Source of the DNA: Allostella sp. ATCC 35155 | GTDB lineage: Bacteria > Pseudomonadota > Alphaproteobacteria > ATCC43930 > Allostellaceae | Direction of reading: 5' to 3' | Length of the DNA stretch: 64,000 nt | Assembly: GCA_006738865.1 (NCBI GenBank) | Contig: AP019701.1 | Coordinates: 4,646,001 to 4,710,000 of the forward strand | In this document: positions 1 through 64,000 of the stretch, piece by piece | Numbering within the stretch: the stretch's first letter is position 1 | Layout of the letters: every line of letters starts with the position of its first letter | The notes under the pieces: model-generated | What the model saw: only the letters and a program-made list of their open reading frames with translations | Told to the model about the DNA's origin: nothing | Databases searched by the model: none | Translations under genes and position numbers: made by a program

Positions 1-1169
1 GCGTCGGTCGGCCCGGAGATGCGGGCGCGATAGAGCAGCACCTCGGTGGTCGGACGATGGTCGGTCTTGCTCCAGGTCGAGGGCACGCAGACCCCGTCCA
101 TCCCCTTCGGCACCCAGTTCTTGCGGGCATACATGCCGTCGCGGATCTTGATCGCGGTGATGCCGCCATTGCCGGCCGCCCACTCCATCGCCTCCTTGAT
201 GTAGAAGGCGGTGCAGATGCCGGCGATGTAGTGCGACGGGCGATAGCTGCCGGTGCCGCCGATCTCGCGCACCGTCTTCATGCCGGGCGCATCGTCGCTC
301 CACAGGGTCCGGGTACGCACCGGCAGGACAACGCCGTCGGCGGCGTCGCCCGCGGCCTTGGCCGCGTTCTCGTCCATGCCCCAGACATTGCCCATGAACT
401 GGATCTGGACGCCGGCGTTCTTGCACGCCTTGAGGACCGAGACGTTCGAGCCGGCCGTGTTGCCGAGATAGGCGTAGTTGGCGCCGGACTGCTTGAGCGT
501 CAGGCACTGGGCGGTGTAGTCGCCGGGCGTCAGCGCGAACTGGATCGCCGGCAGCACCTCGAAGCCCAGCTCCTTCGCCAGCGACTCGGCCGCCGCCTTG
601 GGCGCGTTCGGGTAGGGATGGTTGGCGCCCATATGGACGTATTTGGGGGCACCCTGGCCGCCCTTCTTCTTCCAGTCCTCGGCCGCCCAGGTGACGAGCG
701 CGCGGGCCGCGTCGGAGTAGGAGGGGCCGTAGAAGAAGTTGAAGGGCGCGGCCGCCGTAGCCTTCTCGGCCTTGCCGGTCGGGTCCGTGAGCGAGCCGGC
801 ATAGGAGCCGGAGATGTAGGGGATCTGGTCCTTCGAGACGAAGGTGATCAGCGCCTCGGTGTCGGCCGTGCCCCAGCCGAAGATGGCGACGACCTTGTCG
901 CGGCCGGTCCACTTCTTGTAGGTCGCGATCGAGCGCGGCACCTGGTAGCCATAGTCGACCGTGTCGAGGTTGACCTGGCGCTTGGCGACGCCGCCATTCT
1001 TGTTGATCCAGGCCATGGCGTCTGCGACGCCCTCGCCGAACGGCTTGCCGACGTCCGACGTCGGGCCGCTGTAGTCGGCGAGATGGCCGACATTGATCTT
1101 CTGAGCCGCGGCGGGTGCCGCGATCAGGGCCGCCGCCGCTGCGGTCAGCACCATGGGCTTCATGCGCAT
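1..1169 (-). CDS. Branched-chain amino acid-type ABC transporter solute-binding protein (LivK-like), 3' end beyond the window
   Basis: Periplasmic ligand-binding component of a Liv-type (HAAT) ABC importer. The start codon is ATG at 1169, preceded by a clear GGAGGAAC ribosome site; a second in-frame ATG follows two codons later. The N-terminus (MRMKPMVLTAAAAALIAAPAAAQ) is a Sec signal peptide with cleavage after AAAQ. The mature part begins KINVGHLADYSGPTSDVG, typical of the type 1 periplasmic-binding fold, and motifs such as YISGSYAGSL and YGPSYSDAARA fit the family. About 389 codons are visible and the reading frame is still open at base 1, so the C-terminus is missing. It is the last visible gene of the leftward liv operon. 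The true ligand may be an amino acid, amide or aromatic acid; sequence alone does not decide. Confidence 0.9.
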   Translation of the reverse strand, partial: MRMKPMVLTAAAAALIAAPAAAQKINVGHLADYSGPTSDVGKPFGEGVADAMAWINKNGGVAKRQVNLDTVDYGYQVPRSIATYKKWTGRDKVVAIFGWGTADTEALITFVSKDQIPYISGSYAGSLTDPTGKAEKATAAAPFNFFYGPSYSDAARALVTWAAEDWKKKGGQGAPKYVHMGANHPYPNAPKAAAESLAKELGFEVLPAIQFALTPGDYTAQCLTLKQSGANYAYLGNTAGSNVSVLKACKNAGVQIQFMGNVWGMDENAAKAAGDAADGVVLPVRTRTLWSDDAPGMKTVREIGGTGSYRPSHYIAGICTAFYIKEAMEWAAGNGGITAIKIRDGMYARKNWVPKGMDGVCVPSTWSKTDHRPTTEVLLYRARISGPTD

Positions 1170-1206
1170 TATAGTTCCTCCCGGGACATTGTCGTTTGCC
1201 GCGAGC

Positions 1207-2298
1207 CTAGTATGAAAAGGGATAGAGCTTCCAGTACGCCTTGATCTGGCGCCAGCGATGCGCGAGCCCGTCGGGCTCGAACACCAGGAAGAGGATGATG
1301 GTCACGCCGACCGCGATCTCACGCAGGTAGGAGAGATTGTCCTTGAGGCCGAGGGCCCGGTCGAGGGGGGTGCCGGCGAGCGCCCCCGTGAGGCCGTCCA
1401 TCACCTCGGGCAGCAGCACCATGAAGGCGGTGCCCATCAGCGATCCCATGATCGAGCCCAGCCCGCCGATGATGATCATGCCGAGGAACTGGATCGAGAA
1501 CAGGATGGTGAAGCCCTCGACCGAGACGAAGCCGAGATAGTGGCCGTAGAGGGCGCCGCCGATGCCGGCATAGAAGGACGAGATGCCGAACGACATTGTC
1601 CGGTACTTCGTCAGGTTGATGCCCATCATCTCGGCCGAGAGGTAGTGGTCGCGCACGGCGACCAGCGCGCGGCCGTCGCGCGTGCGCATCAGGTTGGCGG
1701 CCCCGAGATAGAGCAGCACGACATAGGCCAGCACGACGTAGAAGAAGGTGGCGTCGGTGTCGAAGGCGAAGCCGAAGATGCTGAAGGGGCTGGCCGGGGC
1801 ACCGTGCGTCCCGCCCGAGAACCAGTCGGCCCGGCCGAAGAAGTCCTGCAGGATGAACTGCGCGGCCAGGGTCGCGATGGCGAGATAGAGGCCCTTCAGG
1901 CGCGCGGCGGGAATGCCGAAGAGCATGCCGGCCGCCGTCGCCATCAGGCCGGCGAGCGGAATCGAGAAGAAGACCGGAATGCCGAAATTGTTGTTGAGGA
2001 AGGGCGAGGCGAAGGCGCCGAAGCCGAAGAAGGCCGCATGCCCGATCGAGATCTGGCCGGTGAAGCCGACCAGGATGTTGAGCCCCAGCGCCGCGATGCC
2101 GAGATAGCCGACCTGGATCAGCAGCGAGAGCTCGTACTTGAGGTCGATGCCGCCATACTCCGACACGATCGGCAGCAGGCAGAGCAGGACGACGCCGGCG
2201 ACGCACCACCAGCGGCTGGCCGCCGTGTCGAAGATGCGGGTGTCGGAGGCATAGTCCTGCTTGAAGTCGCCGCAGGGACGGAAACCGGCGCCGGCCAT
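1207..2298 (-). CDS. livM: Branched-chain amino acid ABC transporter permease, LivM family
   Basis: Inner-membrane permease of the Liv-type importer, 363 residues. It has the family pattern of about eight to ten hydrophobic segments and the conserved LGLNILVGFTGQISIGHAAF stretch characteristic of LivM/LivH permeases. The N-terminus has a roughly 25-residue polar extension before the first membrane segment. It follows livH with only a few bases between them, and the solute-binding protein gene follows after a short gap, so the genes are clearly one operon. LivM forms a heterodimeric membrane channel with LivH and docks the LivG and LivF ATPases. No livF is visible; it probably lies beyond the left edge. 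Confidence 0.93.
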   Translation of the reverse strand: MAGAGFRPCGDFKQDYASDTRIFDTAASRWWCVAGVVLLCLLPIVSEYGGIDLKYELSLLIQVGYLGIAALGLNILVGFTGQISIGHAAFFGFGAFASPFLNNNFGIPVFFSIPLAGLMATAAGMLFGIPAARLKGLYLAIATLAAQFILQDFFGRADWFSGGTHGAPASPFSIFGFAFDTDATFFYVVLAYVVLLYLGAANLMRTRDGRALVAVRDHYLSAEMMGINLTKYRTMSFGISSFYAGIGGALYGHYLGFVSVEGFTILFSIQFLGMIIIGGLGSIMGSLMGTAFMVLLPEVMDGLTGALAGTPLDRALGLKDNLSYLREIAVGVTIILFLVFEPDGLAHRWRQIKAYWKLYPFSY

Positions 2299-2302
2299 CG
2301 TC

Positions 2303-3196
2303 CTACACCCGCTCGATGTCGCGGGTGCCGAAGAGGCCGTAGGGCTTGATCATCAGGATGACGATCAGGACCCAGAACGGCACCACCTCGATCAGGTTGC
2401 CCCAGTGCAGCCACTGGCTGTCGACGAAATGGGCGAGGTTCTCCAGGAGGCCGATGATGATGCCGCCCAGCACCCCGCCGACGATCGAGTCGAGCCCGCC
2501 CAGGATGACGGCCGGGAAGACCTTGATGCCGATGAAGGAGAGCGCCGAGGAGACGCCGTTGACGACCCCGACGACGACGCCCGCGACCGCCGACACCGCC
2601 GCCGAGATCGCCCAGGCCATGGCGAAGACGCTGCGGATGGAGATGCCGAGCGACTGCGCCACCTGCTGGTCGAAGGCGGTCGCACGCATGGCGAGGCCCA
2701 TCCGGGTCGCCTTGAAGAAGTAGGCGAAGCCACCCATGATCCCGAGCGAGGCGACGAGGCTGACGAGATAGACCGTCCGCACCTCCAGCCCCAGGATCGC
2801 CACGGATTCGCGCGCGAAGATCGGCGGAAAGGGCTGGGCGAAGACGCCGAACGCCCACTTCATCAGCGCCTGGAAGATGATCGAGAGCCCGATCGTTACC
2901 ATGATCACCGAGATCACCGGCTCGCCGATCATCGGCCGCAGCACGACGACCTGGATCAGGATGCCGAAGGCCACCATGAAGGCCAGAGTCATCAGGAAGC
3001 CGACGAAGAACGGCACCTGATACTTGGTCAGGAAGAACCAGCAGACCCAGGCGCCGATCAGCACGAACTCGCCCTGGGCGAAGTTGACCACCTGGCTCGC
3101 CTTGTAGATCAGCACGAAGCACATCGCGACGACGCCGTAGAGCGCGCCGACGATGAGCCCGTTGATCATGAGCTGGACGAAGAGGCCCCAGTCCAT
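2303..3196 (-). CDS. livH: Branched-chain amino acid ABC transporter permease, LivH family
   Basis: Second inner-membrane permease of the Liv-type importer, 297 residues from the ATG at 3196 (protein starts MDWGLFVQLMINGLIVGALY). This start is chosen over an upstream in-frame ATG because a G-rich ribosome site (GAGGGGG) lies just before it and LivH proteins normally begin right at the first membrane helix. Conserved features include the VVNFAQGEFVLIGAWV segment and about eight hydrophobic helices. It sits 16 bases downstream of the acyl-CoA synthetase stop and almost touches livM, so the two permeases should be co-translated in similar amounts. Confidence 0.93.
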   Translation of the reverse strand: MDWGLFVQLMINGLIVGALYGVVAMCFVLIYKASQVVNFAQGEFVLIGAWVCWFFLTKYQVPFFVGFLMTLAFMVAFGILIQVVVLRPMIGEPVISVIMVTIGLSIIFQALMKWAFGVFAQPFPPIFARESVAILGLEVRTVYLVSLVASLGIMGGFAYFFKATRMGLAMRATAFDQQVAQSLGISIRSVFAMAWAISAAVSAVAGVVVGVVNGVSSALSFIGIKVFPAVILGGLDSIVGGVLGGIIIGLLENLAHFVDSQWLHWGNLIEVVPFWVLIVILMIKPYGLFGTRDIERV

Positions 3197-3212
3197 CGCG
3201 TCTTCGCCCCCC

Positions 3213-5147
3213 TCAGGCCGCCCGGCGGGCGCCGACGGGCGCACCGCGGTCGAGGTCGATCACCCGCAGGGTCGTGCGGATGCGCTGCTTGGTGCCGTCC
3301 TGGAAGGTGATGGTGGTGTCCACCGGCACCTCCCGCGCGCCCGCATACATCGCCTCGATGATGTCGCCGTACTTTTCGTTGATGACGCCGCGGCGGACCT
3401 TGCGGGTCCGCGTGAGTTCGCCGTCGTCGGCATCCAGCTCCTTGTAGAGGAGGAGGAAGCGCGCGATGCGCTGCGCCTCGGGCAGGCGGGCATTGACGCC
3501 CGCCACCTCCCCCTCGAGCAGGCGGCTGACCTCGTCCTTGGCCGCAAGGTCGCTGTAGGTCGTGAAGGCGATGCGCCGCTTCTCCGCCCATTTCGCGACG
3601 GTCGGGAAGCGGATGCAGACGATCGCCGACAGGTCGTCGCGCCCGTCCCCCAGGATCACCGCCTCCGCCACGTAGGGCGAGAATTTCAGCTTGTTCTCGA
3701 TGTATTGCGGCGAGAAGCGGTCGCCGCGGGCGGTCGTCGCCATGTCGCGGATGCGGTCGATGACGACGAGGTGGCCCTTGGCGTCGAAATAGCCGGCGTC
3801 GCCGGTGTACATCCAGCCTTCGCGCAGGTCGGCGGCGGTCGCCGCTTCGTTGCGGTAGTAGCCGGCGAAGATGTTGGGGTGGCGGGTCACGATCTCGCCG
3901 ACCCCCTGCGCATCCGGCTGGTCGATGCGGATCTCGATGTCGCGGTCGAAGGCGACGCCGACGGTGTCGAAGTCGACCGAGTGCGGCTGGTGGATGGTGT
4001 AGGCGCCGAGCAGCTCGGTCTGGCCGTAGAGCTGGCGCAGCGGCACGCCCAGGGCCTGGAAGAAGCGGAAGGTCTCCGGCCCCAGCGCCGCGCCGCCCGT
4101 CGCCGCCGACTTCAGCCGCGAGAAGCCGAGCCGGTCGCGCAGCGCGCGGAACAGCAGCTGGTCGGCGACCCAGGAGCGCCGTCCGCCGTCGATCGCGCGG
4201 CTGCCGAGACGCATGCCGAGTTCGAACAGCCATTGCTTGAGCGGGGAGGCGTCCATCATGCGGGCGCGGACATCGGCCGCCATCGCCTCCCACACGCGCG
4301 GTGCGAAGAGGACGAAGGTGGCACCGATCTCCCGGAAATCGGCCATCGTCGTCTCGGGTTCCTCGACGAAGTTCACCCGCATGCCGCAGACCAGCCATTT
4401 CCCGACGGCGTAGATCTGCTCCATGATCCAGGGCAGCGGCAGGACCGAGACATACTCGTCCTCCGGTCCCTTGGGATCGGCCGAGATGTAGGATCGGCAG
4501 TGGCGGACGAGCGCCCCCGCCGACAGCATCGCCAGCTTGGGATGGCTGGTGGTGCCCGAGGTCGTGCACAGGATGGCGACGGCGTCGCCGCGGCCGGCAT
4601 CGACCAGCGCCTCGAAGCGGGCGGGATCGGCGGCAGCACGGCGCTCGCCCTCGGCCAGGAGGTCGGAGAGCGGCAGGAGGCGCGGATCGTCGTACTTGCG
4701 CATCCCGCGCGGGTCGGCGAAGACGATGTGGCGGACGCTCGGGATGCGGTCCTCGAGGCCCAGCAGCTTGTCGACCTGTTCCTCGTCCTCCGCCAGGACG
4801 ACCGCGATATCCGCATAGGAGATGAGGTAGGCGACCTCGTCCTCGAGCGCGTCGCGGTAGATGCCGAGGCTCATCGCCCCCACGGCATGCGCGGCAACCT
4901 CGCCCATCACCCAGTCCGGGCGGTTGTCGCCGATGATCCCGACCACCTGGCCGGCCGCCACCCCCAGCCCCTCCAGCCCCAGCGCCATCGCACGCGTCCG
5001 GGCGAGGACGTCCCCCCAGGTGAGGGTGCGCCAGATGCCGAACTCCTTCTCGCGCATGGCGACCGCGTCGGCATTGGCGGTGCCGTTGTGGCGCAGCAGC
5101 CGGGGCAGCGTGTCGCAGCGCGCGGGATCGGCCGGCGTCCAGTTCAC
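3213..5147 (-). CDS. AMP-dependent long-chain acyl-CoA synthetase within the liv operon
   Basis: ANL-superfamily enzyme of about 644 residues that would activate a carboxylic acid to its acyl-CoA through an acyl-adenylate. The AMP-binding signature appears as ILCTTSGTTSHPK, and the later motifs LYGQTELLGAY and EGWMYTGDAGYFDAKGHL are diagnostic for FadD-like enzymes. The start is GTG at 5147, inside a GTGA overlap with the livG stop, with GGAG upstream; the coding frame runs open further upstream but there it is only a shadow of livG. A synthetase between livG and livH is a recurring arrangement in alphaproteobacterial liv-like operons, suggesting that the transporter imports an aromatic or aliphatic acid that is immediately activated. 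The substrate is unknown. Confidence 0.9.
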   Translation of the reverse strand: MNWTPADPARCDTLPRLLRHNGTANADAVAMREKEFGIWRTLTWGDVLARTRAMALGLEGLGVAAGQVVGIIGDNRPDWVMGEVAAHAVGAMSLGIYRDALEDEVAYLISYADIAVVLAEDEEQVDKLLGLEDRIPSVRHIVFADPRGMRKYDDPRLLPLSDLLAEGERRAAADPARFEALVDAGRGDAVAILCTTSGTTSHPKLAMLSAGALVRHCRSYISADPKGPEDEYVSVLPLPWIMEQIYAVGKWLVCGMRVNFVEEPETTMADFREIGATFVLFAPRVWEAMAADVRARMMDASPLKQWLFELGMRLGSRAIDGGRRSWVADQLLFRALRDRLGFSRLKSAATGGAALGPETFRFFQALGVPLRQLYGQTELLGAYTIHQPHSVDFDTVGVAFDRDIEIRIDQPDAQGVGEIVTRHPNIFAGYYRNEAATAADLREGWMYTGDAGYFDAKGHLVVIDRIRDMATTARGDRFSPQYIENKLKFSPYVAEAVILGDGRDDLSAIVCIRFPTVAKWAEKRRIAFTTYSDLAAKDEVSRLLEGEVAGVNARLPEAQRIARFLLLYKELDADDGELTRTRKVRRGVINEKYGDIIEAMYAGAREVPVDTTITFQDGTKQRIRTTLRVIDLDRGAPVGARRAA

Positions 5148-5971
5148 TGCGCCGTCTCCGCCGCCGGGGCCGCCTCGTCGTCGGTGACGCCGAGATAGGC
5201 GCGGCGCACCTGCGGGTGGGCCATGACCTCCGCCGGCAGGCCGAGCGCGATGCGGCGGCCGAAATCCAGCACCATGACGCGGTGCGAGATGTCCATGACG
5301 ACGCCCATGTCGTGCTCGATCATCACCACCGTCATCCCCCACTCCTCGTTGAGGTCGACGATGAAGCGGGCCATGTCCTCCTTCTCCTCGAGGTTCATGC
5401 CGGCCATCGGCTCGTCGAGAAGGATGAGGTCGGGCTTGAGGGCGACGGCGCGGGCCAGTTCCACCCGCTTGCGCAGGCCGTAGGAGAGCGTGCCGGCGGT
5501 CGCCTTGCGGACGTGCTGGATCTCGAGGAAATCGATGATCTCCTCGACCTCGCGGCGATGGGCGAGTTCCTCGCGCCGGGCGCCGCCCAGCCAGTAGAGC
5601 GCGCCGGTCACCACGTTGTTGCGCAGGAGGTGGTGGCGGCCGACCATGATGTTGTCGAGCACGCTCATGTGCCCGAACAGCGCGAGGTTCTGGAAGGTGC
5701 GGCCGATGCCGATGTTGGCCCGGTCGTTCGGCGACAGGTGCGTGATGTCGCGGCCCTGGAAGCGGATGCGGCCCTTCTGCGGCCGATAGCGGCCGGAGAT
5801 GCAGTTCAGCATCGAGGTCTTGCCGGCGCCGTTCGGGCCGATGATGGCGAAGAGTTCGCCCCGCTCCACCGCGAATCCGACATCGGTCAGCGCACGCACG
5901 CCTCCGAAGGCGAGGCTGACGTCCTCGACCGTGAGCAGCGGTTCCTGCGGCGTAGCGGTTCTCTCGCCCAA
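5144..5971 (-). CDS. livG: Branched-chain amino acid ABC transporter ATP-binding protein, LivG family
   Basis: Cytoplasmic ATPase of the Liv-type importer, 275 residues. Walker A is GPNGAGKTS near residue 46, the signature region is GTLSYGLRKRVELARA, and Walker B is LILLDEP followed by MAGMNLEEKED. The C-terminus has the BCA_ABC_TP_C type tail (HPQVRRAYLG) found in LivG. It is the first gene of the leftward operon livG, acyl-CoA synthetase, livH, livM, binding protein; its stop codon overlaps the GTG of the next gene, indicating translational coupling. The promoter should lie between about 5972 and 6076, but I could not identify convincing -35/-10 boxes there. Confidence 0.93.
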   Translation of the reverse strand: MGERTATPQEPLLTVEDVSLAFGGVRALTDVGFAVERGELFAIIGPNGAGKTSMLNCISGRYRPQKGRIRFQGRDITHLSPNDRANIGIGRTFQNLALFGHMSVLDNIMVGRHHLLRNNVVTGALYWLGGARREELAHRREVEEIIDFLEIQHVRKATAGTLSYGLRKRVELARAVALKPDLILLDEPMAGMNLEEKEDMARFIVDLNEEWGMTVVMIEHDMGVVMDISHRVMVLDFGRRIALGLPAEVMAHPQVRRAYLGVTDDEAAPAAETAQ

Positions 5972-6076
5972 ATGGCGCCTCCCCCGCGGCCGGTGCTCTC
6001 GTTGGTCGAATCGACGGCACCGTGCCGCACTCGATAGAGCTAGCCGGATGGCCCGATCAAGGCAAGCGCAGGCGGG

Positions 6077-6253
6077 TCAATCGGTCCAGGGGTCGAGCAG
6101 CGGCAGTTCGAGGTCGGCGAAATGTCGGCGGTTGCGGGTGGCCAGCGATGCGCTGCGGGCGATGGCGATGGCCGCAATCGCGGTGTCGCGGAAGTCGATG
6201 TTGATCCCCTGACGATGACGCCGGGCGGCGAGGTCGCTATCGCGGACGATCAC
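6077..6253 (-). pseudogene. Remnant of a FitB/VapC-type PIN-domain toxin with an internal deletion
   Basis: A 58-codon reading frame starting at GTG 6253, overlapping the antitoxin stop as GTGA exactly where the toxin of a FitAB/VapBC pair should start. The first residues VIV match the usual toxin start (VIVLDTNV), but the sequence then jumps to RDSDLAARRHRQG and continues with NIDFRDTAIAAIA...SLATRNRRHFADL...LLDPW, which is the C-terminal third of the PIN fold. Roughly 80 codons, including the first catalytic aspartate, are missing and the frame is kept. With the active site incomplete it should have no RNase activity. It could still bind the antitoxin; that is speculation. Confidence 0.75.
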
Positions 6254-6513
6254 TCTCGCCGGCACTCGTCCAGGTCCATCGGCCGCACCGGCGTCCCGCG
6301 GAACTCGGTAAGGTCTTCCGCCAGTCCGATCGACCGGAACTCCGCCGCCATTCGGGTTCCCAGCGGCCCGGCGTCCGCGTCCGGCACATCCGCCACCGCA
6401 TCGCGCAGGATGTCGCGGACGGTCGCGTCCAGGCTCTGGCCGCGGCTGCGCGCACGCCGGCGCAGCCGCTCCTTCAGATCCTCGTCGATGTTGCGAACGA
6501 ACAGTTGCGCCAT
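6250..6513 (-). CDS. FitA-like ribbon-helix-helix antitoxin
   Basis: An 87-residue protein beginning MAQLFVRNIDEDLKERLRRR with the FitA/Arc-type ribbon-helix-helix pattern: a short DNA-contacting beta strand (QLFVRNI) followed by two helices (ARSRGQSLDATVRDILRDAV). The C-terminal part (FRSIGLAEDLTEFRG) is the usual toxin-neutralising tail. In an intact module it would bind the PIN toxin and repress its own promoter. Here the downstream toxin gene is internally deleted, so the antitoxin is an orphan that may survive as a regulator or by drift. The frame is intact and full length for the family. Confidence 0.82.
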   Translation of the reverse strand: MAQLFVRNIDEDLKERLRRRARSRGQSLDATVRDILRDAVADVPDADAGPLGTRMAAEFRSIGLAEDLTEFRGTPVRPMDLDECRRE

Positions 6514-6560
6514 CCCGGCACCGCCTCTGATGTCGCGATCTCAGAGTGGCGATGCCGGGA
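6513..6560 (-). promoter_or_regulatory. Imperfect inverted repeat overlapping the antitoxin start, possible ahcY terminator or antitoxin operator
   Basis: TCCCGGCA at 6513-6520 pairs with TGCCGGGA at 6553-6560, and TCTGA at 6526-6530 pairs with TCAGA at 6541-6545. It lies just after the ahcY stop codon and reaches the antitoxin start codon. It could end ahcY transcription, act as the ribbon-helix-helix operator, or both. There is no U-run, so a terminator role is uncertain. Confidence 0.4.
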
Positions 6561-6581
6561 CGGACCGGCAACCCCCGCGGG

Positions 6582-7898
6582 TCAGTAGCGGTAGTGTTCC
6601 GGCTTGTAGGGGCCCTGGCCGGCGACGCCGATATAGTCGGCCTGCTGCTGCGACAGCTTGGTCAGCTTGGCGCCGAGCTTGTCGAGGTGGAGGGCGGCCA
6701 CCTTCTCGTCGAGATGCTTGGGCAGGACGTAGACCTTGCGCTCGTACTTGCCGACGTTGTTCCAGAGTTCGAGCTGCGCCAGCACCTGGTTGGTGAAGGA
6801 GGCGCTCATCACGAAGCTGGGGTGGCCGGTGGCGCAGCCGAGATTGACCAGCCGGCCCTTGGCCAGGACGATCAGCCGCTTGCCGTCGGGAAACACGACC
6901 TCGTCGACCTGCGGCTTCACCTCGTCCCACGTGTAGTTGGACAGGGCCGCGATCTGGATCTCGCTGTCGAAGTGGCCGATGTTGCAGACGATCGCGCGGT
7001 CCTTCATCGCCCGCATGTGGTCGATCGTGATGACGTCGACGTTGCCGGTGGCGGTGACGAAGATGTCGCCGATCGCCGCCGCATCGTCCATCGTCACGAC
7101 CTGATAGCCCTCCATCGCCGCCTGCAGCGCGCAGATCGGGTCGATCTCGGTCACCATGACGCGCGCGCCTTGGCTGCGCAGCGAGGCGGCCGAGCCCTTG
7201 CCGACATCGCCGTAGCCGGCGACCACCGCGATCTTGCCGGCCAGCATGACGTCGGTCGCGCGCTTGATGCCGTCGACCAGGCTTTCGCGGACGCCGTAGA
7301 GATTGTCGAACTTCGACTTGGTGACGCTGTCGTTGACGTTGATCGCGGGCACCGCGAGCGTCCCCTTGCGCGCCATCTCGTAGAGGCGGTGGACGCCGGT
7401 GGTCGTCTCCTCCGAGACGCCGCGCACGTCCTTCATCAGTTCGGGATAGCGCTCATGCATGACGATCGTCAGGTCGCCGCCGTCGTCGAGCAGCATGTTC
7501 GGGCGCCAGCCCGGCTTGCCGTCGACGTCGGGCCCCTTGATCGTCTGCTCGATGCACCACTCGTACTCTTCCTCGGTCTCACCCTTCCAGGCGAAGACCG
7601 GCACGCCCGTGGCGGCGATGGCCGCGGCCGCCTGGTCCTGGGTCGAGAAGATGTTGCACGAACTCCACCGCACGGACGCCCCGAGATGCACCAGCGTCTC
7701 GATCAGCACCGCGGTCTGGATGGTCATGTGCAGGCAGCCGGCGATGCGCGCGCCCTTCAGTGGCTGCGACGACCCGAACTCGGCGCGCAGCGCCATCAGG
7801 CCGGGCATCTCCGTCTCGGCAATGGCGATCTCCTTGCGGCCCCAGTCGGCGAGGGAGATGTCCTTGACTTTGTAGTCGGGCGAAGCGGCAGCGGCCAT
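6582..7898 (-). CDS. ahcY: S-adenosylhomocysteinase (adenosylhomocysteine hydrolase)
   Basis: NAD-dependent cytosolic enzyme that splits S-adenosylhomocysteine into adenosine and homocysteine, removing the product inhibitor of SAM-dependent methylation. About 438 residues from ATG 7898 ([20 protein letters not shown]); an AGGGG ribosome site precedes this start, and a longer open frame upstream is not needed. Family motifs are plain: [30 protein letters not shown], the NAD-binding segment [12 protein letters not shown], and the C-terminus [12 protein letters not shown]...[10 protein letters not shown] with the conserved terminal Lys/Tyr. A perfect 16-bp palindrome lies about 70 bases upstream and may bind a SAH-responsive repressor. 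Confidence 0.97.
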
Positions 7899-7968
7899 GG
7901 ATCGGTTCCCCTGGAGCATGGATGACCCGAGCGGAGATACCAACCACCGTCGGCCGATGCAACAAGAA

Positions 7969-7984
7969 ATAAAGATATCTTTAT
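7969..7984. promoter_or_regulatory. Perfect 16-bp palindrome upstream of ahcY, candidate SahR-type operator
   Basis: ATAAAGATATCTTTAT reads identically on both strands and stands out as a strongly AT-rich patch in GC-rich DNA, about 70 bp ahead of the ahcY start codon. ArsR-family SahR regulators are known to control ahcY and methionine genes through palindromes of this general type; assigning SahR here is an inference. No ArsR gene is present in the window. Confidence 0.6.
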
Positions 7985-8018
7985 GTGCGTGGCCGAGCTG
8001 TCTGTAGCGGGGCGCCGC

Positions 8019-9404
8019 TCACTGCCCCATCGGCGCGCCTTCCAGACGACGCAGCAGTTCGGGCGTCGGCAGGCCGTCCTGCGGCACGCCGATGTCCGCC
8101 TGGAATGCGCGGATGGCCTCGCCCGTGCGGTCGCCGAAGCTGCCGTCGACCGCGCCGGGCTTGTAGCCACGCGCGGTCAGAAGCCGCTGGATGTCCGACA
8201 CCAGGGCCGGATCGGCGCTGCCGCTCGGTCGCTGGCGTGCATAGGCGAGATCCTGCGGCGGCAGGCGCCGGGCGATCTGCTCCATGCGCTCCTTGGCGTC
8301 CCCGTCGCCGGCTTCCAGCGCCCGCGCATACCAGCGATAGGCTTCGACGTCGTCGACGGTGCCCGCGAGGCCGCGCTCGTGCAGGACGCCGAGGTTGTAG
8401 GCGGCCTTGGCATAGCCCTGGGCGGCGGCGCGGCGGAACCAGTTTGCCGCCGCCGCGTAGTCCTGCCCCGTGCCGCGCCCCTCCGCCAGGGCGATGCCGA
8501 GATTGTACTGGGCGCCGGCATGGCCCTGTTCGGCCGCGGCGCGATAGAGCTGTGCGGCCGCCGCCGGATCGGCCGGCACGCCGAGGCCGCGCTCGGAGAG
8601 CACCGCCAGGTTAAACTGGGCATTGGCCATGCCGGAATCCGCCGCCCGGCGGAACCAGCGCGCCGCCTGCGCATAGTCGCGCGCCACCCCGCGTCCGTCG
8701 GCGTAGAGCACGCCGAGATCGTGCTGCGCGGTCGCATCCCCCTTCTCTGCCTTCTCGCGGAAGGCCGCCGCGGCCAGCGCGGCGGCCGATTCCGGCATGC
8801 TGCCGGGAACGGGCGAACCCGTGGTGCCGGCCGCCGGGGCGGTGACCGCCGGGACGCTGGCGGTCTTGACCGGAGCCGACGCAGGCGCCGTCGCCGAGGA
8901 CGGCGCTTCACCGTCGCCGGACATCAGCCAGACCGATGCCAGCAGCAGCAGCCCGAGCCCGCCGGCGCCAACCGCCACGGTGCGCGGCGGCAGCCGGCGG
9001 TGGTGGACGAGCGGGTGGCCGGCGATGCGGCGGCCGGCCTGGGCGACCCGCGGTGCGAAGCGCGCGGCCGCGCCGCGCAGATGGATGGCGGCCCTTCCGG
9101 TACCCTGGCGCAACTGGCCGAGGACCGATGCGGCCCGGGCCGGCCGCAGGGGCAACCGCTCGGCGCGGACCGGCCGCGCACCCGCCTCCTCCGCGGCAGG
9201 CGCGGCCGGCGGTACCGGCGCCGGCGCCTCGCTGGCCACCGGAAGCGGCTCGGGCGAGCCCTGGATGACCCGCAGTTCGATCCAGTCCGCCGGGGTCAGC
9301 CGCATCGTGCCGGCCGCCGCCTCGACCAGTGCCCGGGTCGGCGGATCCAGCCGCAGCAGCAGGTCGGCCGCCTGCCCGGACCGTCGCGACGCGACCGCGC
9401 TCAT
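8019..9404 (-). CDS. Membrane-anchored Sel1-repeat protein with C-terminal peptidoglycan-binding domain
   Basis: About 461 residues from ATG 9404, chosen because GGAG lies upstream and the longer open frame runs into the divergent gmd gene. Residues 1-140 are a proline/alanine/arginine-rich cytoplasmic region; one membrane helix sits near residues 143-161 ([17 protein letters not shown]). After it come four Sel1-like TPR repeats (for example [51 protein letters not shown]). The C-terminus ([19 protein letters not shown], then [14 protein letters not shown]) is a PG_binding_1 domain. The layout suggests an envelope scaffold that holds partners on the Sel1 repeats while gripping the cell wall, similar in plan to the PodJ/localisation-factor type proteins; the exact role is unknown. 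Confidence 0.82.
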
Positions 9405-9497
9405 CGCCGCCTGCTCCGCCCGGGCGACGGGGAGTCGAGTCGTGCTACATGCTGGAGTGGCCCGGTACGGCGCGGCACGAGAGGCATCGGAATTTCC

Positions 9498-10556
9498 ATG
9501 GGCGACAAGGTTGCGTTGATCACGGGCGTCACCGGCCAGGACGGCTCCTATCTGGCGGAACTCCTGCTCGACAAGGGCTATGTCGTGCACGGCGTCAAGC
9601 GACGGTCCTCATCCTTCAATACCGGGCGCATCGATCACCTCTACCGCGATCCGCACGAAGCCGGGGTGCGCTTCTTCCTGCACCATGGCGACCTCGGCGA
9701 CGCCACCAACATCATCCGGCTGGTGCAGGAGACGCGACCCGACGAAATCTACAATCTGGCCGCCCAAAGCCATGTCCAGGTGAGCTTCGAGGCCCCGGAA
9801 TATACCGCAGACGCGGTGGGCTTGGGCACCCTCCGCCTGCTCGAGGCGGTGCGCGCGCTCGGCCGCGCCGCCGACTGCCGCTTCTATCAGGCTTCGACCT
9901 CCGAACTCTACGGCAACTGTCCGGCGCCGCAGACCGAGCGGACGCCCTTCCACCCGCGCAGCCCCTACGGTGTGGCCAAGCTCTATGCCTACTGGATCAC
10001 GGTGAACTACCGCGAGGCCTGGGGCATGCATGCGTCGAACGGCATCCTCTTCAACCATGAGAGCCCGCGCCGGGGCGAGACGTTCGTCACGCGCAAGATC
10101 ACCCGCGCGGTGGCGGCGATCGCCGCCGGGCAGGAGGAGCGCCTCTATCTCGGCAATCTCGACGCGGTGCGCGACTGGGGGCACGCGCGGGACTATGTCG
10201 AGGGGATGTGGCGCATCCTGCAGCAGCCGGTCGCCGACGACTATGTCCTCGCCACCGGCGAAGGCCACAGCGTGCGCGAGTTCGTCGAGATGGCGTTCCA
10301 GGAGATCGGCACCCGGATCGAATGGCGCGGCAGCGGTGTGGAGGAGGTCGGCGTCGATGCCGACACCGGGCGCATCCGGATCAGCGTCGATCCGCGCTAC
10401 TTCCGGCCGGCCGAACTCGACCTGCTGATCGGCGACGCCACCAAGGCGCGGGAGGTCCTGGGCTGGGCGCCGACCTGCCGCTTCGCCGAACTGGTGCGCG
10501 AGATGGTCCAGGCCGACCGGGACCAGCTCGCATCCGCGCGCCCGGCACATGGCTGA
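9498..10556 (+). CDS. gmd: GDP-mannose 4,6-dehydratase
   Basis: Extended SDR enzyme of 352 residues that converts GDP-D-mannose to GDP-4-keto-6-deoxy-D-mannose, the first step to GDP-L-fucose and GDP-rhamnose-type sugars for cell-surface polysaccharides. The N-terminal Rossmann motif is [16 protein letters not shown]; the NADP/substrate segment [15 protein letters not shown] is diagnostic of Gmd; the catalytic part is [10 protein letters not shown] and [12 protein letters not shown] (Tyr-x3-Lys). GDP-sugar contacts include [16 protein letters not shown]. The start is ATG 9498 ([10 protein letters not shown]). Its last codons overlap the start of fcl by 8 bases, so the two enzymes are co-expressed. 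Confidence 0.96.
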
Positions 10557-11532
10557 GCCGGTCTTCGCGCTGGCCGGCCGGCGCGTCTGGGTCGCCGGCC
10601 ACCGCGGCATGGTCGGCAGCGCGCTCGTCCGCCGCCTCGCCGGCACCGGCTGCACCATCCTCACCGTCGACCGGAGCCGGCTCGACCTGCGCCGGCAGGA
10701 ACCGGTCGAACGCTGGCTCGCCGAGCAACGGCCCGACGCGGTGATCCTGGCGGCGGCGACGGTCGGGGGCATCCTCGCGAACGACCGGCGCCCGGCCGAC
10801 TTCCTCTACGACAATCTCGCCATCGCCCAGGCGGTGATCGAGGGGGCGCGGCGCGCCGGCGTGCGCCGCCTGCTCTTCCTCGGATCGACCTGCATCTATC
10901 CGCGTTCGGCGGCGGTGCCGACGCCGGAATCGGCCCTGCTGACCGGCCCGCTGGAGCCGACCAACGAGTGGTACGCGATCGCCAAGATTGCCGGTATCAA
11001 GCTGTGCCAGGCCTATCGCCGGCAGCATGGCTGCGACTTCGTTTCGGCGATGCCGACCAACCTCTACGGGCCGGGCGACAATTTCGACGCGCTCGGCAGC
11101 CATGTCGTGCCGGCCCTGCTGGCGAAGTTCGCCAGGGCGACGGTCGATGGCGGCCCGGTCGAGATCTGGGGCAGCGGCCGGCCGCGCCGCGAGTTCCTCC
11201 ATGTCGACGACTGCGCGGATGCCTGCATCCACCTGCTGCAGCACTATTCCGGCGAGCCGCACGTCAATGTCGGCTCGGGCGCCGACATATCGATCGCCGA
11301 ACTCGCCCACTTGATCGCGGACGTCGTCGGCTATCGCGGTGCGCTGCGGTTCGACCCGGACAAGCCCGACGGGGCGCCGCACCGGCGGCTGGACGGCAGC
11401 GTGCTGGAGGGGCTCGGCTGGCGGCCGCGGATCGGGTTGCGCGAAGGGCTGGCGGCTACCTATCGCTGGTATCGCGAGACGGCGCGCCATCGCGGGGACG
11501 GCGGCGGTGCGGCGATCACGGAACGGTCATGA
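10549..11532 (+). CDS. fcl: GDP-L-fucose synthase (epimerase/reductase)
   Basis: SDR-family bifunctional 3,5-epimerase/4-reductase, 327 residues, which turns the Gmd product into GDP-L-fucose. Motifs: Rossmann [21 protein letters not shown] with the catalytic serine region, and [11 protein letters not shown] carrying the Tyr-x3-Lys pair; [10 protein letters not shown] is typical of the C-terminal substrate domain. It overlaps gmd by 8 bases. The final codons (GGAAITERS) lie inside the 0.6-kb repeat whose second copy is near 31.7 kb, so its extreme C-terminus may have been created or replaced by that repeat. The cassette's candidate promoter also overlaps the fcl stop codon. Confidence 0.95.
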
Positions 11533-11545
11533 TGGGCTCACCGTG
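11520..11545 (+). promoter_or_regulatory. Candidate EcfG-type (general stress sigma) promoter of the nonapeptide gene
   Basis: GGAAC at 11520-11524 and CGTG at 11542-11545 are separated by 17 bases. The alphaproteobacterial EcfG consensus is GGAAC, 16-17 bases, then CGTT, so this is one mismatch away. It overlaps the fcl stop codon and leaves a leader of roughly 100 bases before the ATG at 11655. The same boxes and spacing occur in copy B. Confidence 0.5.
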
Positions 11546-11654
11546 GAGTGAGCGGGCGTGATTCGCCGCGGCGGGTGGCGGCGCCTACCTTCTGGTCATC
11601 GCAAGGGGCGGACGGGGATGGACCGATCGCCCAAGGAAATTCCAGGAGGTTCCC

Positions 11655-11945
11655 ATGATCCGCATCATCGCTTCGGCCGCAATCGCCGGTCTCGTCTCCT
11701 TCGCCGCCTCGGCCTCGCCCCTGTCGCTGGACGGCGGCAAGTTCGGCGCCAACCAGGACCAGGGCAAGTACGGCGCGCTGGTCGACGAGGGCAAGTTCGG
11801 CGCCAACCAGGAGGACGGCAAGTACGGCCGCAACCAGGACGAGGGCAAGTATGGCCGCAACCTCGAGGACGGCAAGTTCGGCGCCAACCTCGACGAAGGC
11901 AAGTACGGCCAGTCGGTCGACGGCGACCAGAAGCTCGGCCGCTAG
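11655..11945 (+). CDS. Small secreted protein made of seven nonapeptide repeats (copy A)
   Basis: A 96-residue protein of unknown function. Residues 1-21 (MIRIIASAAIAGLVSFAASA) form a signal peptide. The rest is seven tandem nine-residue units of the form G-K-[F/Y]-G-x-N-x-[D/E]-[D/E], for example GKFGANQDQ, GKYGRNQDE and GKFGANLDE, ending DQKLGR. The mature protein is highly hydrophilic, with no cysteine. A strong AGGAGG site precedes the ATG. A second copy at 31246-31536 differs at only three residues (Ala-Ile to Val-Val in the signal peptide, Tyr to Phe in the seventh repeat), so the protein appears to be under selection. Gly at repeat positions 1 and 4 and Asn at 6 recall the spacing of RTX calcium-binding nonapeptides, but the hydrophobic position differs. 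No function is assigned. Confidence 0.85.
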   Translation: MIRIIASAAIAGLVSFAASASPLSLDGGKFGANQDQGKYGALVDEGKFGANQEDGKYGRNQDEGKYGRNLEDGKFGANLDEGKYGQSVDGDQKLGR

Positions 11946-12010
11946 TGGTCCGATGCAGACGGAAGGTTCCCTTCCGTCTGCTGAATCGGCCCACCAACCA
12001 ATAGATCTAG
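11946..12010. mobile_element. 65-bp stem-loop insert bounded by CTAG, absent from copy B
   Basis: Copy B runs straight from the stop codon context GCTAG into CGAGCG, whereas copy A has 65 extra bases here and CTAG on both sides (11942-11945 and 12007-12010). The insert contains a 12-bp perfect stem, GCAGACGGAAGG with CCTTCCGTCTGC around a TTC loop, extended by CCGAT/ATCGG and TGG/CCA. This looks like a small palindromic (REP/MITE-like) element with a 4-bp target duplication. Loss from copy B between the two CTAG sites is an alternative. Confidence 0.6.
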
Positions 12011-12120
12011 CGAGCGCCCCCGGCGGCCGGTCCAGCCCCCCAGTCCCCCGAGGGCCGGCCATTCCCCCCTGGCCAGCCCCGGACCGGCCGCCGACCCCCT
12101 TTTCCCCACTCCCCGACGCC

Positions 12121-12151
12121 AACGGGCCCGCGATCCAGTCGCGGGCCCGTT
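12121..12151 (+). terminator. Strong stem-loop ending cassette copy A
   Basis: AACGGGCCCGCGA and TCGCGGGCCCGTT form a perfect 13-bp stem with a 5-base loop, followed by TCTACTTTCC. It marks the exact 3' boundary of the duplicated cassette. The stretch between the nonapeptide gene and this hairpin is an unusually C-rich leader-like segment with no reading frame; from 12152 to 12273 nothing further was recognised. Confidence 0.75.
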
Positions 12152-12273
12152 CTACTTTCCGGCCTGCGGCGAACGGATACGGGTGGAACTTTTGACTCAT
12201 ACCGGAGATAATGTTTTAAGCGATTCGCGGGAAGCGGCTCGCTCTGCGCAATCCATATGGAGCCGCTCGATCG

Positions 12274-12723
12274 ATGGGCCAGGACGCGACCCGCGCCATG
12301 CGCATTCAGTACGGTGCATTGCCCTATCGCGTCGCAGCCTCGGGTTCGATCGAGATCCTGCTGATCACGACCCGGCGCACGCGCCGCTGGGTCATCCCCA
12401 AGGGCTGGCCGATCAAGGGCCTGAAGCCCGAGAAGTCCGCCGCGCGGGAAGCCTTCGAGGAAGCCGGCGTGCGCGGCTCGATCGGCAAGCGCCCCATCGG
12501 GCGCTTCACCTACGAGAAGAGCCTCAACGACGATGGCCGCGTCGTGCCCTGCGAAGTGCGGGTGTTCGCGCTCAAGGTGAAGCGGCAGAGCATCACCTGG
12601 CTCGAGGCGGGAACCCGCGACACGCGCTGGCTCGCCCCGCCGGACGCGCTGGAACTGGTGGACGAGCCCGGGCTGCGCACCCTGATCGCCAACTTCGCCG
12701 GCGTCGCTCCCGCCGCCGCATGA
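12274..12723 (+). CDS. Nudix hydrolase
   Basis: A 149-residue Nudix protein. The core motif reads PKGWPIKG, then KSAAREAFEEAGV, matching the REx2EExG(V) end of the Nudix box; the first part (KGWPIKGLKPEKSA) is the variant seen in diphosphoinositol-polyphosphate/ApnA-type hydrolases of alphaproteobacteria. It would hydrolyse a nucleoside diphosphate linked to another moiety using Mg ions; the substrate cannot be told. GGAG lies upstream of the chosen ATG, and an alternative ATG at 12298 (MRIQYGALPYR) is also reasonable. It stands alone between the nonapeptide cassette and a convergent membrane protein gene. Confidence 0.88.
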   Translation: MGQDATRAMRIQYGALPYRVAASGSIEILLITTRRTRRWVIPKGWPIKGLKPEKSAAREAFEEAGVRGSIGKRPIGRFTYEKSLNDDGRVVPCEVRVFALKVKRQSITWLEAGTRDTRWLAPPDALELVDEPGLRTLIANFAGVAPAAA

Positions 12724-12733
12724 GCGACCGCGG

Positions 12734-13006
12734 CTAGAGTTCCTCCTCCTCGAACTCCTCGGCCACCTGGCTGCCGACAAGGTAGCCGGCGGCCATGCCG
12801 ACCATCGTGCCCAGCACCTCGCCGATGATCGCCTCGCCCAGCACCGCACCGAGCACGACCGCACCGGCGACGATCGCGACATGCCGCAGCGTGATGCCGT
12901 TGGTCTCGATCTTCGGCGGCGTGATCGTAACGGACGGGGTGGCCGCCTGAGCGAAGGAGAGGCTTGGCAAGAGGCAGAGCAGCAGGACAAGGAACAGATT
13001 GCGCAT
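12734..13006 (-). CDS. Small exported membrane protein of unknown function
   Basis: A 90-residue protein starting at ATG 13006. It has a signal peptide (MRNLFLVLLLCLLPSLSFAQ), a short polar stretch, then two glycine/alanine-rich hydrophobic segments (VAIVAGAVVLGAVLG and VLGTMVGMAAGYLVG) of glycine-zipper type, and an acidic tail (AEEFEEEEL). The composition resembles small inner-membrane proteins of the glycine-zipper kind. No family is recognised with confidence. It converges on the Nudix gene with only 10 bases between stops. Confidence 0.7.
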   Translation of the reverse strand: MRNLFLVLLLCLLPSLSFAQAATPSVTITPPKIETNGITLRHVAIVAGAVVLGAVLGEAIIGEVLGTMVGMAAGYLVGSQVAEEFEEEEL

Positions 13007-13060
13007 CGGGCCCCCCGTGGCTGGTCGACACCGGCAGTGTACAGCAACCCGCCCGCGGGT

Positions 13061-13097
13061 GCAGCGCCGCAGGCACGGAGGGGGCCTGCGGCGCTGC
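13061..13097. other. Long perfect stem-loop between divergent genes
   Basis: GCAGCGCCGCAGGC (13061-13074) pairs perfectly with GCCTGCGGCGCTGC (13084-13097) around a 9-base loop. It lies about 55 bp upstream of the small membrane protein gene and about 145 bp upstream of the DUF1810 gene, in a 235-bp gap where nothing else was recognised. It may act as a leader hairpin, a terminator for antisense transcripts, or a small palindromic repeat. Confidence 0.5.
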
Positions 13098-13241
13098 CGG
13101 CAGGGGGACCGGCATCGGCAGAGGAGCGGCCGGCCGCCCCTCCCGCTCGTCCAACCTGCGACGCCGGCAGTCGTTCCCGCCACATGGCGTGCCCATGCCG
13201 TGCTAAGATTTCCACGCCGTGCAGCCTGTGGAGCCGGGAAG

Positions 13242-13685
13242 TTGGCCGGAAGCGACCCCTTCCATCTCGAGCGCTTCGTACGGGCCCAGGATCCGGTCTT
13301 GGAGCGCGCCATGGCGGAACTGCGCGCCGGACGGAAGACGACGCACTGGATGTGGTTCGTCTTTCCCCAGCATGCCGCGCTCGGCCGATCGCCGATGGCG
13401 GTCAATTACGGCATCCGGTCGGCGGCCGAGGCCGCAGCCTATCTCGACCACCCGGTGCTCGGCCCGCGCCTGGCGGCCGCCACCCGCACCGTGCTGGACG
13501 TCCCCGGCCGGACGATCGAGGCGATCTTCGGGCCGCTCGACGCGATGAAGTTCCGGTCTTCGATGACCCTGTTCGCGAGCGTCGCCGACACGGACGCCGA
13601 CTGGCCGTTTCGCGCGGCCATCGACCGGTGCTGCGGCGGCGTGTCCGATCCGCGGACGCTCGCCCTGCTCGCGCCGCCGGGCTGA
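13242..13685 (+). CDS. DUF1810 family protein
   Basis: About 147 residues, matching the DUF1810 family closely: DPFHLERFVRAQDPVLERAM at the start, then RAGRKTTHWMWFVFPQ, SPMAVNYGIRSAAEAAAYL, HPVLGPRL and DAMKFRSSMTLFA. Members are small cytosolic proteins of unknown function found across bacteria. No ATG fits; the best start is TTG at 13242, giving L(M)AGSDPFHLERF with GGAGCCGGGAAG just upstream and the expected family length. The frame is open further upstream but that part does not resemble the family. Confidence 0.82.
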   Translation: MAGSDPFHLERFVRAQDPVLERAMAELRAGRKTTHWMWFVFPQHAALGRSPMAVNYGIRSAAEAAAYLDHPVLGPRLAAATRTVLDVPGRTIEAIFGPLDAMKFRSSMTLFASVADTDADWPFRAAIDRCCGGVSDPRTLALLAPPG

Positions 13686-13870
13686 CCGCCGACAGCGGGA
13701 CGGGTTGCCCTTCTCCCCGCTCTGACGACGATTTCCGGTCATCCTGGTTTGGATACAGCTCGACCGAACGGCCGACGGCGCGGTTGGCTGGCTTCCGTTG
13801 GCCCCATGCTTGCGACACGCTCGACTTCGACAGATCCGATGCCTCCACCCCCAGGAGAGCGAGGCCACCC

Positions 13871-14092
13871 ATGACTCTTCCCAAGGGAACCCCGAGCCCG
13901 TTCCGATCGACGCCATGTCCGCAGTGCGGCGGCCGGATGGAGATGATGCGGCGGGAGCCGCACCCGACCCTCGGCCTGCCGAGCGAGCTGCGGAGCTACA
14001 ACTGCGCGGCCTGCGGCCATGTGCTGGCCGACGAAGCGATCGAGCCTGGACGATACTTCCTCGGGCGAAAGGCCGCCGCAGCCCCCCTTTAG
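13871..14092 (+). CDS. Small zinc-ribbon protein
   Basis: A 73-residue protein from ATG 13871 (MTLPKGTPSPFRS). It has two CxxC knuckles, CPQCGG and CAACGH, about 32 residues apart, which should bind one zinc ion. Between them lies RMEMMRREPHPTLGLP. It resembles small hypothetical zinc-ribbon proteins of alphaproteobacteria; function unknown. The 185 bases between the DUF1810 stop and this start show no gene. Confidence 0.72.
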   Translation: MTLPKGTPSPFRSTPCPQCGGRMEMMRREPHPTLGLPSELRSYNCAACGHVLADEAIEPGRYFLGRKAAAAPL

Positions 14093-14163
14093 ACCCGGCC
14101 GCAGTCATGGCAGGCACCGCCTCGCGAGGCGGTACCTGCCGCGGCGCTCAGCCATGGCCGTCG

Positions 14164-14907
14164 TCACGCGGCAGGCGCCAACGCTACGGCATCGGCACCG
14201 GCCGGGAAGCGGAGCCGGCCGGACCGGTCATTCGCCGCCCGCCACACGGCTTCGGCCACGTCGGCCTCCTGCGTCACCAGGCCGGGCCGGGCATAGCCTT
14301 CGAAGATCGGGGCGGCGAATCCGGCATAGGTCTCGGGGATCAGATCTTCGATGCGCACCCCGCTGTTCGCGGCAAAGCGCGTCGTCGGGGCATAGCCCGG
14401 CTCGACCAGCTTGGCGCGGACGTCAAAGTGCGCGAGTTCGTGCGCCAGCGAGCCGGTGAACCCTTCGATCGCCTGCTTGCTGGCCGTGTAGGCCGCAGCC
14501 AGGGGCATCGGCGCCAGCGTCACGCTCGACGTCACGTTGACGATGACGCCCGATCGCCGGGCACGCATCTGCGGGATCACCGCCTGGGTCATCGCCATGA
14601 CCCCGAAGGTGTTCGTCTCGAAGACCTTGCGCACATGCGCCATGGGCGTCGCCTCGAACGCCCCGACCACGCCGATGCCGGCATTGTTGACCAGCGCGTC
14701 GATCGGTCCGGCGGCGTCGAGCGCGGCCGCGATGCTCTCCGGCCGGGTCACGTCGAGCGGCAGCACGCGCACCCGGTCCGAGCACGGCAGGAGGCCCGCG
14801 CGCGGCACCCGCATGGTGGCGACGACCTGCCAGCCCATGGCGTGGAAGTGCAGTGCCGTCGCGAGGCCATAGCCGGACGAGCAGCCGGTGATCAGTACGG
14901 TCTTCAT
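14164..14907 (-). CDS. Short-chain dehydrogenase/reductase
   Basis: Classical SDR oxidoreductase, 247 residues from ATG 14907, preceded by a good GGAGG site (the frame runs open upstream without a ribosome site). Cofactor motif TGCSSGYG, structural NNAG (ALVNNAGIGVVG), catalytic Ser in NVTSSVT and Tyr-x3-Lys in YTASKQAIEG. The family resemblance is to retinol-dehydrogenase-like SDRs often paired with AraC regulators. It is divergent from the AraC-type regulator gene with a 100-bp gap holding an inverted repeat, so it is probably the regulator's target. Substrate unknown. Confidence 0.9.
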   Translation of the reverse strand: MKTVLITGCSSGYGLATALHFHAMGWQVVATMRVPRAGLLPCSDRVRVLPLDVTRPESIAAALDAAGPIDALVNNAGIGVVGAFEATPMAHVRKVFETNTFGVMAMTQAVIPQMRARRSGVIVNVTSSVTLAPMPLAAAYTASKQAIEGFTGSLAHELAHFDVRAKLVEPGYAPTTRFAANSGVRIEDLIPETYAGFAAPIFEGYARPGLVTQEADVAEAVWRAANDRSGRLRFPAGADAVALAPAA

Positions 14908-14919
14908 TTTGGGAACCTC

Positions 14920-14943
14920 CTTCGTTGCGATCGACGAACGAAG
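14920..14943. promoter_or_regulatory. Inverted repeat in the SDR/AraC divergent promoter
   Basis: CTTCGTT (14920-14926) and AACGAAG (14937-14943) face each other with a 10-base spacer, directly upstream of the SDR ribosome site in the 100-bp gap shared with the AraC-type gene. It is a plausible operator for that regulator; no binding evidence exists. Confidence 0.4.
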
Positions 14944-15007
14944 AGTAGTCCTGCCCACCTGGACGATCTGCGATCCATGGTCCATCCTTCATTGACGATA
15001 GTCCGGA

Positions 15008-15907
15008 ATGTCAGACCCGCTCACGCAGATCATCGGGCTTCTTCGGCCCCGCACGGTCTTCTCCAAGGGGATCAGCGGCGCCGGACGCTGGGCCGTGCGC
15101 TATTCCGCCTTCGGCCAGCCGGGCTTCTGCGCCGTGATCGAGGGGAGTTGCAGGCTCGCCATCTCCGGCGAGAAGCCCGTCACCCTCGACGCGGGCGATT
15201 TCGTCCTCCTGCCGGCGACCCCGGCCTTCACCATGTCGGGCCTGCAGCCGGCGGTCCCGCGACGCCTCGATCCGGTGGCCGATCCGGCATCGGGCGCGGA
15301 AGTCCGCCATGGCCGTCGCGAGGGCCCTGCCGATGTCCGGTTGCAGGGCGGATATTTTCTCTTCGATTCGCCCGACGCGGCGCTGCTCGTCTCGCTCCTG
15401 CCGGCCATGATCCACATCCACGGCGACGAGCGGCTCGCCGCGCTGGTGCATCTCTTCGGCGAGGAAGCGAGCCGACAGCGCCCCGGGCGCGATCTCGTCC
15501 TGGCGCGTCTGGTCGAGATCCTGCTGATCGAAGCCCTGCGGGCGACCGTGCGGAAGGATGCCGCGCCGGGCCTGCTGCGCGGGCTGGCCGATGCGCGCAT
15601 CGCCATGGCACTGCGGCGGATGCACGGCGATGCCGAACGGTCTTGGACGGTGGAAGCACTCGCCCGGGAGGCGGGCCTCTCCCGCTCGGCCTTCTTCGAT
15701 CGCTTCGCGCGCACGGTCGGGCTGCGGCCGATGGAGTACCTCCTGGCCTGGCGCATGGCGCTCGCCAAGGACCTGCTGCGCAGCCGGACGATCGCACTCG
15801 ACGAAGTGGCACGGCGCGTCGGCTATGGCTCGGCCAGCACCTTCAGCACCGCCTTCCGCCGCCACGTCGGCGAGGCACCGGGCCGGTTTGCGCGGGGCGT
15901 GGGCTGA
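15008..15907 (+). CDS. AraC-family transcriptional regulator
   Basis: A 299-residue regulator. The N-terminal half is a cupin-type ligand domain (AraC_N/Cupin_6: RYSAFGQPGFCAVIEGSCRL, GDFVLLPATPAFTM, YFLFDSPDAALLVSLLP). The C-terminal part (about residues 195-299) has the two AraC helix-turn-helix units: WTVEALAREAGLSRSAFFDR and DEVARRVGYGSASTFSTAFR, ending RHVGEAPGRFAR. This CuRS-like cupin class usually regulates a neighbouring oxidoreductase, here the divergent SDR gene. From 15908 to about 16129 no gene was recognised. Confidence 0.92.
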   Translation: MSDPLTQIIGLLRPRTVFSKGISGAGRWAVRYSAFGQPGFCAVIEGSCRLAISGEKPVTLDAGDFVLLPATPAFTMSGLQPAVPRRLDPVADPASGAEVRHGRREGPADVRLQGGYFLFDSPDAALLVSLLPAMIHIHGDERLAALVHLFGEEASRQRPGRDLVLARLVEILLIEALRATVRKDAAPGLLRGLADARIAMALRRMHGDAERSWTVEALAREAGLSRSAFFDRFARTVGLRPMEYLLAWRMALAKDLLRSRTIALDEVARRVGYGSASTFSTAFRRHVGEAPGRFARGVG

Positions 15908-16129
15908 AGCGGCGCAGCCCCGGCCCGAGGATGGTGCACGGGCTCGACGAGGCTGTGATGGTGGCCCTCCACCCTCCAGCTCACGCCCGAGACGTACCGC
16001 GATGCCCGTGCCGGCCAAGGGTAGCTGGAGCGCGTCAGCGGAACAACCGAAGGCGTCCCGGCGCCTGCCGGAAACAATCGCACCTCCGCGGCGGGCTACG
16101 CATCCCCGGCCTTCGTTAGCCGGCCGGCG

Positions 16130-16336
16130 ATGGGAGCGGGACTTCGCAGGATACGCCGTTCGAGGCGAAGCTTCGCAAGCACCGATTGGGGCGAGGTTCG
16201 CGTGGTGGCGGTCGGGATGATCGAAGGCTTGGAATACGCGGTCATCTACACCGATCGCCGCGATGTCCGCTGGATCATCTCCGCGCGGCGCGCACGACAG
16301 AAGGAGCGGGAGCTATGGCACGAAGCGTTCGGATGA
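16130..16336 (+). pseudogene. Remnant of a BrnT-family toxin
   Basis: The last 50 residues of this frame (DWGEVRVVAVGMIEGLEYAV, then IYTDRRDVRWIISARRARQK) match the C-terminal half of BrnT ribonuclease toxins, but the normal first 40 residues are absent. A faint piece of the lost start (PFEAKLRKHRLG, resembling WDxAKxxxNLxKHG) can be read just upstream in a different frame (about 16150-16185), so a deletion plus frameshift is likely. The frame overlaps the antitoxin gene start by 22 bases, as in intact modules. Probably inactive. Confidence 0.6.
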
Positions 16337-16725
16337 GCCGGGGCCGCGTCCGCCTCGCCGATCTGGCGAAGGGTGGCGGGCAGATCGACAAGGCGAAGGT
16401 GGACGCCACCACGGAAGAGGACATCGAGCGGCACATGGCCGAGGATGGCGAGCCCCCGGGCGGATACGAGCCGCGGCCGATACCGGACCTGAAGGCGCTG
16501 CGCCAGCGGCTTGGGATGAGCCAGGGTACGTTTGCCGCCGCGCTCGCCCTACCGGTGTCGACGGTGCGGAACTGGGAACAGGGCCGAACTTATCCGGATG
16601 CCCCGGCCATCACGCTGCTGCGAATCCTGCAAGGCGCCCCGGAGGCCGCATTCCGAGCACTCGGGGTGACGATCGGCGGTCCGGGCGGCGCCCCGCAGGC
16701 CGGTCCGCCGAGGAAGGCGGCGTGA
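16315..16725 (+). CDS. XRE-type helix-turn-helix antitoxin of the BrnT module
   Basis: A 136-residue protein from ATG 16315 with AGGAG 8 bases upstream. The C-terminal region has a Cro/C1 helix-turn-helix: LKALRQRLGMSQGTFAAALA followed by LPVSTVRNWEQGRTYPDAPA. The acidic middle (EEDIERHMAEDGEPPGGYEP) is typical of antitoxins that partner BrnT/HigB-like toxins. It overlaps the toxin remnant upstream. With the toxin damaged, it may now serve only as a DNA-binding regulator. The 152 bases between it and the tRNA gene show no gene. Confidence 0.8.
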   Translation: MARSVRMSRGRVRLADLAKGGGQIDKAKVDATTEEDIERHMAEDGEPPGGYEPRPIPDLKALRQRLGMSQGTFAAALALPVSTVRNWEQGRTYPDAPAITLLRILQGAPEAAFRALGVTIGGPGGAPQAGPPRKAA

Positions 16726-16877
16726 ATCGACTACGGCCGGGTGGTGCAACAGCTCAGCCGGGACAAGTCGAGGCGACTCAGGGCCATCTATTGATTGCGA
16801 CCTGACCAACCCGTTGGGAAAGTCCAACCAACCCGGCCGGAACCCAAAATGGCCACAAGCCAAATTCTTGAGAGAAT

Positions 16878-16954
16878 TGGCGCGCCCGAAGAGATTCGAA
16901 CTCCTAACCCCCAGATTCGTAGTCTGGTGCTCTATCCAGTTGAGCTACGGGCGC
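16878..16954 (-). tRNA. tRNA-Arg (anticodon ACG), with encoded CCA
   Basis: The minus strand folds as a full cloverleaf: acceptor GCGCCCG with CGGGCGC, D-arm GCTC..GAGC, anticodon stem CCAGA/TCTGG with loop CTACGAA (anticodon ACG, reading CGN arginine codons after A-to-I editing), TPsiC loop GTTCGAATC, discriminator G and genomic CCA. An AT-rich inverted repeat (CCAAATTCT/AGAATTGG, 16860-16880) overlaps the 3' end and may terminate it. Confidence 0.97.
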
Positions 16955-17123
16955 GCACTGGGCAAGGGCGGTAGCCGCCCTCGCGGAGGCCGGGACACTA
17001 CGCAAACGGTCCCCCACATGCAAGGCCGGAATTCGTGCTTTCGGCCGGCGCGAAGCAATGCACCGGCTGGCCGGTTTGGCGGGGTGCGCTACATGGCTGG
17101 CGTCGCTCATGAAGGAGGGATTG

Positions 17124-17540
17124 ATGGTCCGCCGCATCGCCGCCCTGCTCCTGTTCTGCATCCTCGGTTCGCCCGTCGCGGCGCAGGCGCCGGAGGATCG
17201 GACCGCCATCGAGCGGGTGATCCGGGAGCAGATGGCCGCCTTCCGCACCGACGACGCGGCCACGGCCTTCGCGTTTGCCGCGCCATCCATCCAGGCGATG
17301 TTCGGGACGCCGGACAAATTCCTGGCGATGGTCCGCCGCGGCTATGCGCCCGTCTACCGGCCGCGCTCGGTCGAGTTCCGCGAACTCGGGCGACAGGACG
17401 GCAATCCGGTGCAGCGCGTGCTGGTGATCGGCCCGGACGGCGTGCCCGAGGTCGCCCACTACGTCATGGAACGACAGCCGGACGGCAGCTGGCGGATCGC
17501 CGGCTGCTTCCTGACCCGGAGCGAGGAGCGCACCACCTGA
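17124..17540 (+). CDS. Exported DUF4864-like protein
   Basis: A 138-residue secreted protein. ATG 17124 follows GGAGG closely; an alternative ATG sits 15 bases upstream. The signal peptide is MVRRIAALLLFCILGSPVAAQA. The mature part (IERVIREQMAAFRTDDAATA, AFAFAAPSIQAMFGTPDKF, MVRRGYAPVYRPRSVEF, YVMERQPDGSWRIAGC) fits the DUF4864 family, an NTF2-like alpha/beta fold of unknown role. It lies between tRNA-Arg and the phosphoribosyltransferase and may be transcribed with the latter. Confidence 0.82.
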   Translation: MVRRIAALLLFCILGSPVAAQAPEDRTAIERVIREQMAAFRTDDAATAFAFAAPSIQAMFGTPDKFLAMVRRGYAPVYRPRSVEFRELGRQDGNPVQRVLVIGPDGVPEVAHYVMERQPDGSWRIAGCFLTRSEERTT

Positions 17541-17584
17541 GGCCGCCCGTTGTCCGCGCCCCGGAGCTCGGATAAGCAGGAGGC

Positions 17585-18052
17585 ATGAGCGATCCCTACC
17601 GCCACAGCCTCGCGGTCTCCTGGGAGGAGTTCCACCGCCTGTCGCGCCTCCTGTCGGAGCGGCTCCTGGAACACGCGCCGTGGCGGATGCTGGTGGCGGT
17701 GACGCGCGGCGGCCTCGTGCCGGCAGCGATCGTCGCGCGCGAACTCGACCTGCGCGTCGTCGATACGCTGTGCATCGCCAGCTACGACGACCGGACCCGC
17801 GGCGCGCCCGAAGTGTTGAAGGCGGCCGGGGCCGGCGACGGCGACGGCGTGCTGGTGGTCGACGACCTGGTCGACACCGGCGTCACGGCGCGCGTCATGC
17901 GCGGGCTGCTGCCGAAGGCGCATTTCGCCACGGTCTTCGCCAAGCCCGAGGGCCGGCCGCTGGTCGACACCTTCGTCGCCGAGGTCGGCCAGGACACCTG
18001 GATCGTCTTCCCCTGGGACCAGCACCCGCCCCTGGCGGGCGGGCGCCGGTAG
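17585..18052 (+). CDS. gpt: Xanthine-guanine phosphoribosyltransferase
   Basis: A 155-residue purine salvage enzyme that joins xanthine, guanine or hypoxanthine to PRPP. The PRPP-binding motif is VLVVDDLVDTGVTA; the flexible-loop region RGGLVPAAIVARELDLRVVD and the C-terminal IVFPWDQ match the Gpt type. It is a short cytosolic or peripheral enzyme. It converges on the solute-binding protein gene with only 14 bases between the stops. Confidence 0.9.
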   Translation: MSDPYRHSLAVSWEEFHRLSRLLSERLLEHAPWRMLVAVTRGGLVPAAIVARELDLRVVDTLCIASYDDRTRGAPEVLKAAGAGDGDGVLVVDDLVDTGVTARVMRGLLPKAHFATVFAKPEGRPLVDTFVAEVGQDTWIVFPWDQHPPLAGGRR

Positions 18053-18066
18053 CCCCTGCGGCGCGC

Positions 18067-19551
18067 CTACTTCCAGGCGACGCCGGTCACGTCGTTGGCC
18101 TGGACCGGGCTGTTCTCCCACACGCCGGTCAGGTTGCGGTTCCAGACGCCGAGCTTGGGCAGCTGGAAGAGAAAGCCGTTGACGGCATCCTCGGCCAGGA
18201 TGCGCTGCGCGTCGCCGAAAAGCTTCGTCCGCGCGGCCGCGTCCGGCGCGGCATCGATCGCCGACATGACGCCTTTGAACCGGTCGCTGCGGTAGCCGAA
18301 ATAATAGTCGTCGCGGCTGTAGATCTCGATGTCCATCGGCTCGGTGTGGGAGACGATGGTGAGGTCGTAGTCGCGGCCGCGGAACACCGTCGCCAGCCAC
18401 TGCGCCCATTCCACCGGCTCGATCTTCACCCGGATGCCGGCCTGGGCGAGCTGGGCCGCCACCACCTCGCCGCCGCGGCGGGCATAGGCCGGCGGCGGCA
18501 GCTTCAAGGTCGCCTCGAAGCCGTCGGGCAGGCCGGCCTCGGCCAGCAGCGCCTTGGCCTTGGCGATGTCGTGCGGATAGGTGCCGGTCAGGTCGACATA
18601 ACCCGGCGCCGCCGGGGAGAAGTGGCTGCCGATCGGCGTTCCGAACCCCTGCATCGCGCCGTCGATGATGGCCTTGCGGTCGATGGCATGGCTGATCGCG
18701 CGGCGGACGCGGACATCGTCGAAGGGCTTCTTGCGGTTGTTGATGGCGAGGATGGTCTCGCCCTCGGTCTGCCCCGGCTGGACCGTGAAGCGCCCGTCTG
18801 CCCGCAGCCGGCCCAAGGCCTCGGCAGCGCCGATGTTCGGCCACAGGTCGACGTCTCCGGCGAGCAGCGAGGCGACCTGGGCCGAGGGATCGCCGATGAA
18901 GCGGAAGGTCACCTGCCGCAGCTTGACCTGCGCCGCGTTGCGATGGGCGTCGTTCCTGACCAGGACGACCCGGTCGCCCTTGGCCCAGCGCTCGAACTTG
19001 AAGGGGCCGGTGCCGATCGGCGTGGTCTTGTTGGCGTCGGCCGTCTTGGCCGAGACGATCGTGGCGTCGCCCGCACCCATGTTGAAGAGGAAGTAGCCGT
19101 CACGGCGCGAGAGCGTGACGACCACCGTCAGCGGGTCGGGCGTCTCGATGCGCTCGATCGCGGCGAAGTACCGCTTCTGGGCATTCACCGAGTCGGCGCC
19201 GCGCGCGCGGTCCCAGGAGAACTTGACGTCGGCCGCGGTCAGCGGCGTCCCGTCGTGAAACTTGACGTCGGGATGCAGCGCGAAGCTGTAGGTGAGGCCG
19301 TCCCCGGAGACCGTCCAGCTGCGCGCCAGCTGCGGCGCCACCTTGCCGGCCCGGTTGATCCGCACCACCCCTTCGAAGAGGTTGGCATAGGTGACCTCGT
19401 CGATGGCCGCCGCCGCGCCGGCGGTCGGGTCGAGATGCGGCGGCTCCAGCCCCATGCCGAGGGTCAGGCGGTCCTTGGGCTGGGCGGCGGCGATGCCGGC
19501 CGGCAGGAGGATCGCGAGGGCGATGGCAGCGAAGGATCGAAGGATGCGCAT
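18067..19551 (-). CDS. Peptide/nickel-type ABC transporter solute-binding protein (SBP_bac_5)
   Basis: Family 5 periplasmic binding protein of 494 residues from ATG 19551, with signal peptide MRILRSFAAIALAILLPAGIAAAQ. Typical elements: LEPPHLDPTAGAAAAIDEVT at the start, FHDGTPLTAADVKFSWDRA, PIGTGPFKFERW, and FDDVRVRRAISHAIDRKAI. It should capture oligopeptides or similar solutes for import; no permease or ATPase genes are beside it, so it is either an orphan or served by a transporter elsewhere. Two M81 peptidase genes nearby suggest a peptide-utilisation context. Its ribosome-binding region is tandemly duplicated (see 19561-19594). Confidence 0.92.
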   Translation of the reverse strand: MRILRSFAAIALAILLPAGIAAAQPKDRLTLGMGLEPPHLDPTAGAAAAIDEVTYANLFEGVVRINRAGKVAPQLARSWTVSGDGLTYSFALHPDVKFHDGTPLTAADVKFSWDRARGADSVNAQKRYFAAIERIETPDPLTVVVTLSRRDGYFLFNMGAGDATIVSAKTADANKTTPIGTGPFKFERWAKGDRVVLVRNDAHRNAAQVKLRQVTFRFIGDPSAQVASLLAGDVDLWPNIGAAEALGRLRADGRFTVQPGQTEGETILAINNRKKPFDDVRVRRAISHAIDRKAIIDGAMQGFGTPIGSHFSPAAPGYVDLTGTYPHDIAKAKALLAEAGLPDGFEATLKLPPPAYARRGGEVVAAQLAQAGIRVKIEPVEWAQWLATVFRGRDYDLTIVSHTEPMDIEIYSRDDYYFGYRSDRFKGVMSAIDAAPDAAARTKLFGDAQRILAEDAVNGFLFQLPKLGVWNRNLTGVWENSPVQANDVTGVAWK

Positions 19552-19560
19552 CGGGGCTGT

Positions 19561-19594
19561 GCCTCCAGGCGGACCGGGCCTCCAGGCGGACCGG
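19561..19594 (-). repeat. 17-bp tandem duplication carrying the ribosome-binding site
   Basis: GCCTCCAGGCGGACCGG occurs twice head to tail at 19561-19577 and 19578-19594. Read on the minus strand each unit contains TGGAGG, so the binding-protein gene has two copies of its ribosome site, one at a workable distance from the ATG. Confidence 0.85.
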
Positions 19595-19721
19595 GAACGC
19601 CGCGGACGATAGCAGGCATCGCGCCAAGCCGGAACGATCTCTCCCGATTGCGCGTCGCCCGGCCGCCCGCGACGTGCTAAGGAGAAGTGGAATTCCCGCC
19701 GCAGCACCGGGTCCCAAGCCG

Positions 19722-20036
19722 ATGATCCGCCGTCTCTTGCCCTTGCTCCTGCCGATTGCCCTCGCCGCCTGCGCGGCGCCCTCGGCCAGGGAGATGTATC
19801 CCACTCCCGGCACCGCGCTGGCGCCCACTGCCGAGCTGGTGGAATGGGAGAACGCCCCCGAGCCGGTCGACCTGCCCGACCCGGCGGCGACCCGCGACGC
19901 ACCCCGCGGCCCGCCGCCCCTGCCGACCGAGCCGCTGCCGCGCCAGCGCCGGCTGCCTGGATTCGGCAACGAGACCGGCGGGTTCAACGACCCGCTCGGC
20001 CCGCTGCCCGGGACCGTGACCCGCCAGGGCTTCTGA
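19722..20036 (+). CDS. Small proline-rich lipoprotein
   Basis: A 104-residue protein from ATG 19722 with a lipoprotein signal peptide, MIRRLLPLLLPIALAAC; the LAAC lipobox places the lipidated cysteine at residue 17. The mature chain is rich in Pro, Arg and acidic residues (PEPVDLPDP, PRGPPPLPTEPLPRQRR) and ends GGFNDPLGPLPGTVTRQGF. No domain is recognised; it may be a disordered envelope lipoprotein. It is divergent from the solute-binding protein and convergent with an M81 peptidase. Confidence 0.65.
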   Translation: MIRRLLPLLLPIALAACAAPSAREMYPTPGTALAPTAELVEWENAPEPVDLPDPAATRDAPRGPPPLPTEPLPRQRRLPGFGNETGGFNDPLGPLPGTVTRQGF

Positions 20037-20069
20037 CGCCAGGCTTCTGGCGTCAGGGCTTCTGACGCC
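20026..20069 (+). terminator. Stem-loop and triple direct repeat at the end of the lipoprotein gene
   Basis: TGACGCCAG (20034-20042) pairs with CTGGCGTCA (20047-20055) around a 4-base loop, using the stop codon as part of the stem. The same stretch consists of three direct repeats: AGGGCTTCTGACGCC at 20026 and again at 20055, with a variant AGGCTTCTGGCGTC between. There is no T-run. Confidence 0.5.
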
Positions 20070-20098
20070 CGGGCCGCCGAAGCCCGTCTGCGCCCGCC

Positions 20099-21616
20099 CT
20101 ACCAGGCGGGCGGGGTCCAGGTGGCATCGGCGTCGAGCGGGAAGAGCGGCCGCACGACGTTGCGGAACTCGAAATTGCCGAGATTGGGCGAAGTCAGGCC
20201 GGGCACGTCCGCCTCGATCACCTGGTCGGGGCGGAAGTACTTCGAGAAGCCGGCGCGGAAATGGCCGCGCGACTTCACGACGACGGTGCGCGCGTCCGTT
20301 ACCGACACGCCGATATTCTCGAAATAGCCCGGGTCGATCGTCTGCTGGCGCTTGCTGATGACGGCGACCTTGATGGTGCCGACCTGCAGCACCGCCGTCG
20401 GGCCGAGATCGACCGTCATGCCGGCGCGCGAGCCACCCTCCTGGCCGACGAAGACGCCATCCGAGAGGCCGAGGACGGTCGCCGGCGCCGAGAACGGCTC
20501 CGACCGGGCGTCGTCCTCCGCGCGGTTGAAATGCGCGTCGAAGCGGGCGCCGACACCGAGCCGATGCGCCTCGGCGGCGAGCGGCGCGTCGAAGAGATGG
20601 CCGAGGACGACGCCCTCCGCCTTCGCCTCGTAGAGGGCGCGCAGGAGCCAGACGGTGTTGCCGCGACCACCGCCGCCCGGATTGTCGGCGACGTCGGCGA
20701 TGACGGCCGCCGGCAGCGACGGATCGGCCGCGCGCGCGAGTGCACCCGCGACGCAATCCTCTGCCGAGGTCAGGCGCGGCACGAAGCGATGGCGCTCGGC
20801 CCAGGTCCGCTCCGCCAGCTCGCGGCACAGGCTGCGCGCGCGGGCCTCGTCGCCCCGGGTCGTGACGATGAAGGCCATGCCGTTGTAGGGCGTGTCGCCA
20901 TAGGTGAAACCGCCCAGGATCGAGACGTTGAGCACGGTGTCGTCGAGCCTGGTCTGGCCATAGTCGATGATCTCGCCATACGGTCCGGACGCGGTGAGCT
21001 GGGTCACCTGGGGCGCCATCAGCGGCAGGCGGATGAAGGCCTTGGCGGTCTTCATGCCGGCCAGCAGGTCGCGCATCGCCCGGGCGCATTCGCGACCGCG
21101 CTCGACCTGGTCGACGTGCGGGTTGGTGAGATAGGCCGAGACATAGTCGACCATGTCGACCATCTCGTCCGAGACCATGGCGTGGAGGTCGAGGATGGTG
21201 ACGATCGGCACCGAGGGGCCGACGATCGCGCGCGCCATCGCATAGAGCTCGCCGTCCGGATCGTGGCTGCCGGTCGAGATCGAGGCGCCGTGCTCGGCGA
21301 AGTAGACGCCGTCGAGCGGCATCGCCGCCTCCAGCCCGCGGCGCATCTCCTCCTTCAGCTCGAGATACATGGCGTGGTCGAGCGGGCCGGCGGCGCCGGC
21401 GTCGGCCAGCACGATCGGCATCGGCGTCCAGGCGCCGCTCTCGTCCATGCCGCGGACGAAGCCGACGGTGCCGCCGGTGACGCGCGGGTGCGGCGCGCGT
21501 GCATCCTCGACCAGCGCGGCGCCGCTGGTGATGCGCATGTCCGCGCGATGGACGACGGGCGCCCAGCGGTTTCCTTCGTGATGCAGACCGAGAACGGCGA
21601 TGCGGGGGGCGGTCAT
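20099..21616 (-). CDS. M81 family metallopeptidase (MlrC-like), paralogue 1
   Basis: A 505-residue zinc metallopeptidase of the M81/MlrC family, whose founder cleaves linearised microcystin. ATG 21616 gives MTAPRIAVLGLHHEGNRWAP. Family features are YFAEHGASISTGSHDPDGEL, TILDLHAMVSDEMV (the DLH motif is the likely metal site), IRLPLMAPQVTQLTA, ADVADNPGGGGRGNT and a C-terminal DUF1485-type domain (VKSRGHFRAGFSKYF). No signal peptide is visible, so it should act in the cytosol. It lies 44 bases downstream of a second, similar M81 gene and is probably translated from the same mRNA. Real substrates may be small cyclic or modified peptides or amides. Confidence 0.9.
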   Translation of the reverse strand: MTAPRIAVLGLHHEGNRWAPVVHRADMRITSGAALVEDARAPHPRVTGGTVGFVRGMDESGAWTPMPIVLADAGAAGPLDHAMYLELKEEMRRGLEAAMPLDGVYFAEHGASISTGSHDPDGELYAMARAIVGPSVPIVTILDLHAMVSDEMVDMVDYVSAYLTNPHVDQVERGRECARAMRDLLAGMKTAKAFIRLPLMAPQVTQLTASGPYGEIIDYGQTRLDDTVLNVSILGGFTYGDTPYNGMAFIVTTRGDEARARSLCRELAERTWAERHRFVPRLTSAEDCVAGALARAADPSLPAAVIADVADNPGGGGRGNTVWLLRALYEAKAEGVVLGHLFDAPLAAEAHRLGVGARFDAHFNRAEDDARSEPFSAPATVLGLSDGVFVGQEGGSRAGMTVDLGPTAVLQVGTIKVAVISKRQQTIDPGYFENIGVSVTDARTVVVKSRGHFRAGFSKYFRPDQVIEADVPGLTSPNLGNFEFRNVVRPLFPLDADATWTPPAW

Positions 21617-21660
21617 GGGGGATCCTTGGGCAGGGTCGGGCGACGGGCAGGCGGATAGTG

Positions 21661-23190
21661 TCAGTTGGGCGGCGTCCACTCGGCATCCTGGTCGAGCGGA
21701 TAGATCGGCCGCGGGACGCTGCGGAAGTCGAAATTCTCCAGCCGCGGCGAGGTGAGGCCCGGCACGTCCGCCTCGATCACCTGGTCCGGCTGGAAGTAGC
21801 GCAGGAACCCGGCGCGGAAGTGCCCGCGCGACTTGACGACGACGGTGCGCGCCGTCGCCACCGGCACCCCGACATGCTCGAGATAGCCGGGGTCGATGCA
21901 TTGCTGCCGCCGGGTGATGACGACGACCGTCACGTTGCCGACCTGCAAGGCGGCGGTGGGCCCCAGATCGACCATGGTGCCGGCCGCGCTGCCATCGACC
22001 GCGCCGGCGAACACCCCGTCGGAGAGGCCGACGACGGTCGCCTTCGCGGTGAAGGGCCGCGAGCGCGGCTCGGTCTCGGCACGGTTGAAGAAGGCGTCGA
22101 AGCTGGCGCCCATCCCCAGCCGGTGCGCCTCCGCCGCCAGCGGCGGATCGGTGAAGACGCCGAGCACGACGCCCTCGGCGCCGGACGCGTGCAGCGCCTC
22201 GAGCAGCCAGGTCGTGTTGCCGCGGGCGCCGCCGCCGGGGTTGTCGGCGACGTCGGCGATGCAGATCGGCTTGCGGCTGCGGTCGCGGCCGGCCTCGACC
22301 GCCAGGCGCACGCAGTCGTCGAGGCTGGTCAGCTTCGGCAGAAAGCGCTCGCGGTAGGCCCAGACCCGGCCCGCCAGCTCCTTGCAGACGTCGCGCGCGC
22401 GGGCGCCGTCGCCGCGGGTGGTGACGATGAAGGCCATGCCCTGGTCGGGCGTGTCGCCATAGGTGAAGCCGCCCAGGATCGAGACGTTCATCACCGTCTC
22501 GTCGACCTTGGTCTGGCCATAGGCGATGATCTCCGCATAGGGGCCGGCGGCGGTCAACTGGGAGACCTGCGGCGCCATCAGCGGCAGGCGGATGAAGTGA
22601 TGCTCGGTCTTCAGCCCGGCCAGCAGTTCGCGCATCGCGACCGCCGCCTCGCGGCCGCGCGCCGACTGGTCGGTGTGCGGGTTGGTGCGGTAGGCGACGA
22701 GCAGGTCGGTCGCCTGCACCATGCGGTCGGAGACGTTGGCATGGAGGTCGAGCGTGGCGACGATCGGCACGTCGGGGCCGACGATGTCGCGCGCCATCTG
22801 GAACAGCTCGCCGTCGGGATCGAGCTCCTCGGTGGTGATCGAGGCGCCGTGCTGCGGGAAATAGACGCCGTCCACCGGCAGCGCCGCCGTCAGCGCCCGG
22901 CGCATGTGCTCGCGCACCCGGACGTACCAGCCATGCTCGATCGCCCCGGCCGCGCCGCAGTCGAGATAGGTGATCGGCACCGGCATCCACGGGCCGGTCA
23001 CGTCCATCGCCCGCACGAAGCCCCAGAGCCCGCCCATCGAGCGGGGCCGGTCCGAATTGGCATCGGCCATCAGCGCCTCACCGTCGAGCCGACCCCACTC
23101 GCGCGTGTCGGCCTCGGTGAGGGGGGGCGCGAAACGGCTGCCCTCGTGATGGATGCCGAGGATGGCGATGCGCGGGCTGGCTTTGGACAT
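21661..23190 (-). CDS. M81 family metallopeptidase (MlrC-like), paralogue 2
   Basis: A 509-residue paralogue of the downstream gene, starting at ATG 23190 (MSKASPRIAILGIHHEGSRF). It shares the same motif order: YFPQHGASITTEELDPDGEL, ATLDLHANVSDRMV, IRLPLMAPQVSQLTAAGPYA, IADVADNPGGGARGNT, VVKSRGHFRAGFLRYF. The two proteins are alike along their whole length, so they arose by tandem duplication with later divergence, probably to handle different substrates. The divergent MntA gene starts 65 bases away. Confidence 0.9.
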   Translation of the reverse strand: MSKASPRIAILGIHHEGSRFAPPLTEADTREWGRLDGEALMADANSDRPRSMGGLWGFVRAMDVTGPWMPVPITYLDCGAAGAIEHGWYVRVREHMRRALTAALPVDGVYFPQHGASITTEELDPDGELFQMARDIVGPDVPIVATLDLHANVSDRMVQATDLLVAYRTNPHTDQSARGREAAVAMRELLAGLKTEHHFIRLPLMAPQVSQLTAAGPYAEIIAYGQTKVDETVMNVSILGGFTYGDTPDQGMAFIVTTRGDGARARDVCKELAGRVWAYRERFLPKLTSLDDCVRLAVEAGRDRSRKPICIADVADNPGGGARGNTTWLLEALHASGAEGVVLGVFTDPPLAAEAHRLGMGASFDAFFNRAETEPRSRPFTAKATVVGLSDGVFAGAVDGSAAGTMVDLGPTAALQVGNVTVVVITRRQQCIDPGYLEHVGVPVATARTVVVKSRGHFRAGFLRYFQPDQVIEADVPGLTSPRLENFDFRSVPRPIYPLDQDAEWTPPN

Positions 23191-23254
23191 GCGGGTGGCT
23201 CTCGGAGGCGGAAGGCAGGGCGCCGGGGCGGGGATCGATGCTAGGATAACCTTA

Positions 23255-23572
23255 ATGACGAACCCGGCCGCAACCTTGTTGCCCCCGTCGGTGCTGGAGC
23301 CGTTCTGCCGGCGCTGGCGGATCCGGGAGTTCGCCGTATTCGGCTCGATTCTGGGGCCGGAGTTCCGGCCGGACAGCGACATCGACGTGCTGGTGACATT
23401 CGATCCCGACGCGGACTGGTCGCTGATCGACCTCGTTCGGATGGAGGAGGAACTGTCCGGCGCGACCGGCCGCCGGGTCGACCTCCTGACCCGGCGCGGT
23501 GTCGAGGCGAGCCGCAATCCGATCCGACGCGCCGCGATCCTTAGCCAAGTGCGAACCCTCTATGCGGCCTGA
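23255..23572 (+). CDS. mntA: MntA-type nucleotidyltransferase antitoxin
   Basis: A 105-residue minimal nucleotidyltransferase. The signature FGSILGPEFRPDSDIDVLV has GS, ten residues, then DxD, exactly the MNT active-site pattern. MntA proteins neutralise HepT toxins by adding AMP groups to the toxin's RX4HXY tyrosine. The start is ATG 23255 (MTNPAATLLPPSVLEPF). The downstream hepT gene begins inside the last codons of mntA. All antitoxin active-site residues are present even though the partner toxin is broken. Confidence 0.85.
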   Translation: MTNPAATLLPPSVLEPFCRRWRIREFAVFGSILGPEFRPDSDIDVLVTFDPDADWSLIDLVRMEEELSGATGRRVDLLTRRGVEASRNPIRRAAILSQVRTLYAA

Positions 23573-23919
23573 TCGGCGACGGGATTCCGCGAGCCTTCTC
23601 GATGCACTGCAGGCCAGTGTGGACGCTGTCGCCTTCTGCCAGGGGATGACACAACGCGACTTCCTCGCAGACCGAAAAACTCAGGCTGCTGTCCAACACC
23701 AGCTTCTGGTGCTGGGAGAAGCCGTCAAACGCATCTCAGAAACGACGCGGGCAGAGTGGAGCGAGGTGCCGTGGAGAGCGGTCGCGGGAACCCGCGACCG
23801 CTCTCCACGGATATGATTCCGTCGACCTGTCCATCGTCTGGTCGATGGTTGCCCGCGACTTACCCGACCTCATCGAGCAGCTGCGACGAATCCTCGCCGC
23901 CATCCGACCAGACTCCTGA
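23562..23919 (+). pseudogene. hepT: hepT toxin gene inactivated by a frameshift at the RX4HXY motif
   Basis: HEPN-domain (DUF86) toxin partner of MntA. ATG 23562 lies within the mntA end and starts MRPDRRRDSASLLDALQASV. The chain is normal through VLGEAVKRISETTRAEWSEV and PWRAVAGTRDR, where the RNase motif R-x4-H-x-Y should follow. Instead the frame reads SPRI and stops at 23816. The expected continuation HGYDSVDLSIVW...ARDLPDLIEQLRRIL is found intact in another frame from 23806 to the stop at 23917-23919. Two bases are missing relative to a restored frame. The lesion coincides with one arm of a perfect palindrome (23769-23810). Confidence 0.85.
23769..23810. repeat. Perfect 20-bp-arm palindrome inside hepT
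   Basis: CCGTGGAGAGCGGTCGCGGG (23769-23788) is followed by AA and then its exact reverse complement (23791-23810). It covers the codons for PWRAVAGTRDR and ends at the frameshift. A normal hepT would have a near-palindrome here; see the findings for the proposed mechanism. Confidence 0.97.
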
Positions 23920-23924
23920 TCGGC

Positions 23925-24785
23925 CTACCCCGCATCCAGCCCGAGATCGAGGGCCGGGGCGCTGTGGGTGATCCAGCCGGCGGAGATGATGTCGACGCCG
24001 GTGGCGGCGATGGCGCCGACCGTGGCGGCGGTGATCCGGCCTGAGGCTTCGGTGACGGCCCGCCCGGCGACGATGGCGACGGCCCGGCGCAGAATTTCGG
24101 GCGGCATGTTGTCGAGGAGCACGGCATCGGGCCCTTCGGCCATCGCCTGGGCGAGCTGGTCGAGATCGTCGACCTCCACCTCGACCTTGACCATGTGGCC
24201 GACCGAACGGCGCGCCCGCCGCACGGCCTCGGCGACGCCGCCCGCGACGGCGATGTGGTTGTCCTTGATGAGGACGCCGTCATCGAGGCCGAAGCGGTGG
24301 CTGACCCCGCCGCCGGCGCGCACCGCATGCTTCTCCAGCGCGCGCAGGCCGGGCGTCGTCTTGCGCGTGCAGGTGATGCGCGCCGGGTGCGGCCGCGCGG
24401 CAGCGACGAGGCCGGCGGTCGCGGTGGCGATGCCGGAGAGGTGGCAGAGGAAGTTGAGCGCCACCCGCTCGGCCGTGATGATCGCCCGCGCCGGCCCGTC
24501 GAGGCGCAGCACCGCGTCGCCGGGCGCAACCGGGCTACCGTCCGGCCGCTCGACCGCGATGCGGACCGCCGGATCGACGAGGCGGAAGGCGATGGCGGCC
24601 GTCGCGATGCCGGCGACGACGCCCGGCTGGCGAGCGACGACGGCGCCGCGGAAGTGGGCGTCCGCCGGCACCACCGCCGCCGTCGTGATGTCGCCGGCGC
24701 GGCCGAGATCCTCCAGCAGCGCCGCGCGCACGAGAGGTTCCACCAGGAGATCGGGCAGCGCCTCGACGATCGCACCGGTCGCCAT
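23925..24785 (-). CDS. nadC: Nicotinate-nucleotide diphosphorylase (quinolinate phosphoribosyltransferase)
   Basis: A 286-residue cytosolic enzyme converting quinolinate and PRPP to nicotinate mononucleotide in de novo NAD synthesis. Motifs include LLEDLGRAGDITTAAVVP, NFLCHLSGIATAT, ITCTRKTTPGLRALEKHAVR, the DDGVLIKDNHIAVAGG loop and GVDIISAGWITHSAPALDLGLD near the end. Its ATG overlaps the nadA stop by one base (TGATG), so the two are translationally coupled. It converges on the broken hepT gene with 5 bases between. Confidence 0.96.
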   Translation of the reverse strand: MATGAIVEALPDLLVEPLVRAALLEDLGRAGDITTAAVVPADAHFRGAVVARQPGVVAGIATAAIAFRLVDPAVRIAVERPDGSPVAPGDAVLRLDGPARAIITAERVALNFLCHLSGIATATAGLVAAARPHPARITCTRKTTPGLRALEKHAVRAGGGVSHRFGLDDGVLIKDNHIAVAGGVAEAVRRARRSVGHMVKVEVEVDDLDQLAQAMAEGPDAVLLDNMPPEILRRAVAIVAGRAVTEASGRITAATVGAIAATGVDIISAGWITHSAPALDLGLDAG

Positions 24786-25777
24786 CAGCGCACCGCCAGC
24801 ATGCGCTCGACCGCGCGGCGGGCGCGGTCCGCGATCGCGGGGTCGACCTCGACGGCGTGGGTCATCGTCTCCAGCGCATGGCGGATGTTGCCGAGGTCGA
24901 TGCGCTTCATGTGCGGGCAGAGGTTGCAGGCGCGCACCAGCTCGACCTCCGGCACCTCGGCCGCGACATTGTCGCTCATCGAGCACTCGGTCAGCAGCAG
25001 CGCCCGGGCCGGCCGGCGGTCGCGCACCCAGTCCGTCATCTGCTGGGTGGAGCCGACGAAGTCCGCCGCGGCCAGCACGTCGGGTGGACATTCGGGGTGC
25101 GCGATCACCTCGATCCCGGCATGGGCGCCGCGGACGCGCGCGATGTCGGCAGCGCTGAAGCGCTCGTGGACCTCGCAGTGGCCGTGCCAGGCGATGATCC
25201 GCTTCGTCGTGCGGCCGGCGACCCAGTTCGCCAGATACTCGTCGGGCAGGAAGAGGACGGCATCGCCCGGCAGCGATTCGACCACCCGCTCGGCATTGCC
25301 CGACGTGCAGCAGATGTCCGCCTCGGCCTTCACTGCCGCCGAGGTGTTGACGTAGACCGCGACCGGCACACCCGGATGACGCTCGCGCAGCAGCCGGACG
25401 TCCGCGGCGGTGATCGAATCCGCCAGCGAGCAGCCGGCCCGGAGGTCGGGGATCAGCACCGTCCGGCCGGGGTTCAGGATCTTCGCGGTCTCGGCCATGA
25501 AATGGACGCCGCACAGGACGATGACCTCGGCCTCGGTCCGCGCCGCCTCGCGGGCCAGCGCCAGCGAGTCGCCGACGATGTCGGCGACGCCGTGATAGAT
25601 GTCCGGCGTCTGGTAGTTGTGGGCGAGGATCACCGCGTTGCGCGCACGCTTGAGGCGCAGGATGGCGTCGATGTCGTCCGCGACCTCGTGCCATTCCGCC
25701 GCCGGGATGATCCCGTCCAGCCGCCGCCGGGCGGCGTCGAGCCGCGCCCCGTCGGAAGACCGTTCCGCCACCAGCAT
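24785..25777 (-). CDS. nadA: Quinolinate synthase
   Basis: A 330-residue [4Fe-4S] enzyme that condenses iminoaspartate with dihydroxyacetone phosphate to give quinolinate. The three cluster cysteines are recognisable at [25 protein letters not shown] and [31 protein letters not shown] is the classic N-terminal motif. ATG 25777 is preceded by AGGAGG. No nadB is in the cluster, so iminoaspartate must come from a gene elsewhere (NadB or aspartate dehydrogenase). The promoter region carries palindromes that fit control by the NadQ regulator encoded just upstream. Confidence 0.96.
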
Positions 25778-25787
25778 CTCAACCTCC

Positions 25788-25844
25788 TTATACTCCGATC
25801 GAGTATTTCAGAGGTAATTCTAAGCCTGAGTATAAGCCTGTCAA
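25788..25844 (-). promoter_or_regulatory. nadA promoter with candidate NadQ operators
   Basis: On the minus strand TTGACA (25844-25839) and TAGAAT (25822-25817) are 16 bases apart, a good sigma-70-type promoter. Between them sits TTATACTC (25835-25828), and downstream lies the perfect inverted repeat ATACTC, 5 bases, GAGTAT (25790-25806), which extends to GAGTATAA just before the ribosome site. NadQ is known to regulate nad genes in alphaproteobacteria through such palindromes; linking these exact sites to it is an inference. Confidence 0.65.
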
Positions 25845-25851
25845 GAACGGA

Positions 25852-26820
25852 TCAGGCCGCCGGCTGGCGCGGTCGTGGCAGGCGGAGGCCCGGCGCGGGA
25901 CGCTCCAGCAGGACTTCCGAGCGGAAGCGCAGCAGTCGGGCGGGCCGGCCGCCCGTCTCGGTCGTCACCTCGCCCGTTTCCTCCACCAGGCCCTGCTGCT
26001 CGACGAGGCGCCGGAAGTTCGGCTTGTGCAGGCGGATGCCGGCCAGCCCTTCCACCGTCTGCTGAAGCTGCAGGAAGGTGAAGGCGGGCGGCATCAGCTC
26101 GAAGACGATCGGCCGGTACTTGATCTTTCCGCGCAGCCGGCCGATGGCGGTGGCGAGGATGCGACGATGGTCGGCACGCATGACGCTGCCTTCACCCACC
26201 CCTGGCGGAGCCCCTGCTTCCGACACCAACCCGGCGCCATAGAGCAGTTCGTAGCGCTCCAGGACGCGGTCCTCGATCCAGCCGTCGCCGCCCGTCCCGA
26301 AGGTCGCGGCGAGGCGGTCGCGGCGCAGCTGGCGCGCGCCGGCGGTCGCCCCCGAATCGGCCCAGGCGACGAGGCGCGCCTCCAGCCGGTCGAGCGCTGC
26401 CGGCTGCCCGTCGCGCCGGTCCTCCCACGGAAACCAGCGATACCATCCTTCCCACGCGGCATCGGCGCTGCCGGCGGGCCGCGCCTCGCGCACGAGCGCG
26501 AGATAGCCGATCGACAGGGCGCGAACGCCGGGATCGCAGGCCGTCCGGTCGCGGTCGCCGAAGGTATAGAGCTGCTCGACATGGCCGAGTTCCTGGCGCG
26601 TCTGCTCGGCGACCCAGCTGCGCAGGCCGGCCTCCAGCGTGCGGTGGGTTGCCTCCAGCGGGCCCGACGGCAGGCCCGGCGCACCACCTCCTTCGCCGCG
26701 CAGCGCCAGCACCGAGGGGCCGGCCGGCGTGGCCGCCACGATGGCGGCGCTGAGTTCGACCGTCACCTGGCCGGGCGCAGGCGGCGCTTCGTCGGACTCG
26801 GGCACCCGGCTTTCGGACAT
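25852..26820 (-). CDS. nadQ: NadQ-like Nudix-related transcriptional regulator of NAD synthesis
   Basis: A 322-residue protein from ATG 26820. The N-terminal two-thirds is a Nudix-like fold (QVTVELSAAIVAATPAGPSV, LEAGLRSWVAEQTRQELGHV, YTFGDRDR, ALSIGYLALVREARPAG), but the canonical Nudix box glutamates (REx2EExGx) are missing, so it should sense a ligand rather than hydrolyse it. The C-terminal third (GKIKYRPIVFELMPPAFTFL, LQQTVEGLAGIRLHKPNFRR, ETGGRPARLLRF) is a winged helix as in NrtR/NadQ. Its position directly upstream of nadA-nadC, with palindromes in between, supports a role as their repressor. It starts 4 bases after the M48 peptidase stop, so it may be read from that gene's transcript. 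Confidence 0.8.
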   Translation of the reverse strand: MSESRVPESDEAPPAPGQVTVELSAAIVAATPAGPSVLALRGEGGGAPGLPSGPLEATHRTLEAGLRSWVAEQTRQELGHVEQLYTFGDRDRTACDPGVRALSIGYLALVREARPAGSADAAWEGWYRWFPWEDRRDGQPAALDRLEARLVAWADSGATAGARQLRRDRLAATFGTGGDGWIEDRVLERYELLYGAGLVSEAGAPPGVGEGSVMRADHRRILATAIGRLRGKIKYRPIVFELMPPAFTFLQLQQTVEGLAGIRLHKPNFRRLVEQQGLVEETGEVTTETGGRPARLLRFRSEVLLERPAPGLRLPRPRQPAA

Positions 26821-26824
26821 GCTC

Positions 26825-27928
26825 CTATCGTAGCGCGGGAACCATTGCCGCATCACGACCGGCGGCATCCGGATCGTCCGCTTCCGGATCGTCCGGGCCG
26901 GTATCGGCCGGCGGATGCGGGGCAAGCGGCCCCGGATCGCGTCCTCCGGCAAAGGCGACGAGCGCGGCAACCCGCTCCTGCACCGTCGGATGGGTCGCGG
27001 TCAGCCGTGCGAAGAAGCCCCGGTCGGCCGGATGGTCGATCATCATCGCCTGCAGATCCTCCGGAACGCGGGGCATGGCCGAGCGACCCTCTATCTTCCG
27101 CAGGGCCGAGATCATCGCGTCGGGATTGCGGGTCAGCTCGACCGCGCCGGCATCGGCCATGAACTCCCGCGTGCGGGAGAGGGAAAACCGGATGACGACC
27201 GCGAGCAGGCGGGCCAGCAGGAGGCAGGCGACGGCGATCAGGATCAGCAGGATCGCCGCCCCGGCATTGCCCTTGCGGTTGCCTCCCGAGCCACCGGAGC
27301 GGCCGAGGCGGCCGCCGGACCCAAGCGGGATTCGTCTCCAGCCTCGGCCAAGGAGGTCGGCGAGCAGCGAGACGATGCCGACGAAGACCGTCGCCACCAT
27401 CAGCAGTCGCACGTCGCCGTGACGGATATGGCTCAACTCGTGGGCCAGCACCGCCTCGAGCTCGGGCGGCTCCAGCGCCTCCAGCAGCCCGCGGGTGACG
27501 ACGACGGTGTACTGCTCGCGCGTCACGCCGGCCGCGTAGGCGTTGAGGGCATCGGTTTCGATGATGCCGAGGCGCGGCGTCGGCAGGCCGCGGGCGATGC
27601 ACAGCGTCTCCAGCATCGCGTGGAGCTGCGGCTCGTCGCGCCGCCCGACCATGCGGGCGCCCGTCATGGCGCCGACCAGGCGGACGTTCCAGAACCAGGC
27701 GACCGCGAACCAGAGGAGCGCGGCCGCCACCGCCAGCGCCGCCAGGAGCGGCAGGCGGCGCGCCGCCTCGGCGAGGCCGGCGCCGACGCTCTGCGCCTCG
27801 CCCGCCGCGAGCAGCAGGGCCACGGCATAGGCGACGAGCAGCAGCAGGACGGGGAAGCCCGCCAGCAGGGCGAGCGAGCGCAGCCCGTTGTTCCAGAGAT
27901 GGGTCTTCAGACCTATGGCGGTGATCAT
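26825..27928 (-). CDS. M48 family metallopeptidase (HtpX-like)
   Basis: A 367-residue inner-membrane zinc protease. Two hydrophobic segments precede the catalytic domain (LALLAGFPVLLLLVAYAVALL and LPLLAALAVAAALLWFAVAWF), followed by LGIIETDALNAYAAGVTREQ, the zinc motif AVLAHELSHIRHGD, and two more hydrophobic stretches; the third ligand is the Glu in SRTREFMADAGAVELT. A glycine/serine-rich low-complexity loop separates helices. The C-terminal tail is acidic and disordered. It follows a lemA gene with about 24 bases between, a recurrent LemA plus M48 pairing thought to act in envelope quality control. Confidence 0.9.
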   Translation of the reverse strand: MITAIGLKTHLWNNGLRSLALLAGFPVLLLLVAYAVALLLAAGEAQSVGAGLAEAARRLPLLAALAVAAALLWFAVAWFWNVRLVGAMTGARMVGRRDEPQLHAMLETLCIARGLPTPRLGIIETDALNAYAAGVTREQYTVVVTRGLLEALEPPELEAVLAHELSHIRHGDVRLLMVATVFVGIVSLLADLLGRGWRRIPLGSGGRLGRSGGSGGNRKGNAGAAILLILIAVACLLLARLLAVVIRFSLSRTREFMADAGAVELTRNPDAMISALRKIEGRSAMPRVPEDLQAMMIDHPADRGFFARLTATHPTVQERVAALVAFAGGRDPGPLAPHPPADTGPDDPEADDPDAAGRDAAMVPALR

Positions 27929-27952
27929 GGCCGGCGCCCGTTCCAGCCGGGA

Positions 27953-28510
27953 TCAGAAGGCGACGCGCGGCGGGGCCTCGACGACCTTGCGCTCGTCCAC
28001 GCCGAGTTCGAAGAAGGCGCGGGCGCGGAAGCCGAGGGCGCCCGCGAAGAGGACTGCCGGCACCTGCTCGATCGCCGCGTTGAATTCCGACACCGCGTTG
28101 TTGAAGAAGCGGCGGGCCGCGGCAATGCGGTTCTCAAGGTCGGAGAGGTCGCGCTGCAGCTCGAGGAAATTCGTCGCCGCCTTCAGGTCGGGATAGGATT
28201 CGGCGAGCGCGAAGAGGCGGCCGAGCGCGCCCGACAGGGCCGCCTCGGCCCGCCCGGCCTCGCCCGGCCCATGGGCGGCGACGGCGGCATTGCGGGCGGC
28301 CACCACCTGTTCCAGCGTCTGGCGCTCATGGCCGGCATAGCCTTTCACGGTCTCGACGAGGTTCGGCACCAGGTCGTGCCGCTGCTTCAGCTGGACGTCG
28401 ACGTCGGCCCAGGCCTGGTTGGTCGTCTGCCGCAGCGCGACGAGCCGGTTGTAGACGAACACCAGCCACAGCACGACCGCCGCTGCGACGCCGATCACGA
28501 TCCATTCCAT
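27953..28510 (-). CDS. lemA: LemA family protein
   Basis: A 185-residue protein starting at ATG 28510 (MEWIVIGVAAAVVLWLVFVY) after a GGAGAGG site. One N-terminal membrane helix is followed by the conserved LemA segment YNRLVALRQTTNQAWADVDV, QLKQRHDLVPNLVETVKGYA, and the later ENRIAAARRFFNNAVSEFN. LemA proteins are helical, anchored with a periplasmic or extracellular bulk, and of unclear function. It is the first gene of an apparent lemA, M48 peptidase, nadQ run. Confidence 0.92.
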   Translation of the reverse strand: MEWIVIGVAAAVVLWLVFVYNRLVALRQTTNQAWADVDVQLKQRHDLVPNLVETVKGYAGHERQTLEQVVAARNAAVAAHGPGEAGRAEAALSGALGRLFALAESYPDLKAATNFLELQRDLSDLENRIAAARRFFNNAVSEFNAAIEQVPAVLFAGALGFRARAFFELGVDERKVVEAPPRVAF

Positions 28511-28622
28511 TGCCAACACCTCTCCCCGGACCCGGCACCTCAGGGGCGCCGTGTATCGCCCCTGCGTCGCGCCGCGCCAGCTTCCGGTTCAGACGCAGGT
28601 TCGTCGGACCGGCCCGCGGCGC

Positions 28623-29036
28623 TCACGCCGACAGCACGGCCACCGCGCGCCGCTCCGCCGCGGCAATCAGTGCCGAGTCGCAGGATGCGAGCGGAACCCG
28701 CTTGCGCAAGGCCAGCTCGAGGTAGGCTGCATCGTAGGGCGTCAGGCCTTCATCGCGCGAAAGCTGCCGGGTCGCGCCCCATGCCTGCCGGTCGGTGTCC
28801 TCGTCGACACGGATCGCGAGGCGCCCCAATCGCACGAGCGAGCGGTCGACATACGCCTCCTCGCACCGACCGCGCCGGACTGCATTGCACAGGAAGTTGA
28901 CGACCTCCAGCCGCCACAGGCCGGGAACGAAGGCGCCCTCGGCGGCGACGCGACGCAGCACCGCATGCGCGCCTGCGGTCCGTTCGTCGTCGAACAGCCA
29001 GGCGACCGCCATGGAAGCGTCGAGGACGACGCTCAC
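28623..29036 (-). CDS. VapC-family PIN-domain ribonuclease toxin
   Basis: A 137-residue PIN-domain toxin, apparently intact. The N-terminal acidic residue is in SVVLDASMAVAWLFDDE, a further acidic residue is in LWRLEVVNFL, and the C-terminal pair is in EGLTPYDAAYLELALRKRVP and LASCDSALIAAAE. It should cleave RNA in a Mg-dependent manner when released from its antitoxin. ATG 29036 overlaps the antitoxin stop as ATGA, the standard antitoxin-first order. Unlike the other toxins in this window no lesion is seen. Confidence 0.88.
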   Translation of the reverse strand: MSVVLDASMAVAWLFDDERTAGAHAVLRRVAAEGAFVPGLWRLEVVNFLCNAVRRGRCEEAYVDRSLVRLGRLAIRVDEDTDRQAWGATRQLSRDEGLTPYDAAYLELALRKRVPLASCDSALIAAAERRAVAVLSA

Positions 29037-29299
29037 CCGCGGCGACCCTCGTCGAGCAGTTCCCGGATCGACACATCTCCCAGGGAGTGGCGACTGCTGT
29101 CGGCGACGATCTCGGCTGCCGCCGCAGCCGCGTCCTGTCGCGCCCGGATATGGGCTGCCCGCCGTCGGACGACGAGATCGCCGTCCTGGAGTTCAACCTC
29201 CACCGTCTCGCCGTCGGCCAGACCGGACGCACGAGCGACATCCATGGGAACCCGGATGGCGAGGTTCTTGCCCCATTTCCCCACGATACTGTGCGTCAT
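29033..29299 (-). CDS. AbrB/MazE-type antitoxin of the VapC pair
   Basis: An 88-residue protein from ATG 29299, preceded by GGAGAG. The N-terminal swapped-hairpin AbrB DNA-binding domain is clear: HSIVGKWGKNLAIRVPMDVA, RASGLADGETVEVELQDGDL, VVRRR. The C-terminal half (ADSSRHSLGDVSIRELLDEG) should wrap around the VapC toxin. It would repress its own promoter together with VapC. The gene overlaps vapC by 4 bases. Confidence 0.88.
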   Translation of the reverse strand: MTHSIVGKWGKNLAIRVPMDVARASGLADGETVEVELQDGDLVVRRRAAHIRARQDAAAAAAEIVADSSRHSLGDVSIRELLDEGRRG

Positions 29300-29486
29300 C
29301 CGGACTCTCCCCATCTCAGAATAGTCTGGGATATCCTCAATTGGAGCGCAAGTCGCAGACACGGAACGGCGGGCGCTGGCTGTGGGCCGGCGCCCTCACG
29401 GCCGTCCGGCAGGCGGTAGCGGCCCTTGGCATGGTCACCTTCGCCGCACTCATCGCCGCCGCCAGCTTCCGGCCGCGGCCGCGCAG

Positions 29487-30131
29487 TCAGAGCTTCTGAG
29501 CGAAACGCGGCCCCGGGATGAGGTCGTAGGGAGCCTGCCAGCCCGGCAGGCCCGCGATCCGGCCGAGCCAAGCGGCGACCGCCGGATGGGATTCCGGCAG
29601 GTCATAGCCCGTCTCCTCGGCGGGATAGTAGAGGTAGGCGCACATCGAAAGGTCGGCGACGGTCGGACGGTCGCCCGCGGCGAACGGCATCTGCTCGAAA
29701 TGGCGCTCGGCGACGGCGAGCGCCCCGTCGACACGGCCGCGAAAGAAGGCGAGCACGTCGGCGCTCGGCGTCGCGGAGAACGCGCGCAGGAAGCGATAAG
29801 TGGCGAGATAGCTCGTCAGCTTGTGATTGTCCCACAGCAGCCAGCGCAGGATCTCGTAGCGCTCGGCGTCGGTTTCGCCCTGGAAGCGGCCATGGCGTTC
29901 GGCTAGGCGCAGCAGGGCGGCACCGGTCTGGGTCAAGCGCGTGCCGTCCTCCTCCAGGACGGGGATCTCGCCCATTTCGTTGACGCTGGCGCGCCATTCC
30001 GGCGAGCGCGTCTGGCCGCCGAAGAAGTCCGTCCAGACGGGCTCCCAGGACTGGCCGCACAGGGTCAGCATCAGGCCGAGCTTGTAGCTGTTGCCGGACT
30101 CCGGAAAGCAGTGGAGGCGATACTGGGGCAT
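29487..30131 (-). CDS. Glutathione S-transferase family protein
   Basis: A 214-residue cytosolic protein with an N-terminal thioredoxin-like domain (YRLHCFPESGNSYKLGLMLT, then NEMGEIPVLEEDGTRLTQTG, where the cis-proline and glutathione-binding residues lie) and an all-helical C-terminal domain (RPTVADLSMCAYLYYPAEE, containing the conserved N-capping box). It likely conjugates or reduces with glutathione; the substrate is unknown. It is preceded closely by tRNA-Gln on the same strand. Confidence 0.9.
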   Translation of the reverse strand: MPQYRLHCFPESGNSYKLGLMLTLCGQSWEPVWTDFFGGQTRSPEWRASVNEMGEIPVLEEDGTRLTQTGAALLRLAERHGRFQGETDAERYEILRWLLWDNHKLTSYLATYRFLRAFSATPSADVLAFFRGRVDGALAVAERHFEQMPFAAGDRPTVADLSMCAYLYYPAEETGYDLPESHPAVAAWLGRIAGLPGWQAPYDLIPGPRFAQKL

Positions 30132-30192
30132 GGCGGGGCTCCCGGATCCGTCGGTGGTGGCGCGGTCTCTCGCGCACTTCGGCCGGCCGGTC

Positions 30193-30267
30193 TGGCTGGG
30201 GCGCCAGGATTCGAACCTGGGAATGGCGGAATCAAAATCCGCTGCCTTACCACTTGGCTACGCCCCA
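30193..30267 (-). tRNA. tRNA-Gln (anticodon TTG), with encoded CCA
   Basis: The minus strand forms a cloverleaf with acceptor TGGGGCG/CGCCCCA, anticodon stem GCGGA/TCCGC with loop TTTTGAT (anticodon TTG), T-loop GTTCGAATC, discriminator G and genomic CCA. The U1-A72 acceptor pair is typical of tRNA-Gln. Confidence 0.97.
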
Positions 30268-30386
30268 ATGCCCACCGACACGGGCGGCCGGCAAACTAGT
30301 CGGCGGCGCGCCTGCGGGCAAGGGCGGCACGACCCGTGCTATCCAGGGCCTTCGGACCACCATTCTCGCCAGCCGCGGTGCCCATC

Positions 30387-31100
30387 ATGTCGCACGCCGA
30401 CGAACCGGCCCTCGTCCTCCTCTCGGGCGGCCAGGATTCCGCCACCTGTCTCGCCTGGGCGCTCGACCGCTTCGGTCGGGTCGAGACCCTGGGCTTCGAC
30501 TATGGCCAGCGCCATCGCATCGAGCTCGACTGCCGGCCGCGCCTGCGCGAGGGCATGGCGGCCGTGCGGCCGCAATGGGCGGAGCGACTGGGACCGGACC
30601 ACATGCTCGACCTCTCGACGCTGGGGCAGATCAGCGACACGGCCCTGACGCGCGAGACGGAGATCACGATGACGGCGGCCGGGCTGCCCAGCACCTTCGT
30701 GCCCGGCCGCAACCTGCTGTTCTTCACCTATGCCGCCGCGCTCGCCTATCGCCGCGGCATCCGCCACCTCGTCGGCGGCATGTGCGAGACCGACTATTCG
30801 GGCTATCCCGACTGTCGCGACGACACGCTGAAGGCCCTCCAGGTGGCGCTGACGCTGGGGCTCGACCGGCGTGTCACCATCCACACGCCGCTGATGTGGC
30901 GGGACAAGGCGGCGACCTGGGCCCTGGCCGAGACGCTGGGCGGCACGGCGCTGGTCGACCTCATCCGCGAGGACACGGTGACCTGCTATCTGGGCGACCG
31001 CCGCCACCGCCACGACTGGGGCTATGGCTGCGGCACCTGCCCGGCCTGCGAACTGCGGCGCGCCGGCTGGGAGGGATACGAGGTGGCCTCCCGCACCTAG
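30387..31100 (+). CDS. queC: 7-cyano-7-deazaguanine synthase
   Basis: A 237-residue ATP-dependent enzyme that turns 7-carboxy-7-deazaguanine into preQ0 on the queuosine pathway. The PP-loop is [18 protein letters not shown]; other family motifs are [42 protein letters not shown] and the zinc site [20 protein letters not shown] 30387 is chosen because it puts the PP-loop at the usual distance from the N-terminus. Its stop codon lies 8 bases before the terminal stem-loop of cassette copy B, which may also terminate queC. Confidence 0.95.
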
Positions 31101-31108
31101 CCAAGCGA

Positions 31109-31139
31109 AACGGGCCCGCGACTGGATCGCGGGCCCGTT
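31109..31139. terminator. Strong stem-loop ending cassette copy B and queC
   Basis: AACGGGCCCGCGA and TCGCGGGCCCGTT form a 13-bp perfect stem with a 5-base loop. It is placed between the queC stop (31100) and the convergent nonapeptide gene, so it can serve as a bidirectional terminator. It is identical to the hairpin at 12121-12151 apart from orientation. Confidence 0.75.
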
Positions 31140-31245
31140 GGCGTCGGGGGGAGGGGAAAAGGGGGTCGGCGGCCGGTCCGGGGCTGGCCAGGGGAATGGC
31201 CGGCCCTCGGGGACTGGGGGCTGGACCGGCCGCCGGGGGCGCTCG

Positions 31246-31536
31246 CTAGCGGCCGAGCTTCTGGTCGCCGTCGACCGACTGGCCGAACTTGCCTTCGTCG
31301 AGGTTGGCGCCGAACTTGCCGTCCTCGAGGTTGCGGCCATACTTGCCCTCGTCCTGGTTGCGGCCGTACTTGCCGTCCTCCTGGTTGGCGCCGAACTTGC
31401 CCTCGTCGACCAGCGCACCGTACTTGCCCTGGTCCTGGTTGGCGCCGAACTTGCCGCCGTCCAGCGACAGGGGCGAGGCGGAGGCGGCGAAGGAGACGAG
31501 ACCGGCGACGACGGCCGAAGCGATGATGCGGATCAT
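31246..31536 (-). CDS. Small secreted protein made of seven nonapeptide repeats (copy B)
   Basis: The twin of the gene at 11655-11945: 96 residues, signal peptide MIRIIASAVVAGLVSFAASA, then seven units of G-K-[F/Y]-G-x-N-x-[D/E]-[D/E] and the tail DQKLGR. It differs from copy A at two signal-peptide residues and at one aromatic residue of the seventh repeat. The AGGAGG ribosome site, candidate stress promoter and terminator are also conserved. Maintenance of two nearly identical copies argues for a dosage-sensitive or recently duplicated function. No family is recognised. Confidence 0.85.
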   Translation of the reverse strand: MIRIIASAVVAGLVSFAASASPLSLDGGKFGANQDQGKYGALVDEGKFGANQEDGKYGRNQDEGKYGRNLEDGKFGANLDEGKFGQSVDGDQKLGR

Positions 31537-31645
31537 GGGAACCTCCTGGAATTTCCTTGGGCGATCGGTCCATCCCCGTCCGCCCCTTGCGATGACCAGA
31601 AGGTAGGCGCCGCCACCCGCCGCGGCGAATCACGCCCGCTCACTC

Positions 31646-31671
31646 CACGGTGAGCCCATCATGACCGTTCC
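31646..31671 (-). promoter_or_regulatory. Candidate EcfG-type promoter of nonapeptide gene copy B
   Basis: On the minus strand GGAAC (31671-31667) is followed after 17 bases by CGTG (31649-31646), the same arrangement as at copy A and one mismatch from the GGAAC/CGTT general stress consensus. The divergent acetyltransferase starts 55 bases away. Confidence 0.5.
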
Positions 31672-31725
31672 GTGATCGCCGCACCGCCGCCGACGCCACG
31701 CCATCCAACTCGAGGAGTTCCACCG

Positions 31726-32208
31726 ATGCCCGAAATCGCCATTCGCACCGCACAGGCCGGCGATGCCGGCACGCTGATGCGGCTGGTCCGCGCCCTTGCC
31801 GACTATGAGAGCCTGTCGGAGAACGTCGTCTCTACGGAAGCCGACCTCGTGCGCGACGGCTTCGGTCCCGCGCCCGCCTTCGAGGCGCGGATCGTCTCGC
31901 TGGACGGGCGGGACGTCGGCTTCGCGCTGTTCTATCCGACCTATTCCACCTTCACCGGCCGCCGCACCCTCTTCCTGGAGGATCTCTTCGTCGATCCCGA
32001 GGCCCGCGGCCATGGGCTCGGCCGGCTGCTGCTGGAGGATCTCGCCGGGATCGCCGCCGACCGAGGCTGGCAGACGATCGTGCTTCATGTCCTCGACTGG
32101 AATCCGACCCGCCGCTTCTACGAGCGTCTCGGCTTCCGGCAGCACGGCCAGTGGCTTCTCCACACCCTGACGGGCGACGCGCTGCGCCGGCTGGCCAAGC
32201 GGGATTGA
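31726..32208 (+). CDS. GNAT family N-acetyltransferase
   Basis: A 160-residue acetyltransferase starting at ATG 31726 after GAGGAG. The acetyl-CoA site is LEDLFVDPEARGHGLGRLLL, with IVLHVLDWNPTRRFYERLGF as the C-terminal motif B; the N-terminal IRTAQAGDAGTLMRLVRALA is typical of the diamine/spermidine acetyltransferase-like subgroup. The acceptor amine is unknown. The upstream 33 bases belong to cassette copy B or its boundary. Confidence 0.9.
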   Translation: MPEIAIRTAQAGDAGTLMRLVRALADYESLSENVVSTEADLVRDGFGPAPAFEARIVSLDGRDVGFALFYPTYSTFTGRRTLFLEDLFVDPEARGHGLGRLLLEDLAGIAADRGWQTIVLHVLDWNPTRRFYERLGFRQHGQWLLHTLTGDALRRLAKRD

Positions 32209-32236
32209 CCGCCCGACCGCGCAGAATCGGCAGGCG

Positions 32237-32746
32237 TCAGTTGCACTTGCCGATCGAGCCCTCGCCGCAGACGCGCTTGCCGTCCGTCCAGGTCGCACCC
32301 GAGAGGTCGGCGTTGGTGAAGTCCGTGCCGCGGACGATGGCGCCCGAGAGGTCCGCCTCGCGCAGGGCGGCGCCGAAGAAGCGCGCCCGCGACAGGTCGG
32401 CCCGGACCAGGACGGCCGCCGTCAGGTCGGCGCGCGTGAAATCCGCCTCAGTGAGGCGGGCTTCCTCGAGCCGCGCGCGCGGCAGCTTCGCCGACAGGAA
32501 CTTGGCACGCGAGGCGTCCGCGCGGGTGAGATTGGCGTCGGTGAGGTCCGCGCGGGTGAAGGTGGCGTCGCGCAGGGAGGCGTCCGACAGGTCGTGCTTT
32601 GCGAGTTCGGCGCCGTCCTGGTAGCAGCGGCGCCAATCGACGCCGGGGCCCGCCGGATCGTTGCAGCCAGCCCTGGCCGGCGCGGCCGCGGCAAGCCAGA
32701 GGCCGGCGAATACGAGGATCGCCGCTGCGCGGTCGCTATGCCGCAC
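32237..32746 (-). CDS. Exported pentapeptide-repeat protein
   Basis: A 169-residue protein. GTG 32746 is used as start (GGAG 8 bases upstream; it overlaps the thioesterase end by 11 bases) and gives a signal peptide VRHSDRAAAILVFAGLWLAA followed by AAPARAGC. The mature part has about twenty A(D/N)LXX-type pentapeptides, such as ADLTDANLTRADASRAKF and ADLTAAVLVRADLSRARFF, which fold as a right-handed quadrilateral beta helix. Short cysteine-containing flanks (CNDPAGPGVDWRRC and CGEGSIGKC) could form disulfides in the periplasm. Function unknown. Confidence 0.82.
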   Translation of the reverse strand: MRHSDRAAAILVFAGLWLAAAAPARAGCNDPAGPGVDWRRCYQDGAELAKHDLSDASLRDATFTRADLTDANLTRADASRAKFLSAKLPRARLEEARLTEADFTRADLTAAVLVRADLSRARFFGAALREADLSGAIVRGTDFTNADLSGATWTDGKRVCGEGSIGKCN

Positions 32747-33239
32747 GTCGCCGCTCCAGGCCGATCGAGCGGCCCGCCTGCGGCGGCCGCGGCACGGCAC
32801 GGTGCGCCTCGGCCATCGCCGTCAGCGAGGCGAGGGCGGATGCCGGCCATGGGGCGGAGCGCCGCACGGCCAGGTCGACATGCACCGCCATGATCTCGTT
32901 GGTCGCCGCGAGAAACCCCTTCTCGGCGTGGAACATGGCGTGAAAATAGTGCAGCCGCTTGGGATCGAGGCCGAGGATCTGCGTGCGGATGCGGAAGGGC
33001 TCGCCCTCCAGCAGCTCCTGCTCGTAGGTCAGGTGCGTCTCCAGCACGAAGAAGCCGCAGTTCGAGCTGCGCGTGTAGGTCGACCCGATGCCATGGTGAT
33101 GCAGCAACGTGTCCGTCGCGTGATCGAAGGCGAGAAGGTAGTAGGCCAGATTCATGTGGCCGTTGACGTCGATCCATTCCGGCTTCACCCGGCCGGCATG
33201 TTCGGCGAAGAGACGTTCGTCGTTGAGCGTGTCCGACAT
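32736..33239 (-). CDS. Acyl-CoA thioesterase (4HBT hotdog fold)
   Basis: A 167-residue hotdog-fold protein from ATG 33239 (MSDTLNDERLFAEHAGRVKP). The helix motif EWIDVNGHMNLAYYLLAFDH is characteristic of the thioesterase-like 4HBT_2 family related to FabT/YbgC and carnitine thioesterases; LETHLTYEQELLEGEPFRIR is the following beta strand region. It likely hydrolyses an acyl-CoA or carnitine-CoA-type substrate; the exact one is unknown. The pentapeptide-repeat gene starts within its last codons. Confidence 0.85.
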   Translation of the reverse strand: MSDTLNDERLFAEHAGRVKPEWIDVNGHMNLAYYLLAFDHATDTLLHHHGIGSTYTRSSNCGFFVLETHLTYEQELLEGEPFRIRTQILGLDPKRLHYFHAMFHAEKGFLAATNEIMAVHVDLAVRRSAPWPASALASLTAMAEAHRAVPRPPQAGRSIGLERRRAA

Positions 33240-33319
33240 GGCGGGGGAAGATAGACGATCGGCCGCAATCTCCAAACCGTCCTGCTCCGAAGCCCCGCCG
33301 GTCGCCCAGGTTCCCACCC

Positions 33320-34252
33320 ATGATGCTCCGCGCCCTCACCGTCCTCGGCCGCAACGGCACCCGCGTGCTGGCGCTCGGCATCCTCGTCGGACTGGCCCTT
33401 CCCGGCCTTGCGCGGGAGTTGAAACCATGGCTGCCCGTCGCCGTCGCCATGACCATGGTCGGCTCGATGCTGCGCCTCGAATGGGGCGAGATCGCCCGGC
33501 AGGTCCGGGCCTGGCCGCGCGTCCTGCTGGTCCTCGCCTGGCTGATGCTGGCCGCCCCCATCCTGGTGGCGGTCGTCGCCCGCGCCTTGCCGCTGCCGCC
33601 CGGCCTGGTCACCGCCATGGTGCTGTCGGCGGCCGCGCCCTGCATCATGTCGGCCCCCGCCATCTGCCTGCTGCTGGGGCTGGACGGGGCGCTGGCCCTG
33701 GTCGTGATGGTGCTGGCGCACCTGCTGGCGCCGCTCACCGTGCCGCCGCTGGCGCTGGGGCTGGTCGGGGTCACGCTGGAGATCGGCATGGCCGAGCTGA
33801 CGCTGCGGCTCGCCGGCTTCGTGCTCGGCGCCGCGGCGGCGGCCGAGGCGATCCGCCGCATCGTCGGGGCGGAGCGGATGCGCACCCACGCCGACGCGGT
33901 CAACGGCTTCAACATGCTGGTGCTGGTCGTCTTCGCGATCGCGATCATGGACGGCGTGACGGACGCCGCCATCGCCGACCCTGCGCTCGTGCTGGTCTAT
34001 CTGGCCGCCGCGCTCGTCTTCAACGCCGGCCTGCAGGCGGCCGGCTGGTTCGCCTTTCGCGGGACGGGCGCCCCGGCGGCGCTGGCGGCCGGATTCATGA
34101 CCGGCAATCGCAACATGGGGCTGATGTGGGCGGCGCTCGGTGCCGACACCGCCATCGGCATCACCCTCTATTTCGCGGTCGCGCAACTGCCGATGTACAT
34201 CTTCCCGGCCCTGCAATCGCGCCCCTACCGCCGATGGACACGGGGCGCCTGA
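33320..34252 (+). CDS. Bile acid:sodium symporter-like (BASS) transporter
   Basis: A 310-residue integral membrane protein with about nine or ten helices. The BASS/SBF pattern is visible: LALGILVGLALPGLARELKP, AMVLSAAAPCIMSAPAICLL, and the second-half motif AAGFMTGNRNMGLMWAALGA, which corresponds to the crossed-helix sodium-site region. It probably imports or exports an organic anion with sodium; substrate unknown. ATG 33320 is immediately followed by another ATG (33323). It converges on the ACT-like gene, with DnaA-box-like sequences in between. Confidence 0.78.
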   Translation: MMLRALTVLGRNGTRVLALGILVGLALPGLARELKPWLPVAVAMTMVGSMLRLEWGEIARQVRAWPRVLLVLAWLMLAAPILVAVVARALPLPPGLVTAMVLSAAAPCIMSAPAICLLLGLDGALALVVMVLAHLLAPLTVPPLALGLVGVTLEIGMAELTLRLAGFVLGAAAAAEAIRRIVGAERMRTHADAVNGFNMLVLVVFAIAIMDGVTDAAIADPALVLVYLAAALVFNAGLQAAGWFAFRGTGAPAALAAGFMTGNRNMGLMWAALGADTAIGITLYFAVAQLPMYIFPALQSRPYRRWTRGA

Positions 34253-34283
34253 GCCCCGGTCATCGGCAGTTTTCCCGCCAAAT

Positions 34284-34324
34284 TGTGGATAAGCTTGCGG
34301 ATAAGGCCCCTCGCCTGTGGATAA
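34284..34324. promoter_or_regulatory. Cluster of three DnaA-box-like sites
   Basis: TGTGGATAA occurs at 34284-34292 and 34316-34324; both are perfect reverse complements of the DnaA box TTATCCACA. TGCGGATAA at 34296-34304 has one mismatch. All three point the same way with start-to-start spacings of 12 and 20 bp, in the 91-bp gap between two convergent genes. This may be a DnaA-binding (titration or reactivation type) site; origin activity is unproven. Confidence 0.5.
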
Positions 34325-34343
34325 GAGGGGTGAACAACCCCGC

Positions 34344-34679
34344 TCAAGCCGTTACGGCGAAACGCTTCTCGGAAACGAGGACAACTTCCACGCCGACGAT
34401 CTGGCGCATGCAGCGGGCAACGTAGTCCGCGAGTTCGCGGTCCATTCCCTCCATCTGGACGTCGATCGACAGCTCGTCGCCGTCGCGCCCCTCGGTCCGC
34501 GCGACGAAGGCCGAGGGCACGAGGTCGCGCTTGGCGAAGAGTTCCAGCACGCGCGGCATGAGGCCGGGCGTGGAGCGCGCGTTGAGGGAAAAGCAGGCGG
34601 TGGTGCGGGTGGTGGCGCCGACGGCGGCGCGCAGGTCGCTCGCGCTACGATCGGGGCGACGGGATTCCAGGTATTGCAT
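34344..34679 (-). CDS. Small ACT-like domain protein
   Basis: A 111-residue protein from ATG 34679 (MQYLESRRPDRSASDLRAAV). The central part, TACFSLNARSTPGLMPRVLE, LFAKRDLVPSAFVARTEGRD, IDVQMEGMDRELADYVARCM, has the beta-alpha-beta pattern and spacing of an ACT domain as in the acetolactate synthase small subunit family (IlvM-like). It may bind an amino acid and regulate a partner enzyme. No partner lies beside it. Confidence 0.6.
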   Translation of the reverse strand: MQYLESRRPDRSASDLRAAVGATTRTTACFSLNARSTPGLMPRVLELFAKRDLVPSAFVARTEGRDGDELSIDVQMEGMDRELADYVARCMRQIVGVEVVLVSEKRFAVTA

Positions 34680-34840
34680 GACGCGGCAGCCTTCTCGGAT
34701 GCAAATGGACAAACGACGATGCCCGGCTCTCGAAGAGAACCGGGTCCGTAATTCGCCCACCGATCCGACGCTGCGCGTGGAACACCATGTCCCGAAGATA
34801 GGAGCGGCAGCGGTTCCGGTCAATGCACAGGGGCGCTAGG

Positions 34841-35287
34841 ATGCCGCCCGCCATGCTTCTTCGCCGCCTGCTCCTCGTCCTCCTTCTCTCGCTCGCCCCC
34901 GGCCTGGCCGGGGCGGGCGAGGCGCAATGGCAGGCATTCGCCGCCCGCGTCGGTCTCGCCGATGTCGAGGCCTTCGTCGAGACCATCGGCCATCTCGACC
35001 GCACCGGGCGCCTGCCGTCGCGCTACGTCACCAAGGGCGAGGCCCGGGCCCTCGGCTGGCAGCCGGGCCGCGATCTCTGGGCGGTCGCGCCGGGGCGCAG
35101 CATCGGTGGGGACATCTTCGGCAATCGCGAGCGCCGCCTGCCGCCGCTGGCGCGCAATGCCTACCGCGAGGCCGACCTCGACTATCGCGGCGGCCGGCGC
35201 AACGCCCGGCGGCTCGTCTTCGGGACGGACGGCTCGCGCTGGGTGACCATGGACCATTACGACACGTTCGAACGGGTGCCGCGATGA
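34841..35287 (+). CDS. Secreted barnase-family ribonuclease
   Basis: A 148-residue guanyl-preferring RNase of the barnase/N1 family. ATG 34841 follows an AGGGG site; the signal peptide (LLLVLLLSLAPGLAGAGEA) directs export. The barnase signature is strong: LPSRYVTKGEARALGW, VAPGRSIGGDIFGNRERRLP, and YREADLDYRGGRRNARRLVF with WVTMDHYDTF. The counterparts of barnase Glu73, Arg83, Arg87 and His102 are all present (in READ, GRRN, ARR and DHY). The barstar gene overlaps its stop codon, protecting the cell from the enzyme before export. Confidence 0.93.
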   Translation: MPPAMLLRRLLLVLLLSLAPGLAGAGEAQWQAFAARVGLADVEAFVETIGHLDRTGRLPSRYVTKGEARALGWQPGRDLWAVAPGRSIGGDIFGNRERRLPPLARNAYREADLDYRGGRRNARRLVFGTDGSRWVTMDHYDTFERVPR

Positions 35288-35568
35288 CCCTCCCCCGCCG
35301 CATCGTCATCGAGGGCGCCGCGATCGCCACGCTCGCCGACGGCTGGGAAGCGCTGGCCGCCCTGCTCGACCTTCCGCCCCATTTCGGGCGCAACCTCGAC
35401 GCCCTCCACGACAGCCTGACGACCGACGTCGCGGGACCGGTCGCGATCGAATGGCGCGATGCCGCCGCCAGCCGCGCCGCGATGGGTGCGGCGTTCGACC
35501 GCCTGCGGGAGACGATCGCCGAGGCCGCAGCGACGCGCCCCGACCTGAGCGCCAGCTTCGGCGACTGA
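35284..35568 (+). CDS. Barstar-family ribonuclease inhibitor
   Basis: A 94-residue cytosolic inhibitor, starting at ATG 35284 inside an ATGA overlap with the barnase stop. The barnase-binding helix and loop read LPPHFGRNLDALHDSLTTDV; the two aspartates corresponding to barstar Asp35 and Asp39 (NLDALHD) are present. The fold ends with the GPVAIEWRDAAAS strand. It should bind the RNase active site one-to-one in the cytoplasm. The pair forms an intact toxin-immunity unit. Confidence 0.92.
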   Translation: MTLPRRIVIEGAAIATLADGWEALAALLDLPPHFGRNLDALHDSLTTDVAGPVAIEWRDAAASRAAMGAAFDRLRETIAEAAATRPDLSASFGD

Positions 35569-35574
35569 CCTCCG

Positions 35575-36420
35575 TCAGCCGAGCTCGAAGGTGGTGATGC
35601 CCCAGGTGCCGGCGAGGTCGATCAGCGGGGCGGGGCCGCGATACATCCGCGCCGTCTCGAAGGCCGGCGCGAGGCCATGGCGCTCGGCCAGCGCCACCGC
35701 GGCGGGGTTGACCTCCGGCACGTCGAGGAAGACCGGCCCCTCGCCCGCCCGGGCCGCGAGGCCGCGGAAGAGATGCTCGGCCCCCGCCGCATCGTCGGCG
35801 AACAGCGGCCCGATCTTCCAGCCGATCCGGCAGCGCCGGACGACGCCGTAGCCCGCGAGCATGCCGTCCCGCAGCAGGGCGTAGCCGTGGCTGTGCGGCA
35901 GAGACGCCCAGACCGCGAGAAACTCCCGCCGCGGCGCCGGAAAGAAGCGGCGGTCGTAGGCGAGCAGCCGGTCGAGCGGCACTTCGGCCAGCGGCACCAG
36001 CCCCGGCTCGACCCGCACGCCCGACGGCGAGCCGCCGAAGCGGACATTGCGATAGGCGAGGACGAAACCGGAGCGGGCATAGTTCGCCTGCTGCGCCGGC
36101 ACGCCGTCGAGCCCGACCACGGTGCCGGAGAGGTAGGCCATGCCCGCCTGCCACAGGGCATAGCCGTGGCCCCGGCCGCGGAACGGCGGGCAGGCGATGT
36201 AGAAGCCGAGAAAGCCGAAATCCCCCGGATAGCGCACGACCGAGATCGAGGCCGCGGGCGCGCCGTCGACGCGCGCCATCAGGAAGCCGGTCGGATCGGC
36301 GGCGCGGAACGCGAGCGCGTCGGAGAGGCCGGGATTCCAGCCCTCGTCGGCGGCCCACTCGACCGCCAGGTCGAGATCGGCGGCGCTCATCACGGCGATG
36401 TCGGGTACGGGGTGGGGCAT
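35575..36420 (-). CDS. GNAT acetyltransferase with C-terminal GNAT-like domain (YitH/HolE type)
   Basis: A 281-residue protein from ATG 36420 (MPHPVPDIAVMSAADLDLAV). The N-terminal domain carries the acetyl-CoA motif IACPPFRGRGHGYALWQAGM; the C-terminal half (GYALLRDGMLAGYGVVRRCR, IGWKIGPLFADDAAGAEHLF, FLDVPEVNPAAVALAERHGL) matches the second GNAT-like domain (Acetyltransf_18) seen in YitH-like two-domain enzymes. Substrate unknown. It ends 6 bases from the barstar stop. Confidence 0.88.
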   Translation of the reverse strand: MPHPVPDIAVMSAADLDLAVEWAADEGWNPGLSDALAFRAADPTGFLMARVDGAPAASISVVRYPGDFGFLGFYIACPPFRGRGHGYALWQAGMAYLSGTVVGLDGVPAQQANYARSGFVLAYRNVRFGGSPSGVRVEPGLVPLAEVPLDRLLAYDRRFFPAPRREFLAVWASLPHSHGYALLRDGMLAGYGVVRRCRIGWKIGPLFADDAAGAEHLFRGLAARAGEGPVFLDVPEVNPAAVALAERHGLAPAFETARMYRGPAPLIDLAGTWGITTFELG

Positions 36421-36547
36421 GGCGGTACGGGCCTCGGTCGGTGGGGTGCCCCCGCAGCGTGGCGCCGGCACCGCGCCGGTGCAAGTCGCCGGCGCGAATC
36501 GTCGCCCCGACCTGGGCGCACGCGGCGACATTCGCTATATCGGTTCG

Positions 36548-36742
36548 ATGAATACTTTCCTGACGGTGCTTCTGGTTCTCGTCATGATGGCGACACTGGG
36601 CGTGCTCGGCGCCGGGGTCGTCGGCATGATCCGCGGCGGCAACGACCCCCGCCGCAGCAATGCGCTGATGCGCTATCGCGTGCTGTTCCAGATGGCGGCG
36701 GTCGGCATCTTCGCCCTGATCCTCTGGCTGATGAAGAGCTAG
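36548..36742 (+). CDS. Twin-transmembrane protein of the HIG1 family
   Basis: A 64-residue inner-membrane protein with two helices (MNTFLTVLLVLVMMATLGVL and FQMAAVGIFALILWLM) joined by a polar loop RGGNDPRRSNALMRYRVLFQ, which carries the HIG1_N signature (R-x-N-x-LMR-x-RV-x-xQ). Mitochondrial relatives modulate respiratory supercomplexes; bacterial members are thought to associate with the respiratory chain. It lies 7 bases before the cobalamin adenosyltransferase gene, a conserved alphaproteobacterial neighbourhood with etfBA. Confidence 0.88.
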   Translation: MNTFLTVLLVLVMMATLGVLGAGVVGMIRGGNDPRRSNALMRYRVLFQMAAVGIFALILWLMKS

Positions 36743-36749
36743 CGGCTCC

Positions 36750-37313
36750 ATGGTCCAGCTCACCCGGATCTACACCCGCGGCGGCGACCGCGGCGAAACC
36801 TCGCTCGGTGACGGCAGGCGGGTGCCGAAGGAGGATCTGCGGGTCGAGGCGTTCGGCACCGTCGACGAGGCGAACGCCGCCGTCGGCCTCGCGCGCCTCC
36901 ATGCGACGGGCGAGCTCGACCGCCTGCTCTCGCGCATCCAGAACGACCTCTTCGACCTCGGCGCCGACCTCTGCACGCCCGAGGAGGGACGCAAGGCCGC
37001 CGGCGCGCTGCGCATCGTCGCCACCCAGGTCGAGCGGCTGGAAGCGGAGATCGACCGCTACAACGCGGCTCTCGCCCCGCTCTCCTCCTTCGTCCTGCCG
37101 GGCGGTACGGCGGCGGCCGCCTACCTGCATCTCGCGCGTACGATCACCCGGCGGGCCGAGCGCCTAGTGGCGGCGCTGTCGCGGCGCGAGGCGGTCAACC
37201 CCGAGGCCTTCAAGTATCTGAACCGGCTGTCGGACCTGCTCTTCGTGCTGTCCCGGCACGCCAATGGCGACGGGGCCGGTGACGTGTTGTGGGTTCCCGG
37301 CGCCAACCGGTAG
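36750..37313 (+). CDS. Cob(I)alamin adenosyltransferase, PduO type
   Basis: A 187-residue ATP:cob(I)alamin adenosyltransferase that makes the coenzyme form of vitamin B12. Motifs: RIYTRGGDRGETSLGDGRR at the N-terminus (ATP binding), FGTVDEANAAVGLARLH, FVLPGGTAAAAYLHLARTIT, RRAERLVAAL and FKYLNRLSDLLFVLSRHAN at the active site. Adenosylcobalamin is needed by the class II ribonucleotide reductase encoded at 52.7 kb. It is in the same direction and close to the HIG1 gene and the etf operon. Confidence 0.95.
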   Translation: MVQLTRIYTRGGDRGETSLGDGRRVPKEDLRVEAFGTVDEANAAVGLARLHATGELDRLLSRIQNDLFDLGADLCTPEEGRKAAGALRIVATQVERLEAEIDRYNAALAPLSSFVLPGGTAAAAYLHLARTITRRAERLVAALSRREAVNPEAFKYLNRLSDLLFVLSRHANGDGAGDVLWVPGANR

Positions 37314-37350
37314 CCGACTTGCCGGAGGGACGTTTCGGCTTGCCATGCCA

Positions 37351-37366
37351 TTGTGCATGTGCACAA
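37351..37366. promoter_or_regulatory. Inverted repeat upstream of etfB
   Basis: TTGTGCA, two bases, TGCACAA lies 86 bp upstream of the etfB start in the 138-bp gap after the adenosyltransferase gene. It is a plausible regulator site for the etfB-etfA-hbd operon; the protein is unknown. Confidence 0.4.
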
Positions 37367-37451
37367 ATCGCGCGCCGCGGCGCCATGGAGCGGGCCAGAG
37401 AGCCCGGGTTCGCCTGCCGCCGCCCAGCATCCATCAGGTGAGTTGTTGCCG

Positions 37452-38201
37452 ATGAAAGTGCTCGTCGCCGTTAAGCGGGTCGTCGACTACAACGTCAAGA
37501 TCCGGGTCAAGGCGGACAAGACCGGGGTCGAGACGGCCAACGTCAAGATGTCGATGAACCCGTTCGACGAGATCGGGGTCGAGGAAGCCGTACGCCTGAA
37601 GGAAGCGGGCGTCGCGACCGAGATCGTCGCGGTCTCGCTGGGCGTTCCCCAGTGCCAGGAGACGATCCGGACCGCGCTCGCCATGGGCGCCGACCGCGGC
37701 ATCCTGGTCGAGACCGACCAGGTGCTGGAGCCACTGGCGGTGGCCAAGCTGCTGAAGGCGGTGGTCGAGAAGGAGCAGCCCGGGCTGGTCGTCCTCGGCA
37801 AGCAGGCGATCGACGACGACGCCAACCAGACCGGCCAGATGCTGGCCGCCCTGCTGGGCTGGCCGCAGGCGACCTTCGCCTCCAAGCTCGCGATCGACGG
37901 CGACAAGGCCGACGTGACGCGGGAGGTCGACGGCGGGCTCGAGACTATCCGCATCCCGCTGCCGGCGATCGTCACGACCGACCTGCGCCTCAACGAGCCG
38001 CGCTACGCCTCGCTGCCGAACATCATGAAGGCCAAGAAGAAGCCGATCGAGACGGTGAAGCCGGCCGACCTCGGCGTCGATCCCGCGCCGCGCCTCGTCA
38101 CCCTCAAGGTCGAGGAGCCGGCGAAGCGCCAGGCCGGGATCAAGGTCAAGACCGTGGCCGAACTCGTCGACAAGCTGAAGACCGAAGCGCGGGTGATCTG
38201 A
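37452..38201 (+). CDS. etfB: Electron transfer flavoprotein beta subunit
   Basis: A 249-residue cytosolic subunit binding AMP, which with EtfA passes electrons from acyl-CoA dehydrogenases to ETF-ubiquinone oxidoreductase. Clear motifs: [72 protein letters not shown] and the signature [23 protein letters not shown] 37452 is the natural start; the open frame upstream has no family similarity. Its stop overlaps the etfA ATG by one base. Confidence 0.97.
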
Positions 38202-39139
38202 TGAGCGTCCTCGTCCTTGCCGAGCATGACGGCTCGGCCCTGAAGCCGGCCACCCTGAACGCCGTCACCGCGGCGGCCGAGATCGGCGGCGAGCTTCACA
38301 TCCTGGTGGCCGGGCAGGGCTGCGCCGGCGCCGCCGAGGCGGCGGCCAAGGTCGCCGGCGTCGCCAAGGTGCTGGTCGCCGACGACGCGGCCTACGCCCA
38401 CCCGCTGGCCGAGAACCTGGCCCCGCTGCTGGTCAGGCTGGCGCCCGGCTACAGCCATGTGCTGGCGCCTGCGACGACGAGCGGCAAGAACGTCATGCCG
38501 CGCGTGGCGGCCCTGCTCGACGTGCAGCAGGTGTCCGACATCACGGCCGTCGTCTCGCCCGACACCTTCGTGCGCCCGATCTATGCCGGCAACGCACTGG
38601 CCACCGTCCAGTCGAAGGACGCGGTCAAGATCGTCACCGTCCGCACCACCGGATTCGCCGCCGCGGCGGCCGAGGGCGGCAGCGCCGCCGTCGAGGCCGT
38701 CGAGACTGCCGGCGATGCCGGCCTCTCGAGCTTCGTCGGCAACGAGTTGTCGAAGTCCGAGCGGCCGGAACTGACCGCCGCCCGCGTCGTCGTCTCGGGC
38801 GGCCGCGGCATGCAGAACGGCGAGAACTTCAAGCTGCTGGAAGCCCTGGCCGACAAGCTGGGCGCGGCCGTCGGCGCCAGCCGCGCGGCCGTCGATGCCG
38901 GCTTCGTGCCGAACGACTACCAGGTCGGACAGACGGGCAAGGTGGTCGCCCCGGAACTCTACATCGCCGTCGGCATCTCGGGCGCGATCCAGCATCTCGC
39001 GGGCATGAAGGACAGCAAGGTCATCGTCGCCATCAACAAGGACGAGGAGGCGCCGATCTTCCAGGTCGCCGACTACGGCCTCGTCGGCGACCTGTTCCAG
39101 CTCGTTCCGGAGCTGACCGGCGCGATCGACAAGGCCTGA
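38201..39139 (+). CDS. etfA: Electron transfer flavoprotein alpha subunit
   Basis: A 312-residue FAD-binding subunit. The N-terminal domain ([20 protein letters not shown]) resembles EtfB, and the C-terminal FAD domain has [60 protein letters not shown] and [20 protein letters not shown], the ETF alpha signature. It is coupled to etfB through a TGATG overlap and followed after 36 bases by hbd. Confidence 0.97.
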
Positions 39140-39175
39140 GCCACGAGCCAAGCCCCACAGCAAGCAGGGAACCGG

Positions 39176-40048
39176 ATGATCGGGAAGATCGGCATCATCG
39201 GCGCGGGCCAGATGGGCTCGGGCATCGCCCAGGTCGCGGCCCAGTCGGGCTACCCCGTGCGCCTGCTCGACATGAGCGAGGACGCGCTGACCCGGGCGCT
39301 GGGCAACATCGACCGCGGCTACCAGCGCCTCGTCGCGCGCGGCAAGCTGACCGAGGACGAGCGGTCGGCCGCGATGGGCCTGATCGAGACCGCGAGCGAC
39401 ATGGGGGTCTTCCGCGACTGCGACGTCGTCATCGAGGCGGCGACCGAGAACGAGCAGATCAAGAAGGAAATCTTCAAGGCGCTGGTGCCGAACCTCGGCC
39501 CCAACGCCATCGTCGCCTCCAACACCTCGTCGATCTCCATCACCCGACTTGCCGCCTCGACCGACCGGCCCGGGCGCTTCATCGGCATGCACTTCATGAA
39601 TCCGGTGCCGGTGATGCAGCTCGTCGAGCTGATCCGCGGCATCGCCACCGAGGACGCGACCTATCAGACGATCCGCGAACTCGCGGTCCGGATGGGCAAG
39701 CAGCCGGTGGCGGCCGAGGACTTCCCGGCCTTCATCGTCAACCGCATCCTGCTGCCGATGATCAACGAGGCGGTCTACACCCTCTATGAGGGCGTGGGCT
39801 CGGTCGAGGCGATCGACACGGCGATGAAGCTTGGCGCCAACCACCCGATGGGGCCGCTCGAGCTGGCGGATTTCATCGGCCTCGACACCTGTCTCGCCGT
39901 CATGCAGGTGCTCTATGACGGGCTTGCCGATTCCAAGTACCGCCCCTGCCCGCTGCTGGTGAAGTATGTCGAGGCGGGCTGGCTCGGCCGCAAGGCCGGC
40001 CGCGGCTTCTACGACTATCGCGGCGAGAAGCCCGTCCCGACGCGCTGA
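39176..40048 (+). CDS. hbd: 3-hydroxybutyryl-CoA dehydrogenase
   Basis: A 290-residue NAD(P)-dependent enzyme oxidising or forming 3-hydroxybutyryl-CoA. The Rossmann motif is [18 protein letters not shown]; the catalytic region [17 protein letters not shown] and the C-terminal [20 protein letters not shown] and [11 protein letters not shown] are the family signature. It completes an etfB-etfA-hbd operon common in alphaproteobacteria, linked to butyrate/PHB and fatty acid metabolism. A hairpin follows the gene. Confidence 0.95.
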
Positions 40049-40054
40049 CGGGCG

Positions 40055-40083
40055 CGGTCCTGCGGCAGCCTGTCGCAGGACCG
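40055..40083 (+). terminator. Stem-loop after hbd
   Basis: CGGTCCTGCG (40055-40064) pairs with CGCAGGACCG (40074-40083) around a 9-base loop, 7 bases after the hbd stop. The T-run is absent, but position fits the end of the etfB-etfA-hbd transcript. Confidence 0.55.
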
Positions 40084-40169
40084 TCACGAAGATCGATCGG
40101 GCTTGAGCGGCCGACCGGCCGGAACGACACTCGGTGCGTTCCATTCGCAGCCGCGCAAGGTTCCGATCC

Positions 40170-41492
40170 ATGCCCGTCACCGTCGATCGCGTCCGATCCG
40201 ACGACAAGCTTCCGGCCCAGACCCAGGTCGTCGTGATCGGTGCCGGCATCATCGGCGTCAGCGCCGCGCTGTCGCTGGCCGAGAAGGGCATCCCCGTCGT
40301 CCTCTGCGAGAAGGGCGAGGTCGCGGCCGAGCAGTCGAGCCGCAACTGGGGCTTCTGCCGCACCGCGCTGCGCGACCCGCGCGAGATCGCGCTCAGCATG
40401 GAAGCGCAGCGCATGTGGGAGGGCATGGACAGGCGCATCGGCGAGCCGACCGGCTTTGCCCGTGCCGGCACGCTCTTCACCTGCGAGACCGAAGCCGATC
40501 TCGCCGCCAAGGAACGCTGGCTGGAGCATGCCCGCCCCTACCAGCTCGATTCGCGGATGCTGAGCGCCGAGGAGACGGCGCGCCTCGTTCCGGGCAGCAC
40601 CAAGAAGTGGCTGGGCGGCCTCTATACCGCGAGCGACGGGCGCGCCGAGCCTTCGATCGCTGCCCCGGCGATGGCGCGCGCCATCCAGCGCGCCGGCGGC
40701 ACGGTCATGACCAACTGCGCCGTGCGCGGCATCGAGACATCGGGCGGCCGCGTCTCGGCCGTCGTCACCGAGAAGGGGCGCATCGCCTGTTCGGGCGTGA
40801 TCCTGGCGGGCGGAGTCTGGTCGCGGCTCTTCTCGGGCAATCTCGGCATCGACATCCCCCAGCTCATGGTGACGGGCTCGGTCCTGCGCACCGCGCCGAT
40901 CGAGGGGGGGCCGGAATGCACCATCGGCACCGCCGACTTCGGCATGCGCAAGCGCGCCGACGGCGGCTACACGATCGCCAAGCGCAACACCAACATCACC
41001 GACATCACGCCCGACAGCTTCCGCCTCTTCTTCGACTTCCTGCCGGTCTGGCGGCAGAACCGCAAGATGGTCAAGCTGCGTCTCGGCAAGCGCTTCCTGG
41101 AGGAGCTGCGGCGGCCCAGGCGCTGGTCGCTGGACAGCGTGACGCCGTTCGAGCAGGTGCGGATCATGGACCCGGAGCCCTCCCACGAGGCGCTGGCCTC
41201 CCTCAAGGCGATCGTCGCCCGCGACCTGCCAGCCTTCCGCGACATGGTGGTGACGCAGACCTGGGGCGGGCTGATCGACAGCACGCCCGACATCGTGCCG
41301 GTGATCTCGACCGTCGACGCGCTGCCGGGCTTCGTCATCGCCACCGGCTTCTCCGGCCACGGCTTCGGCATCGGGCCGGCGGGCGGGCGGCTGGCGGCCG
41401 ACCTCGTCACCGGCGACCGGCCGATCGTCGACCCGCGCGAGTTCCGACTGTCGCGCTATCGCGACGGCAGCAATCCGCGCCCGCACGCGTGA
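40170..41492 (+). CDS. FAD-dependent amino acid/amine oxidoreductase (DAO family)
   Basis: A 440-residue flavoprotein of the D-amino acid oxidase/glycine oxidase fold. The dinucleotide-binding motif is [20 protein letters not shown] near residue 25; a serine/arginine-rich FAD loop ([17 protein letters not shown]) follows; the C-terminal FAD contacts are [17 protein letters not shown] and [22 protein letters not shown] 40170 ([14 protein letters not shown]) is taken as start. It most resembles cytosolic sarcosine/glycine/D-amino acid dehydrogenases; the substrate is not identifiable. It stands alone, facing the TlpA-like gene. Confidence 0.88.
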
Positions 41493-41505
41493 AGGCGCCG
41501 AACCG

Positions 41506-42057
41506 CTACTTCAGGTAGTGGCGGATCAGGGCGAGCGCAGCGTCGCTGTCCCATTCGGCATCGCCTTCGAGGCGGCCGATCTCGCGCCCGTCCCAGTCGA
41601 CGAGGATGGTCGTCGGCAGGCCGCGGGCCGAGAAGGCGCGCGCGATCGCGCCCTTGGGATCGACCCAGACGCCGAGCCCTTCGACCCCGTGCTTCTTCAG
41701 GAACGGCGCGACCTGGCGGATGCCGCCGCGGTCCGAGGACAGTGCCAGCACCATCGCGTTGGAGCCTTCGAGCCTGCGGCGCAGCCGATCCAGGGCCGGC
41801 ATCTCCTTGACGCAGGGCGCGCACCAGGTGGCCCAGAGATTGACCACCAGCAGCTTGCCGCGGAAGTCGGCCAACGTGACCTCCCGCCCTTCGCCGTCGA
41901 GGAAGGGCAGCGTCGGCGCTGGCCGACGCTCGGCCGCCGGGGTAAATTCCCCGATCGCACCGCGGAAGGGCGGCGCCTCGGCGGTGGCCGGCGCGGAGGC
42001 CGACGCCGCGATGAGCAGCAGCACGGCGGCCGCGAGCCGCCCGAATCCAACGATCAT
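41506..42057 (-). CDS. TlpA-like periplasmic thiol:disulfide oxidoreductase
   Basis: A 183-residue thioredoxin-fold protein from ATG 42057 with an N-terminal signal or anchor ([19 protein letters not shown]). The redox site is [20 protein letters not shown] (WCxxC type), followed by [20 protein letters not shown] with the cis-proline. Typical roles are reduction of apocytochrome or CuA-site cysteines. It is divergent from argH with only 21 bases between the two start codons, so each gene's promoter must lie within the other. Confidence 0.9.
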
Positions 42058-42078
42058 GTCTATGCGGAGCCCGAACCT

Positions 42079-43500
42079 GTGACCGACGCGAACAACAATA
42101 ATGGTGCTGCGGCCGCCGTCGCCAACCCGCTGTGGGGCGGTCGTTTCGCCGCGGGCGCCGCCGCGGTGATGGAGCGCATCAACGCCTCGATCGGGTTCGA
42201 CCGCCGACTCTATGCGCAGGACATCGCCGGCTCCAAGGCCCACGCCCGGATGCTCGCCGCCAAGGGCATCGTCTCGGCCGAGGACGCGGACAGGATCGTC
42301 GCCGGGCTGGACACCATCCTGGGCGAGATCGAGGCCGGCCGCTTCGAGTTCAAGACGGTCCTGGAGGACATCCACATGAACGTGGAGGCCCGCCTGACCG
42401 AGCTCATCGGGCCGGCGGCCGGACGCCTGCACACCGCGCGCTCGCGCAACGACCAGATCGCGCTCGACTTCAAGCTGTGGGTGCGCGACGCGGTCGACGG
42501 TCTCGACGCCCAGATGAAGGATCTGCAGGCCGCCCTCCTCGACCTCGCCGAGCCCCATGCCGGCACCGTCATGCCGGGCTACACCCACCTCCAGGCCGCC
42601 CAGCCGGTGACCTTCGGCCACCATCTGATGGCCTATGTCGAGATGCTGGGCCGCGATCGCGGCCGGCTGGCGGACGCCCGCCGGCGGATGAACGAATCGC
42701 CGCTCGGCGCCGCCGCGCTGGCCGGCACCTCCTTCCCGATCGACCGCCACATGACCGCAGCCGCGCTCGGATTCGACCGGCCGATGGCCAACTCGCTCGA
42801 CGCGGTTTCCGACCGCGACTATGCGCTGGAGTTCCTGGCGGCGGCGGCCATCGCCTCGATCCACCTGTCGCGCTTCGCCGAGGAGATCGTGCTGTGGTGC
42901 GCGGACGGGTTCCGCTTCGTCCGGCTGACCGACGCCTATACGACCGGCAGTTCGATCATGCCGCAGAAGCGCAACCCCGATGCCGCCGAACTGGTCCGCG
43001 CCAAGGCGGGCCGGGTGATCGGCGCCCTCAATGCGCTGCTGATCGTGCTGAAGGGTCTGCCGCTGACCTATGGCAAGGACATGCAGGACGACAAGGAGCC
43101 GACCTTCGAGGCGGCCGACACGCTGTCGCTGGCGCTGGCCGCCATGGCCGGCATGGTCCGCGACATGACCCCCGACGCCGGCCGGATGCGCGCCGCCACC
43201 GACAAGGGCTTCATCACCGCCACCGACCTCGCCGACTGGCTGGTGCGTACGCTGGGCATTCCCTTCCGGGAGGCGCACCATGTCACCGGCCGCTGCGTCC
43301 GCCGCGCCGAGGAGAAGGGCTGTGCCCTCGCCGAGCTGTCGCTGGCCGAACTGCAGGCCGAGCACGCCGGCATCACGGATGCGGTCTACGACGTGCTGAC
43401 GGTCGACCGGTCGGTCGCCAGCCGCACCAGCTTCGGCGGCACCGCGCCGGACGGCGTGCGGGCCCGCATCGCCGAGGCCAGGGAGAAATATCTCGCATGA
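42079..43500 (+). CDS. argH: Argininosuccinate lyase
   Basis: A 473-residue cytosolic enzyme releasing fumarate and arginine in the last step of arginine synthesis. Signature [20 protein letters not shown] is present, as are [38 protein letters not shown] and [20 protein letters not shown]. No in-frame ATG exists near the N-terminus; GTG 42079 with GGAG upstream gives VTDANNNN and the usual length. The stop codon overlaps the next gene's ATG (ATGA). Confidence 0.95.
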
Positions 43501-43634
43501 CGCTGCGCCCGCTCATCGCCGCCCTCCTGATCCTCGCCGCCGCCGGCAGCCTCGCCGCCTGCGGCAAGAAGGCGCGCCTCGATCCGCCCGACGGCGAGAA
43601 GTCCACCTATCCGAAGGTCTATCCCCGTGAATGA
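43497..43634 (+). CDS. Very small LptM-like lipoprotein
   Basis: A 45-residue lipoprotein, [20 protein letters not shown] followed by [11 protein letters not shown]; the LAAC lipobox sets the lipidated cysteine at residue 22 and the mature peptide is only about two dozen residues. CGxKxxLxxP is the hallmark of LptM (YifL) type lipoproteins, which assist LptD assembly in the outer membrane. It is sandwiched between argH and lysA with 4-base and 8-base overlaps, an arrangement frequent in alphaproteobacteria. Confidence 0.82.
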
Positions 43635-44937
43635 CATGTCGCCGCCGCCGGCCCCGACCCTCCTCGACGGCTTCGCGTACCGCGACGGCACGATGCATGC
43701 CGAGGACGTGCCGCTGGCGACGATCGCGGACGAGGTCGGCACGCCCTGCTGGGTCTATTCCCACGGCGTGCTGGATGCGCGCTTCCGTGCGTTCGATGCC
43801 GCCTTCGCCGGCATCCCGCATCTCGTCTGCTATGCGCTGAAGGCGAACAGCAACCAGGCCGTCGTGCGCACCTTCGCCGAGCTCGGCGCCGGCGCCGACA
43901 TCGTCTCGGAGGGCGAGCTTTTCCGCGCGCTCGCCGCCGGCGTGCCGCCCGAGCGCATCGTCTTCGCCGGCGTCGGCAAGACCGCGCCCGAGATGGCGGC
44001 CGCCCTCCAAGCCGGCATCCTGCAGTTCAACGTCGAGTCGGAAGGCGAACTCCTGCGGCTGTCGCAGGTGGCGGCCGGCATGGGCCGCACGGCCGCCGTC
44101 GCCCTGCGCGTCAATCCCGACGTCGATGCCGGGACGCACGCCAAGATCACCACCGGAACGCCCGACAACAAGTTCGGCATCGAGATCGGCGACGCACGCG
44201 CCGTCGCCGCGCAGGCCGCCGCCCTGCCCGGTATCCGGCTCGCCGGCCTCGCCATGCACATCGGCAGCCAGCTCACCTCCGTCGAGCCCTACCGCGCCGC
44301 CTTCGGCCGGCTGGCCGACTTCGCCCGCAGCCTGATGAACGAGGACGGCCACCGGCTGGAGCGGCTCGACCTCGGCGGCGGCCTCGGCGTGCACTACCGC
44401 CATGCCCCGCCGGTCGACCTGCCGTCCTATGCCGCCGCCGCGCGCGCGGCGGTCGCGGGCTTTCCCGGCACGATCGTGCTGGAGCCCGGCCGCTGGCTCG
44501 TCGCCGACGCCGGCATTCTCCTTGCACGGGTGCAGTATGTGAAGCGCGGGTCGCTGAAGACCTTCGTCATCCTGGATGCGGCGATGAACGACCTCGTGCG
44601 CCCGGCCATGTACGACGCCTGGCACCCGCTGCGGCCGGTGACCGAGCCCGCCGCCGGTGCCGAGCCCGTCACCGTCGACGTCGTCGGGCCGATCTGCGAG
44701 TCGAGCGACGTGCTCGCCACCGCGCGGGAGATGCCGCCGGTGGCGCCGGGCGAACTGGTGGCGATCGGCGTCGCGGGCGCCTATGGCGCCGCCATGAGTT
44801 CCTTCTACAATAGCCGGCTGCCCGCGCCGGAAGTGATGGTGCGGGGGCAGGGCTTTTCGCTGGTCCGGTCCCGCCCTAGCTATGATGAGATGATTGCGCA
44901 CGAAAGGCTGGCGCCGTGGCAGACCCATCAGCCCTGA
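43627..44937 (+). CDS. lysA: Diaminopimelate decarboxylase
   Basis: A 436-residue PLP enzyme making lysine from meso-diaminopimelate. The Schiff-base lysine is in CYALKANSNQAVVRT, and HIGSQLTSVEP, LEPGRWLVADAGILL and the active-site CESSDVLAT motif are all present. GTG 43627 overlaps the lipoprotein end by 8 bases; a nearby ATG (43636) would give a protein three residues shorter. Translation appears coupled along argH, lptM-like, lysA and the TIGR02302 gene. Confidence 0.96.
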   Translation: MNDMSPPPAPTLLDGFAYRDGTMHAEDVPLATIADEVGTPCWVYSHGVLDARFRAFDAAFAGIPHLVCYALKANSNQAVVRTFAELGAGADIVSEGELFRALAAGVPPERIVFAGVGKTAPEMAAALQAGILQFNVESEGELLRLSQVAAGMGRTAAVALRVNPDVDAGTHAKITTGTPDNKFGIEIGDARAVAAQAAALPGIRLAGLAMHIGSQLTSVEPYRAAFGRLADFARSLMNEDGHRLERLDLGGGLGVHYRHAPPVDLPSYAAAARAAVAGFPGTIVLEPGRWLVADAGILLARVQYVKRGSLKTFVILDAAMNDLVRPAMYDAWHPLRPVTEPAAGAEPVTVDVVGPICESSDVLATAREMPPVAPGELVAIGVAGAYGAAMSSFYNSRLPAPEVMVRGQGFSLVRSRPSYDEMIAHERLAPWQTHQP

Positions 44938-47465
44938 ACAGCGCCTCGCGGCCGGAGCCGGGGGGCCTCCCCCCCGGTGCGCGGCGAAGCGTCCGCCTTG
45001 CCCGCCTCGCGCTGCTGTGGGAGCGGGTGTGGCCGGCCCTGTGGCCGCCGATCGGGATCGGCGGCCTTTTTGTTGCCCTGGCGCTGCTCGACCTGCCGCC
45101 GCTTCTGCCGGGCTGGCTGCATCTCGGTCTGCTGGGACTGTTTCTCGCCGCGTTCGTGCTCCTCTCGGTCCGGGCCGTCCGCGGGCTGGTCATGCCGGCC
45201 GATACGGCCGCCCGTCGCCGGGTCGAGACCGCGAGCGGCCTCGCCCATCGCCCGCTCGGCGCGCTCGAGGACCGGCCGGCCGGTCCGTTGAACGGTCCGG
45301 AGGCCGCGCTGTGGGCGATCCATCAGCAGCGCATGCGGGCGCGGGCCGACCGGCTGGCGGTCGGCGTTCCGGCGGCCGGCTGGGCCCGCCGCGACCCTTA
45401 CGCCCTGCGCGCCGCGCTGGCGCTGCTGCTCGTCGTCGGGGTGGCCGCTGCCCGGCACGACGGCAGCGCACGCCTGTTGCGAGCGGTGACGCCGGCCTTC
45501 GCGGCGCCGACCGCCGCGCCGGCGATCGCGCTCGACGTCTGGATCAATCCCCCGGCCTACACCGGCCAGCCGCCGGTGCTGCTGCGCGCGGACGGCGAGC
45601 GACCGGTGGCGATCCCGACCGGCAGCGCGCTCCTGGCCCAGCTGCATGGCGGCGGCGCCGTGCCGCAGCTCCTGATCGACCAGGCGGCGACGGACTTCAC
45701 GGCCGTCGACGCCGCCAACTTCCGCGCCGGCGCGACCGTGACGGCAGGCCAGCGCCTCGCCGTGATCCAGGGCCGGCGCACGGTCGCCGAATGGCCCATC
45801 CGCGTGGTGCCCGACGAGGCACCGACGATCGGCTTCGTCGTGCCGCCCGGACAGAGCGAGCGCGCAGCCCTGCGGCTGGAATATGCGGCAGCCGACGATT
45901 ACGGAATCGAGACCGTGACCGCGCGCATCCGGCGCGCCGACGAACGGAAGGACGCCTCCGGGGCGGCGGAGATCGCGCTGGAGTTGCCGCTGCCCGGGTT
46001 GAAGCCGACCGAGGCCCGATCCGCCAGCTTCCACGACTTGACCCCGCATGTCTGGGCCGGCCTGCCCGTCACGATCACGCTGGAGACCGTCGACGCCATC
46101 GGCCAGACGGGCACCAGCGAACCGGCCGCCATGACGCTGCCGGAGCGCAACTTCACCCATCCCGTCGCCCGCGCGCTCGTCGAGCAGCGCCGGGAACTGA
46201 GCCTCGATCCGGCAAACCGGGAAGTGGTCGCCGAGGTGCTGGGCCAGCTCAGCCTGCGGCCGGCCCGCTTCGACGATGATTTCATGGTGTTCCTCGCGCT
46301 GCGGACGGCGCGTGCGCGGCTGGCCTTCGATACCGAGGGAACGGCGATCGAGCCCGTGCAGCAGCTGCTGTGGGATACCGCCTTGCGCATCGAGGACGGC
46401 CGCGGCTCGTCGACCGAGCGCGACCTGCGCCAGGCGCAGCGCGCGCTGATGGACGCGCTGGACCGCAACGCCTCCGACGCGGAGATCGAGAAGCTGATGC
46501 GCGATCTCCAGCAGGCGATCGATCGCCACATGCAGGCGATGGCCGAGGAGATGATGCGCAACCCCGAGCGGTTCCAGTCGCAGGAGCTGCCGCCCGACGC
46601 CCAGGTGGTGCGGCGGGAGGACATCCAGCGCATGCTCGACCAGGCCCGCGACCTCGCCCGGACGGGCGCACGGGAGGCCGCGCGGGACATGCTGCAGCGT
46701 CTCCAGGAGATGATGGAGAACATGCGGATGGCGCGGCCCATGCCGGGCCAGCAGCAGCAGGGCCAGCAGGGGCAGGCGCAGCAGATGATGCGCGACCTGC
46801 AGCGCATGATGCAGCGTCAGCAGCAGTTGCTCGACCGCAGCCACCGCGCGCAGCAGCAGGGCCAGCGTGGCCAGCAGGGACAACGCGGCCAGCAGGGCCA
46901 ACAGGGACAGCAGGGCCAACAGGGACAGCAGGGACAGCAGGGCCAACAGGGACAGCAGGGACAGCAAGGCCAGCAGGGCATGGGCTCCGGCGACCAGGAA
47001 CAGCTGCGCCGGATGCTGGGCGAATTCATGCGCCGCATGGGCGAGGCCGGGGGCGAGATCCCGGGCGGGCTCGGACGTGCCGAACGGGCGATGCGCGACG
47101 CCGCCCGCCAACTCGGCCAAGGCGATCCCGGCGGCGCCATCGGGCCGCAGTCGGAGGCGCTCGACCAGCTGCAGCAGGCCATGCAGGGCATGGCCGAGCA
47201 GATGATGGGCGGCAACCAGTTCGGCGAAGGCAATCCGTCGGGCGTCCCCAACCAGGGCCAGCGCAATGCCGAGCGCAACCGCGACCCGCTCGGCCGGCCC
47301 ATGCCGACCACGGGCACCTACGAAGGCAGCGACGTCAAGGTACCGGGCGAGGGGGAACTGTCGCGCAGCCGGGCCATCCTCGACGAGTTGCGGCGCCGCG
47401 CCGGCGAGCGGTTCCGGCCCTCGATGGAGCGTGACTACATCGACCGGCTGCTGCGCCGCTTCTGA
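44916..47465 (+). CDS. TIGR02302/DUF4175 membrane protein with Gly-Gln-Gln repeats
   Basis: An 849-residue protein of the alphaproteobacterial TIGR02302 family. GTG 44916 overlaps the lysA end by 22 bases. Three hydrophobic segments lie near residues 45-65 (GIGGLFVALALLDLPPLLPG), 70-90 and 165-180; a large periplasmic part follows. The second half is helical and rich in Met and Gln (QQAIDRHMQAMAEEMMRNPE, GEFMRRMGEAGGEIPGG), containing thirteen collagen-like Gly-Gln-X triplets. The C-terminus (RSRAILDELRRRAGERFRPS, ERDYIDRLLRRF) is the best-conserved element of the family. Function is unknown; position next to lysA suggests an envelope-related role. Confidence 0.88.
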   Translation: MADPSALNSASRPEPGGLPPGARRSVRLARLALLWERVWPALWPPIGIGGLFVALALLDLPPLLPGWLHLGLLGLFLAAFVLLSVRAVRGLVMPADTAARRRVETASGLAHRPLGALEDRPAGPLNGPEAALWAIHQQRMRARADRLAVGVPAAGWARRDPYALRAALALLLVVGVAAARHDGSARLLRAVTPAFAAPTAAPAIALDVWINPPAYTGQPPVLLRADGERPVAIPTGSALLAQLHGGGAVPQLLIDQAATDFTAVDAANFRAGATVTAGQRLAVIQGRRTVAEWPIRVVPDEAPTIGFVVPPGQSERAALRLEYAAADDYGIETVTARIRRADERKDASGAAEIALELPLPGLKPTEARSASFHDLTPHVWAGLPVTITLETVDAIGQTGTSEPAAMTLPERNFTHPVARALVEQRRELSLDPANREVVAEVLGQLSLRPARFDDDFMVFLALRTARARLAFDTEGTAIEPVQQLLWDTALRIEDGRGSSTERDLRQAQRALMDALDRNASDAEIEKLMRDLQQAIDRHMQAMAEEMMRNPERFQSQELPPDAQVVRREDIQRMLDQARDLARTGAREAARDMLQRLQEMMENMRMARPMPGQQQQGQQGQAQQMMRDLQRMMQRQQQLLDRSHRAQQQGQRGQQGQRGQQGQQGQQGQQGQQGQQGQQGQQGQQGQQGMGSGDQEQLRRMLGEFMRRMGEAGGEIPGGLGRAERAMRDAARQLGQGDPGGAIGPQSEALDQLQQAMQGMAEQMMGGNQFGEGNPSGVPNQGQRNAERNRDPLGRPMPTTGTYEGSDVKVPGEGELSRSRAILDELRRRAGERFRPSMERDYIDRLLRRF
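46860..46976 (+). repeat. In-gene 9-bp minisatellite encoding thirteen GQX triplets
   Basis: Thirteen consecutive 9-base units of the type GGCCAACAG/GGACAGCAG encode Gly-Gln-Gln or Gly-Gln-Arg. Synonymous changes are few, so copy number may change by slippage without shifting the frame. Confidence 0.92.
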
Positions 47466-47511
47466 GCGGCGCGTTGGAGGCGTGCCGGCCGATGGCCGTT
47501 GCCGGCGCCGT

Positions 47512-47633
47512 TGCGTCCTTCGACCGCTCGCTGGCGCTCGCGCTCAGGACGAGAGCTTTCCATCACGTTCCAAGAACAGTCCTCGTCCTGAGCGCGGAGT
47601 GGAGCGCAGCGAAACGAGCAGTCGAAGGACGCA
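47512..47633. repeat. 122-bp intergenic palindromic element
   Basis: TGCGTCCTTCGAC (47512-47524) is matched by GTCGAAGGACGCA (47621-47633), and GCGCTCAGGACGA (47540-47552) by TCGTCCTGAGCGC (47583-47595). The whole element can fold into one long hairpin. Its arms (TTCGAC..CTCAGGACGA) resemble intergenic repeat families widespread in proteobacterial genomes. It occupies the gap between the convergent TIGR02302 and zinc-ribbon genes and may also stop both transcripts. Confidence 0.75.
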
Positions 47634-47680
47634 CGACCGACTGCCACAGCCCGCAACCCGGGACGCGCTCCGAACGGTCG

Positions 47681-48331
47681 TCAGTTGCCGGTCGTGAAGG
47701 TGATGGACAGCCCGGCCGCCCGTCGGTCGGGATCGCGCACCGCGGTCGAGAAGGTCGTGCTTTCCCCCGGCAGCAGCCGCGTGACGGCCGCCCCGAACGT
47801 CCAGGACGAGAGGGCGCGTTCGCCCGCGTCCTTGAGCACCGCGCGCAGGCGCGGGATCGTCCGCTCCTCCGCCGAGCCGTTGTGGATCTCGCCGCGCACG
47901 GCCAGCTCCTGCTCGCCGCCGACGATCCGCCGGTCGGTGACGATGCCGCGAATCTCCAGGCCGGCGCCCAGCGGCTCGACGCGCACGCCGACCATGGCAT
48001 AGAGCTTGGCCGCCGGCGGCCAGGCATCGACGATGCGGTTGCGCGCGAAATGCGCCACCACCACGAGGGCGACGAAGAGCGCGAGCAGGATCGTCCAGGG
48101 CAGGTAGTTCGGTGCCGACGGCGATGGCGGCGGCGCCGGCTCGTCGAGCCGCTGGGCCGGCTGCTCGGGATCGGGCGGAGCCAGCAGATCGATGCGGCGC
48201 GGCGAATCGGCCGGCGGCATCTGGTGCCAGGAATGGCCGCAGTTCGCGCAGCGCACGACCCGCCCTTCGCTGCCGAGGGTCACCGGATCGATCAGGTAGC
48301 GGGTGTCGCAGGCCGAACAGGTAAGAATCAT
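47681..48331 (-). CDS. Zinc-ribbon membrane protein with DUF3426-like domain
   Basis: A 216-residue protein from ATG 48331. The N-terminus is an MJ0042-type zinc finger: MILTCSACDTRYLIDPVTLG, then VVRCANCGHSWHQMP with two CxxC knuckles. A proline-rich linker leads to one membrane helix (YLPWTILLALFVALVVVAHF), and the periplasmic C-terminus (VRVEPLGAGLEIRGIVTDRR, LAVRGEIHNGSAEERTIPRL) is a DUF3426 beta-rich domain. Such proteins often lie near ftsEX in alphaproteobacteria; role unknown. Start chosen because it places the zinc finger at residue 1. Confidence 0.87.
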   Translation of the reverse strand: MILTCSACDTRYLIDPVTLGSEGRVVRCANCGHSWHQMPPADSPRRIDLLAPPDPEQPAQRLDEPAPPPSPSAPNYLPWTILLALFVALVVVAHFARNRIVDAWPPAAKLYAMVGVRVEPLGAGLEIRGIVTDRRIVGGEQELAVRGEIHNGSAEERTIPRLRAVLKDAGERALSSWTFGAAVTRLLPGESTTFSTAVRDPDRRAAGLSITFTTGN

Positions 48332-48468
48332 CGAGGCGGCAGCGGGCCTCCGGTCATGAGCGGAACCTACCCGCCGCGACGGGGGTGCGCAAGCGATGCG
48401 CTGCATTGCGGCATGGTGTCCGCGCGCGGCGGCTTGGCAAGCCGTTCCGCCGCTCTCATCATGCCGGC

Positions 48469-49026
48469 ATGGGTCGACCTCGATCGCTCCGGATGCTGCT
48501 GCCGCTGCTGATCGTGCTGGCGGGTATGCCCGCCGCCGCCGACCAGACCGACCCTGCGCTCGATCGGCTGTTCGCACGACTGCCGCCGGCAGGGGCGGCG
48601 GCAGCCGGCGCCATCGAACGCGAAATCTGGCGCCGCTGGTCGGTGACCGCAGTCGAGGAGGCGATCATTCCCTTCCGCCGCGGCATGGCCGCCATCGGCC
48701 GCGGCCAATGGCCGGAAGCACTGCGGCATTTCGCCGACGTGACCGCGAAGGCGCCCGACTTCGCCGAGGGCTGGAACAAGCGGGCGACGGTGCTCTTCCA
48801 TCTCGGCCGTCACGCCGAGGCCGCCCAGGCGGTCGAGCGGGTTCTGGCGCTGGAGCCGCGGCATTTCGGCGCGTGGGCCGGCCTCGGCCTCGTCCGCGAC
48901 GCCCAGGGCCGCCCTGGCGAGGCGCTGGCGGCCCTCGAACGAGCGCTGGCGATCCATCCGCACATGCCGGGCGTTGCCGAGGCGGTCCGCAATCTGCGGC
49001 GCAGGGTCGGCGGCCGGGCGATCTGA
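48469..49026 (+). CDS. Exported TPR protein
   Basis: A 185-residue protein from ATG 48469 (an alternative ATG is eight codons later), with signal peptide MLLPLLIVLAGMPAAADQ. Three tetratricopeptide repeats are visible: PFRRGMAAIGRGQWPEALRH, AEGWNKRATVLFHLGRHAEA, FGAWAGLGLVRDAQGRPGEA. TPR scaffolds mediate protein-protein contacts in the periplasm. It is divergent from the zinc-ribbon gene and lies 89 bases before ftsE, so could be part of the same transcription unit. Confidence 0.85.
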   Translation: MGRPRSLRMLLPLLIVLAGMPAAADQTDPALDRLFARLPPAGAAAAGAIEREIWRRWSVTAVEEAIIPFRRGMAAIGRGQWPEALRHFADVTAKAPDFAEGWNKRATVLFHLGRHAEAAQAVERVLALEPRHFGAWAGLGLVRDAQGRPGEALAALERALAIHPHMPGVAEAVRNLRRRVGGRAI

Positions 49027-49115
49027 GGCGCCTCGACGGGTGGACGCGCCGCGGGGGGCCATGCCAAGGTGCGGCCCCTTCGACACCCTGGACGGGCAAG
49101 GCGGACGGCGGCGAC

Positions 49116-49787
49116 GTGATCCGGTTCGAGAACGTGGGAATGCGCTACGGCACCGGCCCGGAGATCCTGCGGGATCTCACCTTCACGGTCGAGCCCGGGG
49201 CCTTTTGCTTCCTGACCGGCGCGAGCGGCGCCGGCAAGTCCTCGCTGCTGCGCCTGATGTACCTTGCGCACGCGCCGTCACGCGGCCTCATCAGTCTGTT
49301 CGGTCGCGACATCGCGACGACCCCGCGCGAGGAGCTGCCGCCGCTGCGGCGGCAGATCGGCGTCGTCTTCCAGGATTTCCGGCTGATCCCCAACCTGACC
49401 GCGCTGGAGAACGCAGCCCTGCCGCTGCGCATTGCCGGCAAGACCGAAGCCGACACGCGGCGGCATGCCGAGGAGCTGCTGCGCTGGGTCGGGCTCGGCC
49501 CCTTCATCGAACATTATCCCCCTGCCCTGTCCGGCGGGCAGCAGCAACGGGTCGCGGTCGCCCGCGCGGTCATCGCCCAGCCCAAGCTGCTGCTCGCCGA
49601 CGAGCCCACCGGCAACCTCGACGAGGAGATCGGCGGACGGCTGATGCATCTCTTCGTCGAGATGAACAAGCTGGGCACCAGCATCGTCATCGCCACCCAC
49701 AATATGGGGCTGGTGCGGCGCCATGGCGGCCGCACCCTGCACCTCGTCGACGGCGAGCTCGCCCCCGGCGGCGGGGACGCGCCTTGA
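49116..49787 (+). CDS. ftsE: Cell division ATP-binding protein FtsE
   Basis: A 223-residue ATPase that, with FtsX, transmits cytosolic signals at the divisome to activate peptidoglycan hydrolases. GTG 49116 starts VIRFENVGMRYGTGPEILRD. Walker A GASGAGKSSLLRLM, Q-loop GVVFQDFRLIPNLTALEN, signature PALSGGQQQRVAVARA and Walker B LLLADEPTGNLD all fit FtsE. Its stop overlaps the TTG start of ftsX. Confidence 0.95.
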   Translation: MIRFENVGMRYGTGPEILRDLTFTVEPGAFCFLTGASGAGKSSLLRLMYLAHAPSRGLISLFGRDIATTPREELPPLRRQIGVVFQDFRLIPNLTALENAALPLRIAGKTEADTRRHAEELLRWVGLGPFIEHYPPALSGGQQQRVAVARAVIAQPKLLLADEPTGNLDEEIGGRLMHLFVEMNKLGTSIVIATHNMGLVRRHGGRTLHLVDGELAPGGGDAP

Positions 49788-50671
49788 TCGGGGGCGGGCT
49801 GCTCGCGCCCGACGCGGCGACCCGCACCATCCCCTGGATGGTCGCGGTGATGGCCTTCGTCGCAGCCTTGGCACTGGCGCTGGCACTGGCGGTCGAGGCC
49901 GCCGCCGCGCGCTTCGGGACCGGCCTTGCCGGCAACGTCACGATCGAGGTGCCGCAGGGCGAGTCGGACGAGGCGACCGCGGCGCAGGTCCGCTCGGTGC
50001 TGACGGCGCTGGCCGCAGTGCCGGGCGTGCTGTCGGCCACGGCCGTGCCGCGCGAGGTGACGGCGCGTCTCGTCGAACCGTGGCTGGGCGCCGATCTCGC
50101 CGGCCTCGGCCAGTCCGGCGTCGGCCTGCCGCTCCCGACCCTGATCGACGTGCGCGTCGACCCTGGCGATCCGCCGCGGCAGGGAACGCTGACGGCGCTG
50201 GTGGGCGCCGTCTCGCCCGACATCCGGGTCGACGACCATCGCGTCTGGGTCGACCAGCTGCTCGGCTGGGTGACCGCGGTGCGGCTCGCCGCCGGCACGG
50301 TGCTGCTCGGCGCCATCCTCGGGGTCGGGCTGACGGTGGCGCTGGCGACCCATGCGGCGCTGGCGATCCATCGCGAGGTCATCGAGATCCTGCACATCAT
50401 CGGCGCCCGCGACAGCTACATCGCCCGGCAGTTCCAGCGGCAGGCGCTGTGGATGGGGCTGCAGGGCGGGGCCATCGGAGCGGCCCTGGCCGCCGTGCTG
50501 ATGGTGCTGATCGGGACGGCCGGGATGATCGTGCATTCGGGGCTGCTACCGGCGCTGGAGTTCGGCACCCGCGAATGGATCGCGGTGGCGCTGCTGCCCG
50601 TCGCCACTGCCGTCATCGCGGTGTTCGTGGCGCGTGCGGTGGTGCTGCGGGCGCTTGCGCGGATCATGTAG
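49784..50671 (+). CDS. ftsX: Cell division protein FtsX
   Basis: A 295-residue inner-membrane partner of FtsE. TTG 49784 overlaps the ftsE stop (TTGA); no better start is present. Four membrane helices: IPWMVAVMAFVAALALALAL, then after a periplasmic loop (GNVTIEVPQGESDEATAAQV) AGTVLLGAILGVGLTVALAT, GLQGGAIGAALAAVLMVLIG, and WIAVALLPVATAVIAVFVAR. The cytosolic segment HREVIEILHIIGARDSYIAR is the FtsX signature. It is followed 11 bases later by gmhB. Confidence 0.93.
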   Translation: MIGGGLLAPDAATRTIPWMVAVMAFVAALALALALAVEAAAARFGTGLAGNVTIEVPQGESDEATAAQVRSVLTALAAVPGVLSATAVPREVTARLVEPWLGADLAGLGQSGVGLPLPTLIDVRVDPGDPPRQGTLTALVGAVSPDIRVDDHRVWVDQLLGWVTAVRLAAGTVLLGAILGVGLTVALATHAALAIHREVIEILHIIGARDSYIARQFQRQALWMGLQGGAIGAALAAVLMVLIGTAGMIVHSGLLPALEFGTREWIAVALLPVATAVIAVFVARAVVLRALARIM

Positions 50672-50682
50672 GAAGGTCCGCG

Positions 50683-51228
50683 ATGCGCCTCGCCCTCCTC
50701 GATCGCGACGGCGTCCTCAACGTCGATCTTCCCCATTCCGTGCGCCATCCGGGCGAACTGGCGATGATCCCGGGATCGGCCGCGGCCGTCGCACGCCTCA
50801 ACCATGCCGGCATCGGCGTGGCCGTCGTCACCAACCAGTCCGTCGTCGGCCGCGGCATCGTCAGCCCGGAGCTGCTGGAGCGCATCAACGACCGCATCCG
50901 GGCGGCGCTCGATCGGGAGGGCGGGCGCATCGATGCATGGTTCGTCTGCCCCGACCCGCCCGAGCGGCCGACCGAGCGCCGCAAGCCACAGCCGGGCATG
51001 CTGCGCGAGGCGCTCATCCAGTTTCGCACCGCACCCGGCGACGCGGTGATGATCGGCGACTCGGCGAGCGACCTCGAGGCCGGCGCCGCCGCAGGCTGCC
51101 GCCGGATCCTGGTCCGTACCGGCAAGGGTGCGGCGACACAGGCGCGGGGGCTGGCGCCGCACCTGCTGCCGGTCGCCGTCCACGACGATCTGGCGGCGGC
51201 CGTGGCGGCCCTGCTGGGGCGGTCATGA
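50683..51228 (+). CDS. gmhB: GmhB-like HAD phosphatase (heptose-1,7-bisphosphate 7-phosphatase family)
   Basis: A 181-residue HAD enzyme. Motif I is LALLDRDGVLNVD, motif II VVTNQSVVGRGI, and motif IV VMIGDSASDLEAGAAAGCRR. The segment corresponding to the GmhB zinc loop reads CPDPPERPTERRKPQPGMLR; only one of the usual cysteine/histidine zinc ligands remains, so it may be a zinc-free variant or act on a related sugar phosphate such as histidinol phosphate. GmhB supplies heptose for lipopolysaccharide. It belongs to the ftsE-ftsX-gmhB-ydcF-plsC run. Confidence 0.88.
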   Translation: MRLALLDRDGVLNVDLPHSVRHPGELAMIPGSAAAVARLNHAGIGVAVVTNQSVVGRGIVSPELLERINDRIRAALDREGGRIDAWFVCPDPPERPTERRKPQPGMLREALIQFRTAPGDAVMIGDSASDLEAGAAAGCRRILVRTGKGAATQARGLAPHLLPVAVHDDLAAAVAALLGRS

Positions 51229-51252
51229 CCGGGCTGCCGTGACCGGGCACCC

Positions 51253-51846
51253 ATGATCATGCAGCTGGCCCGCCTCCTCCGCATGCTGGTCCGAATCGGC
51301 ATCGTCGTCGCAGTGATGCTGCTGGCGGGCTTCGTCTGGTTCGCCGAGACCATCCCGTGGAGTTCGCCGACCGACGATACCGAAACCGATGCCATCGTCG
51401 TCCTGACCGGCGGCATGGATCGCATTCCCGCGGGCGCCGCCCTCCTGGCGCGGGGGCTGGCGAAGAAGCTCTTCGTTTCGGGCGTCCATCCCGAGGTCGA
51501 CCTGCCGTCGATGCTGCGCGACGCCGGGGTGACGGACACCTCCCGCAACCATCGCATCGCGCTGGGCCATTCGGCGGTCGACACGCGCGGCAACGCCATC
51601 GAGACGGCGCGCTGGATGCGGGAGGAGGGTTTCGGCTCCCTGCGCCTCGTCACCGCCAACTATCACCTGTGGCGCGCGGAGCGCGAGCTGCGCCGGACCA
51701 TGCCGGACATGCGCTTCGTCCTGCATCCGGTGGTGCCGTCGCAGATGAAGCGGGACTGGTGGGCCTGGCGGGGCACGATGCAGCTGCTGGCGCTGGAATT
51801 TGTGAAGTACCTGTGGAGCTTCGTCCGGCCCCGGAGCCCGTCGTGA
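51253..51846 (+). CDS. YdcF/DUF218 family protein
   Basis: A 197-residue protein with one N-terminal membrane helix (LVRIGIVVAVMLLAGFVWFA) and a DUF218 domain: TDAIVVLTGGMDRIPAGAAL, RNHRIALGHSAVDTRGNAIE, TARWMREEGFGSLRLVTANY, HLWRAERELRRTMP. Family members such as SanA and ElyC affect envelope permeability and peptidoglycan precursor handling. It lies in the ftsEX operon and overlaps plsC by 4 bases (GTGA). Confidence 0.9.
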   Translation: MIMQLARLLRMLVRIGIVVAVMLLAGFVWFAETIPWSSPTDDTETDAIVVLTGGMDRIPAGAALLARGLAKKLFVSGVHPEVDLPSMLRDAGVTDTSRNHRIALGHSAVDTRGNAIETARWMREEGFGSLRLVTANYHLWRAERELRRTMPDMRFVLHPVVPSQMKRDWWAWRGTMQLLALEFVKYLWSFVRPRSPS

Positions 51847-52592
51847 CCATCCTCCGCTCCGCGCTCTTCAACGCGGCCTTCTTTCTCTGGACGATCGCAC
51901 TGGCCCTGGTCACCTGGCCGGCGCTCTTCCTGCCGCGCGGCGCCACCGTCGCCGTCTACCGCTTCTGGTCGTCCGGCGTGGCCGTGCTGGCCGCCGCCAT
52001 CGTCGGCATCCGCAGCCGCTGGGTCGGGCTGGAGCGGGCGCCGCCCGGCCCGGTGATCTATGCCGCCAAGCACCAGTCGGCATGGGACACCATCACCATG
52101 CCGGGCGCCCTCGACGAACCGGCGGTCGTGCTGAAGCGGGAACTGCTGCGCATCCCGATCTATGGCGGCTTCCTCGGGCGCTGGGGCGCAATTCCGGTCG
52201 ACCGCAAGGCGGGCGCCAAGGCGCTGCGCGGCATGGTCGCCGATGCGCGCGCCCTCGCCGAGGCCGGACGCTCGATCCTGATCTATCCCCAAGGCACCCG
52301 CGTGCCGCCCACGGCCGACGGTGAGCCGGCGCCGTACCAGCCCGGCGTGGCGGCGCTCTATGCCCAGCTGGGCCTGCCGGTGGTGCCGATCGCCCTCGAT
52401 TCCGGCCTGTGCTGGGGGCGGCGATCCTTCTTCAAGCGGCCGGGCACGATCACCGTGGAACTGCTGCCGGCCATCCCGCCCGGTCTCGACCGCCGCACAT
52501 TCCTGCGCCGGCTGGAGGGCGACATCGAGTCCGCGACCGACCGTCTCGTCGCCGGGGCTGTGGAAAAGCGGCCACCGCAATCCCGGGGATAA
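51843..52592 (+). CDS. plsC: 1-acyl-sn-glycerol-3-phosphate acyltransferase
   Basis: A 249-residue membrane-bound acyltransferase making phosphatidic acid. GTG 51843 overlaps the ydcF stop. The HX4D catalytic motif is AAKHQSAWDTITMP; the substrate motif GAIPVDRKAG and the late motif LIYPQGTRVPP (the EGTR equivalent) are present; an N-terminal helix (AFFLWTIALALVTWPALFLP) anchors it. It ends the ftsE-ftsX-gmhB-ydcF-plsC operon, tying division to lipid and LPS synthesis. Confidence 0.93.
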   Translation: MTILRSALFNAAFFLWTIALALVTWPALFLPRGATVAVYRFWSSGVAVLAAAIVGIRSRWVGLERAPPGPVIYAAKHQSAWDTITMPGALDEPAVVLKRELLRIPIYGGFLGRWGAIPVDRKAGAKALRGMVADARALAEAGRSILIYPQGTRVPPTADGEPAPYQPGVAALYAQLGLPVVPIALDSGLCWGRRSFFKRPGTITVELLPAIPPGLDRRTFLRRLEGDIESATDRLVAGAVEKRPPQSRG

Positions 52593-52673
52593 CGGGGACA
52601 GATCGGAATTGCGCCACGCGGCCCGACCCTTGGCGGTCGCCGATCCGGCGGAAACGGAACGTGAACATGGAAC

Positions 52674-52702
52674 TTGACCGGTCCGGGACCGCTGCCTAGA
52701 TT
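52674..52702 (+). promoter_or_regulatory. Predicted nrdJ promoter
   Basis: TTGACC (52674-52679) and TAGATT (52697-52702) are spaced by exactly 17 bases, giving a start site about 20-25 bases before the nrdJ ATG. A small inverted repeat CGGTCC-G-GGACCG sits between the boxes and could be an operator. No NrdR box or cobalamin riboswitch was recognised in the 139-bp gap. Confidence 0.6.
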
Positions 52703-52731
52703 CCGAAGTCCCGGCGAGGAGGCCCCCCTGC

Positions 52732-55050
52732 ATGGCCAGCGTAGCGGCGATCTCCCAACAGATCTGGGACATGAAGTACCGGCTGAAGGGCCCGGACGGC
52801 GTCCCGCTCGACGGCACGATCGAGGATAGCTGGCGCCGCGTCGCGCGGGCCGTGGCGGCGATCGAGTCCGATCCGGGGCAGTGGGAAGACCGCTACTACG
52901 AAGCGCTCGAGGGCTTCCGTTTCCTGCCGGCCGGCCGCATCCTGGCCGGCGCCGGCACCGGGCGCACGGTGACGCTCTTCAACTGCTTCGTCATGGGCAC
53001 CGTGCCCGACGACATGGGCGGCATCTTCCAGCATCTGCGGGAAGCCGCGCTGACGATGCAGCAGGGCGGCGGCATCGGCTACGACTTCTCGACGCTGCGG
53101 CCGCGCGGCGCGCCGGTGAAGGGCGTCGGCGCCGACGCCTCGGGTCCCCTCTCCTTCATGGACGTGTGGGACGCGATGTGCCGCACCATCATGAGCGCCG
53201 GCCATCGCCGCGGCGCCATGATGGCGACGATGGCCTGCGACCACCCGGACATCGAGGCTTTCGTCGCCGCCAAGCGGGAGCCGGGGCGGCTGCGCATGTT
53301 CAACCTCTCGGTGCTGGTCACCGATGCCTTCATGGCTGCGGTGCGCGAGGACCAGCCCTGGGAGCTGCGCTTCGAGGGCGTGACCTGGAAGGTGCTGCGC
53401 GCCCGCGAGCTGTGGGACGCGATCATGCGCGCGACCTACGCCTATGCCGAACCGGGCGTCATCTTCATCGACCGCATCAACCGGCGGAACAACCTGCATT
53501 ATTGCGAGACGATCCGGGCCACCAACCCCTGCGGCGAGCAGCCTTTGCCGCCCTACGGCGCCTGCCTGCTCGGCTCGGTCAACCTCGCCGCCCTCGTGCT
53601 CGACCCGTTCACCGGCAATGCCCGGCTCGACCTCGATCGGCTGCGGACCCTGGTGCCCGTGGCCGTGCGGATGATGGATGCCGTGATCGACGTCTCCCGC
53701 TTTCCCCTGCCGGAGCAGGCGGCGGAGGCGCGGGCCAAGCGCCGCATCGGGCTCGGCGTCACGGGCCTCGCCGACGCCCTCATCCTGTGCGGGGTCCGCT
53801 ACGGCAGCCAGGAGGCGGTGGCATTGACCGAGCGCTGGATGCAGGAGATCCGGCGCCACGCCTATCTCGCCTCGACCGAACTCGCGCGCGAGAAGGGGGC
53901 CTTCCCGCTCTTCGAGCGCGAGGCCTATCTGGCGGGCGAGACGGTGTCCGAACTCGACGAGGACGTCCGCGCGGCGATCGCGCGCCACGGCATCCGCAAC
54001 GCGCTGCTGACCTCGGTCGCGCCGACCGGCACGATCTCCATCTTCGCCGACAACGTCTCCTCGGGGCTGGAGCCCGTCTTCAGCTTCCGCTATTCGCGCC
54101 AGGTGCTGATGCCCGACGGCACCCGCCGCGAGGAGGAGGTGACGGACCACGCCTATCGCCTGTTCCGCCGGCTGGAGGGCGAGAACAAGCCGCTGCCGGA
54201 CTATTTCGTCGACGCCCAGACCCTGACCCCGGCCGACCATCTCGTCATGCAGGCGGCCGTCCAGCGCTACGTCGACAGCTCGATCTCGAAGACCATCAAC
54301 GTCCCGGTCGACATCCCCTTCGATGCCTTCAAGGACGTCTATCTCCGCGCCTACGAACTCGGCTGCAAGGGCTGCACGACCTATCGCCCGAACGCGGTGA
54401 CGGGCTCGGTGCTGAGCGTCCAGCCGGCGGCCGGGACGGTCGAGGCGCGCCAGCAGGAGCTGCCGCTGGCCCCCCCGCCGGCGCGGCCCGCCGACCTCTA
54501 CGAGGCGGGTGGCGTCGTCTACATGACACGGCCGCTCGACCGGCCGGAGGCCCTGCCCGGCAAGACCTACAAGATCCGCTGGCCCGAGACCGACCACGCC
54601 ATCTACATCACCCTCAACGACATCGTGCAGGACGGACGCCGGCGCCCGTTCGAGGTCTTCATCAATTCGAAGAGCACCGAGCACTATGCCTGGACGGTGG
54701 CGCTGACCCGCATGATCAGCGCGGTCTTCCGCCGCGGCGGCGACGTCTCCTTCGTCGTCGACGAGCTGAAGGCCGTCTTCGACCCCCGTGGCGGCACCTG
54801 GATGGATGGCCGCTACGTTCCCTCGCTGCTGGCGGCGATCGGCGAGGTCATCGAGCGGCACATGCGCGACATCGGCTTCATCGCCGGGCCGCAGGAACGG
54901 GCGCCCGAAGCCGGCCGCCAGGTCGTCGGCCTGCCGACCGAGGGGCCGGCGGCGGCCCTGCGGCAGTGCCCGAAATGCGGCACCGCCGGCCTCATCCGGC
55001 AGGAGGGCTGCGACAGCTGCATCAATTGCGGCTACTCCAAATGCAGCTGA
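52732..55050 (+). CDS. nrdJ: Adenosylcobalamin-dependent (class II) ribonucleotide reductase
   Basis: A 772-residue enzyme reducing ribonucleotides to deoxyribonucleotides with a B12-generated thiyl radical. The radical cysteine lies in TNPCGEQPLPPYGACLLG, and the second redox cysteine follows eleven residues later in the same stretch; its pair is in VTLFNCFVMGT. Other motifs: QQGGGIGYDFSTLRP, VAPTGTISIFADNVSSGLEP and DSSISKTINVPVDIP. The C-terminus (CPKCGTAGLIRQEGCDSCIN, CGYSKCS) is the zinc-ribbon tail carrying the shuttle cysteines. No N-terminal ATP cone is seen. ATG 52732 follows GAGGAGG. It relies on adenosylcobalamin, for which an adenosyltransferase is encoded at 36.7 kb. Confidence 0.96.
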   Translation: MASVAAISQQIWDMKYRLKGPDGVPLDGTIEDSWRRVARAVAAIESDPGQWEDRYYEALEGFRFLPAGRILAGAGTGRTVTLFNCFVMGTVPDDMGGIFQHLREAALTMQQGGGIGYDFSTLRPRGAPVKGVGADASGPLSFMDVWDAMCRTIMSAGHRRGAMMATMACDHPDIEAFVAAKREPGRLRMFNLSVLVTDAFMAAVREDQPWELRFEGVTWKVLRARELWDAIMRATYAYAEPGVIFIDRINRRNNLHYCETIRATNPCGEQPLPPYGACLLGSVNLAALVLDPFTGNARLDLDRLRTLVPVAVRMMDAVIDVSRFPLPEQAAEARAKRRIGLGVTGLADALILCGVRYGSQEAVALTERWMQEIRRHAYLASTELAREKGAFPLFEREAYLAGETVSELDEDVRAAIARHGIRNALLTSVAPTGTISIFADNVSSGLEPVFSFRYSRQVLMPDGTRREEEVTDHAYRLFRRLEGENKPLPDYFVDAQTLTPADHLVMQAAVQRYVDSSISKTINVPVDIPFDAFKDVYLRAYELGCKGCTTYRPNAVTGSVLSVQPAAGTVEARQQELPLAPPPARPADLYEAGGVVYMTRPLDRPEALPGKTYKIRWPETDHAIYITLNDIVQDGRRRPFEVFINSKSTEHYAWTVALTRMISAVFRRGGDVSFVVDELKAVFDPRGGTWMDGRYVPSLLAAIGEVIERHMRDIGFIAGPQERAPEAGRQVVGLPTEGPAAALRQCPKCGTAGLIRQEGCDSCINCGYSKCS

Positions 55051-55142
55051 AGGCCGGCGGTCGCTGACCGCGCCGCCGCCATGCTATGGAGGCGGATGCG
55101 CGGGCTGCGAGGCCCGCAGGCACGGGGGTCGGGGAGCCGGCG

Positions 55143-56459
55143 ATGAAGGGGGTTCTGCGTTCGGTCGGCCCCCTGCTGCTGGGCATCGGCATGGTGCTGC
55201 TCGCGTCCGGCCTCTTCAACTCGTTCCTCTCGCTGCGCATGGGAATCGAGGCGTTTCCGCCGCAGCTCATCGGCTTCGTCGTCTCGGCCTATTTCGCCGG
55301 CTTCCTCTTCGGCTCGCTCTGGACCGGCGCGATCGTGGCGCAGGTCGGCCATATCCGGGCCTTCGCGGCCTTCGCCGCGATCCTGACCGGCTCGTTCCTG
55401 TTCCTGGCGCTGTTCGTCAGCCCCTGGGCCTGGATGGCCATCCGGGTGCTGTCGGGCTTCGCCATCGCCGGCATCTTCGTCGTCACCGAAAGCTGGCTCA
55501 ACGACCGGGCGGACAGCGGCAATCGCGGCAGCATCCTGTCGCTCTACATGATCGTCAACCAATTGGCCTCCGGGCTCGGCCAGCAGTTGCTGCAGGCGGG
55601 CGATCCGGCCGGGCCGGACCTCTTCCTGATCGCGGGGGCGCTGCTCTCGGTCGCCTTGGTGCCGGTGGCGCTGTCGCCGTCGGCCGGGCCGCCGCCGCCG
55701 TCGCGCAACGCGCTCAGCCTGTTGGCGCTCTACCGGATCTCGCCGCTCGGCGTCGTCGGCTGTTTCGCGGTCGGACTGTCCAACGCCGCCTTCTACAGCC
55801 TGGCGCCGCTCTTCGGGCATTCGCTCGGCCTGTCGGTGGCGGCCATCGCCCAGTTCATGACCGTGACGATCCTGGCCGGCATGGTCATGCAATGGCCAAT
55901 CGGCCGCCTGTCGGACCGGCGGGACCGCCGGCACATCATCGCCGGAGTGACGGCAGGGGTCGTGGTGGCGGCGGCTGCGATCGCGGTGGCCGGCGCCTGG
56001 TCGCTGCCGCTGCCGCTGCTGCTCGGGCTGGTCGCGGTCTATGGCGGCCTCTCATTGACCGTCTACCCGCTGATGGTCGCCCATGCGAACGACTTCACCG
56101 GACCGGGTCAGCGCGTCGCGGCCAGCGCCGGTCTGCTGCTGGCCTACGGCATCGGCGCCGTCATCGGCCCGATCGTCGCCGCCAACCTCATGGGCTTCTT
56201 CGGGCCCCAGGCCCTGTTCGCCTACGTCGCGCTGATCGCGGCAGGCCTCTGCGCCTTCACCGTCTACCGGATCGGCCGGCGAGCCCCGGTGCCGGTCGAC
56301 GCCCGGGATGCCTTCGTGCCGGTGGCCGAAACGACTGCGGCGCCCAGGCCCGGACCCGGCCAAGACGCCGCTGACGTTCATGACGAACCATCGGGTAACG
56401 AACGCGCGGAGGCCCCCCGATCCTCCTCCGGCGCCGCAACGGGCGAAGGCGGGCGCTAG
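55143..56459 (+). CDS. Major facilitator superfamily transporter (YcaD-like)
   Basis: A 438-residue protein with twelve predicted helices. Features: LASGLFNSFLSLRMGIEAFP, the loop 2-3 region SAYFAGFLFGSLWTGAIVAQ, GFAIAGIFVVTESWLNDRAD (the 'TESWLN' motif of the YcaD/UMF-type subfamily) and QWPIGRLSDRRDRRHIIAG in the central loop. ATG 55143 is chosen as it puts the first helix at the N-terminus. The cytosolic tail is long, acidic and disordered. Substrate unknown. Its stop codon overlaps that of the convergent regulator gene. Confidence 0.9.
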   Translation: MKGVLRSVGPLLLGIGMVLLASGLFNSFLSLRMGIEAFPPQLIGFVVSAYFAGFLFGSLWTGAIVAQVGHIRAFAAFAAILTGSFLFLALFVSPWAWMAIRVLSGFAIAGIFVVTESWLNDRADSGNRGSILSLYMIVNQLASGLGQQLLQAGDPAGPDLFLIAGALLSVALVPVALSPSAGPPPPSRNALSLLALYRISPLGVVGCFAVGLSNAAFYSLAPLFGHSLGLSVAAIAQFMTVTILAGMVMQWPIGRLSDRRDRRHIIAGVTAGVVVAAAAIAVAGAWSLPLPLLLGLVAVYGGLSLTVYPLMVAHANDFTGPGQRVAASAGLLLAYGIGAVIGPIVAANLMGFFGPQALFAYVALIAAGLCAFTVYRIGRRAPVPVDARDAFVPVAETTAAPRPGPGQDAADVHDEPSGNERAEAPRSSSGAATGEGGR

Positions 56460-56878
56460 GCCGCCACCGCGTGACCGTTGGCGAGGACGCGGGCCAGATG
56501 GCTCAGCGCCTCCTTCTGCTTCTGATCCCCGATCTGGGCGAAATTGCGCGCCAGTTCGAGGCTCATGCGGTCGCGACCGCCGGCGCTGCGGCCACCCTCC
56601 TCCTCGATGCCCTCGAAGAAGTAGCTGACGGGAACCCCCAGGACCTGGGAGATCTCGAACAGCCGGCCGGCCGAGACGCGGTTGATCCCGCGCTCATACT
56701 TATGCGCCTGCTGGTAGGTGACGCCGATCATGTCGGCGAGTTGCTGTTGGGTCAGGCCGAGCACGATCCGCCGCTCGCGGATCATCGCCCCGACGTGGCG
56801 ATCGACCACGCGGGCCCGGCTGCTGGATCGCTTGGTTCCCGCCTCCGGCATGGCCGTGCGCGGACTTCCGTCATCCAT
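56456..56878 (-). CDS. PraR-like XRE-family transcriptional regulator
   Basis: A 140-residue regulator with a Cro/C1 helix-turn-helix at about residues 30-85: VDRHVGAMIRERRIVLGLTQ, QQLADMIGVTYQQAHKYERG, INRVSAGRLFEISQVLGVPV, SYFFEG. This pattern (xDxHVGxxIRxRR...QxxHKYExG.NRVSAxRL) is that of the alphaproteobacterial PraR/phasin-regulator-like family, which controls biofilm and secondary phenotypes. An AT-rich patch about 57068-57105, with CCAATTGG and CCAAATTGG repeats, lies upstream and may hold its promoter; otherwise the 284-bp gap up to the next gene shows nothing. Confidence 0.88.
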   Translation of the reverse strand: MDDGSPRTAMPEAGTKRSSSRARVVDRHVGAMIRERRIVLGLTQQQLADMIGVTYQQAHKYERGINRVSAGRLFEISQVLGVPVSYFFEGIEEEGGRSAGGRDRMSLELARNFAQIGDQKQKEALSHLARVLANGHAVAA

Positions 56879-57162
56879 ATCGACGCTCCTTCTCTCGATG
56901 TCGCCGGCCGCCCGGTACCGAATGCTCGGACGGCCGACGAGCGCTGCGGTCGAACGCTAGGCGTCCACACGCCGGGTCGATGACCCGGACCCGCGAGCAT
57001 CAGTTTGGGGTGGGGCGACCGACGGTCAACCGCAAGAGGCACAGATACGGCCGCGTTCCCTCGCCAATTGGTTTATGAATCGCGCCAAATTGGATCAAAT
57101 GGAACGGCAGGCTGCCGCAATTCGCGCACTCGTCCCCATACGAGCGCGCCGCGGCGGCCGGT

Positions 57163-58139
57163 CTAGGAGGCGAGGCAGCCCGCCACGCGCGCCCGCTGCC
57201 GGACGAGCCCCAGCACGACGTCGAGCGTCGGCGTCGCGACGCCGACCAGCCTCGCCAGTTCCTGCACCGCGGCGACCAGGGCATCGATCTCCATCGGCCG
57301 GCCGCGCTCCAGGTCCTGGAGCATGCTGGTCTTGTGCGCCCCGACGTCCTTGGCCCACTGGATGCGGGTATCGACGTCCACCGCCAGCTTCGCGCCCAGC
57401 GCCGTCGCCACCGCTTCGACCTCGACCATCAGGGCGCGGACGATGGGACGCGTCGCCGCATCGGAAGCGATCTCCTCCAGCGTTCCGTGGGTCAGCGCAC
57501 TGATCGGGTTGAACCCGGCATTGCCCCAGAGCTTGAGCCAGATGTCGTCGCGGATGCGGGGCCGCACCGGTGCCTTCAGGCCCGCCGCACCCATCGCCTG
57601 GCTGAGCGCCTGGACCCTGGGCGAGCGGCTGCCGTCGATCTCCCCCAGCTGGAAGCGGTTGCCCTCGACATGCCGGATCACCCCCGGCTCGACCACTTCG
57701 CAGGCGGGATAGACGACGCAGCCGATCACCCGCTCCGGTGCGATGGCCGCCGCGATCCGGCCCTCGGGATCGACGGCATGGATGCGCTGGCCCGCCCACG
57801 GGCCGGGCTGGCGCTCGAAATACCACCACGGCACGCCGTTCATCGCGGTGACGACCGAGGTCTCGGGCCCGAACAACGGCGCGAGCTGGTGGGCTACGGG
57901 CGGCAGGGAGTGCGCCTTCAGCGTTATGACGACGCTGTCCTGCGGCCCCGCTTCGGCCGGGTCCGATGTGGCGGCGACGCGGGCGACCTTGCGCTCGTCG
58001 CCGATCAGCAGCGTCAGCCCGTTCTCGCGGATGGCCGCCAGATGGGCACCGCGCGCGATGACCGTGACCTCCTGCCCGGCGAGCGCCAGCTCGGCCGCGA
58101 GATAGCCGCCGATCGCGCCGGCGCCGAAGATGCAGATTC

Positions 58140-58143
<4 letters not shown>
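57163..58143 (-). CDS. 2-dehydropantoate 2-reductase family protein
   Basis: A 326-residue NADPH-dependent reductase of the PanE/ApbA family. The cofactor motif is RICIFGAGAIGGYLAAELAL; VITLKAHSLPPVAHQLAPLF, GCVVYPACEVVEPGVIRHVE, and the catalytic lysine segment DDIWLKLWGNAGFNPISAL follow. It could make pantoate for CoA synthesis, but its coupling (ATGA overlap) to the upstream acyl-CoA synthetase suggests instead a catabolic ketoacid reductase of the PanE-like group. The reading frame is continuous with a longer open frame on the same strand that has no meaning. Confidence 0.87.
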
Positions 58144-59669
<1,526 letters not shown>

Positions 59670-59841
59670 CGGCGTCTCTTCCCCGTTTCCTGGCGATTTC
59701 TTCCCCGGCCGGAAAGCCTATCAGTGGTCGGCCACCGAGGCCAACGTCCAGCGGAGCGGCGGATTGCGTCCGTCTGTGCGCAACGGGACTGGCGGAGGTG
59801 GCGAATCCGGCGCAGGATTCGCGTCCAACAATCGGGTTTCG

Positions 59842-60762
59842 ATGCGCTCCAGCTTCCTGCCGCCGGCCAGCCGCGGCGACATCCGCCGCGGCATCCTCTA
59901 CATGGTGGGCGCGGTCTTCGTCTTCTCCGTGCTGAATGCCGCGATCAAGTGGATGGTCGCCAGCTACCCGGTTCCCGAGGTGGTGTTCATCCGCTGCCTG
60001 TTCGCGCTCATTCCATGCTTCGTGCTGGTGGCGATCAGCGGCGGCCTCAAGGTTCTGCGCACACGGCGGCTCGGCTGGCACGTCTCGCGCGCCATGCTGC
60101 AGTTCGTCTCGATGAGCTGCAATTTCCTCGCCTTCAGCATGATGCCGCTGGCCGACGCGGTGGCGATCGGATTCGCCGCGCCGATCTTCCTCACCGCACT
60201 GTCGGTGCCGCTGCTGGGCGAGAAGGTCGGCGTCTACCGCTGGGCCGCCGTCGCGTTCGGCTTCGCCGGCGTGCTGATCATGGTGCGGCCGACGGGGGAC
60301 GTGCTGAATTCCGGCGCGCTGTTCGCGCTGGCCAACGCCATGTTCGGCGCGCTGCTGTCGATCGGCATCCGCCGCCTCAGCGCGACCGAAGCGAGTGCGA
60401 CCCTGGTCTTCTACCAGGCCATCATCACGTTCCTGATCGCCACGGCGACGCTGCCCTTCTTCGCCTGGGTGCCGATCGGCTGGGTCGACTTCTTCCTGAT
60501 CGGCGCGATCGGAATTTGCTCCGGCGTCGCGCAGTTCTGGTGGACGCAGGCCTTCCGCTTCGGGCCGGCGGCGATCCTGGCGCCGTTCAGCTACCTGTCG
60601 ATGATCTGGGCCGTGCTGATGGGCTACTTCGTGTGGGGCGACATACCGACGCCGACGCTGATCGCGGGCGCCGTCATCGTGGCCACTTCCGGCCTCTTCA
60701 TCGCCTACCGCGAGACGCGCCGGCGCGGTGCGGCCAGCCAGCCGGCCAAGCCGGCGAGCTGA
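59842..60762 (+). CDS. DMT-superfamily (EamA) transporter
   Basis: A 306-residue inner-membrane protein of ten helices in two EamA halves. The halves begin GILYMVGAVFVFSVLNAAIK and ALFALANAMFGALLSIGIRR; the conserved segment NFLAFSMMPLADAVAIGFAA, PIFLTALSVPLLGEKVGVYR is typical, and the second half shows APFSYLSMIWAVLMGYFVWG. These transporters export amino acids or other metabolites; substrate unknown. ATG 59842 is the start. It converges on phaR. Confidence 0.9.
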   Translation: MRSSFLPPASRGDIRRGILYMVGAVFVFSVLNAAIKWMVASYPVPEVVFIRCLFALIPCFVLVAISGGLKVLRTRRLGWHVSRAMLQFVSMSCNFLAFSMMPLADAVAIGFAAPIFLTALSVPLLGEKVGVYRWAAVAFGFAGVLIMVRPTGDVLNSGALFALANAMFGALLSIGIRRLSATEASATLVFYQAIITFLIATATLPFFAWVPIGWVDFFLIGAIGICSGVAQFWWTQAFRFGPAAILAPFSYLSMIWAVLMGYFVWGDIPTPTLIAGAVIVATSGLFIAYRETRRRGAASQPAKPAS

Positions 60763-60770
60763 GCCCCGCC

Positions 60771-60806
60771 GCGCGCCCCGTCCCGGCAGCGCGCCCCGTC
60801 CCGTCA
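60771..60806. repeat. 18-bp tandem repeat between convergent genes
   Basis: GCGCGCCCCGTCCCGGCA (60771-60788) is followed directly by a copy differing at one base (60789-60806). It lies in the 57-bp gap between the DMT transporter and phaR. Confidence 0.85.
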
Positions 60807-60819
60807 GCCGGGCGAGCGG

Positions 60820-61455
60820 TCAGTCCGACGGCTTGTCCTTGTCGTCGCGCCGCGTCAGCGCATTGAGCTGGTTCTGCAGGGCGTCGAGCCGCGCCTCCAG
60901 CTCGCGCATCGACTCGTTCGCGGGCGGCGGAGGCGGCGGCGAAGTCGGCGGAGGGGACGTACCGGCCCCGCCCTGCTCGTCCGGACGGCCGGTGAACGGC
61001 GTCCACATCTGCATCGCCCGCTCGAACATGGCGAGGTTCTGCTTGCCCAGTTCCTCCAGCCGGCCGAACGGGAAGAGGTTGCCGAACGCGCCCTGCATGT
61101 AGCCGCGGAACTGGTCCTGGTTGCTGGTGAAGGTCTGCATGCTGGCGTCGAGATAGCGCGGCACGAGCCATTGCAGGTTGTTGCCGTAGAAGCTGATGAG
61201 CTGGCGCAGGAAGCCGATCGGCAGCAGGTTGTGCCCGCTCTTCTGCTCCTCCTCGACGATGATCTGCGTGAGCACCGTGCGGGTGATGTCCTCGCCGGTC
61301 TTCGCGTCGTAGACGACGAAGTCCTGCCCGTCCTTCACCATCTGGCAAAGATGGTCGAGCGTCACATAGCTCGACGTGGCGGTGTTGTAGAGCCGCCGGT
61401 TCGCGTATTTCTTGATCGTGATGGCTGAGGTCGCCGACCCCGAATCCTCGGACAT
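60820..61455 (-). CDS. phaR: Polyhydroxyalkanoate synthesis repressor
   Basis: A 211-residue regulator. The N-terminal DNA-binding domain (IKKYANRRLYNTATSSYV, TLDHLCQMVKDGQDFVVYDA) and the PHB-accumulation domain (LTQIIVEEEQKSGHNLLPI, LRQLISFYGNNLQWLVPRYL) are plain. A proline-rich linker leads to a C-terminal coiled coil (ANESMRELEARLDALQNQLN). PhaR represses phasin and PHA genes and binds the polymer granule. ATG 61455 starts MSEDSGSATS. It is divergent from the PhaC-like gene. Confidence 0.95.
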   Translation of the reverse strand: MSEDSGSATSAITIKKYANRRLYNTATSSYVTLDHLCQMVKDGQDFVVYDAKTGEDITRTVLTQIIVEEEQKSGHNLLPIGFLRQLISFYGNNLQWLVPRYLDASMQTFTSNQDQFRGYMQGAFGNLFPFGRLEELGKQNLAMFERAMQMWTPFTGRPDEQGGAGTSPPPTSPPPPPPANESMRELEARLDALQNQLNALTRRDDKDKPSD

Positions 61456-61589
61456 GTACGCACTCCGGACGGTGGACGGTCCTGATCCCGTGCATAACAT
61501 GGATTTCGCTATCGCGAACAGCCGCTGTGCTGCGGCCGCGAACGGAGCGGCGGTAGCGGCGCGGAGTCGGCGCCGATATAGTCCCGTCG

Positions 61590-61961
61590 ATGGCCGACCC
61601 GCCCGACACCGACGAACTCGCCCGGCGGTTCGTGACCCTCTGGCAGGAGCAGATGCTGGCGGTCGCAGCCGACCCTGCCGTCGCCGAGACGGCGGCGCGC
61701 TGGCTGACGCTCTTCGCCGCGCCGCCGTTCGCGGGCGTGCCGTTCGCCGGCTTCGGCACCCCGTCGCCGGCTCCCCATCATGACGCCGCCACCCCGCCAG
61801 GGCCCCCGCCCGCTGCCGGCGCACATGATGCTGGCCGCCACGATCTGGAGCAGCTCGCGCGCCGCATGGCCGCTCTTGAGGAACGCATCGCCGGACTCGA
61901 GGCCGCCCAGCGCGGGCCCGCTCGCAGACCTCGCCGCGCAGCTCCGCGACGTCGACCCTGA
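61590..61961 (+). CDS. N-terminal head of the PhaC-like gene, or a small PhaE-like partner
   Basis: A 123-residue frame starting MADPPDTDELARRFVTLWQE. The second half ([20 protein letters not shown], then AAQRGP) is a coiled-coil tail as found in the N-terminus of PhaC/PhaE-type proteins, after a proline-rich stretch. The frame then reads arginine-rich nonsense ([13 protein letters not shown]) and stops, while the natural continuation ([20 protein letters not shown]) appears in the +1 frame. A frameshift (real, programmed or a sequencing slip) is therefore likely; a separate small gene cannot be excluded. Confidence 0.55.
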   Translation: MADPPDTDELARRFVTLWQEQMLAVAADPAVAETAARWLTLFAAPPFAGVPFAGFGTPSPAPHHDAATPPGPPPAAGAHDAGRHDLEQLARRMAALEERIAGLEAAQRGPARRPRRAAPRRRP

Positions 61962-63006
61962 GGCGTTCGGCACCGCCCTCGACCGCGAGCTCCGCTCGCG
62001 CGCCGACCGCTTCCTCACCGGACTCGAACGCTACCGCCACCACCCCTATCGCCGCGCGCTGCCCGACATGCCGGCGGTCTGGCAGGAGGGGAGCACGGCC
62101 CTGCGCCGCTATGGCCGCGCCGACGCGCGGGGACCGGCCGTACTGGTCGTACCCTCGCTGGTCAATCGCGCCTATATCCTCGACCTCGCCGCCGGCAACA
62201 GCCTGCTGCGCTTCCTGGCGGGCCGCGGCATGGCCGTCTATCTCGTCGACTGGGGCACGCCCGGGCCGGAGGAGCGGCAGTTCGACCTGACCGCCTATGT
62301 CGCCGGCCGCCTCGAGGCGGCGCTCGATGCGACGCTCGCCATCGAGCGGCGCCCCGTCGCCGTCCTCGGCTACTGTATGGGTGGCGATCTCGCGCTGGCT
62401 CTCGCGACCCGCCGCGCCCGCGACGTCTCGCGGCTGGCGCTGCTGGCGACGCCCTGGAATTTCCATGCCGAGCGGCCGGAGCAGGCGCGCGCGATCGGCG
62501 CCTGGGCCCGTACGGCCGAGCCCTGGCTCCGGCAATGGGGCGACCTGCCGGTCGACCTGCTGCAGATGCTCTTCCTGTCGCTCGACCCCGCGCTCGGCCT
62601 GCGCAAGTTCTCCGCCTTCGCCGACCTCGACCCGGCGAGCGACCGGGCCCGGGCCTTCGTCGCGCTCGAGGACTGGCTCAACGACGGCGTGCCGCTCGCC
62701 GCGCCCGTCGCCGCCGAATGCCTCGCCGACTGGTATGGGCGCAACACCACCGCAGCCGGCGCCTGGCGGATCGCCGGACGCCCCGTCGAGCCCGCGCAGC
62801 TCCGCCTGCCGACCCTGGTGATGGCGCCGCAGCACGACCGCATCGTGCCGCATGCGTCGGCCACCGCGCTGGCGCGCGCCATACCCGGTGCCCGGCTGCT
62901 GTCGCCGCCGCTCGGCCATATCGGCATGATCGTCGGCGGCGGCGCGCCGGCCGCCGTCTGGGAGCCGCTGGCGCACTGGCTGGACTCGCCCCCGGCCGAT
63001 CCCTAG
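61780..63006 (+). CDS. PhaC-like poly(3-hydroxyalkanoate) synthase/depolymerase-type alpha/beta hydrolase
   Basis: The catalytic part of a PHA synthase-like enzyme, about 408 residues if started at the ATG 61780; the domain similarity begins near 61915 ([16 protein letters not shown]). The nucleophile motif is [20 protein letters not shown] (G-x-C-x-G-G, as in PhaC), with [20 protein letters not shown] and YLVDWGTPG before it, the catalytic Asp in PQHDRIVPH and the His in [14 protein letters not shown]. It should polymerise or act on hydroxyacyl-CoA. The true start is doubtful because the preceding frame seems to belong to the same gene. A thiolase gene follows 37 bases later. Confidence 0.8.
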
Positions 63007-63043
63007 ATTGCGCCGCAGCATCCCCACCCTTGGAGCGCACCCC

Positions 63044-64000
63044 ATGACCGAAGTGGTGATCGCCGCCGCGGCCCGCACGCCGATCGGCGCATTCAACGGC
63101 TCCCTGTCGGGCGTGTCCGCCCACTATCTGGGACAGGTCGCCATCCAGGCCGCCCTCGACCGCGCCAAGGTCGCACCCGCCGAAGTCGACGAGGTGGTGA
63201 TGGGCCAGATCCTCACCGCCGGGGCCGGTCAGAATCCGGCCCGCCAGGCCGCCATCGCCGCCGGCATTCCGGTCGAGCGCACGGCCTACGGCATCAACCA
63301 GCTCTGCGGTTCGGGCCTGCGCGCGGTCGCGCTCGGCTTCCAGGCGATCAAGCTCGGCGACGCCGCGATCGTCGTCGCCGGCGGCCAGGAGAGCATGAGC
63401 CAGGCGCCGCACGCCGCCTACCTGCGTTCGGGTGTGAAGATGGGCCCCGCCGAGTTCGTCGACACCATGATCAAGGACGGGCTCTGGGATGCCTTCAATG
63501 GCTACCACATGGGGAACACGGCCGAGAACGTGGCCCAGAAGTGGCAGCTGACGCGCGAGCAGCAGGACGCCTTCGCCGCCGGCTCGCAGCAGAAGGCCGA
63601 GGCCGCCCAGAAGGCCGGCCGCTTCGCCGACGAGATCGTGCCGGTGACCATCAAGGGCCGCAAGGGCGACACCATCGTCGACACCGACGAGTTCCCGCGC
63701 CACGGCACCACCGCCGAGACCCTGGCGAAGCTGCGGCCGTCCTTTGACCGCAACGGCACGGTGACCGCCGGCAATGCGTCCGGCATCAACGACGGTGCCG
63801 CCGCGACCGTGCTGATGTCCGCCGAAGAGGCCGCCCGCCGCGGCATCACGCCGCTGGCGCGCATCGTCTCCTGGGCGACGGCGGGCGTCGATCCCGCGAT
63901 CATGGGGACGGGGCCGATCCCGGCCAGCCGGGCCGCACTCGCCAAGGCCGGCTGGTCGAAGGACGATCTCGACCTCGTCGAGGCCAACGAGGCGTTTGCC
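63044..64000 (+). CDS. Acetyl-CoA acetyltransferase (thiolase), 3' end beyond the window
   Basis: Thiolase joining two acetyl-CoA to acetoacetyl-CoA, the first step of PHB synthesis. ATG 63044 starts [20 protein letters not shown]. The nucleophilic cysteine is in [40 protein letters not shown] and [13 protein letters not shown] are later motifs. 319 codons are visible and the frame is open at the window end, so the last 70 or so residues with the C-terminal Cys/His motifs are missing. It sits beside phaR and the PhaC-like gene, so phaA is the likely identity. Confidence 0.95.

Follow-up and report, generated by a model that had tools for sequence, protein, structure and literature searches.

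Layout of the DnaA-box cluster

The window, the whole stretch of 64,000 bp, covers positions 4646001-4710000 of the Stella sp. ATCC 35155 chromosome, which is a single contig of 5,339,096 bp. Stella cells are star-shaped, and DnaA is the initiator of chromosome replication. Two genes converge there on a short intergenic gap holding three DnaA boxes (Table 1). The initial annotation had described three boxes of the same direction within 41 bp (34284-34324), two exact and one near-exact, between genes that both end at this site. Re-examination bore this out: all three boxes lie on the minus strand, a single mismatch in box 2 is the only departure from the exact word, and the SBF-family gene (plus strand) and the small gene (minus strand) converge on the gap. 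The boxes are separated by spacers of 3 bp (boxes 1-2) and 11 bp (boxes 2-3), giving a total layout of 41 bp; their starts are 12 and 20 bp apart, 32 bp together, which is close to whole helical turns.

Table 1. Features of the cluster and of the element upstream of uvrC. Positions are those of the window, except for the uvrC-upstream core (G000:C1).
Feature	Position	Strand	Description
SBF-family (sodium/bile acid symporter-like) gene	33320-34252	+	3' end faces the cluster
Convergent intergenic gap holding the cluster	34253-34343		91 bp
DnaA box 1	34284-34292	-	TTATCCACA, exact; reads TTATCCCCA in S. humosa and S. vacuolata
DnaA box 2	34296-34304	-	TTATCCGCA, one mismatch; same in all three complete Stella genomes
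DnaA box 3	34316-34324	-	TTATCCACA, exact; same in all three complete Stella genomes
Small protein gene	34344-34712	-	Stop at 34344-34346; listed ORF begins at 34823; 3' end faces the cluster
uvrC-upstream core	655409-655443 (G000:C1)	box I +, box II -, box III -	TTTTCCAC(G or C), TTATCCACA, TTCCCCACA; L268, L275

A Pfam-A search with the small protein gave no match. The gap had no match in Rfam, which yielded only two tRNAs in the whole window; a scan of 33300-35000 for intrinsic terminators returned nothing terminator-like; and none of six sequences folded better than their shuffled versions. A structured RNA or terminator was rejected on these three negative results. No long AT-rich stretch was seen in the 91-bp gap, and the region 34200-34830 had no match among plasmid records. 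Beside the cluster, we observed a barnase-barstar-like pair (34838-35568), with a ribonuclease domain (PF00545) followed by an ORF with a Barstar domain (PF01337).

The DnaA protein of Stella sp. ATCC 35155 contains GGRDHTTVMHA, which we take to be its box-reading signature. A search of the genome with Bac_DnaA (PF00308; E <= 0.001) matched dnaA only, so this model turned up no Hda-like protein. A C at position 7, as in box 1 of the relatives (TTATCCCCA), fits the weak W-box of Caulobacter, TCCCCA, as given in a passage of PMC4285127.

Rarity of the cluster

Six matches to the box with at most one mismatch were present in the window, compared with a mean of 1.49 (sd 1.28) after shuffling, and six were reached in 1 of 100 shuffles; three of the six sit inside the 41 bp. 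Exact TTATCCACA occurs five times in the genome, including two copies in the cluster. The reversed control word is commoner, with 13 occurrences, so the box itself is not enriched and the cluster alone is unusual. A sample of 64 stretches (1.262 Mb, of which 1.254 Mb distinct and 8 kb duplicated; about 23% of the genome) contained 32 boxes with one mismatch or none, and outside the cluster no two of them lay less than 100 bp from each other. At this density, a genome would be expected to hold about 1e-5 triples as tight as this on one strand, a value that agrees with the earlier claim that such clustering is unlikely by chance.

A pattern of three TGNGGATAA words with gaps of at most 30 was found in 3 of the 43 genomes of the order, all of them Stella, once in each and with no control match. 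The corresponding TGNGGATAA pair pattern was found in Stella sp. ATCC 35155, S. humosa and S. vacuolata at the cluster only. Across the class, 7 of 387 alphaproteobacterial genomes contained the triple pattern, and the matches listed included one control match. These seven comprised two hemE-maf gaps, two long arrays between glmU-/fabI-like genes, one other gap, one Stella genome, and a gap read by eye as lolD-dnaE; the hemE-maf and glmU-/fabI-like cases, four in all, look like oriC. Three small alphaproteobacterial genomes carry long TGTGGATAA arrays, probably their oriC; the array lies between maf and hemE in one of them (L194) and between glmU-/fabI-like genes in the other two (L195, and L196 by eye).

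Conservation of the cluster

S. humosa and S. vacuolata each have a single copy of the 41-bp layout, without indels. Across the three genomes, 26 of the 27 box columns are identical and 8 of the 14 spacer columns; identity in the flanks is 9/40 on the left (ungapped) and 33/40 on the right, where about half of the columns are the end of the small gene. The gap holding the cluster reached conservation values of 0.80 and 0.72, versus 0.26, 0.14 and 0.32 in three other convergent-gap comparisons of the window. Several tandem and divergent gaps of the window match it, in regions where gene calls are rough.

The check for conservation across strains proposed in the initial annotation thus gave a cluster kept in three of four Stella genomes; the fourth, the draft G002, has instead a single near-box, TTATCCACC, at the place matching box 3 (L010). 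At the 24 loci of the small gene in other genera (L011-L034), no cluster was found, and only two single boxes with one mismatch were present. Rearrangement was observed near the cluster: S. humosa and S. vacuolata have the block corresponding to 17000-31100 of the window in the opposite orientation, and the genes to the right of 34823 had no match in 100 kb of S. vacuolata sequence.

Position relative to the replication origin

Cumulative GC skew over the 64 sampled stretches of Stella sp. ATCC 35155 had its minimum at 5.08 Mb and its maximum at 2.41 Mb. A hemE match starts at 5,095,001, dnaA lies at the contig start, and the window spans 4.646-4.710 Mb. A two-arm fit of the skew left a residual of 115.1 for an origin at 5.06-5.08 Mb versus 220.9 for one at 4.68 Mb. 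The GC-skew check suggested earlier therefore puts the minimum outside the window, and the accompanying views that oriC was less likely here, and that dnaA and hemE were not nearby, are upheld. Since the sampled skew minimum and hemE, both at 5.08-5.10 Mb, put oriC about 415 kb away, identity of the cluster with oriC was rejected.

The origin probably lies at hemE, in the gap on its 5' side (5094620-5094985), near the sampled skew minimum. This gap contains box-like motifs common to the four Stella genomes, with CTGTGGACA present in all four as TTGTCCACA (three genomes) or CTGTCCACA (S. humosa). The divergent neighbor across this gap was read by eye as a ppsR-type regulator. In 2.1 kb scanned near dnaA in three genomes, each had a single one-mismatch box some 1 kb upstream of the gene and no other with at most one mismatch. 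The skew of S. humosa, from a thinner sample (27 stretches), had a minimum at 40 kb and a maximum at 2.59 Mb, with a curve that did not close. Counts of KOPS (GGGNAGGG) switched between 2.40 and 2.54 Mb and were too sparse for placing the origin.

The cluster, at 4.6803 Mb in Stella sp. ATCC 35155 and 5.2017 Mb in S. vacuolata, lies 414.7 kb from hemE in the former, 424.9 kb in S. humosa and 412.2 kb in S. vacuolata, on the same side in each case, which corresponds to 7.8%, 7.3% and 7.1% of the genome, respectively. An origin-proximal place of the datA type is thus kept in the three complete genomes, a constancy that synteny alone could explain.

Proposed role of the cluster

We give an even chance to the reading that the cluster is a non-coding, off-origin predicted DnaA-binding site of the genus Stella that sequesters DnaA. 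Several near-consensus boxes, more than expected by chance, lie together outside oriC, as in off-origin clusters. Titration clusters of other bacteria, such as those of Streptomyces and Bacillus, are likewise dense groups of intergenic boxes away from oriC. Boxes 1 and 2 stand head-to-tail at a spacing of 3 bp, which is one preferred by E. coli DnaA: according to passages of PMC11317965, box pairs 2 or 3 bp apart are bound in vivo, and such pairs are bound far better than single boxes. No double boxes with 2-bp spacing were found in the four Stella genomes. The E. coli double boxes described in the same passages (purH, polA, mutH/DARS2; PMC11317965) resemble boxes 1 and 2 in their 3-bp spacing, but lie upstream of genes, whereas the Stella pair lies between gene ends and is joined by a third box.

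DnaA would bind boxes 1 and 2 cooperatively, as a head-to-tail dimer, and could extend from there to box 3, which faces nearly the same side of the helix, to form a filament of two or three DnaA molecules. The early-replicated cluster would double soon after initiation and withdraw DnaA from oriC; it might also favor ATP hydrolysis in a datA-like manner. Titration, which has recently been argued for E. coli (passages of PMC12371093), is plausible for this site, although three boxes is a small number if titration works by count alone. The earlier suggestion of a titration or reactivation site is therefore retained in its first part, and its second part is dropped since all three boxes point one way.

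The cluster would be datA-like in role and position, which is not to say that it is datA. Both are off-origin and intergenic, and the datA stretch of E. coli also has same-strand boxes that include a 3-bp-spaced pair (L271 1733/1745). datA lies at about 10% of the genome from oriC, the cluster at 7-8%. On the other hand, datA needs its IHF site, and an exact IHF consensus is present in the datA stretch (L271 1810), whereas the exact consensus, TAANNNNTTGATW, was absent from the Stella window. A search of 34100-34500 for WATCAANNNNTTR gave only a one-mismatch site overlapping box 1 and a two-mismatch site, so that the IHF-binding site expected beside datA-type boxes was not found at the cluster. 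The cluster also differs from datA in that its boxes are packed in 41 bp and no tRNA operon adjoins it. According to passages of PMC4585315, datA, DARS1 and DARS2 keep their relative distances from oriC in E. coli.

Alternative explanations

The main rival, which we consider unlikely, is that bound DnaA acts as a roadblock or terminator, stopping transcription from one or both of the convergent genes and preventing their collision. Both genes do end at the cluster, the terminator scan was negative, and there are E. coli precedents in which RNA polymerase is hindered by DnaA located in the terminator region of asnC or on a datA box (passages of PMC10950094). Such a roadblock would, however, be a one-off solution, because the sampled quarter of the genome has no other close box pair. 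Moreover, GC-rich genomes commonly have terminators without T-runs.

It also seems improbable that the site is not read by DnaA or has no function, being kept by descent or for another protein or RNA. In favor of this reading, the site was found in three close relatives only and G002 lacks the cluster; the right flank is conserved too (33/40), about half of these columns being coding. Against this, the boxes stay while the spacers diverge, the left flank is unconserved, the chance expectation is about 1e-5, and the six folded sequences were no better than shuffles.

A DARS-type reactivation site is very improbable. DARS1 and DARS2 of E. coli also consist of three boxes in about 40 bp, with boxes II and III 3 bp apart like boxes 1 and 2 of the cluster, and the cluster lies outside oriC. 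In the DARS core, however, box I is opposite to boxes II and III and head-to-head with box II (passages of PMC5742627 and PMC10380432), whereas none of the cluster boxes is inverted and their starts are 12 and 20 bp apart, not 14 and 12 bp. Because all boxes point one way, identity with DARS was rejected; DARS geometry is present elsewhere in the genome, upstream of uvrC. Least probable of all is that the cluster is oriC or a second origin, for although four of the seven triple-direct-box clusters of the class look like oriC, the skew minimum, hemE and the poorer fit at 4.68 Mb speak against it, as does the lack of a long AT-rich stretch in the gap.

A DARS-geometry element upstream of uvrC

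Double boxes (3-bp gap, at most three mismatches) were searched for in the four Stella genomes. Stella sp. ATCC 35155 and S. vacuolata had two places each, S. humosa three and G002 one; control matches arose in G002 only (2). Among these places, the window cluster recurs in three genomes and a site upstream of uvrC in all four. The core of the latter (Table 1) is flanked by uvrC and by a short-chain dehydrogenase gene, which in turn adjoins uvrB; box II reads ATATCCACA in G002. In all four genomes (including L265, L266 and L267), box I is inverted and the starts are 14 and 12 bp apart, which is the geometry of DARS. Exactly the same distances occur in E. coli DARS1 (L270 1608/1622/1634) and DARS2 (L269 2136/2150/2162).

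The IHF consensus TAANNNNTTGATW, as quoted in a passage of PMC8682772, is present in exact form at +110 from box I in all four Stella copies. The sampled stretches of the Stella sp. ATCC 35155 genome contained no exact match to it. The E. coli DARS1 and DARS2 stretches likewise gave no match to this exact pattern, so the search yields no E. coli DARS2 distance with which to compare +110, a point against a full match to DARS2. Judging from its layout, the uvrC-upstream element may be a DARS-like station at which DnaA is "recharged".

The uvrC-linked element across Alphaproteobacteria

Of the 387 alphaproteobacterial genomes, 140 matched a DARS-core pattern built from the Stella cores (at most two mismatches), and the matches listed included no control match. 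We examined 90 places (L272-L361), made up of 30 loci, Stella included, and 60 of about 120 others listed; the 60 were taken down the list with skips, the 120 were counted by eye, and there were further matches beyond those listed. At 68 of the 90 places, a UvrC match was found on the same side as box I and oriented away from the core, its near end 38-689 bp off.

At these 68 loci, the IHF consensus occurred on the plus strand between +106 and +111 in exact form in 21 cases, with at most one mismatch in 42 and with at most two in 58. The control registers 86-91 and 126-131 gave 0 and 0 exact sites, 0 and 1 with at most one mismatch, and 0 and 6 with at most two, respectively, and the minus strand in the same register as the plus-strand sites gave 0, 0 and 11. 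Two further exact IHF sites were located at +76.

In E. coli, DARS1 and a uvrB promoter overlap (passages of PMC6015884), so the uvrC-linked element can be read just as simply as a site where DnaA regulates uvrC. In view of the same overlap, a link of DnaA recharging with excision-repair genes may be old.

It is possible, though we regard it as doubtful, that Stella has a DnaA nucleotide cycle like that of E. coli, with the cluster as its sequestering or inactivating half and the widespread DARS2-like uvrC-upstream element, which has the exact DARS core geometry and an IHF site at +107 to +110 bp, as its reactivating half; we infer the functions of both from sequence. If this were true, Stella would carry both arms of an E. 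coli-like DnaA control scheme, a two-arm arrangement known as enterobacterial. To our knowledge, recharging and withdrawal of DnaA outside the Hda pathway have been little explored in Alphaproteobacteria. The 41-bp site of the three complete Stella genomes and the uvrC-linked element offer concrete sequences for experiment, and the larger interest lies in the latter.

No DARS- or datA-like site of an alphaproteobacterium was described in the titles and abstract beginnings covered by our literature search. A passage of a review (PMC10380432) states that many proteobacterial species have conserved DARS1- and DARS2-like sequences, so the core as such may already be known. The linkage to uvrC and the fixed IHF register were not met in the titles, abstract beginnings and passages searched. 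The primary source for DARS-like sequences in proteobacteria is reportedly the 2009 DARS paper.

The 22 loci without a UvrC match had the IHF consensus at the same register in 0 (exact), 4 (at most one mismatch) and 8 (at most two mismatches) cases. For 12 of them, 20 neighbor proteins were scanned; HemE was not among these, and the proteins found included UvrB at one locus and a CDP-alcohol phosphatidyltransferase at another, together with various others.
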